Source: a virus
IMG/VR virus record: IMGVR_UViG_3300035070_002615
Span: 1-45,207 of that record
Strand: one strand, 5' to 3'
Length of the DNA: 45,207 bases
The position numbers were made by a program, and so were the translations under genes. The notes below the pieces were generated by a model. That model was not told the DNA's origin, did no database searches, and was given only the letters and a program-made list of their open reading frames with translations. Below, one piece after another: positions 1 through 45,207 of the stretch (position 1 is the first letter of the stretch; each line of letters opens with the position of its first letter).

Positions 1-59
1 CACCGGGAGGAATGCCACCGGGAGGAATGCCACCGGGAGTACCGCCGGGAGGAGGGATG
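1..59 (+). repeat. 15-base tandem repeat encoding Pro-Pro-Gly-Gly-Met
   Basis: Two near-perfect copies of a 15-base unit (ccaccgggaggaatg) and degenerate further copies encode PPGGM, PPGVP and PGGGM. The repeat stays in frame and may extend left of the window. It is much more GC-rich than the surrounding sequence. Being a multiple of three, it can change copy number without breaking the frame. Confidence 0.8.
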
Positions 60-263
60 GCAGGTATGATAGTCCCCCCATCACAACCCGGAGGTGAAGG
101 TGTGGGATTAAGAACTCCAAGTAGTCCAGCAAGACCACAAGCAAGAACTAGCGGTGGTATCGGCTCTCCTATTTCTAGTGTACAACAAAGAGGTCCACAA
201 CCTACTCTTGCTGAAAAGAATCAGAAAGGTTTACAAGATTCTAGGCGGATTAAAGGGGCTTAG
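1..263 (+). CDS. C-terminal end of a head-region protein (possibly portal), 5' truncated
   Basis: The reading frame is open to the left edge of the window (codons begin at base 3), so this is the end of a longer gene and the ATG at 12 is internal. The visible 87 residues are low complexity: PPGGM-type repeats, then a Pro/Gly/Ser/Gln/Arg-rich stretch ending in a basic tail. Nothing catalytic can be seen. Portal proteins of tailed viruses often end in a disordered tail and usually lie just upstream of the protease and capsid genes, so a portal is the best positional guess. Another minor head protein is equally possible. The next gene follows after about 42 bases. Confidence 0.55.
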   Translation, partial: PGGMPPGGMPPGVPPGGGMAGMIVPPSQPGGEGVGLRTPSSPARPQARTSGGIGSPISSVQQRGPQPTLAEKNQKGLQDSRRIKGA

Positions 264-305
264 TTAAAATAACAGGTATACACTCGACGTGCATAGGTGA
301 GACAA

Positions 306-662
306 GTGGACTTACAAAAAATGGATTCAATGGTTAGAAAAATGGGTGTACATCAGCAAGCATTTACCAGTGCGGTAGAAGAAGGCGATGAGGTACAAGC
401 AAGAGCACATTTATCTGAAATCATTAAGTTTGCAAATTATTTAGATAATGATTTGACGGATATAGTTACAAAGAGTGAAAATCTAATTGATTTAACTGGC
501 ACTGCACAATATGTTGGTGGTGTTCCACTTGCTAAATTTAATGAAACTGGTAGTAAATTTGATGCTTCACAACGTGGTGATGTATTGAAGGGTTATATGC
601 CACCTGCACGAACACATGGTGCAATAAAAAGAGTTACAGGAACATTTGGTCGCCGAGCATAG
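306..662 (+). CDS. hypothetical 118-residue helical protein
   Basis: I do not recognise this family. The start is placed at the GTG at 306 because AGGTGA (295-300) lies 5 bases upstream, the spacing seen at other starts here. An in-frame GTG at 297 overlaps that SD itself and is less likely. The first half looks alpha-helical and acidic. The second half is Gly-rich and ends in a basic segment with KRVTG and FGRRA. It lies between the presumed portal tail and a scaffold-like small protein, so a minor head or head-assembly role is plausible from position only. Confidence 0.7.
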   Translation: MDLQKMDSMVRKMGVHQQAFTSAVEEGDEVQARAHLSEIIKFANYLDNDLTDIVTKSENLIDLTGTAQYVGGVPLAKFNETGSKFDASQRGDVLKGYMPPARTHGAIKRVTGTFGRRA

Positions 663-674
663 ATAGGTGATTAA

Positions 675-995
675 ATGACAGATAATGATGTTACTGAAAA
701 ATTAATGAATACTCTCATTACTAAAATGGAATCAATGGACAATGAAATTATAAATTTAAGAAAAATGATTAATTCTCCACAAGCAATACTGAAAAAAGCA
801 GGGTTTGTACCAGTACGTACACCTTTTTCTGAAGATGTAGAAACTGATGCTTTTAGAGCAGATACTTTTACTAAATCTGTAATACCTGATTCTGCTAACC
901 CTGATTCTTATACAAATGAAGAAATTCACGACATGACATGGTCCGATATACACGAAATGGCCGAACAACATAGAGAAGTAAAGGAGTTGTATTAA
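675..995 (+). CDS. 106-residue protein resembling the C-terminal end of the capsid scaffold
   Basis: The start ATG follows AGGTGA with a 4-base gap. Residues about 5 to 32 form a predicted coiled coil, followed by a Ser-Pro and a Leu-Lys-Lys segment, a variable linker, and near the C-terminus the motif MTWSDIHEMA. The C-terminal part of the protease-scaffold gene (8140-9489) has the same order: helix, Thr-Pro, Leu-Gln-Lys, linker, MSWDEVHQLA. I infer a paralogue of the scaffold's C-terminal domain, perhaps a small assembly factor binding the same partner (capsid or portal). The stop overlaps the next start (TAATG). Function is unproven. The resemblance is read by eye. Confidence 0.75.
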   Translation: MTDNDVTEKLMNTLITKMESMDNEIINLRKMINSPQAILKKAGFVPVRTPFSEDVETDAFRADTFTKSVIPDSANPDSYTNEEIHDMTWSDIHEMAEQHREVKELY

Positions 996-1504
996 TGAAA
1001 CCTCGATATGAACCAGTAGCAAAAGAAGTAAAAGAAATGATAACTAAAGCAGAACTTTTAGTCAAAAGAATAGATGTTTTAGAAAAAGCAAAAAAGTGTC
1101 CTCATTGTGATGGTGATGCTCCAAGAAGTGAGTGTATTTGTGGTAAAGTTAAAAAAGCAGAAAAATGCCCTTCATGTGGAATGATGAAAGCAAATTGTCT
1201 ACAAAAAACTGGTTGTGAAGTAAAAAAATACGGTGATATGAAAAAAGGTGTTGTTCATTTAGAAACAACTCATTCTACTCAACCTATGGGTCAAGAATTT
1301 CACATAGTATCCGGTGAATCTGCAAGAAATGCATTCTATGGAACTAACAATGCTCTTTTAGATTCTGAAGTTGTAAAAAACTCAGGTGCAATAAATGAAA
1401 CACCTAATCTTGAAACTTTGAATAAAAAACTTAATCCTCATGACTTAAACATCAAATTAGATGATATGGGTGGAAAATCTCCTACTGGCTCTGATTTGGA
1501 GTGA
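995..1504 (+). CDS. 169-residue protein with two four-cysteine zinc-ribbon-like clusters
   Basis: The start ATG at 995 overlaps the previous stop, and AGGAG lies 8 bases upstream. An N-terminal helix (residues about 5-33, Lys/Glu-rich) is followed by two cysteine clusters: Cys35, 38, 47 and 49, and Cys58, 61, 68 and 74. These have the spacing expected of small zinc-binding knuckles. The remaining 95 residues are polar and not recognisable. Its position in the head gene cluster suggests a minor virion or assembly protein rather than a regulator, but zinc ribbons can also bind nucleic acid. The specific function is unknown. Confidence 0.75.
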   Translation: MKPRYEPVAKEVKEMITKAELLVKRIDVLEKAKKCPHCDGDAPRSECICGKVKKAEKCPSCGMMKANCLQKTGCEVKKYGDMKKGVVHLETTHSTQPMGQEFHIVSGESARNAFYGTNNALLDSEVVKNSGAINETPNLETLNKKLNPHDLNIKLDDMGGKSPTGSDLE

Positions 1505-1509
1505 ATTTT

Positions 1510-1641
1510 ATGGGAATAGTGAAAATTATAAATAAAGCGATACCTATACATGATTGCAAAGTCTGTGGAGGTAATGTTACAATTGGTTGTCAAAAATATG
1601 ATGATATGCCTTTTTATAAATGCCCTGACAATGTAAATTAA
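1510..1641 (+). CDS. 43-residue small zinc-ribbon-like protein
   Basis: A short frame of 43 codons fills the gap between the preceding gene and the giant gene. It has Cys-x2-Cys-Gly-Gly (residues 16-21), then Gly-Cys and a further Lys-Cys-Pro, giving four cysteines (16, 19, 27, 38) in a rubredoxin or zinc-ribbon-like arrangement. The start ATG at 1510 has no strong SD, but GGAGTGA lies just upstream across the previous stop (1498-1504). It is the second consecutive cysteine-cluster gene. Its small size leaves some doubt, but the tight packing and ordered cysteines support it. Confidence 0.6.
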   Translation: MGIVKIINKAIPIHDCKVCGGNVTIGCQKYDDMPFYKCPDNVN

Positions 1642-1664
1642 AATGGGGTTAAGGAGATGATTTT

Positions 1665-4600
1665 GTGCAAGAAAATGACATCGAGATTTACTTAAGGCAC
1701 AGAAATGATTTTTTAAAAAGTATTTTACAGTATGAAGACTATGACGATGAATTACTTTCTTTATCAAATACTATTATCAATCTCCAAAACAAAAACATAT
1801 CTTTCACTAAGTCGTGGATAGATGAATATTGTCTCAAAATGGCGAGTGAAATAAAACCTGATTATATCATTAAAGAAAAAATTAATCTTGAAAACTTACC
1901 AATAGATAATATCAGTATCAAGGATTTGGTGAATAGTAATCCTAATTTATCTAATAACCAAATACTTGCAAAATTAAAAGAAATGAGAAGTCAACGAAAT
2001 CCTCCGTTTAAAACAAATTTTGATGATGATGATATTTTGATGCGTATTAACGATATTCGTTTTAAAAAATCAAAATTAAATCCAACACAATGGATAGAAC
2101 AAGGAAATCCTCCTCCTACTAAAAGAGTTGTAAATGAAGTTAGTAGAGAAGAAGATTATGGTAGAATGAAAGGTAATGTAAAAGGGAGACAGTCTGCTGC
2201 TGATGAAGCCAATTTTCATAATATTGATGAATATTTATTAGATGAAGGAAGAAGTTTAAGCGAAAGTGCTTCTTTATGGCCTACTACGAAATCCGGTGTA
2301 AGTCATTTTTTTGATAACAATAATCCTATGGTAGAACAGCATCCAGTTAATGGTTTACCAAGACATTTAGATACTTCTATTAGATACGTTTTAAGTGGTG
2401 AAGCAGATAAAGTGAAAAAAGCGGTAGAAGAACATTATGAGCACCATGAAAAATCTAAACATCCGGTTGTGAGTGGTGTTGTGAAACCAACTGGTTTAGG
2501 TACAAACATAAAAAATATAAATACTAATGAAGATGAAGTACAAAAAAATGAAATTTACTATCCATTTATAGGTGAGACTAGTCAAAACGGGGGATTGAAT
2601 GGTTCACAATTACATGCTAAATCTTTAGAACAATTCAAAATGAATAATTTAGATACTGAATTTGATGGTAGAGAGTTAGATAATTTATTTGAAGGAACTA
2701 AAAAAGTAAGTGAAATGAGTGATGATGAGATATTGAAAACTCATCTTATGACTTGGGCTGAAAAATCTAAAAGTAAAGATTTTATTAAACCTGATAAAAC
2801 ATACAAAGAACATTTGGCGGCTCAAGGGTTGGGTGAAAGTGAAATTACTAAAAAAGTTGAAGATGAACTAAGACAAGATTATGTTATGAATGGGAAACAA
2901 TGGCCTGAAGATGTTAAAGAACAAATTGCTATAGTTCAAAATCGTCTTGGTGAAATGCATGGTGATAATCATTATCATGGTGTTGGTTTTCTTACACATG
3001 CATTAGGTATAGAATTTTTATCACCACAAGATAGAACTACTGTTTTTAATTATTTGATGGAACATGGTACTGATGATGCTGATAAGCAAGTTATACAACT
3101 TTCTGACGGTAAATTAAATATGAGTTATTTGAAAACTCAAATGATGAGCCGTGTGATACCTGCATTAAATCATTCACAAAGAGCACCAAATTTTGCTGGT
3201 CCTAATCTTTCTGCTAAATTTGAAGATGAAAAATTAAAATTTAAAGATAAATCGAGAACATTAGGTTTTGCAAATCATCTTTTAGATAATTTAATTTTTA
3301 CTCACGACGATACACGTCATCCTAATTATGATGAGTTTAACAAAGGTGTAATGTCACAATATTTGATGGATGAACTAGGTCATGACATTTGTCGACAAGA
3401 TGCTGAAAACGCACTTACAGGTGATGATAATCTTTCTTTATCTGATTTATTAGAGCATCATGGGATAGATGGTTATTATCAAAATGGTAAAATGAAAAAA
3501 TTCACTACTGAAAACAGTTTTAATCAAAAATATAAAGATGGTAGAAATCTTGATGGTGAAACTTGGGAGCAAGTTGCTTTAAGAGAAAAAAGAGCCGCTG
3601 TAGAAAATAATGCTATCAAATGGCCTTCTTTAAGTAAAATGGGTATTGAGTTTGGTAATTTAAATAAAAAGCACATTAAAGAAATTTTAAATTGGGCAGA
3701 TTATTATAGAAAATTAGATAAAACACCAGCAGAAATGAATTTAAGTGAAAAAACAGGTAAAGCATCGCCTTTATGGTCAGCATATACAAATTGGGCTGAA
3801 GGAAAAAAAGCACCTCATAAAAATCTTAATGAAAATGCACATGCAGCAGAAGTGATAGAAAGAAGTGGAAATAAATGGGAATGGAATGATATGGTTAATT
3901 TTCTCGGTTTCAACGAAAAGACAAATGAGGATGGTAGTATTACTTATAGTAAAAGGGGAAAACATGACATGTTACCTTTGCGTAATACGCCATATTTTAC
4001 TAACAAAGAAATGCAAGCAGTAAAAGAACATTATGAACATAGTAGAAGTTTATCTAATAAATCTAAAAATATTAGAAATATTTCAAAACCTTTTAGGATA
4101 GGCTCTAATGGTATTAGAAAAGAAGATTTACCTAAATCTGAAGATGGGATAATAGAATATGGTGTAGATAAAGGATTCTTAACAAATGAAAAAGATGAAA
4201 ATAAACTCGAAGGTTTAGGTAGAATGTTTCATGACATTTACGATACAAAGGGCGGGCATGGTATATCTGATACTCAGTTCTTATCTATTTTACATGACCA
4301 TCATGCACACTATGTAAATAAAAACGCTAAAGTTGGTGAAGTATATTCAAAATCTATTTTTGGTGAGATAAGACGACAAAGTTTAGATGATATTAATGAA
4401 CAAGGTAAATCTCAATCATTTAGTAGCACTTTATCCCCTTTGATACCCAATGAAAAAATAACAGGTTTGATTAGTTTTTTACTACCTAGTAATTTACCAG
4501 CAGGTGCAAGAATACATAAAGGGGTAAAAGATATAATGAGTTTACACGGTTCAAGTTCTATTAGAACTCGAAAAGATGAAAATGGTAATGTAATATTATC

Positions 4601-7600
4601 ACCCGGTTTAAATGATAAAAATGATACTGACCGTATATCGGCTAGACATCCTGATGTAATCAATCAAGGTAAAAGAAGAGATAAATTTGGCGACATAGAT
4701 GGTGGGGATGCGTATTTTATTAATACACATGGTAAAAATCCACATGTTTTACACGACCCCTACGTTGTTAGTAATCGAGTTAATTCTTTCATTTCAGATG
4801 GTAAGATTAACAATCTATCAAAAATAAAACAAATATTAGGCATGAGCCATGCTATGACTCATAGAGGTAGTAATACTGTATCAGATATGAGGCAAAAGAA
4901 TGATATTGGTGATTTTTGGGGTTTTGATTTTGGTTTACATCCTAATGGGAAACCTAATACATTCCTTAAGAGTAAAGATATTTTAAGCCCTGAAAACATC
5001 AAAAAATTAAAAATAAATGCAGATATTGACGAGTCACAATTAAGAGAACTACTTGCTTTGTCAACTAAAGTTGCGAGAAAAGAGTTTGCAGATGAGATAC
5101 ATGATTTCACACAATCACCGATAAATAATCAAGAAATACAACAAGGTACTGTTGAAGACATAGGTTCTCTTTTAGAACAATTAAAAGGAGAAAAATTAGA
5201 ATTAGAAACTAGAAGAGATTCAGCAGGTCTATCATATGAGAAATTTGGCTCAACACAACAAGATTATGATAAAGGTCCAATAAATGATTTTAGTAGAACT
5301 TCTGCTATCTATAAACCGTTAAACACTAGTGAAAAAAATAGATTAAAAGAGTTAGATGAAGAAATAAATCATGTACAAAATCAACTAAACGTGATAGAAG
5401 ATAAGCATTATTCTAATAGTTTCAGTGCAGAAAAAAATCGTTTTGACCACGAAGAAGAAGGGAGAGTAAGAGATGAACACGCTAAATTAGATTTTGCTAA
5501 AGAACATTTGTTACCTAAAGTGCTTGAAAATTTTCCAGATGCTTTTAATGCAGATGTAATAGGAGCACACCAAGTTAAAATCAACATGGCACAATTATTG
5601 CACGATGCAGAAATTGGATTGTTAACTGTACCTCATGAAGTGCATAATTTGAAAAGTTATGGTAGTAAAATAGGTGAAAGTGCATCACAGACAATGCAAC
5701 AACTTAGTAAAACGGGTGAAGGTCATCATGGCGATATACAAAAAACAATGAGTCAACATGGAGTTGGTTTGAATGATTTTGGTGAAGATGAACATGGCAA
5801 TTCTAATTTAACTGCACAGAATTTAGTAGAAAAACTTGGTTTAGAACTTAATCCAAATAATTTAATGTATGCTCAACAATTAATAAACAGCCATATTGGT
5901 AAAAATAATAAAGTTATGACTTTAGGACAATTACTTAGTAAGCATCCAAATCTTTCAAAAATACCTAAATTAGATGAAAATGGGGAACAAATGATAGATG
6001 AAAATGGGGAACAAATCTATGAAGATGGTTGGAATAACACTAATAATTCTAAAGAACGTCAAGAACTACTTGCAAATCATTATAGGAAAGCATCACAAGC
6101 AGTACCACCTACTTTAGAAAAAATACCTCAAAGAGATGAATTTGGTAATTTAATAAGAGATGAGGATGGTAATATGTTATTTGACATGCAACCTAAAAAA
6201 TTAACAAGGGGTAAATCAGCAACAGGTGGTTCTTTTGATTTACATCCAAATCCTACTAAAATAAGAAATGAACACTATAGAACTAGCCCGTTATACAATC
6301 AAATAAGAAAATTACACAGAAAAATGGATATTTCTCCAAAGAGTGCACAATTTGGTACATTGAAAGATGATTATGGCTTAGTGTATGAAAAGAATGGTGA
6401 AATAGGAAGTGGGATGAATGTAGGTAAAAAACAACATAAAGACAATTTACATAACATGTTAGACAGTGTTATAGTTTATGATGCCGATTATGATGAAAAA
6501 CTAACCAACCCGACTGATGAAAAAACAATAACTAGACCAAGTTTTTCACAAGGTGAAGTAGAAATACATCCACACCATGAACAGAAAGGTAGAACCTTAT
6601 CTACAGTATATACTGGCGGCGGTATTGCTCCAATAGCAAGTACTATGACAAACTCACAAGCAAATTTCGCATTTAATTTCACCAAAGGAGGAAATATAAA
6701 CATAGGAAATTATGCCACACCTCGTGCTCATGTTCCGCCACCTGCTGGTGTTTACCCATATATATTAGGGGAAGAACAACATCAAATGAATACAAATGTT
6801 GTTTTAGGAGACCAAACATCGGCTCAAATGCATGAAAATCCTCAAACATCTTCTCAAAGTGATGAACTTGCTTACGCTGATATATCTCATGTGGCTAAAG
6901 CCGAATTACCTATAGAAATGCCTTTAATAGAACCTTTACATAAAATATTCAAAATTACTGATATTGAACAATTAAGAGGATTTACTGGTGAATGGGTGGC
7001 TTCTATACAAGAAGATGGTAAAAGGTTGAAAGTAAAAAGAACAGGAAACAGAATTACTTTAACTGATGGAAATGCACAAAGAGTAGATAGTTATAGTGAA
7101 ATGGATAAGTATTTTAGAAAAATTACTAGTAAAAATTATGTTATAGATGTCATTATGAATGACGAAGGTATTTTCATCAGTGACGTAATGCATTACGATG
7201 GAACAGATGTGACCGATTTAGATACTAGAGATAGAATGAAACTACTTAGAGGGCAGTTTGAAAGTCATAATTTTATTCATGTGCTTGGTCCTTCAACTTT
7301 AAAAATTACAGACGAAGATGGTCTTGAAAATGCAGTGAAAGATTTACTATCGGATAATAAAGATAAAAAGATATTACTAAGAGATGCTAAATCTACATAT
7401 ATGAAAGGAGAAGAAAAACATCCGAAATGGATTATGATGACTAAGTCATACGATGATTATCATATCCCTTTTGATATGGAAATTGAAAATGAACAATTTA
7501 TATTACATTTTGCTGATGACATTGTGAAATATGATATTTTAGATGACGGGGTATTACTAGACGTTTTGAATCCTAAAAGTATGTTAGGGGAATTATATGA

Positions 7601-8096
7601 TGATAATTATCCATTAACGTTAGCCAAAAGTTTAGAAAAATATTGGCAACCTGCATTTCGTCAAATGTGGAAAGCAGAAAAAAAGAAACGTCTTACATCT
7701 GAAGTTGATATGGATATGCCAAGTAAACCTGATGATAAAAAAGTTGAACTTGAAAGTGCAGGTATTATTGATGCTGATGATGAATCTAGGATAATGAAAC
7801 CAAAAAGAAAGCAGATGTTAAAAACATTAAAATTGATAGCAAGGGCGTTAGATGTTTTAGAAAAAGGACACAGTAATATGGCTGGTAGAGGACTAGGAAT
7901 TGACGTAGGAGCACAGATAGAAAGCCCTCGTGGTCCTACTCGTTTAACGTCTGAAGAAAGTATGCCTGACTGGGATATGAAGGAAAGACCCACTGAAGAT
8001 ATGGAAAAACCTGAAAAATATCCCGGTAGAGACAAAAAAATAAAGATTTCTGAAGAAAATCATGAAGAAATAGAAGAAGATTTAGACACTTACTGA
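1665..8096 (+). CDS. giant 2143-residue head-region protein with a degenerate DNA ligase-like domain
   Basis: GTG start preceded by AAGGAG (1651-1656) with an 8-base gap. The first 1750 residues are polar, Asn/Asp/Glu/Lys/His-rich and not recognisable. They contain short internal repeats (for example DENGEQ twice near 1437-1451). Residues about 1762-1935 resemble the adenylation domain of ATP-dependent DNA ligases, with the catalytic positions changed (described separately). The C-terminus (about 1990-2143) is charged and low in complexity, with a helix around 2045-2070. The gene lies upstream of the protease and capsid genes, where minor capsid or DNA-ejected proteins are often encoded. An internal or ejected virion protein is my inference. 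No signal peptide or membrane segment is visible. Confidence 0.85.
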   Translation: MQENDIEIYLRHRNDFLKSILQYEDYDDELLSLSNTIINLQNKNISFTKSWIDEYCLKMASEIKPDYIIKEKINLENLPIDNISIKDLVNSNPNLSNNQILAKLKEMRSQRNPPFKTNFDDDDILMRINDIRFKKSKLNPTQWIEQGNPPPTKRVVNEVSREEDYGRMKGNVKGRQSAADEANFHNIDEYLLDEGRSLSESASLWPTTKSGVSHFFDNNNPMVEQHPVNGLPRHLDTSIRYVLSGEADKVKKAVEEHYEHHEKSKHPVVSGVVKPTGLGTNIKNINTNEDEVQKNEIYYPFIGETSQNGGLNGSQLHAKSLEQFKMNNLDTEFDGRELDNLFEGTKKVSEMSDDEILKTHLMTWAEKSKSKDFIKPDKTYKEHLAAQGLGESEITKKVEDELRQDYVMNGKQWPEDVKEQIAIVQNRLGEMHGDNHYHGVGFLTHALGIEFLSPQDRTTVFNYLMEHGTDDADKQVIQLSDGKLNMSYLKTQMMSRVIPALNHSQRAPNFAGPNLSAKFEDEKLKFKDKSRTLGFANHLLDNLIFTHDDTRHPNYDEFNKGVMSQYLMDELGHDICRQDAENALTGDDNLSLSDLLEHHGIDGYYQNGKMKKFTTENSFNQKYKDGRNLDGETWEQVALREKRAAVENNAIKWPSLSKMGIEFGNLNKKHIKEILNWADYYRKLDKTPAEMNLSEKTGKASPLWSAYTNWAEGKKAPHKNLNENAHAAEVIERSGNKWEWNDMVNFLGFNEKTNEDGSITYSKRGKHDMLPLRNTPYFTNKEMQAVKEHYEHSRSLSNKSKNIRNISKPFRIGSNGIRKEDLPKSEDGIIEYGVDKGFLTNEKDENKLEGLGRMFHDIYDTKGGHGISDTQFLSILHDHHAHYVNKNAKVGEVYSKSIFGEIRRQSLDDINEQGKSQSFSSTLSPLIPNEKITGLISFLLPSNLPAGARIHKGVKDIMSLHGSSSIRTRKDENGNVILSPGLNDKNDTDRISARHPDVINQGKRRDKFGDIDGGDAYFINTHGKNPHVLHDPYVVSNRVNSFISDGKINNLSKIKQILGMSHAMTHRGSNTVSDMRQKNDIGDFWGFDFGLHPNGKPNTFLKSKDILSPENIKKLKINADIDESQLRELLALSTKVARKEFADEIHDFTQSPINNQEIQQGTVEDIGSLLEQLKGEKLELETRRDSAGLSYEKFGSTQQDYDKGPINDFSRTSAIYKPLNTSEKNRLKELDEEINHVQNQLNVIEDKHYSNSFSAEKNRFDHEEEGRVRDEHAKLDFAKEHLLPKVLENFPDAFNADVIGAHQVKINMAQLLHDAEIGLLTVPHEVHNLKSYGSKIGESASQTMQQLSKTGEGHHGDIQKTMSQHGVGLNDFGEDEHGNSNLTAQNLVEKLGLELNPNNLMYAQQLINSHIGKNNKVMTLGQLLSKHPNLSKIPKLDENGEQMIDENGEQIYEDGWNNTNNSKERQELLANHYRKASQAVPPTLEKIPQRDEFGNLIRDEDGNMLFDMQPKKLTRGKSATGGSFDLHPNPTKIRNEHYRTSPLYNQIRKLHRKMDISPKSAQFGTLKDDYGLVYEKNGEIGSGMNVGKKQHKDNLHNMLDSVIVYDADYDEKLTNPTDEKTITRPSFSQGEVEIHPHHEQKGRTLSTVYTGGGIAPIASTMTNSQANFAFNFTKGGNINIGNYATPRAHVPPPAGVYPYILGEEQHQMNTNVVLGDQTSAQMHENPQTSSQSDELAYADISHVAKAELPIEMPLIEPLHKIFKITDIEQLRGFTGEWVASIQEDGKRLKVKRTGNRITLTDGNAQRVDSYSEMDKYFRKITSKNYVIDVIMNDEGIFISDVMHYDGTDVTDLDTRDRMKLLRGQFESHNFIHVLGPSTLKITDEDGLENAVKDLLSDNKDKKILLRDAKSTYMKGEEKHPKWIMMTKSYDDYHIPFDMEIENEQFILHFADDIVKYDILDDGVLLDVLNPKSMLGELYDDNYPLTLAKSLEKYWQPAFRQMWKAEKKKRLTSEVDMDMPSKPDDKKVELESAGIIDADDESRIMKPKRKQMLKTLKLIARALDVLEKGHSNMAGRGLGIDVGAQIESPRGPTRLTSEESMPDWDMKERPTEDMEKPEKYPGRDKKIKISEENHEEIEEDLDTY
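5973..6016 (+). repeat. 24-base-spaced duplicate encoding DENGEQ
   Basis: Two identical 20-base copies begin at 5973 and 5997 and encode Asp-Glu-Asn-Gly-Glu-Gln twice inside the giant head-region protein. A related pair (DEFGN / DEDGN) follows around 6137-6172. Both look like short in-frame duplications of a loop or linker. Confidence 0.8.
6948..7467 (+). other. encoded domain: ATP-dependent DNA ligase-like fold with lost catalytic residues
   Basis: Within the 2143-residue protein, residues 1762-1935 follow the order of a ligase adenylation domain: a leading Pro-Leu-hydrophobic segment, Gly-Glu-Trp, then QEDGKR (1782-1787) where ligases have Lys-x-Asp-Gly-x-Arg. Next is a hydrophobic strand at 1826-1831 (VIDVIM) where ligases have a Asp-Gly-Glu motif III, then HYDGTDVTDLDTRDRMKLL (1843-1861), a good match to motif IIIa. 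ILLRDAKSTY (1903-1912) and KWIMMTK (1921-1927) stand where motifs IV and V occur. The nucleotide-accepting lysine is Gln1782, and the motif III and IV glutamates are also missing. So the fold is probably kept and the enzyme activity lost. Confidence 0.65.
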
Positions 8097-8100
8097 ACCG

Positions 8101-8112
8101 TTTCATATAAGT
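8101..8112 (+). promoter_or_regulatory. possible archaeal TATA-like element before the protease-capsid genes
   Basis: The 43-base gap between the giant gene and the protease gene contains TTTCATATAAG about 33 bases before the GTG start, and there is no SD upstream of that GTG. In archaea a TATA box centred about 26 bases before the transcript start would place that start a few bases before this GTG, giving a nearly leaderless message. This is weak evidence: AT-rich sequence produces such matches by chance. Confidence 0.3.
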
Positions 8113-8139
8113 ATCATAACAAACCAAACAGTAATTAGT

Positions 8140-9489
8140 GTGCAGCCGAGACTCCAGTACAAACCTTCTGATGAACCTATCAGTTTGCTTAAAGCAGGTA
8201 ATGAACTCATTGTTGCAGGATATGCCAGTGTTGAACTGGTAGACAAGCAAGGGGACTTAATAACACAAGGAGCGTTAAAAGACGGATTTACAAAATTCAT
8301 GCAAAATCCATCATATAGAAACGTACAGTTAGCACACTCAAATATACAAGTAGGAGATGTCATTCCAAATTATACGGATAGCGAAGGGAGGTTGTGGAAA
8401 AGCGAAGTTGACGATGTCGGAATGTTTGTTGTAATAAAACTACGTGACGACATTGAAAAAGCCAAAGAAGTCGCTGCCGAAATACGAAAAGGTGCATTAC
8501 GTGGCTTTAGTATAGGTGGACAGGCATTCAAGAGAGTCAGAAAATCAGACCCTAAACATGGCGATTATCAAGAAATCAGCAAACTCGAACTCCACGAAAT
8601 CACAATTTGTGAAAAAGGAATAAACCCCGAAGCAACATTCAGAATATTAAAGGAAGATAAACAAGAAAAAAACAACAAGGTGAAAAAAATGACAGAAGAT
8701 GACACAATGAACCAGATGACCGACGTACTCTCTCGATTAGAGTCACGTCTTGACTCAATGGAAAAGGGTGAAAAACCTGCTTTCCTTGAAGATAAAAAAG
8801 ATGAAAGCAAGGATAAGGACATGAAAGATGACAAGAAAAAATCTGATACAGAATATTCTGATGTTATTACATCCGACTACCTAAACTGGATGGAAGACAC
8901 TCTAAAGAGTGCAGGAGTAGACACAATGGCTGCTCGTGCTCACTTTGATGGCGATTCAGTTGCAAAACAAAACATGGGTTCAACACCCGGTGAATTGCAA
9001 GGTAGTGACGTAACTAATGGTGGACAAGCACCTCTACGTCAACAAGAAGGAGGAAACCCATCCACAGGAGCAATCCCTAAACTTAACAGCGGTGGAGATG
9101 TAAAGAAATCTGATTTCTTGAATCCTATGGATTTAGATACTTCTGATGTAGAAGCAGCATATGAAGTTTACAAAGCAGCGGCTCTTGAACAAGAATTCCG
9201 TGGTTCTTTAGAATCTGATTTTGCTGCAAGATATCAAGCAGAACGTGCAGAAGAAATAGCAAAAGCAGAAGCAGCATCTTATGATGCTCGTGGTCCTTTA
9301 GATGCTATTACAAAAGCAATTGCTGAACTATCAGAAAGAATTGATAGCATTGGTACACCAGCAGAAGTAGGAGAAACACTACAAAAATCTGCTGCACCAC
9401 AACATGAAGTTCCATCAACTTCCGACCTAGCACAAATGTCTTGGGACGAAGTACATCAACTCGCAGGACGAGTCTTTGAGGGAGAGTGA
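8140..9489 (+). CDS. HK97-type prohead protease (S78-like) fused to scaffold domain
   Basis: Residues about 1-170 match the caudoviral prohead protease family, which cleaves scaffold and capsid proteins during head maturation. The likely catalytic triad is His66 (in LAHSN), Ser124 (in ALRGFSIGG) and Glu153 (in LELHEITIC, with the family's following Asn-Pro/Glu-Ala turn). Residues about 184-449 are a helical, Lys/Asp-rich and Ala/Glu-rich scaffold-like region ending in MSWDEVHQLA. The GTG at 8140 is the chosen start because the conserved domain begins soon after it (GYASVELVDKQGD at 27-39). No SD is visible there. The major capsid gene begins 5 bases after the stop. Confidence 0.9.
   Translation: MQPRLQYKPSDEPISLLKAGNELIVAGYASVELVDKQGDLITQGALKDGFTKFMQNPSYRNVQLAHSNIQVGDVIPNYTDSEGRLWKSEVDDVGMFVVIKLRDDIEKAKEVAAEIRKGALRGFSIGGQAFKRVRKSDPKHGDYQEISKLELHEITICEKGINPEATFRILKEDKQEKNNKVKKMTEDDTMNQMTDVLSRLESRLDSMEKGEKPAFLEDKKDESKDKDMKDDKKKSDTEYSDVITSDYLNWMEDTLKSAGVDTMAARAHFDGDSVAKQNMGSTPGELQGSDVTNGGQAPLRQQEGGNPSTGAIPKLNSGGDVKKSDFLNPMDLDTSDVEAAYEVYKAAALEQEFRGSLESDFAARYQAERAEEIAKAEAASYDARGPLDAITKAIAELSERIDSIGTPAEVGETLQKSAAPQHEVPSTSDLAQMSWDEVHQLAGRVFEGE
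8677..8683 (+). promoter_or_regulatory. internal Shine-Dalgarno for a nested scaffold protein
   Basis: AAGGTGA at 8677-8683 is followed by five A bases and an in-frame ATG at 8689. This is the same SD and spacing used at other gene starts in this region, and it lies exactly between the protease domain and the scaffold domain of one continuous frame. Confidence 0.55.
8689..9489 (+). CDS. nested scaffold protein from an internal in-frame start
   Basis: The ATG at 8689 is codon 184 of the protease-scaffold frame and is preceded by a good SD. Its product would be 266 residues: an N-terminal coiled coil (Met-Thr-Glu-Asp-Asp onwards), a Lys/Asp-rich linker, a Gly/Gln-rich disordered part, an Ala/Glu-rich helix region (about 170-205) and a C-terminal helix ending in MSWDEVHQLA. 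Making free scaffold from inside a protease gene is established for lambda (C and Nu3). Applying it here is inference from the SD and domain boundary. The scaffold would co-assemble with the capsid protein and be removed by the protease. Confidence 0.55.
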   Translation: MTEDDTMNQMTDVLSRLESRLDSMEKGEKPAFLEDKKDESKDKDMKDDKKKSDTEYSDVITSDYLNWMEDTLKSAGVDTMAARAHFDGDSVAKQNMGSTPGELQGSDVTNGGQAPLRQQEGGNPSTGAIPKLNSGGDVKKSDFLNPMDLDTSDVEAAYEVYKAAALEQEFRGSLESDFAARYQAERAEEIAKAEAASYDARGPLDAITKAIAELSERIDSIGTPAEVGETLQKSAAPQHEVPSTSDLAQMSWDEVHQLAGRVFEGE

Positions 9490-9494
9490 ATAAA

Positions 9495-10673
9495 ATGGCA
9501 AGAAATTACGTAAGAACAATAACTGATATGGAAAGATACTACTATGGTGCAGGTAACGCAATGGGTTACTCATACTCCGGTAGCGAATTACTGAAAAGCG
9601 ACAGCCCAATGTTGTCTACAACTGCTGGTACATACCAAGCAATTTATGGACGCAAAGTATGGTCTCAATTGAACCAAGAGTTCAACGCTTTCTCAATACT
9701 ACCAAAGAAACCTTGGGATAGGTCAGGATGGCGTGTTATAACTGGTAAGCCTTCAGATGCTACTACTGGTTCTTTACTTGGTGGAGTTGCAGAAAACTCA
9801 ACATTACCAGACACACAAAGACCAACATTCCAACACATAGCAGCAAAACCAAAGACAATCGCTCATACATTCGATATGTCTGAAACTGCTATCTTCCTTG
9901 CTGACAAGGATGACGGAATGGGAGATATACGCTCAGTTCTTAAAGAAGAAATGGGTAAACATCACGCAGAATCAATCAACAGAATGTTGTTAGACAAAGT
10001 AGATAATCCAGCAGGTAACAATTTTGAGTCACTTGACAGAATTACAGCAGCACATAATGATGACGCTAATTCAAAAACTGGATTAGATGATGACCATGAT
10101 GTTCTTGGAGCAACCAGTAACTTAGATATATACAGTATTGGTAGAGAAGCAAATAGGGCTTGGGCTAATGCTGAAATGAGTAACAATATTGTTAGCGATA
10201 CAGCAACTGACAGAGTTCTATCACTAGATGTCTTGGATGATATATTCCAAAGACTATGGGTACGTGGTGGAAATCCAAAAGTTATACTAACTGGATATGA
10301 CACATTGATGAGATTACAACAATTATTACAATCTCAACAAAGATTCATGGAAGAGAAGAGAGTTACACCTACTTACAATGGAGTAAAGGGTGTACCCGGT
10401 ATCGAGGCTGGATTCATCGTAGCAACATACAACGGTGTCCCAATCATCCCATCTAAAGATGTGACAAAAGATACAATTTCTAGAATGTATTTACTAGATA
10501 CAGATTACCTACACTTCAGTACAGCAATACCAACACAATACTTTGAGTCTGGTATAGAGACAGGAGACCCATTCGCAATAAACAGACTAGGACAGGAAGG
10601 ACTTTACCGAACAATGGGTGAAATCTGGACAACTTTCTTTGGAGCACAAGGACAGGTGAGAGACCTTAAGTAA
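9495..10673 (+). CDS. major capsid protein, HK97 fold
   Basis: The 392-residue protein follows the protease-scaffold gene directly, the usual capsid position. It has the layout of an HK97-fold capsid protein: an N-terminal arm, a Gly/Ser-rich E-loop region (about 75-110), the spine helix region with Ser-Glu-Thr-Ala and a long helix (about 127-165), a P-domain segment with RGGNPKVILTG (about 256-266) followed by a Gln-rich helix, and a C-terminal strand region. There is no separate delta domain, which agrees with scaffold being supplied by the upstream gene. The ATG at 9495 is preferred over the in-frame GTG at 9486 because GGAGAGTGA lies just upstream of it. Confidence 0.88.
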   Translation: MARNYVRTITDMERYYYGAGNAMGYSYSGSELLKSDSPMLSTTAGTYQAIYGRKVWSQLNQEFNAFSILPKKPWDRSGWRVITGKPSDATTGSLLGGVAENSTLPDTQRPTFQHIAAKPKTIAHTFDMSETAIFLADKDDGMGDIRSVLKEEMGKHHAESINRMLLDKVDNPAGNNFESLDRITAAHNDDANSKTGLDDDHDVLGATSNLDIYSIGREANRAWANAEMSNNIVSDTATDRVLSLDVLDDIFQRLWVRGGNPKVILTGYDTLMRLQQLLQSQQRFMEEKRVTPTYNGVKGVPGIEAGFIVATYNGVPIIPSKDVTKDTISRMYLLDTDYLHFSTAIPTQYFESGIETGDPFAINRLGQEGLYRTMGEIWTTFFGAQGQVRDLK

Positions 10674-10704
10674 GGTTTATTGAGGAATTATGGAGGAATG
10701 AATT

Positions 10705-11136
10705 ATGGCAACAACATTAACAAACAAAGGAATTACATACGTATGCAGTGGAACAGCAACTACTACTGTCAATCTAGATTTAGGTCTATGGTCTGGTGTA
10801 CCAACAGATGAGACACTATGGCTCGATGGACAGAACACCGCTGGATACCCCGGTAATTTGGAAGGTTTCCAAGCAACAAACACACAGGTAGCAGAAAGGC
10901 ACAATGCAAGACTTCTATCTCTATCTATGAGCGATGCATTAGCAGATACTAACACATTAACATTATCTGGAAATGTTAGTAAGATATTAACAGTAGTCAG
11001 TTCTCACAAAGATGCAACTACTAACTTATGTGTTACTAAAACAAGTGACCTTGTTCTAACGTTTCAAATAGAATCAACTGCTGATGGTACTACTGGTGAC
11101 ACTACTGGTGGGGAACTTTTACTGGTAGTAGTCTGA
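10705..11136 (+). CDS. 143-residue beta-rich protein after the capsid gene, possible head decoration protein
   Basis: The start ATG has GGAGG (10692-10696) 8 bases upstream. The protein is Thr/Ser/Val-rich, without long helices or charge clusters, ending in a hydrophobic Leu-Leu-Val-Val-Val. It is located right after the capsid gene, where capsid-stabilising or decorating proteins are often encoded. No family is recognised. Its strong SD hints at high expression, as expected for a stoichiometric head protein, but this is inference. The next gene's SD overlaps its stop. Confidence 0.75.
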   Translation: MATTLTNKGITYVCSGTATTTVNLDLGLWSGVPTDETLWLDGQNTAGYPGNLEGFQATNTQVAERHNARLLSLSMSDALADTNTLTLSGNVSKILTVVSSHKDATTNLCVTKTSDLVLTFQIESTADGTTGDTTGGELLLVVV

Positions 11137-11147
11137 GGTGACTCTTC

Positions 11148-11525
11148 ATGCCACAGGTAACATACATAGGAAAATACCACAGCAGTCCTCCACCGAGAGG
11201 ATTGACGCACACAGTGTATCGTGGCGAATCTTACGAAGTTAGCCAAGAGTGGGTTGACGAGTTTGGTGGTAAACTAAATGAAAACTATGTAATTTCAGGT
11301 GCAGAAGCAAAGACCGTTGATAAATTAAATGATGGAATACCTGACTCCGGTTGGAGAGTAGGAGACATCAAGACATGGTTGAAAGCAGAAGGAGTTTCTT
11401 TTAGTGCAGGATACAGGACAAAAGGTGCATTATTGGGTTTAGTTGAGGAACATCTAAATCCAGCACCACCTGTGGTTGAAGTAGAAGAAGCCGCTGAAGT
11501 GGTAGAAGAACAAACAATGGAGTGA
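11148..11525 (+). CDS. 125-residue head protein with HeH/SAP-like segment
   Basis: GAGGTGA overlaps the previous stop and precedes the ATG. Residues 3-40 form a beta-rich N-terminal part (VTYIGKY, then a Arg-Gly-Glu-Ser turn and a short helix), a pattern common in small proteins near phage capsid genes. Residues about 68-103 (GWRVGDIKTWL, then TKGALLGLVEEHL) resemble a HeH/LEM or SAP-like helix-extended-helix motif. The tail is acidic and Pro/Val/Glu-rich. HeH-type segments bind nucleic acid in some proteins and occur in phage head proteins. Its role here is unknown. Confidence 0.72.
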   Translation: MPQVTYIGKYHSSPPPRGLTHTVYRGESYEVSQEWVDEFGGKLNENYVISGAEAKTVDKLNDGIPDSGWRVGDIKTWLKAEGVSFSAGYRTKGALLGLVEEHLNPAPPVVEVEEAAEVVEEQTME

Positions 11526-11531
11526 TGAATT

Positions 11532-11798
11532 ATGGCAATAGCAGTAACAATTGATGATAGACCAGCAGTATTAGGAAACATGTACATGGTAACAGGAACA
11601 TATGTAATAAGTGGCGGTGTAGCAACAGGTGCAGTAGACCTAAGCAGTCAACTAAGTAGCATTTTATCCGTCACCGTTAATCCATCAGCAGCAGATATGT
11701 GTCATGCACATTTCGCTAACAGTGGAGATACAACTTTCGATATAGTGCATGCAGGTAACAACAAAAGTGGTAGATTTACAGCAATAGGACAACGCTAA
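11532..11798 (+). CDS. 88-residue beta-rich small head protein
   Basis: GGAGTGA lies upstream of the ATG. The protein is Ala/Val/Thr/Ser-rich with alternating strands and ends in a short basic tail. No family is recognised. It is the second of three small beta-type proteins following the capsid gene, so a head decoration or connector role is possible. Position and clean spacing support it being real. Confidence 0.65.
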   Translation: MAIAVTIDDRPAVLGNMYMVTGTYVISGGVATGAVDLSSQLSSILSVTVNPSAADMCHAHFANSGDTTFDIVHAGNNKSGRFTAIGQR

Positions 11799-11811
11799 GG
11801 CGGTGTTTTAG

Positions 11812-12024
11812 ATGGCAGTTAGTCCTAAAATACAAGTAATTGGACCTTTCTCGCCAGCGGATTTTTCGCCAAATAATCTTGGTGCATACAATACCGCTGG
11901 TAGTGTGAGTAAAGCAATGACTGATGCGGCAGCATCTACACCCGGCACTACATTAGTAGCAGTAGAACCAATTACTGTTTTAGGTAACGTATATCTAATA
12001 TTATCGTTAACAGGCAATGCATGA
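11812..12024 (+). CDS. 70-residue small protein in the head cluster
   Basis: The ATG follows the previous stop by 13 bases with a GGCGGTG stretch upstream. The product has a Pro-rich N-terminus (GPFSPADFSPNN), an Ala/Ser/Thr middle and a hydrophobic C-terminal strand. It is not recognised. Its placement in the chain of small genes, without other coding potential, is the main support. Confidence 0.6.
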   Translation: MAVSPKIQVIGPFSPADFSPNNLGAYNTAGSVSKAMTDAAASTPGTTLVAVEPITVLGNVYLILSLTGNA

Positions 12025-12039
12025 GAGTGAGGGATATGA

Positions 12040-12339
12040 ATGAGTTTCGATGTTAGAACATTAGAAATTGATGATATATCCAGAGCACAGAAACAAAACG
12101 TTAGAGTTGATACCGCTTATGATGGCGGTTCAGTTTTCGATGAGGTAAATCCATTAAAGGGAGTCACAAGAAATCAGCGAGCAAGAACAGAAAATGTTGG
12201 CGATGTTTTGAATATAGGTGCAGGGACTAGATGTACATACTGTGGTATGCTTCATTTTATGTGGAGAGCAGATTGTGGGGCTTGTGGCAAACCGATGGAA
12301 TTTAACAAAGGACATAGAGATGAGGTGAATAGATTATGA
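12040..12339 (+). CDS. 99-residue zinc-ribbon protein
   Basis: The start is the ATG at 12040, since the ATG at 12036 is in another frame that stops quickly. SD-like GAGTGAGGG lies upstream. The N-terminal 60 residues are polar with a Arg/Gln-rich segment. Residues 65-82 carry Cys-x2-Cys (65, 68) and Cys-x2-Cys (79, 82), a classical zinc ribbon. This is the third cysteine-cluster protein in the head region. Such ribbons in phage virion regions are usually structural, stabilising small proteins. The stop overlaps the next start (ATGA). Function is unknown. Confidence 0.75.
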   Translation: MSFDVRTLEIDDISRAQKQNVRVDTAYDGGSVFDEVNPLKGVTRNQRARTENVGDVLNIGAGTRCTYCGMLHFMWRADCGACGKPMEFNKGHRDEVNRL

Positions 12340-13109
12340 ATGATATATTTGATTTAACTTGGGAGTTTATGAAAGCAAGAAAACAAAGAGATTACTATAA
12401 ACACCAAAAAATAGCCATGCCACCGGGTATGAAATTGATGGACCACAAAGGTAAATCACATGGAACTTTAGGTAAAAAACATGTTGGTAAAGATAGTTTG
12501 TCTTTATCACAATATATAAATTCTTTAGCACATAGAATGCATGGTAGCAAAGATGCAGATACTAAGAATAAATTGGTAAGTAGTATGATGTTAAACGCTG
12601 TTAGCCCAGAAAATCCGTATAATTTAAAATTCCTTGCAGACCATTCAAGACTAGGTGACAAAATGGCTATGAATCCATTAGCAGTTAATAATGACGGTCA
12701 TCACGTTTCAGGACCTAATGGAGACCATGCACATCATGACAAATTTACTGATATGTATCCGCAACATCATTTTAATGAAAATGGTCAAGCGGGTAAAATG
12801 AAAATGAATCCAACAAGGGAAGATGAATTGTTAACTGTAAGTGAAAATCATAATGAGAGTGACCCAGTGGGATTAGACGACAAATTAATTGAAGTAGGTG
12901 AAAGACATGATGAGATGGACCACTCAGCAATGGTTCGAGAAGCAATTAATGCGGTAGGACCTGACCATCAAAAAATAATGGAATACATCAGTAATATGTC
13001 AGCACAACCCCAATCTCAACCCGAACCTATACCTGAACCTATGCCTGAACCTAGACCTCAAGTTGGAGTTACGGGGCAAACCAGTCTCCAAGATTTTGGG
13101 TTTAATTAA
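12336..13109 (+). CDS. 257-residue His/Met-rich protein of unknown function
   Basis: The start overlaps the previous stop by four bases (ATGA), with GAGGTGA 7 bases upstream. An N-terminal helix with Lys/Arg (1-25) precedes a Lys/His/Gly-rich segment. Residues about 105-150 contain many His (HHVSG, HAHHD, QHHFNENG). The C-terminus carries PEPIPEPMPEP-type repeats (about 228-242) before a Gln-rich end. I do not recognise a family. It lies between capsid-associated genes and the head-tail adaptor, so a minor head or completion protein is likely by position. Confidence 0.72.
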   Translation: MNDIFDLTWEFMKARKQRDYYKHQKIAMPPGMKLMDHKGKSHGTLGKKHVGKDSLSLSQYINSLAHRMHGSKDADTKNKLVSSMMLNAVSPENPYNLKFLADHSRLGDKMAMNPLAVNNDGHHVSGPNGDHAHHDKFTDMYPQHHFNENGQAGKMKMNPTREDELLTVSENHNESDPVGLDDKLIEVGERHDEMDHSAMVREAINAVGPDHQKIMEYISNMSAQPQSQPEPIPEPMPEPRPQVGVTGQTSLQDFGFN

Positions 13110-13124
13110 AAGTGAGTTGTATGT

Positions 13125-14690
13125 ATGCCCCAAGTATTCAATCCCGGTGAAGGCGAAACAAGACCCTTAGACCCCGATGCTATAGTATACACTACTGCTC
13201 AAAAAGTAGCAGATTTGCTTGACATAGGACCACAAGAAGCGGTGTTGATGTCTTCTAATGCAGAAGCAAATGCAGTTTTCATTACAGGTTCTGATTACAG
13301 AGCCATAGGTTTTGGTGTAGGAGATACAATACTTATCTACAGTGATGCTGACCCTATGGGTTTAGAACGTGCAATTATTGGTATAACTACATCAACAGGT
13401 GGTGTAAAACTAGCATTTTCATCTGCAATTAATCCCGGTTTGTATGAAACAACGGATAACGGTTATGTGCAGAATCAAGCATCTTTTTCTGATGGTAGAA
13501 CAAGAGGTCTTACTAAAACAAAAGTAGAGACTATCATAAAACGTATGCAAGACAAGATAGATAATGAAACTCATAATGCTTGGAGACCCTATCTTGTTAG
13601 TGCAGAATATATTAATTTCGATACATACAAACCTTACAGGCGTAGATACTATACAGATTACGTAGGAACGACTCCTCTGCTTTTTAGAAATGTTCAACAA
13701 ATATTGAGGCTTGAACTATGGCAAGGAGATGACTATAGAGAAATTGGTGCAGCAGAAGCACGTATACATCTCCCTGACAGCGTACAAGCACTTTCTGGTT
13801 CTATTGTTATGTCACCGGGAAATGGTAGTGCTGCTACTTTAACCATAGGTACTGGCACTAATCAGTGGAGAAGTGCTTTTGATAAAATTACAACTGCACA
13901 AAATCTTGCAGATTTAATTAATAAAGAAAATAGAGTGAGTAAAACCGCTATTGATTTTAGTCCAGCCTTTACACTTGAAGGTAATACTGCTAATGTTGCA
14001 CTTCATAACGAATTTTACGCTTCAGCCAATTCTGATTACGGTACAGGTATAGTCAAAGTTACTAGTATGAGAGGTACAAAAGGTGGAGAAACTTGTAGTA
14101 TAGTAACTACTAATTCTAACATAAGTATTAATCAAACTACACAGGCTAATACTACATTTAGTAGTCTTGATAGTACAACTATTACAGTCGATAGCACTAA
14201 TGGTTTTGTTGATGCTGGAGTTGTTGTTGATGCTAGTGGTGATGTTTTCAGTTACACAGGAAAAACATCGACAACTTTTACAGGATGTACAATTGTAGTC
14301 GGTAGTGCTTTATCCGATATTGGTGGTGCTCTTACTCAACATTCTTTAGTTGTAGATTTACAAGGTGGTAGTTCCAGTGGAGACCAAGGTAGGTTAAGAG
14401 ATTGGTGGCTTGACCACGAAATGGGTATAATCTACTTCAACAATTCATATCCATTCTTTGAGTGGAATGCAATCAAAACTTCTTACATTTATGGTGAAAG
14501 ATATCTTGAACAGGCTATTGAAGATGCTTGTACAAAATTAGTTGCTATTGATTTATTGATGAGTGATGATAGGAGTATACTCATACCCGAAGGTTCGCAG
14601 AATGTTGATTTAGCATCTAAAATACAACTATATAGAGCAGATGTAGATAGAACTATGGCTCGATATAAAGAGGTGGTTCTCTTTGGTTGA
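13125..14690 (+). CDS. enlarged head-tail adaptor (connector) protein with inserted beta domains
   Basis: The two ends resemble gp6/gp15-type head-tail connectors, which ring the portal and join head to tail. N-terminal helices (ATAQKVADLL region, 23-36, and IIKRMQDKIDNETHNAW, 136-152) lead into an Arg/Tyr-rich loop (YRRRYYTDY), and a C-terminal helical hairpin (LEQAIEDACTKLVAIDLL, about 462-479) ends in a Tyr/Lys helix. Between about 220 and 430 sits an extra beta-rich part that includes ITVDSTNGF and TSTTFTGCT, a motif found in other virion proteins. The family is usually far shorter than 521 residues. Start at 13125. The ATG at 13121 is in a frame that soon stops. The end overlaps the next start. 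Confidence 0.6.
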   Translation: MPQVFNPGEGETRPLDPDAIVYTTAQKVADLLDIGPQEAVLMSSNAEANAVFITGSDYRAIGFGVGDTILIYSDADPMGLERAIIGITTSTGGVKLAFSSAINPGLYETTDNGYVQNQASFSDGRTRGLTKTKVETIIKRMQDKIDNETHNAWRPYLVSAEYINFDTYKPYRRRYYTDYVGTTPLLFRNVQQILRLELWQGDDYREIGAAEARIHLPDSVQALSGSIVMSPGNGSAATLTIGTGTNQWRSAFDKITTAQNLADLINKENRVSKTAIDFSPAFTLEGNTANVALHNEFYASANSDYGTGIVKVTSMRGTKGGETCSIVTTNSNISINQTTQANTTFSSLDSTTITVDSTNGFVDAGVVVDASGDVFSYTGKTSTTFTGCTIVVGSALSDIGGALTQHSLVVDLQGGSSSGDQGRLRDWWLDHEMGIIYFNNSYPFFEWNAIKTSYIYGERYLEQAIEDACTKLVAIDLLMSDDRSILIPEGSQNVDLASKIQLYRADVDRTMARYKEVVLFG

Positions 14691-15015
14691 TAGAGAAACA
14701 TTACTTGGAAAAAGGAGTAGAGAAGAATTTGAAAGTTCTCTTATTGCAGATTTCACTAAAGACAAAAAATTACAAAAAGAACTAAATGAAGGCTTCACAC
14801 AGTATCCTCCTAGTCTTAGAGAAATGAAAGTTTCACAAGAAAAATACAATGATATACTAAGTGAAGAAGAAATCGAACAAGTGGTTGACAAAAGAATGTT
14901 AACTGAATCACCCTTATTGAAAGAATATAAATTAAAAAAATCCGGTAAAAATATCATACCTGATTTATATGAATACCATGTAGAAGTTAACAAAGTGATA
15001 AAGGTGAGGAAGTAA
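14683..15015 (+). CDS. 110-residue helical protein between adaptor and tail terminator, TTG start
   Basis: The TTG at 14683 is chosen because AGGTGG (14671-14676) lies 6 bases upstream. The gene overlaps the end of the adaptor by 8 bases. The protein is rich in Lys/Glu and mostly helical with no recognised motif. The ending is a strand plus basic VRK. Position between the connector and the tail-terminator candidate is that of head-completion or neck proteins, but the sequence alone does not prove this. Confidence 0.65.
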   Translation: MVDRETLLGKRSREEFESSLIADFTKDKKLQKELNEGFTQYPPSLREMKVSQEKYNDILSEEEIEQVVDKRMLTESPLLKEYKLKKSGKNIIPDLYEYHVEVNKVIKVRK

Positions 15016-15464
15016 TGGTTGCAACATTCAAAGAAGGTCTTGATGTTGTAATTGATACGTTCAAGGATAACTGGAATAGGGCTAACACAGATAATATCAA
15101 ACCTGTAATTATAGATATTGCAGAAACTTCTCCAGAAAGAGGTAAGCGTATAAATTTACAAAACAGTGATTATGTCTTAGTATTTGAGACTGCACATAAC
15201 GAAGAAATACCTGATATTCTTTATGATTTTGTAACCACTAGAATAAATATTACAGTTGACATTAGAACTTCAAAAAGCAGAAAGAGACTTCAGCAAATGG
15301 AGAATGAAATTAGGAGGTGTACCCATCTAAATCGCAAAGGAGATGGGGTTAACTTCGATAGGTTAGTATATAAAACCCGTACAGACCTGTCTGACCGGAG
15401 CAAGATGTTGTTCCGAATGACCTTTCAAATTGAGGTCGTAGTCTTTGCAGAACAAATACCATGA
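15015..15464 (+). CDS. tail terminator / tail completion-like protein
   Basis: The stop-start overlap TAATG joins it to the previous gene, with AGGTGAGGA upstream. The 149-residue protein shows the alternation typical of small neck or tail-terminator proteins: an N-terminal helix (FKEGLDVVIDTF), a strand with VIIDIAE, a central strand pair with INITVDIRTS, a helix with Arg/Lys (KSRKRLQQMENEIRR), and C-terminal strands with FRMTFQIEVVVFAE. Such proteins cap the tail tube where it meets the head. It sits directly before the tail tube gene, the normal order. The assignment rests on fold pattern and position. Confidence 0.55.
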   Translation: MVATFKEGLDVVIDTFKDNWNRANTDNIKPVIIDIAETSPERGKRINLQNSDYVLVFETAHNEEIPDILYDFVTTRINITVDIRTSKSRKRLQQMENEIRRCTHLNRKGDGVNFDRLVYKTRTDLSDRSKMLFRMTFQIEVVVFAEQIP

Positions 15465-15475
15465 GGTGAAAAATT

Positions 15476-17467
15476 ATGCCATCAACAGTCTATAAAGGTG
15501 ATTTATCAGAAATTTCTTTCGGTCACGAAAGTGGTATGAAATTAACTCATGACTATTCTTCAAGTTTTATATTTACTGCGAAAGCAAGTGGAACTTGGGC
15601 TTCAGATGAAACGAGTATAATAGAATTTAGTGGAGGTGCTGCTAACACACCTTGTCATACTGGTATTTTAGAATATCCTATAGGTATGTTAGTAGGTGCA
15701 AAACTTTGTTTTCACGGTTTGGATTCAAGTGCTGTAAATAGACTTCATCCAGATGATAATGCATCGAATGGTTCTATCTTCACAATAGTAAAACACGCTG
15801 TTGTTGGCGGTAAAACACAACTGACTATTCATCCTAGATTAAAAACTAATCACACTAATAATTGTCCATCTTCTACTAATGAAATTATAGAAATTTTACC
15901 TTACACTGTACCAAGTATGGATGTAGACATGGCATATGCTGCAAATGCAAATGCTTCTGCCGAAAGAGTGTTAACTGACCAGTTTGTTGGAATAATGAAT
16001 GTAATAGCATTACCTGAAACTAAAGTTGATTTGAAAAGATATCATGTAGTTGGTCTTGGAAGAGATGTTGCTGTACAAGTTCCGGGTAGATTCACCAATG
16101 TAGGGGGGTCTTTTGAACACAATTTACATAATTCTCGATGGTTGTACTACGCATTAGGTAATGAAGTAGTAAATATTACTGGTGAAATTGGTGGTGCTAA
16201 TTTTATCTTAAACGGTGCTGTTGAAGCGGGTGCTAGTAGAATAATATATAGTAGCGACGATAGTGTTGCACCTACTATTAATGGTAATATAGTTGCAGGG
16301 GATTATGTAGTTATTGAAGCAAATTCCGATGGTAGTGAGGATATTGACATTAATAGTTATAGAGAAGAAACTGCAAATGGTATATTCCCAACTGTAGGTG
16401 CATCTAATATAATTACAAAGGCTCGACCTGAAGAAGTAAGAAGAATTGTAGCAATTCATGATACAGGTGGTGCAGGTACTATTTGGCTAGATGGCCCATT
16501 AAATTTTTCACATACTTCAGGTCGTGCTCTTAAATTTATAAAATATCTTGCTGATAATTCTACTAGTTCTCCTCATAGAGAATCTAGCGGTAATCTACAA
16601 AATCCGGTCTCAAAACTAATATTCTCTAAATCACATCTTCCCTCTTTTTCATTAGAAACTAGCATAAGAAGAAGAGATATAGATAGTTCAGCAGTGATTG
16701 AGGCAACAGATGGAGGTGCAACAGATTCTAAACAACTTACTCGTGTATTTCGTGGTTGTAAAGTAAAAGACTTTGTTCTTACTGCCGATAATGATGCTGC
16801 TCTTAGGATGACAGTTAACTTCGATGCTGCTCTTTGTTATACTGATACTGGTAGATTAGAAGGAGGTAGTAATGCAGGAGATAGATACGATATTCATCGT
16901 TTATTTGAAGAAACTGCTGAAACTGATATTAAAAGAAAGAAATCCGGTATCGAAAAAGGTACTCAAAAACCATTTATGTTTTACAACGGTACAATAAAAG
17001 TAGCCGGACAAACATTAGGTCAAGTCATATCTTTTACCTTAAATGCAAAAACTGGAGTAGAACAACATTATGTAATTAATGGTTCAAATATAGCAGATTC
17101 TGCAACAGACCAAGTTCCGTTTGCTGGCTCAAGAAATCCTTCACTTTCAATTGAAGGTAAAACTGAATACGAACTTGATATGGAAATTGTTGTAGATGAC
17201 CCTGTATTTTATCACAATATGAGGAGAGCAGTACATAACTTTGATGAAACTACTACAGATACTACCGATGCAGACATGATACAATTATCTTTCCTTAAAC
17301 AAGGTACTGGTGCTACAAGAGAAAGTATAGACATAGTTACTGACGATTACTATATTGTAGAAGCACCACTTCCAATACCTGAAGATAAAGGTGCTATCAG
17401 AGCCACATTAAAAATCATGCCTAAAAACATTAGAGTTTTAGCAACTGACACGGTACTACATTCTTAG
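15476..17467 (+). CDS. major tail tube protein, unusually large
   Basis: GAGGTGA lies 6 bases upstream of the ATG. The core has tube-like features: VGLGRDVAVQVPG followed by a Gly-Ser-Phe-Glu-His segment and SRWLYYALGN (about 197-228), and a C-terminal half with FMFYNGTIKVAGQTLG, then a Gly-rich strand and SLSIEGKTEYELDMEIVV. This is the strand-rich pattern of siphovirus tail tubes, which polymerise as hexameric rings. At 663 residues it is well above the usual 150-300, and extra surface domains are likely around 20-140 and 235-385. No tail sheath gene follows, so the tail is non-contractile. Terminator upstream and chaperone-like genes downstream agree. Confidence 0.72.
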   Translation: MPSTVYKGDLSEISFGHESGMKLTHDYSSSFIFTAKASGTWASDETSIIEFSGGAANTPCHTGILEYPIGMLVGAKLCFHGLDSSAVNRLHPDDNASNGSIFTIVKHAVVGGKTQLTIHPRLKTNHTNNCPSSTNEIIEILPYTVPSMDVDMAYAANANASAERVLTDQFVGIMNVIALPETKVDLKRYHVVGLGRDVAVQVPGRFTNVGGSFEHNLHNSRWLYYALGNEVVNITGEIGGANFILNGAVEAGASRIIYSSDDSVAPTINGNIVAGDYVVIEANSDGSEDIDINSYREETANGIFPTVGASNIITKARPEEVRRIVAIHDTGGAGTIWLDGPLNFSHTSGRALKFIKYLADNSTSSPHRESSGNLQNPVSKLIFSKSHLPSFSLETSIRRRDIDSSAVIEATDGGATDSKQLTRVFRGCKVKDFVLTADNDAALRMTVNFDAALCYTDTGRLEGGSNAGDRYDIHRLFEETAETDIKRKKSGIEKGTQKPFMFYNGTIKVAGQTLGQVISFTLNAKTGVEQHYVINGSNIADSATDQVPFAGSRNPSLSIEGKTEYELDMEIVVDDPVFYHNMRRAVHNFDETTTDTTDADMIQLSFLKQGTGATRESIDIVTDDYYIVEAPLPIPEDKGAIRATLKIMPKNIRVLATDTVLHS

Positions 17468-17475
17468 GTGATAAT

Positions 17476-18024
17476 ATGTTAATGGCTATACAAAAAGTAA
17501 GATATTATCGAAAACACGGCAAACGTGCTTACATAAATTGGGTTCACAAAAATGACTATTCGACTGTCGATTTGACTAAAAATAAATTTAATTTCTTAAT
17601 GTCACAACCTAGTAGAAAATCAATTGATAGAGAATTATTTCTTATGTTGACTGCACCCGCTTGGGTTACAGCGGCAGAAGATGTTCTTTCAGAAGAAGTA
17701 GAAGAAGTAGAAGAAGTAGAAGAAGTCGTAGATTCACCTTTTTCTGTAGATATCGATTATAATTCTATGACAATACGTGAACTACAAGATGTATGTAAAG
17801 AACGTGGACTAACAATTCGAGGTACAAAAGCCCAAGTCGTTCTTAGACTAAAGAGAGATGATGAAGGTATTACCGAAGAAACACAACCGCATGATGAAAC
17901 CGAAACCCCCTCAGAAGAGGCTGTTGAGGAATCATCGTATGCCCCCGCTGATGAAGCGGCTGTAAACGAGGAAGTGAACAATAATGATAGTGGACAAGAA
18001 CCAAATATTGACGAAGAAGAATAA
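17476..18024 (+). CDS. 182-residue SAP-domain protein in the tail cluster
   Basis: AGGTGA overlaps the previous stop, 4 bases before this ATG. An in-frame ATG at 17482 is an alternative. The basic N-terminal half (RYYRKHGKR, WVHKNDY) is followed by an EEV repeat (73-84) and a SAP-type motif at about 96-127 (MTIRELQDVCKERGL, then RGTKAQVVLRL). The C-terminus is highly acidic. SAP motifs bind DNA in many proteins, and in tail gene clusters they also occur in small assembly proteins. The gene overlaps the next by 41 bases. Its exact job is unknown. Confidence 0.72.
   Translation: MLMAIQKVRYYRKHGKRAYINWVHKNDYSTVDLTKNKFNFLMSQPSRKSIDRELFLMLTAPAWVTAAEDVLSEEVEEVEEVEEVVDSPFSVDIDYNSMTIRELQDVCKERGLTIRGTKAQVVLRLKRDDEGITEETQPHDETETPSEEAVEESSYAPADEAAVNEEVNNNDSGQEPNIDEEE
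17692..17727 (+). repeat. four 9-base tandem repeats encoding Glu-Glu-Val
   Basis: The unit gaagaagta occurs four times (the last copy ends in gtc), coding EEV in frame in a linker of the SAP-domain protein. Copy number can vary by whole codons. Confidence 0.85.
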
Positions 18025-18346
18025 TGAAAAACATGAAATAAAAGTAGACCCTAATAATCCAGATGCCGTAATGGAGGTTTGGATAAGAGAAATTACTTTT
18101 TTAGATGTACAGCGAGCAGCACAAGAAATGTTCGATATGACGGGTGGTGAAGTCACTTTAAACTTAGAATCATATTGGAGATATGCTTTTGCAAACTGGA
18201 TAGTAGAAACCAATCCTTCTCTCACTCCTCAAGAAATGACGCAACTAACGACTTATGTTGGTGAGCAAATAGCATCAGTTTTACCTAGACCTGAAGAATT
18301 AGCAGAGGCAATGCAAGGGGGGTTTACCAAAGCGAACAACGAATGA
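17984..18346 (+). CDS. tail assembly chaperone-like protein (upstream frame)
   Basis: A 120-residue mostly helical protein sits between the tail tube and the tape measure candidate, the place of tail assembly chaperones. It has a strand (VMEVWIREITFLD) and helices around 38-110 (VQRAAQEMFDM, YWRYAFANWIV, a Gln/Thr helix and a C-terminal Glu/Ala helix). The ATG at 17984 overlaps the previous gene by 41 bases, with GAGGA upstream. The following frame begins at its stop (ATGA) in -1 phase, and a run of six G bases lies just before the stop. This is the layout of the classical chaperone pair, though sequence similarity to a named family is not visible to me. Confidence 0.6.
   Translation: MIVDKNQILTKKNNEKHEIKVDPNNPDAVMEVWIREITFLDVQRAAQEMFDMTGGEVTLNLESYWRYAFANWIVETNPSLTPQEMTQLTTYVGEQIASVLPRPEELAEAMQGGFTKANNE
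18317..18322 (+). other. candidate -1 frameshift site (run of six G)
   Basis: Six G bases (codons GGG GGG followed by TTT) lie 22 bases before the stop of the upstream chaperone-like frame. The downstream frame is in -1 phase and is open back to this point. G runs act as slippery sites in some phage tail chaperone genes, but here the codon phase is not the canonical heptamer, so support is modest. Confidence 0.3.
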
Positions 18347-18618
18347 TTCAGAAGTTTCTAAAGAAAAAAGTTATAGAAACATCTGATGATTTACGTTTAC
18401 AAACTGAGTTGTTCGCATATAGAGTAGCCAAACATTATAACATATCATTATTGGAAGTGAATCAAATGGATATTAAAACATTTCAACAATCTTTATCTTG
18501 GGCTTTGGCGGTCGATGAAGAACAAGAAAAAGAAAGTGAAAGAGCAAGAGTATCTTCACAAAATGACAATGAAACTATTAGCCTCGACTACGGCTTCTTG
18601 AACGAGGAGGAGTTCTAA
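18343..18618 (+). CDS. tail assembly chaperone-like second frame
   Basis: A 91-residue helical protein begins with a Lys-rich helix (FLKKKVI), then a helix with RLQTELFAYRVAKHY, a segment SLLEVNQM, a further helix ending WALAV, and a Glu-rich tail. It overlaps the previous stop by four bases (ATGA) and has no SD close to its ATG, so it may be made by translational coupling or as a -1 frameshift extension of the upstream protein. The position before a tape measure supports a chaperone role that keeps the tape measure soluble during tail assembly. The region with AYRVAKHYN and a short acidic C-terminus is typical of such proteins. Confidence 0.55.
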   Translation: MIQKFLKKKVIETSDDLRLQTELFAYRVAKHYNISLLEVNQMDIKTFQQSLSWALAVDEEQEKESERARVSSQNDNETISLDYGFLNEEEF

Positions 18619-19322
18619 TGTCTTCGTTAGTTTCTATGATGGGTGCGTTAGGCGGCGTTGCACGAATGTCTGCAACGATAATGAAAACTATATCACAAAT
18701 AGGTAGTGGTGTACAGAATATTGGTCAGTTTTTTGCAGATGCATTTAACAAAGCGGGTAAAAAGATACATGACGTGTATAAAAAACTTGCAGGATGGTAT
18801 GATGAATACATCAAACCTAAATTTGATTGGTTATCAGACAAAGCAAGTTCGATAATAAATCTATTTCTTAAAATGGGTGATAAGATTTCTACTGTATGGA
18901 ACGATATAATTAATAAAATAAGTGACGTTTATAATAATAGAATAAGACCTTTGTTTGACTTTAATTTATTTAGTACTTTAGAAGGTTATTTTGAAAATTT
19001 TAAAGCATTGTTTGATTTTGATTTGTTTGCTGCTATGAGAGGTCATTTTGATAATTTTAAAAATGATGTTGAGTCCGGTATAGAAAAATTAGAAAGTAGA
19101 ATAAAAGATTCTATAATCTATAAAGTGGGTTCAGGTGTAGCAAATTTTGCTGGTGACGCTCGTGATGCTGCTAGTAATGTTGCTAGTGATGCCGTTGGTG
19201 CTACAAAGCAACAACTAGGTATAAATGTGAATATTACTGGTTTGGCTGGTGACTTAGCAGATGCTATTAGTAATACTATTGAAAAAGAAGTGGAAAGAAA
19301 AGTTAGTTTTAGAGGAAGATGA
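18618..19322 (+). CDS. short tape measure-like protein
   Basis: The start overlaps the previous stop (TAATG) with GAGGAGGAG upstream. The N-terminal hydrophobic and Gly/Ala-rich segment (1-40) resembles the start of many tape measure proteins. Residues 112-149 are two 19-residue repeats (LFDFNLF..., LFDFDLF...) with Phe at fixed spacing, and an earlier pair of Val-Tyr/Trp-containing segments with IKP and IRP turns occurs at 50-69 and 90-111. The C-terminus is Ala/Asp-rich and helical. Repeats with regularly placed aromatic residues are known in tape measures. At 234 residues it is very short for the family, and at roughly 1.5 angstrom per residue the tail would be about 35 nm. Confidence 0.55.
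   Translation: MSSLVSMMGALGGVARMSATIMKTISQIGSGVQNIGQFFADAFNKAGKKIHDVYKKLAGWYDEYIKPKFDWLSDKASSIINLFLKMGDKISTVWNDIINKISDVYNNRIRPLFDFNLFSTLEGYFENFKALFDFDLFAAMRGHFDNFKNDVESGIEKLESRIKDSIIYKVGSGVANFAGDARDAASNVASDAVGATKQQLGINVNITGLAGDLADAISNTIEKEVERKVSFRGR
18951..19064 (+). repeat. two 19-codon repeats in the tape measure candidate
   Basis: Codons 112-130 and 131-149 encode two diverged copies sharing LFDF-x-LF, a central Gly, and a Phe-x-Asn-Phe-Lys ending. Spacing is exact with no gap, as expected of a tandem duplication. Confidence 0.7.
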
Positions 19323-19327
19323 TATAA

Positions 19328-20536
19328 ATGGTTGCAGCAGGTACTCCTATTCGTTTATTCCATGAAAATGGAGATTTTACTGAATTAGATGCTACCAGCA
19401 TAACTCTTGAAACTACCAGAAAAGCAGGAAGTAGTTCCGTACCTTTTGGTGGTGGGCGTAGATGGAATCTTGATTTGAATTTGCAAAATGCTGAGATTAT
19501 GATAGATGGAATTTTTACGGATGATACTGTCTCATATGGGGGTGTTGCAGCATCTGCTACATTCAACTGTTTGAACACAAAACCTACATTTGTTGGTGGG
19601 CTTAAATGGTTATATAGGACGAATCTGAATAATGTTTTAGGTTCAGCCAATATTAACAATAATTTAACAGATGGTAATAATATTACGTTTAATAATAGTG
19701 CGATGATAACTTTAAAAAATTCTACTGGAATAGATAAGTACATTCCTTTGGTGAGAAGAACTTATAGTAATGGTGATGTTTTTGCAGATATTTATACGGT
19801 TAGTAGTAATAATATTAGAGGTTTATCAGGAGTTACCAAATACATAGGAATATCATATCCTAATAGTGACCAATCGTCTGCTCAAGAAACGGCGAATGCA
19901 CAGGTTTTAGCGACCCAAATCAAAGAATATGTAGATACTGTACTTTCGGGTGATTTTTCTGCATCAATACAAGATGATGACAATTTTATATTTGATGATG
20001 AAAATGTTGTAGTGAAATTCACACAAAAAAATTTAGGTATTGATGGTAATAATAACAAACCAATATTCAGTTTAGTACACGGCGGTACAGGTAGGAAACC
20101 GGATATAGTGAATTTTAGAGGTGGTACTAATAGCGTTAAAAAATCAGCAGGTGATAAAGTACAAGATATATATGGTGTTATAAACAATTCAAGAAGAACT
20201 GGTGGTGCGAGGACAGCAGTTACGGCTGCTGGTCGTATTGTTGACACTATTTTTAGAGGCGATTACATAGTAGGAATACAGATACCATTTAATTCAATGA
20301 TAAACGTAGGTAATGAAACCTATGTTGCAAGAAACTTTCACATGCCTACTGGTCGTTATAAATCGAAGGAAGATAAAGGTGCTGAAGCGGCTATGGTTGT
20401 TGGAACTAAATTTTCAGAGTTAAATAATTCTACGGGTATACAAGGTTTTGTTAAAAAACTTTCAATAGATTATGATGCTGGTGAAACTGTATATAGATTT
20501 AGAATGGTATTTTTACCAGTCGATTGGATGTTTTAA
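19328..20536 (+). CDS. putative distal tail or baseplate protein
   Basis: A 402-residue protein follows the tape measure candidate by 5 bases, the usual place of a distal tail protein. The N-terminal 70 residues have a strand-rich pattern with PFGGGRRWNLDLNLQNAEIMIDG and resemble tail-tube-like or distal-tail domains. The C-terminal part (about 315-402) has further strands with PFNSMINVG and ends VFLPVDWMF. An Asn/Ser/Thr-rich middle is unrecognised. Its last codon is one base before the start of the giant gene, suggesting translational coupling. The role as a tail-end ring is inferred from order and pattern. Confidence 0.5.
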   Translation: MVAAGTPIRLFHENGDFTELDATSITLETTRKAGSSSVPFGGGRRWNLDLNLQNAEIMIDGIFTDDTVSYGGVAASATFNCLNTKPTFVGGLKWLYRTNLNNVLGSANINNNLTDGNNITFNNSAMITLKNSTGIDKYIPLVRRTYSNGDVFADIYTVSSNNIRGLSGVTKYIGISYPNSDQSSAQETANAQVLATQIKEYVDTVLSGDFSASIQDDDNFIFDDENVVVKFTQKNLGIDGNNNKPIFSLVHGGTGRKPDIVNFRGGTNSVKKSAGDKVQDIYGVINNSRRTGGARTAVTAAGRIVDTIFRGDYIVGIQIPFNSMINVGNETYVARNFHMPTGRYKSKEDKGAEAAMVVGTKFSELNNSTGIQGFVKKLSIDYDAGETVYRFRMVFLPVDWMF

Positions 20537-20537
20537 G

Positions 20538-23500
20538 ATGCCTGTTATATCTACTACTAATCATGCTTTCTTTTTTGATGGTGTGACTGATAGTATAATA
20601 ATACCACAAGGTAATTCTAGTATAGATAATACTAGCAGGGGTTTATTTAATTCTAATCCTAATTCTGGTTCAGACAACATACTAAATTTGACAAATCAAA
20701 TCACCATAGAGGCTTGGGTTGTACCCGACTGTGGTGGAATTATATTAGAAAAAGAAGGTTGTTTTAGTTTATCTCTAGGAAATGTAGATACTCCCGGCCC
20801 TGCTACTTTTTCATTAAATCTAATTAATACTGAAGATAATCAACTAGAATTAGTTAATTTATCTACGGCTTATTTAACTACTAATGGATATGATGGTACT
20901 GTATTTCCACCTTCTACTTTCGCAGGTATTCATGACTCATATAACAGATTTAATAGTAGTTACAATGATGCCACTACATTAAATCTTAATCATAGACCTT
21001 TGATGCATGTTGTTGCAACATTACATTCTAAAAAAATGCAATTATACATTAATGGTATACTTTTAGCAGAAAAAACATTATACAATGATAATTACATTTT
21101 GTTGAAAAACAACAATCCTATATTTGTCGGTGGGAAAGGAGGTAAGTTTAGGGGTGTAATGGAAGCAGTACATCTGTGTTCTTCTTTCACAAACGATATG
21201 GTACAAGGTGAAGTACCTACCGCTAAAGATGATACATTATTACTTTATAGATTTGAAGAACCAATTGCACCCGTAGAATCTGTATACCCACTACATTTTT
21301 CTGCATCGGCAAATGCTACAACGATATATCTTTCTCCTGCAAATGCAGCATCATTGGCTACTGAACTTACAGGCTCATCGCAAACTTCAGGTACTATAGA
21401 TTTCACAATATCTCCTTATAGTAGCGGTAATTACGCAATTACACAAAGCACAAAAACTGCTACTACTTCTCATTCAGTGCCGCACGTCCCTTACAACTTA
21501 TTATTAAATCCTAATGGTATAAATTTAGATACTTTGAAGCCTAGTCAAAAACCTCCTGAAAGAGTTAGATTAGAAAGTATAAATATTGATACTGGAGCAT
21601 TAACGATATCTAGTATTCATCTTGATTTTGCTACTAACTCGAATGGAAAAAGAGGTCTTTTACATACATATAGTGAATTGGATAAACCTAAGTTTATTGT
21701 TTTAGGTGCTGATTTATTAATTGATAGTGGTACTAGTCGACCTTATCAACCCCCTCACTTTTCTTCACAAGCCATAGATAGAACTGGGCAGATGGTGATA
21801 GATGAAAGTAATTTAGAAAATCATGGATTTGTATTTTCGTCTAACATGGCAACTACTGTAAATGATACAGATAATCCTTTTGCTGCATTGTGGCCTACTA
21901 CTTTAGATGAAGGATATCAAATAGGACATAGTGGTAGACATACAAAAAATCATGTTAAGGGTCATACTTTTTTACGAATGTTACCAAGAGCAGAAAGAGA
22001 AATAATCGATTTAAAGGGTGGAGGTCAAGTTGATTTAGTAGATGTGGTTTATGATAATACAAGAGAAGGTATTAAAGACCAAATTCCAGTAAATAGTGAA
22101 GTTGATGTCTACAGAGATGCAGGTACTTATGGTATAAAAAACATTATCAATTCTTCTACAGTTACTGCTGTTTACAATGATTTCCAAGATGTTACTGTAT
22201 CGGATGGTAAAGAAAAATTAATTGCTTTAGGTGGTACAACATTTGATTACAGACCTTTTATGTTAAAGGGTCAAGTACCTACATATGGTACTACACCTGA
22301 TGCTAATACAAGAAAGCATCATCTTCGCCCTAGTAAAGAAAGTAGAGTTGCTTTATTACATATACCTATATTGAGAAGTACGTATAATCATGCACCTTTT
22401 ATTGAAGTCCATTATAATGCTATAGATTTAACAGGAGCATCGATGAACAGTTATGATGGTAGTACGAGAGTAAATACTGCTCAACCTTTACTAATGGTGG
22501 AAAAGACTGTACCTGCTTCTAATACTGCTTTTATCAATGGTGATAGTACAGCATATCTATATGACATTATTGTTAGTCAAATAAGTTCTTTAGGTAGTTT
22601 AACACTTTATTCGCCCGGCGGTTATGTTGAGTTTGACAGTTTAGAAAGTGAAAATATCTTTGCTGTTAACGAGTTAGTTGGAGATAATAGTGAAGGATAT
22701 GATGCTGATGATGATTTAGATGAAAGTTATACACCTGCAAATTTTACTCCTTACGCACAAGGCTTAATAGGTAATTCACCACCTAAAATCGTTTTAGAAT
22801 CATCTAGTCAAAATGAATCCCATCCTTCTATTTTCAATAAAGTTTATTTTCCTAAAATTGAAACTAGCAAAAACTTGACAACATCTAGTAATATAACTAG
22901 AATAGAACCTGAAGTAAATGTTGGAAGTCCTTCAGACGGTCAATTTGATACAGGGGTATCAGGAGTATCTTCATCTATACATGAGTTCTTTGATGTTATT
23001 GATAATATCGTAGATGTAGAGAATCCATCTTTAGCAGACATGGCGTTGATTATACAACCTTGTGATAGGACTAGAACTAATCAATTGGCACATATCAAAC
23101 ATGCTTTAGATGACTCAAATGATGTTAACCAAATGAGTTTGTTATATCTACTTAACAGGGCAGTGATAAGAGGTATAAAAGAAACTAACGATGAAGATGG
23201 CTCTTTTACCGTCATAGAATGTGAAGGTATTTTTACTCCTTTTGTATCACAATCTATAGACTTCAAAGGAAAAGGTAGTCCTGATTCTCACGTTGTTAAA
23301 GAGATTGAGCCAAATGCACCTGTTGTTACAGTCACTTTAGGTGGTCCGGGTCAAGGTGCAGTAGATACTAAACCTACTTACGATGAAAGTAAACTTAGTA
23401 GATTGCCATTTTCTTCAAGAAGGTCATATTCAGTAAGAGCAGATTACCTAAACACAACTAGTGGAGGTAGTATTACTGTTTCACCATTAAATAATCACTC

Positions 23501-26500
23501 TAGTGATATGAAGAGTTGGGGTACATATGGATTTCCAAAAGTTGGTTACATATATTTTGAAGATGGGAGTAAAGCACGTTATCAAAGTAAATCCGGTAAC
23601 ACTTTCACTTTTCAATCCAATGAAGCAGTCATAGGTTCTGGTTATTATGTAGCACATGATGGTACAGAATTTGCTTTCATTAAACCTCTATTACGTTATA
23701 TTGGTTATATTTCAAATTCAGATTCAACGATACTTCAAATTAATAGAACATTATACAGTGAACCGGATTTTGGCGATGAGAGTTTAATTGATAATGGGTC
23801 AACTGTAAATGACCGTATGTTTCAAAAAATGAATGGTGTTAACCATGACTACCAACTAGGTACTCAATTCGCTAGTACAAGAGCATTGGCAGAAATTCCA
23901 TTTTTCGATAATCAATTTTTTGGCAAACATGTAGGACCAAATAATTCTTTCAAAATACATTTAGATGCTACTATGACTGCACATAGTTACAATCCTAGTC
24001 CAGTAGGAAAAAGGCCGATTGATTTACCTCCTGCTGATAGAGAAGTAGAATCTGCATATAGTTTTGGCGATAACAACCCATTTACATCCACTGTAATAGA
24101 AAGTTTATCTGGAAATAATTTAGTTGTTAAAGATATTAATATATTTCCAACACCTGAACTTACTGCCAATTATCAACAAATAACAAATAATACCACTAGT
24201 AGATATAGAAAGGCGTTTTTACCAAGTGGTGATTGGGCTTTTTATTCAGCGATAACTACAAACACTAAAACTCTTACACTAGTTTATCCGTCTGCTAATT
24301 TTAGACAAAATGCTATTGCTGGTACACCTGTAACAGTTGGAGGACCAAATACAAATGATGGTGCTATAGTACTAGCATCTGATAGTTTTACACCATCTTC
24401 GGAATATGAAGATAGAAGTAATACATATTATGATTCTGCGAGCGTTAAGACACAAGGCGGTAATGTTGATTACGGTATGAGGCAATATGTTAGTGCTGTA
24501 GAATTTAAAGAAGGACCGGAAACTAATCCACACGCAGAAAAAATACAAACAAAAAGAGCATCTGCTGTTATTGGTAGTGTCAACGTAATTGGTACTACTG
24601 TTACAAAAGGAAGTATATTAGAAATTACATTAAGCGATGAAGACATGGAATTATTTCCCGATATAGGTATTGATAATTTATCAGATTTAGTTACAGGAAC
24701 AGGGGAAACTTTTTACGAAGTTCAATGTGTTCATCCGTCAAGAGGAACTTTAAAATTTCATTATTATGGTACATTAAATGAATATAGAAATTTTGACAAT
24801 AATGTTATAGTGAATGGTGATAATACCAGTATTATATTATATTATTATGAGGCTTTTAGTGTTGCAGACGCTTTGGGTGGTAATAATAATTATCCAGATT
24901 TCTCTGTGTTAGCAGGACAAAAAATGACTCTTGTAGGAAAAAGAAGAAGAGTATTTTATGATAATTTTGTATTTAAAAAAGGGTCTGTTACATCTGAATC
25001 AGATAAAAAAATGGGTATAACCAATGAGTTAATTTCTAATGTTAAAGTAGACACTAATATAGCAATAACTGCTTATTCTACCATTAATAAAACAGTAACT
25101 GTAAATCCTGTAGATGATGTAGGTTTATTTGATTTATCTGGTTTAAATGTAAGGAAAGGGGATGTTCTTTTTGCTTACAAAGTATTATCATCTACACAAA
25201 CTTATGCTACAATCGGTACAGTAGACAGTATTGCTGTTCATAGTGATAGTAGTGTAGTCATTACATTATCAGATAGTGATTTGAAAGCAATTGTTAATGT
25301 AACTGATTACAAATTAGGTGTAGGTTGTGATGACTTTGATGATGTAGACGCTATATTAAATAAAACATGGGTTAATCCTTATGCTCCGGGCGGTCTAAGA
25401 AATGGTGATACAATTTGGGGCAATATGTCTTACAACAACCCTCATGCAACTGAAGGTTTATTTTTCAAAAGTAGAGGTGTATTAAATGAGTCACAAGTTT
25501 GGACTGGTTTTGATAACGGTGAAGGTAATTTAAATTCAAATCCAAGAGATAGTATACCTTTAGAAAATTTCTTAATTGGTAATACTTGTTTAGAAACTGC
25601 AAGAAATTTCGCTCAGCATGTAAATAAAACAATAGAAGAAAATTACAAATCGTTAGGATTAACAGCAGTAGAAGCACCTACAGTTGCTTATGTAGACCCT
25701 TATCTCTCCGATGAAGGTCATGCAAGAGTGTTGTTATATGATGTAGCCCATGATAGAGAGTTTATTGCATTCCAAGATTTACATATGCAAGTACAAAGTG
25801 AATTACAAACAACACATATTGGTTGGAACAGATATGTAGTCAAAGATACTGATACAACTCGAACTGACTTGCATTCCTATCTTGCTTCTTACAATGGTTC
25901 TTCGCCAAGTGCTTGGACAACACAAATCGATGTGACTAATGGTTATCCTTCACAAAATCGTTTTATTCGCTCTACACAACAATCTAAATTTATTGAAAGT
26001 GCTTATGCTCATGATTTACCAAATAAACAGGCTTACAATTTAACTAGTAATTACATATCTTCTACAAACACCACACCGAAATACAATAGGTATTCAAGAC
26101 TTTATGGTAAAGGTCATGGTCATTTTGTACACACTGAATATTCATTACAAGGTGCTTCTTCAGGTTATACTTTTTCAAATAGTCTTCCTCCACAAACTAC
26201 ACCACATGTCTCAATTTCTAAGATAGCAGACGACTATCATAAGTTATCTAGGAGAAAAGGTAACGATTTTATTAGTCAATTAATTAAAATAAGAAATGCA
26301 ACCACTGCTTGTTCTTTCCGTGACCCTTCGACATTTTTCGATACTCCTGATGGTACTCGTGTTATACCTGCATTTTTATCATTGAAAGGTATAAGAAGTG
26401 AAACATTATCATTAGATAATCATGAAGAATCTAGGTTGCAACATTTACCACAATGGAAAGATATGGGTTTTGTGAGAAGATTATCCATAGATGCAGGTTC

Positions 26501-29500
26501 TATAGGATTGAAAACCAGAAATAGTTTAGAGGCTGCCGAAGAGATAGTTCGTACAATTAATCAATATGCAGCATTGAATGCTAGGCTAAGTGACGGCAGT
26601 TCTGCTCATGACCCTTCTCCGTTTTGGGATACCAAACAAAGTTTTTCATCTGCCCAAAAAGGTACACATATGGGTTATTTGAGAGCACACATTGGTAGAG
26701 CCGTTACTGATAGAAACGGTGTTAATGGTTGGACTGTAGTTATACACAGTACAGTGCCGGGAGCAAGTGGTAGAAATTTCTGTGTTTGGTTAGATAATAG
26801 TCAAGGCCAAACTGAATATCAACCTGAATTTATTATTGGTCATGGCGGTAGGTGGCGTAACTTTTGGGCTTTACCTGAAGATATACAAGGTGAAAACATG
26901 CATCCTGCACCTATGCCTCTTAACAAACATGGAAGACCATTTGCTCCTATTACAACGTTACAACAATATTTAGAAGATGAGAATGAAGAAAATGTCATTG
27001 CTGTTACTGACTATGGAACAGATGAAGAAGATACAATACAAAGTGTATCGGATGTGATTAGCGGTCAAATGCATAATACTTCAATACCTAAGTCTTTTGA
27101 ATCTGAAGGTTCACCTTCAACTTTAATTCAAGGTTTGAGAACTGGTAAATCTGCTATTGCTAGAGTAAATTTTGGCGGTTTAGTAGCAACTGGAGTACCC
27201 GGTTTTACAGATGTTGCAGGAAAATGGGGATATGGTGCATTCTCTACTGAAGATAAAGCAAGGTATGGAAACAATGTAGCAAGTAGTTATTCTTCTCATG
27301 TATCTAATGCTGAAAAAATTAAATTAGCGAAAGGAGAATCTAAAAGAGATTTATACGGTTTTAGATTTGAAGACCATTTGGGTAATAATTATGGTGTAAG
27401 ATTTATTTATAGAGAAAGAGAAAATACTCGTGGTGGTAGAGAATCTTTTGTTAAAAAAACTGAGGATTTACCTTCAACAATTAGTCAAGAAATATGTGTA
27501 TTCTTCAACGATAAGGATGTGAGCCAAGGTGGTTTCACTATTGGTAAAAACATGAGTGGTAGTGGTGATGCTACGGGTATGTTAGATACAGGAGATGCTA
27601 CTAATCCTGTTATTGAAACTTGGACAGGTAATCTATGGAATGCAGTTAATGCCCCTGAAGCAACTGTGCGTGTTAATGTAACTGAAGACGCTAACGAAAG
27701 TAAATTACAAATCGTAGGATTAGAACCCTTTGATGCTAGTTTTACAACAGATGGTAAATTAAATTATCTTGGCTTCCCTAAAAATGGTGGTCTTTTACAA
27801 ATATCTGATATAGATGGTACTGGTAATGCAAATGTCGGTAAAGTCTTTCATTATACACATCAAGATGGTAGTTATTTTTATGGTATAACACCAAGTGTTG
27901 CTGACTGGAACATCACCAACGACCCTTATATTATCAGCCCTGTTTTAAATCGTACTACATTAGTTACTGATGAGTTGATGGCTGCTGTTACTGCTGCTGC
28001 AATCAATGCTACAAGTCCGACAACTTTTGATTGTACTCATATGTATACTACAGACGGTAAGACTTTTGGAGAATGGGGTGTAAAACCTGATTCGATAGTT
28101 ATTACACCATTCAGCAATGATGGTAAATATCTATCTGAAAGTTTTTCTGCTTCAATACACCCAGATTTAGGTATTCAAGCAGCACACTTAGAATTTGGAG
28201 AACAAAAAGCCATTATCAGAAGTAATGGTGTACTAAGTATCACAACACCAAATCATATTGTTACAGATGCTAACTTAGATTTAGGTAAGAAAGTTGATTG
28301 TGGTTACATACCACGCACTTTACTTCAAATAGTTACAAAAAGTAAAGGTAGACATACAAACACACCAACTCCTGTATTTGTAAATTCAACTAACAATCCT
28401 GTAGATACAACAGCGTGGAAAAACAATCTTAACGGTGTTACTTTCACTAGAAGTTCTGGAGACCATATATTACCAAAAATAGATAGCCCTCAATTTAGAT
28501 TTGATTCATCTGCCAGTTGGGGTTCTCAAAGGTTAGATGCTGCGGATACCAATACTGAACTATGGAATTTCTTGATACCATCAGATTCTTCTACAGCGAG
28601 TGGTATGAAAGCATTTGGTGAAAAGAAAAGAGCATATTTCGTTGACGATAGTACTCCTTTCCTTGTTTGTTCTATGATTGTACAAAGTCAACAAGGTGCT
28701 GATTCTGAAAAGAAATTAATCTTTAATACAAATACTGGAATAAACTTACCTTCTTCTCCACCGGGAGATAATCAGATACTTACTTTGTTTGGTGATGAAA
28801 GGGCTAGAGAGTTTGCAGGTCTTAGGACTTTAGGTAGCGTATTTTCCGAACCAATTACATTCTTTAAAGGTGGTAAAAGTAGTCCCGACCATAGTGTTCC
28901 GGTGTTCTTTGGTGGTGGATTTACAGGTGTTACACTAGATGTTAATGACGGTACTACAAACGATTATTCATCTTTTTACACTCATCCTTATGCTAGTGGA
29001 CCAACTGGTACTGCTGGTATTCAGAATGCAAATGAAATATCGACTAGTTTTGCTATGTTAGATTGTAATGCTATGTTTGCCTTCTTTCCCGGTACTCCGT
29101 TGTGTAACCAACATCGTGGTAGTTTGATGCCACCTTTCTTCAATCAGGATAACATGTTAACGCCTGACTTAGATAGAGGTGGTACTTCTTACACTAGAGG
29201 TGTAGTAAAAGCAAAACCTATACCTTTAGTAATGCGTTTCGCTCATCCAACTGCTAGATATGAAGACCATCGTGATGGTACAGATAATAAAACCACATAC
29301 ATGATATTTGGTCCGGGTCAAGCATTCCCATTCACAGGTGTACATGATTCTACAGGTACAGAAAACGTTAACGAACCTTTTTCCGGTAGAATAATTACAA
29401 GTGGAAATACTTGGTCTCGTGTACCTAGATTTACTGAAAATAAACAAGCATTCCCTAATCATATTACTAACAAAGACGGCGACTATTTACCTGAAGACAT

Positions 29501-32500
29501 AACATATTATAACAACAATACAGCATATCATTGGAAAGCCATAGTAAACTGGGAGACACCTGCTGGTCATCCTCGTCGAACTATGTATCAAAGACCTGCT
29601 CATGGTAGACATTATGGTCAAATTTACACAATAACAGATGGAAGTAACACTGGTAGTCAAGTGAATGGAGTGATACCATTAAGACACACTCCGGCAATTG
29701 GTTTCGGTATTACAATGGGTGCTGATACAGTATTCCATATGGATGGGGGCTTACATGCTGGTGGTTCTTGGTTAGATAATCAACTTACATTTAATCCTGT
29801 CCATCCAAAGAAAAATACAAGAATTGTAGGTGGTAATTCTTCAACTACTTGGACTAGAGATAATCAAATTCATCCTACAGCATTTAGAGTTGCAGGACCA
29901 CTTACTGGTAGAATTTTAGATTATAGCGGTTCAGAAACAGTATCATCATCTGATAGTAAATTAGAATATATTGTTGTTGATGCTACAAGGTGTCAGAATG
30001 GTGAAGAATTAGCCACTGTTTTAGGTGCGGCAATTAACGCATTTCCGGGTGCTGGAGCACTCAAATCACTTGGAGGTACACATATGCCTTCAATGGGTAA
30101 TGCTATGCGTCAAGATAGATATGGGTGGGTTGATACTGGTGCTATTGGAACTTATGATACTACTAATAAATTTGTAGAAAGTGCAACTACCACTAACAGA
30201 GATTTGTTAGAAAATTTACCTGCATCCGGTTGGTTGAAATCTGCAATCGATACAGTTGATAATGCTAATAGTAATACACAAAGTGCTTGTTATCACGCTA
30301 AAGAAATTTTAGTTGTTGATGCTGCTGCTGGTACATTCAAGGCAAGGTTTAGATTAGCACAGCATAAAAAAGCGGCTGCTAATGGTGCATTTGATGTTAA
30401 TACAAGTCCTGATGGTAATTTGTTTGTTTGGTCTAAAGCGGGTACTATACGTTTCAACAACGAAGATGATTCAACTCGTGACCACATGACACAAGTTCAC
30501 TTTTCAGGTATTGTGGATGCTGTTGATAGAACAAAACCAGTTGGTGCTGTTGGATGGGCTGGTGAAAGATATTCTTACCTTAACAGTTTGAAAGTTGGAA
30601 CAGAAGGTTATGGTGCTGGTTTAGGAGCACATCATTCGATGTTATCTTTTGCTCCATACGGCACTGCCAGTACAATGATTACAACATTAAGTCAATTACC
30701 TCACACTTATCCTTTGTTTGATACTCCCGAAAGTGTACCTCCTATTGATGGAGTTGTTGGATTATTAGATGATTATTTAGATAGTTTCTATTCTGGTGGT
30801 TTCAAGATTGCAGGTGCATCAACTAGAAGTTATAGTTTAATTCAAACTGATAGTGCTATTGATTATCATAACTATTCTAACACCCCAATCAACTTTAACA
30901 AAACGAATGGTCAAACATCTTCTAGTGAAATATTACCTGACACTCTTTCACAACCTGTTGGCTTATATGGTAGTGCATTCTTAGTAGTAAGTTATGAATC
31001 TGAAAGTGCGTTAATTGCCAAATATGATAGAGATGGTATTACTGCTACTGGTGATTGGTTGCAAATACATGGTGTATCGTCAGATGCTATAACATATGCA
31101 GGTACTACTCTTTGGGATGAAAGATTTCACGGTCAAGACAGATTCATTGCACCAGCCAATGCAGGACCAAACGTAGAAGCGTTAATTGTACATGATATGG
31201 TAGTACCTAAATCTACAGCATTTGAATCAGATGTTACTTGGGTCGATACTCTATTCCCTACTGGTGCTACTAAACACATGCATGGTTCTGTATCTAGTGA
31301 TTTAGAATTAGAAAATGCAACTCCTGATAGGGCTAAAACTGGCGATTTAATATATGATTTAGATTATTCAGCAGGTTCTTATAATTTAGAGCCTGAAACT
31401 GCTGGACCTGTGGAAAGTATAACAGTAAGTGCTACAGGTAGTGGTTATAGTACTGGATTTGCTGCTACGACTGGCGGTAATGGTTCAGGTTGTAGAGTTA
31501 ATGTAGTTAGTGTGACTGGAAATGCTCTCAATAGTGTAACTATTGCTAGTGCTGGCACTGGGTATGAGATTGGTGATGTTCTCACAGTTGCTGGAGGTTC
31601 AGGCGGTACAGTTACAGTCGGTAGAATAAATAATTTAGTTGAAAGAAATGTAGCATCACACCATCATACTACTAGTTATCAGGCAAATAAATCTGCTACC
31701 TATTGGATGGGCGATGTGAATGCATATCAAATCTATGAAAATTCTGCTATCAAGAATTTTAACACGGAAAATGTAGTATGGAAGAGAATGGATGGTGGTA
31801 ACTTATCATTACCTGCAATTAATGCTCGTGGTTTAGGTGCTGTGCCTTTTATGACTAGAGTTGCAAGTAACACAGCATACACTACGGGCGAGAAGATATT
31901 TGGTAATGTTAGATTTAGTTTTGAAACTACAAATAGTGCAATGTTACCAATTTTACAGGCTCAAGAATTAAGTCATCCACAACTTGCTGCTAGATATCCT
32001 TTGAAAGTAGATAATGTTTTACAAATACCAAATGAAGAAATACAGTTTGATAGCATAAATGTATTAGATGATTCAGGTCAAGTTCATAAAATCGAAGGTG
32101 GTAGTCCTTTCGGTACTATAATTAGAGGTTACAGATTAATTGAAGATAGAACTACTAAAGGAACAGCACCTAGTTTGGCTAATAGTGGTAAACCATCTAA
32201 TCTCAAAATAACATTACCCAATCCTGATTCTATACCCGGTAATATAGTTGTCAGAAGTGGTTTTGACCCTATACAAGCGTATCAAAATGAAACTTTTGGT
32301 TCTGGTGGTATGTTACATGCAGACTTAGGTGTATCAGCCCCTTCCTCTGATAACAAACTAGAACGCTTCTTTGATAACACAGTTAAAGGTCCAAGACAAG
32401 CACCAAATTATGAAAATCATAACTGGGAACACATTGACCCTCTAACTTACAAAAGCACATTAGACGGTTGGAAGAATGAATCTTTGCAAACTTCATATGA

Positions 32501-35500
32501 ATTACACGATAAGACACTTTTCTTCCATGTAACTAAAATGGGTCATTCTCATACACATCGATATCCTACAGTGTATACTCATGCTTCCGGTATAGAAACT
32601 GATACAGTATCCGTATCTAGTTGGAATGCAACAACTAACGCTTTAGTCATAGATGCTACACTGAGTACTAACGTATTTAATGCAGGTTTTGGTACTAAAG
32701 AGGTAAAAGATAGTAGAAAGTTCTTAAGAGTGTATAATCCAACTACTGATGAAGGTGTTGTTTGTTCTTACACTTCACAAGGTAGCACAACACTTACCGT
32801 AGTAGGTGATGTAGACTTTGCTACGTTTATGGCTGGACAGACTGTAACTGACCTCAAAGTAGTTCCTTCTTACTATGTACCTGCTGGTAGTGCTAGATTC
32901 TTTGCTGCTCGTAGAATGCGTGACCATGCTGAAGTAAGCGGTAGTTCTCCTGATATGGCACATACTCAGTATACTGGTAATGAAACGGTAGCCTATAACA
33001 GATATAGTAAACCAGTACTCACGCCAATGCCTTATCCTAGAATGGGTCATCACTTTGTTACTCCAACAATGCCTATGCTGCCCGGTCACTGGTCACATCC
33101 AGCGTATCAAAGTCTTTACAAGAAACATCGTGCTCAACAAAGATTGCAGAAAAAATTCTTAGATAGTGCAACAATACAAGATGTTTACGACACTGAAGAG
33201 AAGAAAACTAACACTACGTTAGTTGAAGATTTTATTAATCCCTTAGAATCAGAAATAAACTTTAGTGGAATAAATGCTGCCCCTAGTGGTCCTAGTGACA
33301 TTCATGGAGGTGCATTCACTCTAATGTTTGAAACTGCTATCAAATACGATGGTTACGGTGTTTTAGCCTCTACAGGGTTAGGCGGAGATATCAATAAAGT
33401 AGGTGGACACACTGTTGTTTTAGAGGCAGCAGCATACTATACGTTAGGATATCATTTCCCTGACCCTGCTGAAGTAGGTGCATATCAAATTATTATACAA
33501 CCTAATCTACATGTCAACCAAATACGTGGTTACAGTGCTAACACGCAATCTGTTGGTAAAGGCATGACATATCAACAAGTCAATACAGTAGTCGGTATTG
33601 CTGACCATAGTTCACAAACAGGGGCTATAAGTTTGATTTTAGAAAAAGCCACTGATGCAGATGTAAGGGGTTGTGAAATTTTTATTAACGAAACAATGTT
33701 AGATGTAAGCCCGGATTACGGTAGTCAATTTACAAATATACCTCCTTTATTACTTTACAATCCATTTGGTGTTAACTTAAATGAAACTCCTTCATTTACT
33801 AGACAAGGATTTCCTTATTCACCTATGTTTTCTGACGCTACACCTGCATATACTTTGAATATTCCGTGGTGGACTATACTTTTTGATAATATAGATTATA
33901 ATCCTAGTAATTATATTACAGATTTAGATGATTATAGTAATTATATAGGTATATCTCAATATGCACCTCATAATTATTATCAATTTAGTAAAAGTACTTA
34001 TGGAAGTATAGGAAATCAATTAACAATACAAGGATATCCTTCAATATATCCAAATATATATTCTCGTACTTTACAAAATATATCTTTAATACCTCAATGT
34101 ACTGTAATATCGTTTTCACAAGGTGATGGTACTATAACAGTAGATGATGCAAGTGTTTTACCTAGAACACCTCTTTTCGGTCAAAAATTAATATATCAGG
34201 CTGAAAATGGTGCTACATATATCAGACAATATATTCGACGTTCTGGTGATGCTCGTGATGAAATTAATTTACCTAATACAATACATCTTAATGTTAATAA
34301 TGATGCGTTTTGGGATAATTTATTTGCCGGTGCTGTTATTTCATTAACTACAACAGGCTCTCTTAACGACCCGTATACTCATTTAATAGATAAGAAAAAG
34401 AATGTTTTTGCTCACTTTTTGCCGGATTTGATTAATGGTAGTCAGGATACTACATCTCTACATCTACCCGATGCTTTCCTTTGTAAATCACATCCAAACT
34501 TAGGTAGACCTTACACGTATTTTTCCGATGATGATTCTAGGGCTTGGAATGGTAATGCTGTAGATGCTGCTATGTATAATTCTCTACCTGAACATTTTGA
34601 AACATTCCATTATTTCGCTGCATCCTATTCTATGAGTTATGGACCATTTTACATGGATATTAAGTCTCCTAATACTACTAAAGATGGGTCTGTAACGTAT
34701 AATAGCGATAATACCGATGTTGGTGATGATGGTGGCAATATCACTTATCATAGATTATGGCCGTGTGGTAGTCGTGGAGGTCCACAAGCAAGTAGTTTAG
34801 ATGAATACATGATTGCTGTTTTATCATGGCACTATCCCGGCGAACATGGTAGTTTAGATTTCAATATTAGCGATAAAGGGTATGATAGTAGCAGTAGTGG
34901 TAGTTATACTGACAGTTCAACAAAAGGTCTTAGATTAGGTTGGGAGGGAGGTACAGGTGCTAGAAGTAGTACTGAAAGACGAAGTTACGGTTATAGAATA
35001 GCGTTAAGACAGGCTTTAAACAAACCTAGATGGGGAATTCATAGTCTTAGATACTTTTCAGAGATTGCATCTGGGTCATCTGCAAGTGGTAATGCAGTGT
35101 TAACAACTGATTATCACTCCGGTCCACTTGTACAAGAATTCAAGTATGGTGTAATGAATGATGCACCTACTTGGATTTACGGTGGTGGAGGTTCAGATAC
35201 TTCTAATGTAGGTGCTTTAGGGCAAACCTATGTAGGTGTAATGGAGACTGCTACTAACTTTACAGGTATGTTAGGAATAGATAAACCTGAGAATCTTGTT
35301 CGTTATAGTGATGGTCGCAGAATGACAAGACCATACGGTGCTCCTGTGCGTACCATACGCAATCCTGCTGGTACTCGTAGGGATTGGTGGGGTGATGGCG
35401 AAGGAAAGGGCATAGAACGCCTTTCTAAAGCCTCTGAGTACTATCTGATAGATTGGTGGGCAAACGAGCGTGGAGAGGACGTTAGACGTGCTCCTGTGCG

Positions 35501-37040
35501 TGGATTTGGTATTAGACCAGCGTGGGATTGTGGTGATGCCTACGAATATGATAGAACTAACAACAGAAGTCCGTATGATAGAGTTTGGAATAATGGTAAA
35601 CCTATCTTTAACATGAAGGGTATAGTTAACCTTAGTACTGGTGCGGTTAGTATTAGTTCAGGTTACACTATTCCAAGATTTGGCGGTACTGATAATGATG
35701 CTAATCTAAACGGTAATGACAATGATTTAGTTGATGTATTTGCACCTACACATGCCATGAGGATTGGTGATATGGGTAATGGTAGAGGGGTAAGGTATCC
35801 TACTCACTTCAATGAAGACATTCTTACAGCACTTTCAGCACCTGTAGAAAAGACTGGTATGGTACTAAGTACGCATACAGCAGAACCTCTATTCGGTAAA
35901 GGGTTGTTACGCCCCCGTAACGCTGTACTGCAAGCCGATGAACTACCTAGAGGAATCAGTGATACGCTAGATATTTCAGACGATGGATTGCTAAAACCGG
36001 AGGCTACAGTAAGCCCAAGGACAGAAAAAATTGTAGGAACATCTGTTCATGTGGATGCAATATCAAGAAGTAGCCCTAGAATCGGTGTAGATGGCGATAT
36101 TTTAAGTGGTGTTGAAACAAATCACATTGTTATCAATACAGAGGCTCACAGTTTACATACAGACAGGAATATTGGTCAAAGAATCGTGCTTGAAGGGGCT
36201 TTACAGCCCGATATTGGTAATGGTAACACTTTATCCTTAACTGATTTAAATTTAACAACTATATCTTTTGCACGTCAAAGTCGTGGTGCTCCTATAAATT
36301 CTGCATTAAGATTCACTCATACGCAACCATTTAGACCGTATGGTGGTGTTTATATTATGGAAAGTAAAGTACATGCAGGATTGTTTGATGATACAGGATG
36401 GGGTAGAAATAATTTAGCAGGTGTAGAAAAAACTACTAACCCATATCAAAATAATACTTTAAAATTAAATACAAAACGTAATAACCAAAATGATAAAAGT
36501 GTTAAATTCATGTTAAAAAGTATAAAACTATTAGATAATAAACATATACAATTATTTAGATTAAATAATGATTTACATAATAGTTCTCCACAATATGCAT
36601 TAAATTATTTATATTCTACAAGTGCTGGAAAATATGGTTTATTTAATTATGAAGTACCTACTACAAGTGCAAATACACCTTATGCAACTGGTATAGTACC
36701 AAATACTAATGGTCCATATCATCCGGTATTTTTGTTTGACAGTACAGGTTCTAATTTTGAAATACCCGATTGTTTTGGTCCTAAATTATTAGGTTCTAGT
36801 GTAAGTGGTTTCGATAATACTTCTTTAAGTGAAGTAGTAACAAGACTTGTTATTAGTGAAAATACTTTACAACACCATCGCTCAGATGCTGCTAGAAGGA
36901 GACAAGAATTAGATACTGATAATGCTGTGACTGGTTTAGATTTCACAGTAAAACCTAGATTTAGTCAGTCTTTACACCCTAAAGGACATAAAGGAGATGT
37001 AACATTTGGTACGAGTGACCACAGTGGAGATGGTGCTTAA
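20538..37040 (+). CDS. giant 5500-residue tail tip or fibre protein with N-terminal LamG-like domain
   Basis: A single uninterrupted frame of 16.5 kb. The start ATG at 20538 is one base after the previous stop. The frame is open further upstream to 20472, but that part overlaps the previous gene and lacks an SD. Residues about 5-235 have the pattern of a concanavalin/LamG-like domain (AFFFDGVTDSIIIP, ITIEAWVVPD, KMQLYINGILLA, PIFVGGKGG). Around 3624-3695 is a glycine-rich motif of marine virus fibres (SGYSTG, GTGYEIGDVLTVAGG). An Arg/Trp-rich segment lies at about 4925-5007 (APVRTIRNP, WWANERG, APVRGFG). No membrane segment or signal peptide is visible. The gene lies between distal tail and hub candidates, so a structural tip or side-fibre protein is inferred. 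Confidence 0.8.
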   Translation: MPVISTTNHAFFFDGVTDSIIIPQGNSSIDNTSRGLFNSNPNSGSDNILNLTNQITIEAWVVPDCGGIILEKEGCFSLSLGNVDTPGPATFSLNLINTEDNQLELVNLSTAYLTTNGYDGTVFPPSTFAGIHDSYNRFNSSYNDATTLNLNHRPLMHVVATLHSKKMQLYINGILLAEKTLYNDNYILLKNNNPIFVGGKGGKFRGVMEAVHLCSSFTNDMVQGEVPTAKDDTLLLYRFEEPIAPVESVYPLHFSASANATTIYLSPANAASLATELTGSSQTSGTIDFTISPYSSGNYAITQSTKTATTSHSVPHVPYNLLLNPNGINLDTLKPSQKPPERVRLESINIDTGALTISSIHLDFATNSNGKRGLLHTYSELDKPKFIVLGADLLIDSGTSRPYQPPHFSSQAIDRTGQMVIDESNLENHGFVFSSNMATTVNDTDNPFAALWPTTLDEGYQIGHSGRHTKNHVKGHTFLRMLPRAEREIIDLKGGGQVDLVDVVYDNTREGIKDQIPVNSEVDVYRDAGTYGIKNIINSSTVTAVYNDFQDVTVSDGKEKLIALGGTTFDYRPFMLKGQVPTYGTTPDANTRKHHLRPSKESRVALLHIPILRSTYNHAPFIEVHYNAIDLTGASMNSYDGSTRVNTAQPLLMVEKTVPASNTAFINGDSTAYLYDIIVSQISSLGSLTLYSPGGYVEFDSLESENIFAVNELVGDNSEGYDADDDLDESYTPANFTPYAQGLIGNSPPKIVLESSSQNESHPSIFNKVYFPKIETSKNLTTSSNITRIEPEVNVGSPSDGQFDTGVSGVSSSIHEFFDVIDNIVDVENPSLADMALIIQPCDRTRTNQLAHIKHALDDSNDVNQMSLLYLLNRAVIRGIKETNDEDGSFTVIECEGIFTPFVSQSIDFKGKGSPDSHVVKEIEPNAPVVTVTLGGPGQGAVDTKPTYDESKLSRLPFSSRRSYSVRADYLNTTSGGSITVSPLNNHSSDMKSWGTYGFPKVGYIYFEDGSKARYQSKSGNTFTFQSNEAVIGSGYYVAHDGTEFAFIKPLLRYIGYISNSDSTILQINRTLYSEPDFGDESLIDNGSTVNDRMFQKMNGVNHDYQLGTQFASTRALAEIPFFDNQFFGKHVGPNNSFKIHLDATMTAHSYNPSPVGKRPIDLPPADREVESAYSFGDNNPFTSTVIESLSGNNLVVKDINIFPTPELTANYQQITNNTTSRYRKAFLPSGDWAFYSAITTNTKTLTLVYPSANFRQNAIAGTPVTVGGPNTNDGAIVLASDSFTPSSEYEDRSNTYYDSASVKTQGGNVDYGMRQYVSAVEFKEGPETNPHAEKIQTKRASAVIGSVNVIGTTVTKGSILEITLSDEDMELFPDIGIDNLSDLVTGTGETFYEVQCVHPSRGTLKFHYYGTLNEYRNFDNNVIVNGDNTSIILYYYEAFSVADALGGNNNYPDFSVLAGQKMTLVGKRRRVFYDNFVFKKGSVTSESDKKMGITNELISNVKVDTNIAITAYSTINKTVTVNPVDDVGLFDLSGLNVRKGDVLFAYKVLSSTQTYATIGTVDSIAVHSDSSVVITLSDSDLKAIVNVTDYKLGVGCDDFDDVDAILNKTWVNPYAPGGLRNGDTIWGNMSYNNPHATEGLFFKSRGVLNESQVWTGFDNGEGNLNSNPRDSIPLENFLIGNTCLETARNFAQHVNKTIEENYKSLGLTAVEAPTVAYVDPYLSDEGHARVLLYDVAHDREFIAFQDLHMQVQSELQTTHIGWNRYVVKDTDTTRTDLHSYLASYNGSSPSAWTTQIDVTNGYPSQNRFIRSTQQSKFIESAYAHDLPNKQAYNLTSNYISSTNTTPKYNRYSRLYGKGHGHFVHTEYSLQGASSGYTFSNSLPPQTTPHVSISKIADDYHKLSRRKGNDFISQLIKIRNATTACSFRDPSTFFDTPDGTRVIPAFLSLKGIRSETLSLDNHEESRLQHLPQWKDMGFVRRLSIDAGSIGLKTRNSLEAAEEIVRTINQYAALNARLSDGSSAHDPSPFWDTKQSFSSAQKGTHMGYLRAHIGRAVTDRNGVNGWTVVIHSTVPGASGRNFCVWLDNSQGQTEYQPEFIIGHGGRWRNFWALPEDIQGENMHPAPMPLNKHGRPFAPITTLQQYLEDENEENVIAVTDYGTDEEDTIQSVSDVISGQMHNTSIPKSFESEGSPSTLIQGLRTGKSAIARVNFGGLVATGVPGFTDVAGKWGYGAFSTEDKARYGNNVASSYSSHVSNAEKIKLAKGESKRDLYGFRFEDHLGNNYGVRFIYRERENTRGGRESFVKKTEDLPSTISQEICVFFNDKDVSQGGFTIGKNMSGSGDATGMLDTGDATNPVIETWTGNLWNAVNAPEATVRVNVTEDANESKLQIVGLEPFDASFTTDGKLNYLGFPKNGGLLQISDIDGTGNANVGKVFHYTHQDGSYFYGITPSVADWNITNDPYIISPVLNRTTLVTDELMAAVTAAAINATSPTTFDCTHMYTTDGKTFGEWGVKPDSIVITPFSNDGKYLSESFSASIHPDLGIQAAHLEFGEQKAIIRSNGVLSITTPNHIVTDANLDLGKKVDCGYIPRTLLQIVTKSKGRHTNTPTPVFVNSTNNPVDTTAWKNNLNGVTFTRSSGDHILPKIDSPQFRFDSSASWGSQRLDAADTNTELWNFLIPSDSSTASGMKAFGEKKRAYFVDDSTPFLVCSMIVQSQQGADSEKKLIFNTNTGINLPSSPPGDNQILTLFGDERAREFAGLRTLGSVFSEPITFFKGGKSSPDHSVPVFFGGGFTGVTLDVNDGTTNDYSSFYTHPYASGPTGTAGIQNANEISTSFAMLDCNAMFAFFPGTPLCNQHRGSLMPPFFNQDNMLTPDLDRGGTSYTRGVVKAKPIPLVMRFAHPTARYEDHRDGTDNKTTYMIFGPGQAFPFTGVHDSTGTENVNEPFSGRIITSGNTWSRVPRFTENKQAFPNHITNKDGDYLPEDITYYNNNTAYHWKAIVNWETPAGHPRRTMYQRPAHGRHYGQIYTITDGSNTGSQVNGVIPLRHTPAIGFGITMGADTVFHMDGGLHAGGSWLDNQLTFNPVHPKKNTRIVGGNSSTTWTRDNQIHPTAFRVAGPLTGRILDYSGSETVSSSDSKLEYIVVDATRCQNGEELATVLGAAINAFPGAGALKSLGGTHMPSMGNAMRQDRYGWVDTGAIGTYDTTNKFVESATTTNRDLLENLPASGWLKSAIDTVDNANSNTQSACYHAKEILVVDAAAGTFKARFRLAQHKKAAANGAFDVNTSPDGNLFVWSKAGTIRFNNEDDSTRDHMTQVHFSGIVDAVDRTKPVGAVGWAGERYSYLNSLKVGTEGYGAGLGAHHSMLSFAPYGTASTMITTLSQLPHTYPLFDTPESVPPIDGVVGLLDDYLDSFYSGGFKIAGASTRSYSLIQTDSAIDYHNYSNTPINFNKTNGQTSSSEILPDTLSQPVGLYGSAFLVVSYESESALIAKYDRDGITATGDWLQIHGVSSDAITYAGTTLWDERFHGQDRFIAPANAGPNVEALIVHDMVVPKSTAFESDVTWVDTLFPTGATKHMHGSVSSDLELENATPDRAKTGDLIYDLDYSAGSYNLEPETAGPVESITVSATGSGYSTGFAATTGGNGSGCRVNVVSVTGNALNSVTIASAGTGYEIGDVLTVAGGSGGTVTVGRINNLVERNVASHHHTTSYQANKSATYWMGDVNAYQIYENSAIKNFNTENVVWKRMDGGNLSLPAINARGLGAVPFMTRVASNTAYTTGEKIFGNVRFSFETTNSAMLPILQAQELSHPQLAARYPLKVDNVLQIPNEEIQFDSINVLDDSGQVHKIEGGSPFGTIIRGYRLIEDRTTKGTAPSLANSGKPSNLKITLPNPDSIPGNIVVRSGFDPIQAYQNETFGSGGMLHADLGVSAPSSDNKLERFFDNTVKGPRQAPNYENHNWEHIDPLTYKSTLDGWKNESLQTSYELHDKTLFFHVTKMGHSHTHRYPTVYTHASGIETDTVSVSSWNATTNALVIDATLSTNVFNAGFGTKEVKDSRKFLRVYNPTTDEGVVCSYTSQGSTTLTVVGDVDFATFMAGQTVTDLKVVPSYYVPAGSARFFAARRMRDHAEVSGSSPDMAHTQYTGNETVAYNRYSKPVLTPMPYPRMGHHFVTPTMPMLPGHWSHPAYQSLYKKHRAQQRLQKKFLDSATIQDVYDTEEKKTNTTLVEDFINPLESEINFSGINAAPSGPSDIHGGAFTLMFETAIKYDGYGVLASTGLGGDINKVGGHTVVLEAAAYYTLGYHFPDPAEVGAYQIIIQPNLHVNQIRGYSANTQSVGKGMTYQQVNTVVGIADHSSQTGAISLILEKATDADVRGCEIFINETMLDVSPDYGSQFTNIPPLLLYNPFGVNLNETPSFTRQGFPYSPMFSDATPAYTLNIPWWTILFDNIDYNPSNYITDLDDYSNYIGISQYAPHNYYQFSKSTYGSIGNQLTIQGYPSIYPNIYSRTLQNISLIPQCTVISFSQGDGTITVDDASVLPRTPLFGQKLIYQAENGATYIRQYIRRSGDARDEINLPNTIHLNVNNDAFWDNLFAGAVISLTTTGSLNDPYTHLIDKKKNVFAHFLPDLINGSQDTTSLHLPDAFLCKSHPNLGRPYTYFSDDDSRAWNGNAVDAAMYNSLPEHFETFHYFAASYSMSYGPFYMDIKSPNTTKDGSVTYNSDNTDVGDDGGNITYHRLWPCGSRGGPQASSLDEYMIAVLSWHYPGEHGSLDFNISDKGYDSSSSGSYTDSSTKGLRLGWEGGTGARSSTERRSYGYRIALRQALNKPRWGIHSLRYFSEIASGSSASGNAVLTTDYHSGPLVQEFKYGVMNDAPTWIYGGGGSDTSNVGALGQTYVGVMETATNFTGMLGIDKPENLVRYSDGRRMTRPYGAPVRTIRNPAGTRRDWWGDGEGKGIERLSKASEYYLIDWWANERGEDVRRAPVRGFGIRPAWDCGDAYEYDRTNNRSPYDRVWNNGKPIFNMKGIVNLSTGAVSISSGYTIPRFGGTDNDANLNGNDNDLVDVFAPTHAMRIGDMGNGRGVRYPTHFNEDILTALSAPVEKTGMVLSTHTAEPLFGKGLLRPRNAVLQADELPRGISDTLDISDDGLLKPEATVSPRTEKIVGTSVHVDAISRSSPRIGVDGDILSGVETNHIVINTEAHSLHTDRNIGQRIVLEGALQPDIGNGNTLSLTDLNLTTISFARQSRGAPINSALRFTHTQPFRPYGGVYIMESKVHAGLFDDTGWGRNNLAGVEKTTNPYQNNTLKLNTKRNNQNDKSVKFMLKSIKLLDNKHIQLFRLNNDLHNSSPQYALNYLYSTSAGKYGLFNYEVPTTSANTPYATGIVPNTNGPYHPVFLFDSTGSNFEIPDCFGPKLLGSSVSGFDNTSLSEVVTRLVISENTLQHHRSDAARRRQELDTDNAVTGLDFTVKPRFSQSLHPKGHKGDVTFGTSDHSGDGA

Positions 37041-38569
37041 TGGGTTCAAAAAGTGGCCGTATAGAATCTACTAAGGGTAGATGGGAAGAAGAATGTGATA
37101 CTCTAATGGCAGATGTGAGAAAGCCTGTTTTTGTTGATAATGCTGTACATTTTGCTAAAGTTGATGTTCACAGTTTAGATGGTAAACATAAGGTTACAAT
37201 AGAATCTGAAAATAAAAATGAGTACAAACTTGCCACTGAAAAAGCCTATCAATACGTAGAATCTGGTGATTCTTTGTTAATAACGCATTTTGAAACACCC
37301 GGCCATTCCTTAAAAAGTGATATTTGGACACCGGAGGGTAGAAATGTTACAACTAAAATTGTATTTTCTTCTTTAAATCCTCAAAAAAGATTGACTACTA
37401 GTACACAGAGTAGTACTTCTAACGGTCTGTTATTAGAACTTCGCAATATGAGGAAAAGAACGTTAACAGATTTAGGGTTTAGCCCTACTCCTATTTATCA
37501 TGATGCTTTCATTAGACAGGGAATAAGAGATGGGGTAATTGACCCTCTGACGTTAAATCCACCTTTATCTTTACATTTTGGTAGAACTGTAGATATAGGT
37601 TTTAGAACTACAGATTTAGTATTAAAAATGACATCTCAAATGGAAGATTCTGCTACATCTGTGGGTATTGGTGAAACTATGAATTTGACTAGTGCTGGTA
37701 CAAATAGAAGAAAACACAGTAATGTATTTCTTGCTCATGATTTCAATTCTATGAATGCTATAACTGCTCTAAATTTAATTTCAAAATATGATAATAGGTC
37801 ATTAAATATGAATAAATATGGTAATTTACAATATATTCCAACATCTCATCAAAAAGTACCTTCTTTGTTGTTAGAAGAGAAAAGACGTGGTACAGAAAAT
37901 ACAAATCCTCTAAACGATGAAGATAATAGAGTGACTATACAAGGTATTCCTTCTACTTTGAACGATGATGTAATAATTACTATGGAAGATGCTGAAAGTC
38001 AACAAAGTAAGTTTAATGTGAATGTTAGAGAACAAATTGCTCCTACAATTGATGTTACTGTAAAAACATCAGAAGCCGCTAGGAAAGTAGCAAGAAAAAT
38101 ATTACAGACAAATAAACTTGCAAAAGGTGCTATTGATAGTAGAGGTCATCCCGATGCTTGGAAATTCAGACCGGGTGATTTAGTTTCTTACAAAGGTGAA
38201 ATTTTATCCATTATCGATGCAAAACACGATACGGGAAAAAATCTAAGTGATTTCAAGTTTGTTTATTCATCAAGTGGTTTAAGTGGCATATTGCAACTAT
38301 TATCTGAAAATTCAGCGTTAAATGTAGCAACTCGCATGCCTGAAAAAACTACTCAAATAAGAGATTACAATTTTTCATTCTTTAATTTGTTAGAAGTAAA
38401 TGTAATACCATCCATACTTGTGCGGTCAGTAGCAGAGGAGAAAATTTTGTTAGGCCAACACGCCGGAAGGAGAAGTATTGGAGGTGCTGCTACAATAAGT
38501 GGCAGTACTACCGTTTCTAGTATTGGATTAAATAAAGGAGTCTATATCAACATAGAAGGTGATTATTAA
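37040..38569 (+). CDS. tail hub-like protein
   Basis: TAATG overlap with the giant gene. The 509-residue protein resembles gpD/gp27-type tail hubs at its C-terminal half: ALNLISKYDNRSLNMNKYGNL (about 248-268), the core-like part with EAARKVARKIL (about 348-358) and WKFRPGDLVSYKGEILSI (about 374-391), followed by a Lys/Phe strand segment. Hub proteins form the ring at the tail end that connects tube, tip and fibres. The N-terminal half has a beta-rich part and a Thr/Ser linker and is less clear. The following two small-to-large genes look like fibre or baseplate parts, which fits. Confidence 0.55.
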   Translation: MGSKSGRIESTKGRWEEECDTLMADVRKPVFVDNAVHFAKVDVHSLDGKHKVTIESENKNEYKLATEKAYQYVESGDSLLITHFETPGHSLKSDIWTPEGRNVTTKIVFSSLNPQKRLTTSTQSSTSNGLLLELRNMRKRTLTDLGFSPTPIYHDAFIRQGIRDGVIDPLTLNPPLSLHFGRTVDIGFRTTDLVLKMTSQMEDSATSVGIGETMNLTSAGTNRRKHSNVFLAHDFNSMNAITALNLISKYDNRSLNMNKYGNLQYIPTSHQKVPSLLLEEKRRGTENTNPLNDEDNRVTIQGIPSTLNDDVIITMEDAESQQSKFNVNVREQIAPTIDVTVKTSEAARKVARKILQTNKLAKGAIDSRGHPDAWKFRPGDLVSYKGEILSIIDAKHDTGKNLSDFKFVYSSSGLSGILQLLSENSALNVATRMPEKTTQIRDYNFSFFNLLEVNVIPSILVRSVAEEKILLGQHAGRRSIGGAATISGSTTVSSIGLNKGVYINIEGDY

Positions 38570-38913
38570 TGCCCGTAAACGACCACTTGAAACGACTTAT
38601 GGTAGAAACAATTGCCGATAATATAAATGAATTAACATTGGGTTTTGATGGTACACCTTCTACAAGTAGTGATGGTAGTGCAGGAAGACCTGCGTTAACC
38701 CTGTCTCCAACTGTTAAAGTGATAGATAATTCTACATTATTGGTAGAAGCAGATATCCCTACAACGTATGCTTTCGATGAAAGTTTGAAGGAAGTTTATA
38801 TTCAAATGCGTACTAGTACTGGATTTACACCAGTATCAAGACATGTTTTTAGACCAATATTAAAAACAGACACAAATGAAATGAAAATACAATTACTAAT
38901 CGAGGTGAAATAA
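38569..38913 (+). CDS. 114-residue small baseplate or fibre-attachment protein
   Basis: The start overlaps the previous stop (TAATG) with AGGTGA upstream. The protein has a short helix (LKRLMVETIADNI), a Ser/Gly-rich loop and a strand-rich C-terminal part (TVKVIDNSTLLVEADIPTT, then EVYIQMRT and FRPILKT). The pattern of a short helix plus immunoglobulin-like strands is seen in small proteins beside fibre genes, where they may attach fibres. The next gene's SD (GAGGTGA) lies inside its last codons. Specific family is not recognised. Confidence 0.6.
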   Translation: MPVNDHLKRLMVETIADNINELTLGFDGTPSTSSDGSAGRPALTLSPTVKVIDNSTLLVEADIPTTYAFDESLKEVYIQMRTSTGFTPVSRHVFRPILKTDTNEMKIQLLIEVK

Positions 38914-38914
38914 T

Positions 38915-41521
38915 ATGGCAGACCCAATTTCTGGACACACAACAACATTGACTGATGGCGGATTCATACTATCCCCATCTTTAACTAATTTGATAGCAGC
39001 AACACATGGCAATGGGATATTGTCTTTGGAAGATACGGCTACTACAGCAAGCACTCGTAATACACCAGCGTCTTTACCCGGTGCTGTAACACATGATGGT
39101 AATTACACAATAACAATAAAAGGTGGTCATGCTGTAATAGATGGTCTGATTTGTGATTTTGCTGATGGTTACACCAACAACGCTCCAACAACGATGACCT
39201 TACAATTAACTGCCGCTAATACTAGTGGAAGTAATTCCGCTTTAGGTTCAGGAGAGCAATGTTTGTTTGTTGTATACGTCACATCTGATACTGGTAGTGG
39301 TAACACAAACAAGGGTATTAGAGTAGAAAAAGGTACTAACACTACGACTTTTCCTAGTACACCAAGTGCATTTTTGACAGACCCCGATAGTAGTTTAGAT
39401 GTCAAACAATCTACTGTATTGGCTGTAGTAAGAGCGACATATCAAGCGTCTAATGGTGGAGATTTAAATGTCGATATACAAGAAGTGTTTGATGTTAGAA
39501 CTTTTTTGAAACCATCTCCAATATACTTTACACCAATGGTGAAGAGTGCTGTTGGTGCAGCAATCAATGATACTACTAGAATAAACGAGTTTCAAGATTT
39601 AGATGCTATGCATGGTGCAGGTAATGAGAACGGACAGTTAGAGGACTCAACGTTAGGTGCTATGTGGATGAGTAAAGATGTACACGGTAACGATGCATTG
39701 TATTTTTCTGGAAAGTTAGGAGGTTCAAGAAGAACTTTTAAATTAGGTCCAGATAATTTATATCAAGCCTCAACTAGTTCTAATATCACATTTGAATATG
39801 ACGATTACAATTATTTCCTAATTACTCCGGGTGCTGGTATAACGTTGAATCCTGATGTTTCAGATGCTGCGTTTCCTCCCGGTCATACTGTGATAGTCAC
39901 CAATTTAGCGGCTAATACACATAGTATTGCTTTTGATAGTACAGGAATAAACACATCAATTGGTCCTCAATCTTGGGGTATTTTCAGTTATACTGGTAGT
40001 GCGTGGGTTAAGGTTTTAGATGCGAGTCTTTCTACATCTACGTCTGCTGGTAATGCTAATGAAGTTCAACTTGGTACTGCTTCAGCAGCCTTTGCTGCTT
40101 CTAGTTCTTTAACATTCAATGCATCTAGCAACCCTAAGTTATTGACTTTAGGGGGTAATGCTAGTATTAGTGGTTTAGTGTATAACCCAACAGGATTACA
40201 ATTTACGAAAGTTAATGATAATCCCGGTAATGCATTTACATTATGGGTGGATGAAGATGATAGTGATAAATTAAAATTTGGTACTAGTGAAGTATCTGTA
40301 GGAGCAGGAACAACAACGTTTCTAGGTTTATCAGACACTCCTAGTAGTTTCACTAATGGGCATTTTTTGAAAACATCCGGTAGTGAAGTAACATCTGCTG
40401 CCCTTGCTAATTCTGATTTACCTACTGCTTTGACATCTGTAGTAAGTATAGGTAGAACTAACGATGTATTGACTGTAAGTAAAGATTTGACTGTAACAGG
40501 AAATTTTATTGTCAACGGTGAAACTACTACAATAAATAGTAATACACTTACTGTAGACGATAAATTTATTCAATTAGGTAATATAACAAGTGGTACTATA
40601 ACAGGTACTTTTGACGGCACGACAACTGTAACTAATGTTTCTGACACTAGCCCTTTGGTTGCTGGAATGACCATAACTGGTGCAGGTAGTTATACGGGAA
40701 TACCCGGAGGTACTACAATAGTAAGCGTAGATAATGCCTCTCAAATAACTATAAGTCAGTCTGCTTCCGCTGGAGCGGGTAAATTAGCAACTTATGGTGC
40801 TTCTAGCGATTTAACATCTGATGGTGGTGGTATAAAATTAGCAGGTACTTCAACAAATAAAGAAATAACTTGGAGTAACACTAACGATGCTTGGACATTT
40901 AATCAAAATATCTATCCTAGTACTGATAGTACTTACAATTTAGGTTCTTCAGCAATAAGATTTGCTAATGGGTATTTAGACGCTATCGATGTTACTAGTG
41001 TAGTTGCTGGCACTATTACAGGTTCGGGTGATTTGAATGTAAAGAAAAATAACGGAGATAGTGGTCTATTGTATGTTGATAAATCTGCTGATAAGGTTGG
41101 AATAAACACAGGTACAGACCCTGCAATTGATTTGGAAGTTGGTGGTGCTGGATTTTCCAGTGTGATAACTGGTGGTACTGGTGGGTTAAACGCAGATTCA
41201 AATGTAATTGATATAACACTTTTAGATTCTACAAAAACTGCTAAATTTAAGGCTTTGAGATTATTTATGGCAATTACTGGTACTGTAAGTGGTACAGCGG
41301 TAACAGAATTATCTACTGCACATGTGATTACTAATGGTAGTAGTGCTGGTGTAATAGGTACTCCTTATGGAGTCACTTTGAGTGCAGGTACTGCTGTTAT
41401 TGGCACTTATGCAATTGGTTTCAATAGTGGTAGTCTATTGTTAAAACTCACAGCAAATAGTGGAGCACACAACAACCCAATAACAGCAAAAATTACAATT
41501 CAAGGTATGGACTTAAGTTGA
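38915..41521 (+). CDS. tail fibre protein 1, marine virus type
   Basis: GAGGTGA (38902-38908) precedes the ATG. The N-terminal domain (1-210) is Thr/Gly/Ser-rich with strands (TITIKGGHAVIDGLICDF, QCLFVVYVT). Around 524-560 is the motif LTVTGNFIVNG followed by a Thr/Asn/Leu-rich turn and DDKFIQLG, which is widespread in marine phage fibres. Around 669-692 is STYNLGSSAIRFANGYLDAI, another fibre motif. A DTPSSF segment (about 475) is also typical. The C-terminal 100 residues form a compact strand-rich domain that could be the receptor-binding tip. It lies downstream of hub and baseplate genes, as fibres usually do. Confidence 0.8.
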   Translation: MADPISGHTTTLTDGGFILSPSLTNLIAATHGNGILSLEDTATTASTRNTPASLPGAVTHDGNYTITIKGGHAVIDGLICDFADGYTNNAPTTMTLQLTAANTSGSNSALGSGEQCLFVVYVTSDTGSGNTNKGIRVEKGTNTTTFPSTPSAFLTDPDSSLDVKQSTVLAVVRATYQASNGGDLNVDIQEVFDVRTFLKPSPIYFTPMVKSAVGAAINDTTRINEFQDLDAMHGAGNENGQLEDSTLGAMWMSKDVHGNDALYFSGKLGGSRRTFKLGPDNLYQASTSSNITFEYDDYNYFLITPGAGITLNPDVSDAAFPPGHTVIVTNLAANTHSIAFDSTGINTSIGPQSWGIFSYTGSAWVKVLDASLSTSTSAGNANEVQLGTASAAFAASSSLTFNASSNPKLLTLGGNASISGLVYNPTGLQFTKVNDNPGNAFTLWVDEDDSDKLKFGTSEVSVGAGTTTFLGLSDTPSSFTNGHFLKTSGSEVTSAALANSDLPTALTSVVSIGRTNDVLTVSKDLTVTGNFIVNGETTTINSNTLTVDDKFIQLGNITSGTITGTFDGTTTVTNVSDTSPLVAGMTITGAGSYTGIPGGTTIVSVDNASQITISQSASAGAGKLATYGASSDLTSDGGGIKLAGTSTNKEITWSNTNDAWTFNQNIYPSTDSTYNLGSSAIRFANGYLDAIDVTSVVAGTITGSGDLNVKKNNGDSGLLYVDKSADKVGINTGTDPAIDLEVGGAGFSSVITGGTGGLNADSNVIDITLLDSTKTAKFKALRLFMAITGTVSGTAVTELSTAHVITNGSSAGVIGTPYGVTLSAGTAVIGTYAIGFNSGSLLLKLTANSGAHNNPITAKITIQGMDLS

Positions 41522-41530
41522 GGTGATTAA

Positions 41531-43168
41531 ATGACGGAAGTAGATTTTAAGGTCAAAAAGGGTTTTGTGTCCGAAAATGGGGATTTAACTCTACAGAATG
41601 GTAATATCGAATTAGCGAATGGTCATGCTGATATAGATAACATCAGGATTGATGGTAATACTATATCAAGTCAAGATACTAATGGTGCTATTGCTCTAAT
41701 ACCTAATGGTGACGGTTTAGTGAAAATTAATACTGGTAATTCAGAGTTTTATCTTCCAACAAGTGATTCTCCTACTGCCGGACATGTAATCACTTTTCCT
41801 AGTAGTGGTAAACAAACAATATGGTCAGCCCCTACTGCTGGTGGTGTAGCAGCAGATGATATTACAACTGGTGATGCAGCCATAAATATCGTAACAACGT
41901 CTGGGAATATTACATTAGACGCTCAAGCGACAGATGCTGATATTATCTTTAAAGTGGATGATGGTAATACTCCTGTCACTGCTTTGACATTAGATGGTTC
42001 TGATGCTGGTAGAGGTATTTTTGCAGGTAATGTTACTGTAACTGGTAATGAAGTTGCATTTGGTAATGGTGCAACTATTGTAAACACTAATGCTAATTTA
42101 TTAACAATTACTGAAGCAACTACAGCCTTTAGTGCAGATGTCACTGTTGGTGGTGATTTACGAATAAACGGAAATGACATCAAGGCTTCTGACGGCACTA
42201 CTGCAATTACTCTGAGTGGGGCAAACGTTGAACTTGCTGGAAATTTGACTGTAACGGGAACAACTACGACTAACAATGTAGAAACTGTAAGCACTAGCAA
42301 TGGTGTGATATTTGAAGGAAATCAAGTAGATGGTCATGATATATTGTTAAAAGCAGGTTCAGTTAGTAATGGAGGTCAAACTATTACTTTACCTGATGAA
42401 ACTGGTACTGTACTAACTAGTGCATCTACAGCATCTGCTCTTACATCTGTAGGTACATTAACTGCTTTAACAGTAGACAATATAAGTATTAATGGTTCTA
42501 CAATCGGACACACTAGTGATACTGATTTAATTACACTTGCTAATGGATTATTAACAGTAGCAGGAGAGATATCAGTAACAACACTTGACATTGGTGGAAC
42601 TAACGTCACAGCAACAGCAACAGAACTCAATGTTTTGGATAATGTGACGGCTGGAACTGTTACTGCAAGTTTAGGACTAGTTGTTGATAGCAATAAAGAT
42701 ATCGCTACATTAAATCAACTAGATTCAGCAACGCTCAAGGCAGGTGCTGGTGTTGCTGTAGCGACTGGTGGAGACCATATAATAATTGGAGATGACGATA
42801 AAACCAGTATTTATTCTAAAACTTCTGCATCTACTAGTTTTAGTGCAGGTACTGCAACAACCATATTCACATTAGCAAGTGGTACAAATAAAGGCGTTAA
42901 ACTTTTAATTCATTTTAAACAAGTTAATAGTCCTTATAACGTTCACATGGAAGAAATGTTAGTTACATGGGGTGGTTCTAGTAGTGATACAAGTGCAGGG
43001 GCTGATGCAGATGTACATGTAGTGCAATACGGTCTAATCCGTACAGATGTATCGGGTGCAGGTTCGGGTACAATAACTGTGGCTCGTAGTAGTGCTAACA
43101 TAAATGTTCAATGGACTTCAGCAGCGGCTGAAAATTGGGTTTATAAAATACATGCTGTCAAAATATGA
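41531..43168 (+). CDS. tail fibre protein 2, marine virus type
   Basis: GAGGTGATTAAATG start. The 545-residue protein is Thr/Gly/Asn-rich with short strand repeats. It has NLTVTGTTTTNNVETVS (about 236-252), and TATELNVLDNVTAGT (about 357-371), both fibre motifs of marine viruses. The central TLPDETGTVLT segment (about 285) is also typical. The C-terminal 105 residues are a distinct strand-rich domain with KGVKLLIHFKQV and VEEM-like strands, likely a tip or chaperone-type end. It follows fibre 1 by 9 bases and shares its architecture. Confidence 0.8.
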   Translation: MTEVDFKVKKGFVSENGDLTLQNGNIELANGHADIDNIRIDGNTISSQDTNGAIALIPNGDGLVKINTGNSEFYLPTSDSPTAGHVITFPSSGKQTIWSAPTAGGVAADDITTGDAAINIVTTSGNITLDAQATDADIIFKVDDGNTPVTALTLDGSDAGRGIFAGNVTVTGNEVAFGNGATIVNTNANLLTITEATTAFSADVTVGGDLRINGNDIKASDGTTAITLSGANVELAGNLTVTGTTTTNNVETVSTSNGVIFEGNQVDGHDILLKAGSVSNGGQTITLPDETGTVLTSASTASALTSVGTLTALTVDNISINGSTIGHTSDTDLITLANGLLTVAGEISVTTLDIGGTNVTATATELNVLDNVTAGTVTASLGLVVDSNKDIATLNQLDSATLKAGAGVAVATGGDHIIIGDDDKTSIYSKTSASTSFSAGTATTIFTLASGTNKGVKLLIHFKQVNSPYNVHMEEMLVTWGGSSSDTSAGADADVHVVQYGLIRTDVSGAGSGTITVARSSANINVQWTSAAAENWVYKIHAVKI

Positions 43169-43177
43169 GGTGGAAAA

Positions 43178-45207
43178 ATGGTAACATATACACCTTTTAA
43201 GGCATTACACGGTGCAAAAATCGAAGATGATGGTAATGCTGAAATTAATGTAGAGAGATATAGCGGTGCTATTATCCGTATACAATCGCAAGCATCTGCT
43301 GGTAGAATTGAAACAACAAATTCACACGAATTGTGGTTAGGTGCAAATGCCACTGGTAGAATTGAAATTCAATCTGGTGGATTAGTAAGCATACCCGGTG
43401 CTTTGACAGTTAGTGGTACATTTAATGCAACACTTGCTACTGCTGCTCAAACTAACATTACATCTCTTGGTTCTTTATCATCATTAGATGTTAATGGTGA
43501 TGCTACTGTATCAGGTAATCTATCATTAGATGGTTCTAATAAAGAATTAAGATTTTATGAAGGTTCTAATTATGTAGGGTTTGAAGCACCTGCTTTATCT
43601 GCTGACCAAATATGGGTATTACCTGCTGCTGACGGTAGTGCCAATCAAGCCTTAACTACGGATGGTAGCGGTAATTTCCAATGGACAAGTGCAGGTAGTA
43701 TTGCAGGAGCAGGTAGCAATTTATCTCTTGCCAACGGTACTAACAATCGGATTGTAACTGCGGTAGATGGTAGTAATCTAAACGGTGAAGCAAATTTAAC
43801 TTTTGATGGTTCTACATTGACCGTTGCAGGTAATATGTTAGTTAACAATAATGGCTCAATAAAGGCAAACGGAAGTGGGTCTTTACTACTTGGAAATACA
43901 AATAGTGGTGTTATTAAAGTTCATGGAGATACAGGTTCATCTATTGTAGAAGGTTATGGTAATCACCTAATTCTACAAACAGTGCGTGATAGTGATGATA
44001 TTATATTTAATGTAAATGCAGGTGGCACAGATAGCGATTCTACTGTTGTTGAAGCGATGAGAATACATGGGCCGGATGCTAATATTGGAATAGGCACTAC
44101 AAGTCCTTCAACAGAACTCCATGTATCGGGTGCTGACCATCCTTCAATAAGAGTCACTGGAACTGACAATGATGGTGCTGACCCTGCAATTGAGTTATTG
44201 GGAACTGCTGATTCTTTTGTAGAAGGAGGACAACTTTGGTATGATAATGGTACAGGAGTTCTTCACCTTGCATCACTTTACAACAATGATGCCGCAGACA
44301 TACAATTCCATACCAAGACTGCCGCAGACAGAAGCACATCAAATGTAAGAATGACAATAGCGGGTGATGGTAAAGTCGGAATAAACACGACAAATCCACA
44401 ACAGACATTAGATATTGACGGAAACTTTTTCTTAGGAAAGAGTGGTGAAAGCACTGCTCTTACAGGCTCTCCACAAATTTTCGTGCAAGGAGATACCGCA
44501 GTTGCCACGTTTACGGCAGACAACACATCATCAGGCGACCAAATTGCAGGTATTAGGGTATTTGGAGACAGTTATCGCTCTATCGGCATGGTGATAGGTG
44601 ACTATAATAACAGCGATGGTTCAGTCACAGAAGATTGGATATTCGGCAGACAATACGCATCAGGGAGCAAGGCGGGTATATTTGCCGCTCCTGAGAATGG
44701 TGGTGATGAGTACATCACTGTCAACTCAGATTCCCAAAAAGCAGTAAAGATTGCAGGTGACAATGACGACATAGACTTCATTATACACGGCTCTAGCGGA
44801 GAGTATTTCCGAGCAGAAGCATCAACAGGAAGAGTTGGAATAGGCACTACGAGTCCTTCTGCACCACTTCATATATACACTACTTCAACAAGTGAACCTT
44901 CGTTACTTATAGAAAACGATGAAGCACAAGCCCCTGCTGATGCCATAATTAGACTACAATCTTCCGGTGGTTCTAATACTTGGATTGATTTTATTCAGAA
45001 TACATATGGTCAATTAGATATAACAGGTGGAGGTAGCACTAGAAGACAGATACTAACTGTTGATGACCCTGATACTGCTGATGCTTGCACAATTAGTTTC
45101 AACAAAGAACACTTTGATTGGAATACACAAATATTCGGAGATTCTTCTACCCCTGCTATATTTGTTGAAGGTGGAAATTCAAATGTCGGAATAGGAACTA
45201 CAAGTCC
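43178..45207 (+). CDS. tail fibre protein 3, 3' truncated by the window
   Basis: ATG at 43178 with GAGGTGG (43167-43173) upstream. The frame is open to the right edge (676 codons and 2 bases), with no stop, so the C-terminus is missing. The first 270 residues are Gly/Ser/Asn/Ala-rich with short strands (GALTVSGTFNATL, LSLDGSNKELRFYEG). From about 300 on it carries repeats of VGIGTTSP-type units followed by a Leu-containing strand. This repeat pattern is common in marine phage fibres and structural proteins. The base composition changes near 44160 (see finding). Confidence 0.8.
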   Translation, partial: MVTYTPFKALHGAKIEDDGNAEINVERYSGAIIRIQSQASAGRIETTNSHELWLGANATGRIEIQSGGLVSIPGALTVSGTFNATLATAAQTNITSLGSLSSLDVNGDATVSGNLSLDGSNKELRFYEGSNYVGFEAPALSADQIWVLPAADGSANQALTTDGSGNFQWTSAGSIAGAGSNLSLANGTNNRIVTAVDGSNLNGEANLTFDGSTLTVAGNMLVNNNGSIKANGSGSLLLGNTNSGVIKVHGDTGSSIVEGYGNHLILQTVRDSDDIIFNVNAGGTDSDSTVVEAMRIHGPDANIGIGTTSPSTELHVSGADHPSIRVTGTDNDGADPAIELLGTADSFVEGGQLWYDNGTGVLHLASLYNNDAADIQFHTKTAADRSTSNVRMTIAGDGKVGINTTNPQQTLDIDGNFFLGKSGESTALTGSPQIFVQGDTAVATFTADNTSSGDQIAGIRVFGDSYRSIGMVIGDYNNSDGSVTEDWIFGRQYASGSKAGIFAAPENGGDEYITVNSDSQKAVKIAGDNDDIDFIIHGSSGEYFRAEASTGRVGIGTTSPSAPLHIYTTSTSEPSLLIENDEAQAPADAIIRLQSSGGSNTWIDFIQNTYGQLDITGGGSTRRQILTVDDPDTADACTISFNKEHFDWNTQIFGDSSTPAIFVEGGNSNVGIGTTS
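44081..45207 (+). repeat. four VGIGTTSP-type repeats in fibre 3
   Basis: Repeat starts at 44081 (NIGIGTTSPS), 44372 (KVGINTTNPQ), 44831 (RVGIGTTSPS) and 45182 (NVGIGTTSP, cut). Each copy except the cut last one is followed by a Leu-x-Val/Ile strand. Copies 1, 3 and 4 are nearly identical over about 20 bases; copy 2 is diverged. Spacing is 291, 459 and 351 bases, so each unit begins a strand domain of varying length. Confidence 0.75.

Follow-up and report, generated by a model that had tools for sequence, protein, structure and literature searches.

The window analysed here is the 45,207-base virus record IMGVR_UViG_3300035070_002615 (positions 1 to 45,207), a 45-kb fragment that begins with the C-terminus of a portal protein (12-263). 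This is followed by a conserved 121-aa protein (297-662), which has a homologue in locus L168 and gave no match in a database profile search, and then by the gene of a 106-aa small protein (675-995, + strand), with an ATG start and the Shine-Dalgarno (SD) sequence GGTGA just upstream. The small gene directly precedes that of a zinc-ribbon-like protein of 169 aa (995-1504). Next come a giant 2143-aa protein (1665-8096) with a weak ligase-like match at 1836-1923, a 449-aa fusion of an S78 prohead protease and a scaffold (8140-9489, + strand), and the major capsid protein with the HK97 fold (9486-10673, + strand). The initial annotation had placed the small gene and the scaffold gene 7 kb apart on the two sides of the giant gene; they are indeed separated by about 7.1 kb, with the 2143-aa ORF and also the 169-aa ORF between them. 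Further along the window, among the tail genes, there is an open reading frame of 5522 aa (20472-37040).

The fusion protein belongs to the S78 family by its match to PF04586 (E 3e-9; 37.5 bits against a curated cut-off of 21), and it also matches the head maturation protease profile phrog_80 (E 1.5e-12). The capsid protein matches PF17236 (E 3e-8) and phrog_24667 (E 9e-61), and its 33.7% identity to the HCTV-5 major capsid protein over 99% of the length places it in the HVTV-1/HCTV-5 family. Magroviruses, which have genomes of about 90 kb, are related to haloviruses (PMC10160649). The traits used to recognize these viruses of Poseidoniales were a genome of about 90-100 kb, a family B DNA polymerase, a chaperonin and HK97-type head genes. 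Both a family B DNA polymerase (5/5) and a thermosome (5/5) occur in the long close relatives of the window (83-109 kb). Since these features agree with the published traits, the gene content of the relatives points to the window being a fragment of a magrovirus-type archaeal tailed virus. The viruses concerned are widespread marine archaeal viruses; in the magrovirus literature that we searched, we found neither the term scaffolding protein nor a description of their head assembly.

The protease-scaffold gene appears to hold a second, nested start. An internal Shine-Dalgarno sequence, GGTGA (8679..8683, + strand), stands before an internal ATG at 8689 (codon 184), from which a protease-free scaffold of 266 aa is predicted (8689..9489, + strand). 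Just past the protease domain, a conserved MT[DEN] is found in nearly every relative, with GGTGA or GGAGG a few bases before it. Such a signal precedes 43/54 of the homologous internal ATGs, versus 23/661 of the remaining in-frame ATGs in those genes; among the large ORFs of the window, the rate is 6/149 ATGs. The codons that encode the internal SD vary by clade (KVKKM, KGENM, KEDTTM in translation), yet the signal persists. Because the internal SD and ATG are conserved, the gene probably also yields a protease-free scaffold. Three products would therefore probably carry one common tail: the protease-scaffold, the scaffold and the small protein.

This tail is what connects the small protein to the scaffold. 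As the initial annotation had pointed out, the ORF translations contain MTWSDIHEMA in the small protein and MSWDEVHQLA in the scaffold. The two proteins do not quite end in these motifs, as had been claimed. The motifs are near the C-terminus, at residues 87-96 and at residues 433-442 of 449, and are followed by ten and seven residues, respectively. Their cores are W-S-D-I-H-E-M-A (939..962, + strand) and W-D-E-V-H-Q-L-A (9442..9465, + strand). A scan of the window with a degenerate DNA pattern of the motif gave two matches and no more, where 0.01 would be expected. The two single sequences, compared with each other, are only modestly similar (BLASTP E 6e-4 in one comparison), and 7/2000 shuffles reach the same score. 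The alignment of the two family profiles, on the other hand, gives hhalign E values of 2e-8 to 3e-8 over a core of about 37 columns. In reciprocal HMM searches of all ORFs of the window and seven loci, the only significant second match of each family was the other family. The likeness of the tails is thus genuine and, judged by the sequences, far beyond chance; a score no better than chance was one of the two outcomes named as fatal to the proposal, the other being unrelated predicted structures.

The similarity defines a module with the layout [ILF]xK[SGA], a linker that is disordered and contains P/S/T and Asn/Thr, and a helix-turn-helix M[ST]WxxhHxhA; its lysine is near-invariant and the P3 position is hydrophobic. 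In the small protein, hhalign and reciprocal hmmsearch delimit it as FTK-S (residues 65-68), the linker and TNEEIHDMTWSDIHEMAEQ (867..977, + strand); in the scaffold, the profile alignment and the model give LQK-S (414-417), the linker VPSTSDL and MSWDEVHQLA (9379..9486, + strand). The correspondence is shorter than had been proposed. The expected alignment with scaffold residues 385-449 does give profile similarity (E 2e-8), but only scaffold residues from about 411 to 445 are common to both. The linker ahead of the motif is shared, within the module, just as described. A corresponding lysine exists as well, K67 in FTK-S pairing with K416 in LQK-S, but the ILKK segment is not its counterpart. 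The supposed Ser/Thr-Pro correspondence falls outside the module; the Thr-Pro hardly varies among the small proteins but does so among the scaffolds. Nor do the preceding coiled coils match: the N-terminal regions align with hhalign E 0.086 over only 4 columns, and the small protein does not behave as a full-length paralogue of the scaffold. On the same result, we rejected a coiled-coil homology that would extend to the beginning of the scaffold domain (MTEDDT... versus MTDNDV...).

The AlphaFold models of the small protein (pLDDT 70, pTM 0.29) and the scaffold (pLDDT 66, pTM 0.36) are both of low confidence. In both, the disordered linker is followed by a 5-residue helix and, after a turn, by a longer helix beginning at the Trp. 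The small protein consists almost wholly of helix, linker and tail, modelled as an N-terminal helix (3-32), a short helix (35-41), a disordered stretch (42-75) and the terminal helix-turn-helix (81-105). Helix 3-32 is likely a coiled coil; the amphipathicity of the small-protein helix is no greater than in its own shuffles. A fold search with both models gave no significant match.

Among 87 distinct pairs of tails, W0, H+4 and A+7 are invariant in both paralogues (87/87). Other positions are specific to the paralogue: N-8, H-4 and I+3 in the small protein versus T-8, mostly A-4 and V+3 in the scaffold, with N-8/T-8 and I+3/V+3 dividing the two without exception or nearly so. Because each paralogue holds its own fixed residues, the two tails are better regarded as an old pair, with each copy separately constrained, than as a recent copy; for the same reason, their binding sites or partners may differ. 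Covariation between the residues of paired tails, which would be a sign of a common partner, was not seen (diagonal 0.18 versus off-diagonal 0.176).

The pairing of the two genes is remarkably constant. All 210/210 complete protease-scaffolds carry the tail, and among 201 relatives of the small protein, 188 have the strict motif and 13 have one position substituted. The small gene was found by HMM in 117/118 protease-bearing contigs with more than 8.5 kb of upstream sequence; the remaining contig, G001, has a divergent 154-aa version, which brings the presence of both genes to 118/118. The pool was gathered in part with the tail pattern itself, and the unbiased sets are those selected by protease and by capsid, which agree. 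At loci selected by the protease, without use of the tail, every complete scaffold has the tail, and the small gene lies about 6-7 kb upstream wherever the sequence suffices; relatives of the small protein found by its own sequence have the same tail in all complete cases. Twelve long contigs scanned whole have two forward-strand motif matches each, with none on the other strand or with a reversed-pattern control, and no third carrier of the tail was found in them. When the strict DNA pattern was run across 2.9 M viral contigs of IMG/VR, nearly all of the matches listed were these two proteins. It had 24 scattered matches in 85,000 cellular genomes; two that were examined are an unrelated substrate-binding-type protein, and no match was recognised as the small protein or the scaffold of a provirus. 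We regard the shared module and the obligatory pairing as close to certain. The conserved pair also serves as a signature by which two genes that would otherwise stay anonymous can be annotated in hundreds of contigs.

More distant viruses show the tail in another setting. G001 (L164) has the pair, with a divergent small protein that is without a clear Lys site; a search for close relatives of its pair returned only G001 itself. In two distant archaeal-type contigs, the scaffold is a stand-alone gene between the protease and the capsid gene (L355:7371-8159 and L356:9097-9738), with tails reading IQKG...MTWREVEDYVAK and IEKE...MSFNELADYNAK, respectively, and in the Methanofastidiosa virus vir519 the ORF before the capsid gene ends in FEKAGKMTTEEIERQF. 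Because these stand-alone scaffolds end in a similar tail, the tail can be read as a docking element of scaffolds. As would be expected of a second scaffold, the 106-aa protein has such a C-terminal element in common with the main scaffold, by both the profile comparison and the family scan. Against the stand-alone scaffolds of L355 and L356, the small protein has weak profile scores and aligns by the tail alone (E 0.005); full-length homology to them was rejected, and the likeness is regarded as a lead. No second carrier of the tail was seen in the available sequence of these two contigs.

The lysine of the module may mark a site of proteolysis. K67 is 97% conserved in the small family, where it is one of only two near-invariant lysines, and the corresponding scaffold lysine is also conserved at 97%. 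The N-terminal region of the capsid protein (9486-9620) has a conserved SELLK-SD, a candidate protease site; [IL]LK[AS]D is found near the N-terminus in 185/188 capsid proteins, and HCTV-5 has MSKAD. Conserved candidate sites of the form [IL]xK[SAG] are thus present in both the scaffold and the capsid proteins, and the tail-proximal [ILF]xK[SGA] matches the conserved capsid site and resembles K103/S104, where HK97 is cleaved (PMC10275583). From these sequence patterns, we infer that the S78 protease could cut at the module lysine and at the capsid N-terminal site. Also observed were an 'LLKAG' where the protease starts and, in the scaffold, several further conserved lysines.

The initial annotation had suggested a duplicated scaffold end that could bind the same partner and regulate head assembly, or act as a small second scaffold. 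The matching coils and the Ser/Thr-Pro have dropped out of that proposal; the module of about 37 columns, the universal co-occurrence, the two carriers per genome and the same predicted helix-turn-helix have taken their place. Together with the precedent of CpmB, described below, they are best explained by a duplicated scaffold end whose two copies have one partner, and they suggest that one docking signal is used twice during head building. Under this reading, the small protein would act in head assembly as a small second scaffold, or as an assembly factor, encoded by the virus itself. Its N-terminal helix would probably form a dimer or larger oligomer, and the flexible linker would carry a docking helix-turn-helix that is the same as the end of the main scaffold. 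Both tails would bind one surface inside the growing procapsid, most likely on the major capsid protein, with the small protein possibly docking at a distinct subset of capsid sites. At maturation, the S78 protease would cut at [ILF]xK[SGA] and free both bodies from the shell. Docking of the two tails on the same partner surface is the part we hold with fair confidence; that the partner is the capsid protein seems somewhat more likely than not. The role of second scaffold for the 106-aa protein stands at about an even chance, and so does the model as a whole, from the docking in the procapsid to the later clipping, in which partner, oligomerization, cleavage and role are all predicted.

The origin and the role of the second tail could also be explained in other ways. 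Two unrelated proteins might have evolved similar capped helices that bind different things; the module is short, the upstream coils are unrelated, and unrelated cellular proteins can contain MTWEDVHDLA. But the likeness spans the Lys site, the linker and both helices at E 2e-8, and there are exactly two copies per genome, paired in every testable contig including the distant virus, which makes such convergence very improbable. Duplication is the favoured origin of the two tails from their sequences. The tail could instead serve to target the small protein to the capsid: together with a partner held by its N-terminal helix, it would enter the procapsid to be ejected, and would have no part in giving the shell its shape. 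Examples of such a partner are the neighbouring zinc-ribbon protein and the ligase-like giant, and the small gene does lie within the block of these ORFs. T4 (IPIII) and P1 (DarB) have short targeting sequences at a protein terminus (PMC9024508), and the Lys site just ahead of the tail would release the cargo. However, the T4 and P1 signals are N-terminal, the small protein has almost nothing besides helix, linker and tail, and G001 keeps it while having different genes (a metallo-hydrolase-like gene and a ligase) between the two carriers. A role as cargo or adaptor is rather unlikely, if the most credible of the alternatives.

Alternatively, the small protein might start the assembly of scaffold and shell at one vertex, its tail being bound to the portal or to the surrounding capsomers. 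The small gene is just downstream of the portal gene, and in G001 it is downstream of the portal and gpF-like genes; the fixed differences between the paralogues would fit two related but different sites. Yet the scaffold, which has the same module, has its gene beside the capsid gene, and no second carrier is present in the available sequence of the single-carrier contigs L355 and L356. We consider an initiator at the portal vertex improbable, less so than convergence, and prefer the second scaffold that docks by the tail of the main one.

Fusions of this kind with a nested product are familiar elsewhere: phage lambda C/Nu3 is a protease-scaffold fusion with a nested scaffold-only product and a C-terminal tail that binds the shell. 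In neither lambda nor the herpesvirus UL26/UL26.5 system do we know of a further small protein, encoded by a gene of its own, that has the tail of the scaffold. The latter resembles the genes described here in that a protease-scaffold fusion is accompanied by a nested scaffold-only product and the C-terminal tail is the shell-binding element (PMC12474303). Unlike in these systems, the nested start here is predicted only from a conserved ribosome-binding site.

The closest parallel for the small protein is in a satellite. CpmB of SaPI1 and the scaffold of phage 80alpha have a nearly identical C-terminal helix-and-hook and compete for one cleft of the capsid protein (PMC5644958). Like the protein here in its relation to the scaffold, CpmB is small and helical; its N-terminus oligomerises, and its C-terminal helix resembles that of the 80alpha scaffold, gp46 (PMC5644958). 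CpmB, however, is encoded by the satellite, redirects capsid size and has the RIIK motif, while the protein here is encoded by the virus, is always present and has MSWxxhHxhA, with binding that is predicted. RIIK is absent from the 106-aa sequence and from its family consensus, and the protein does not classify as a member of the CpmB family. T4 IPIII and P1 DarB are similar in that a short terminal sequence sends proteins into the capsid (PMC9024508), but that signal is N-terminal and is not common to the end of the main scaffold, while the tail here is C-terminal. With HK97 and S78 systems and with HVTV-1/HCTV-5 (Druskaviridae), these viruses have in common a homologous protease domain, the capsid protein and a Lys-Ala/Ser site near the capsid N-terminus. 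The WxxhH tail motif was not found in the haloviruses HVTV-1 and HCTV-5, despite their related capsid proteins, and a search of the HVTV-1 head region for a second carrier of that virus's own tail found none; the best match, an internal stretch of a zeta-toxin-like protein, was rejected, being equalled by 61/1000 shuffles.

Should the small protein compete with the scaffold for one site, or complement it there, this would show that a second scaffold controlling size or shape can belong to the normal equipment of a virus. It would then not be solely a weapon of satellites, the 'competing scaffold' being known so far from a capsid-remodelling satellite. More tentatively, magroviruses and at least one distant relative could make three products with one tail, including an obligatory, separately encoded mini-scaffold that serves as a built-in 'competing scaffold' and may descend from a scaffold of the L355/L356 type. 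With the tail as a tag, it might also be possible to load proteins into magrovirus heads.

Two minor observations were made in the head block of G001. At L164:2181-4814, the domain of an ATP-dependent DNA ligase appears to carry an intein (Hint domain). In the capsid gene (L164:9322-10922), the reading frame has an apparent break after about 290 residues, followed by an HNH endonuclease ORF, which suggests an intron or insertion.
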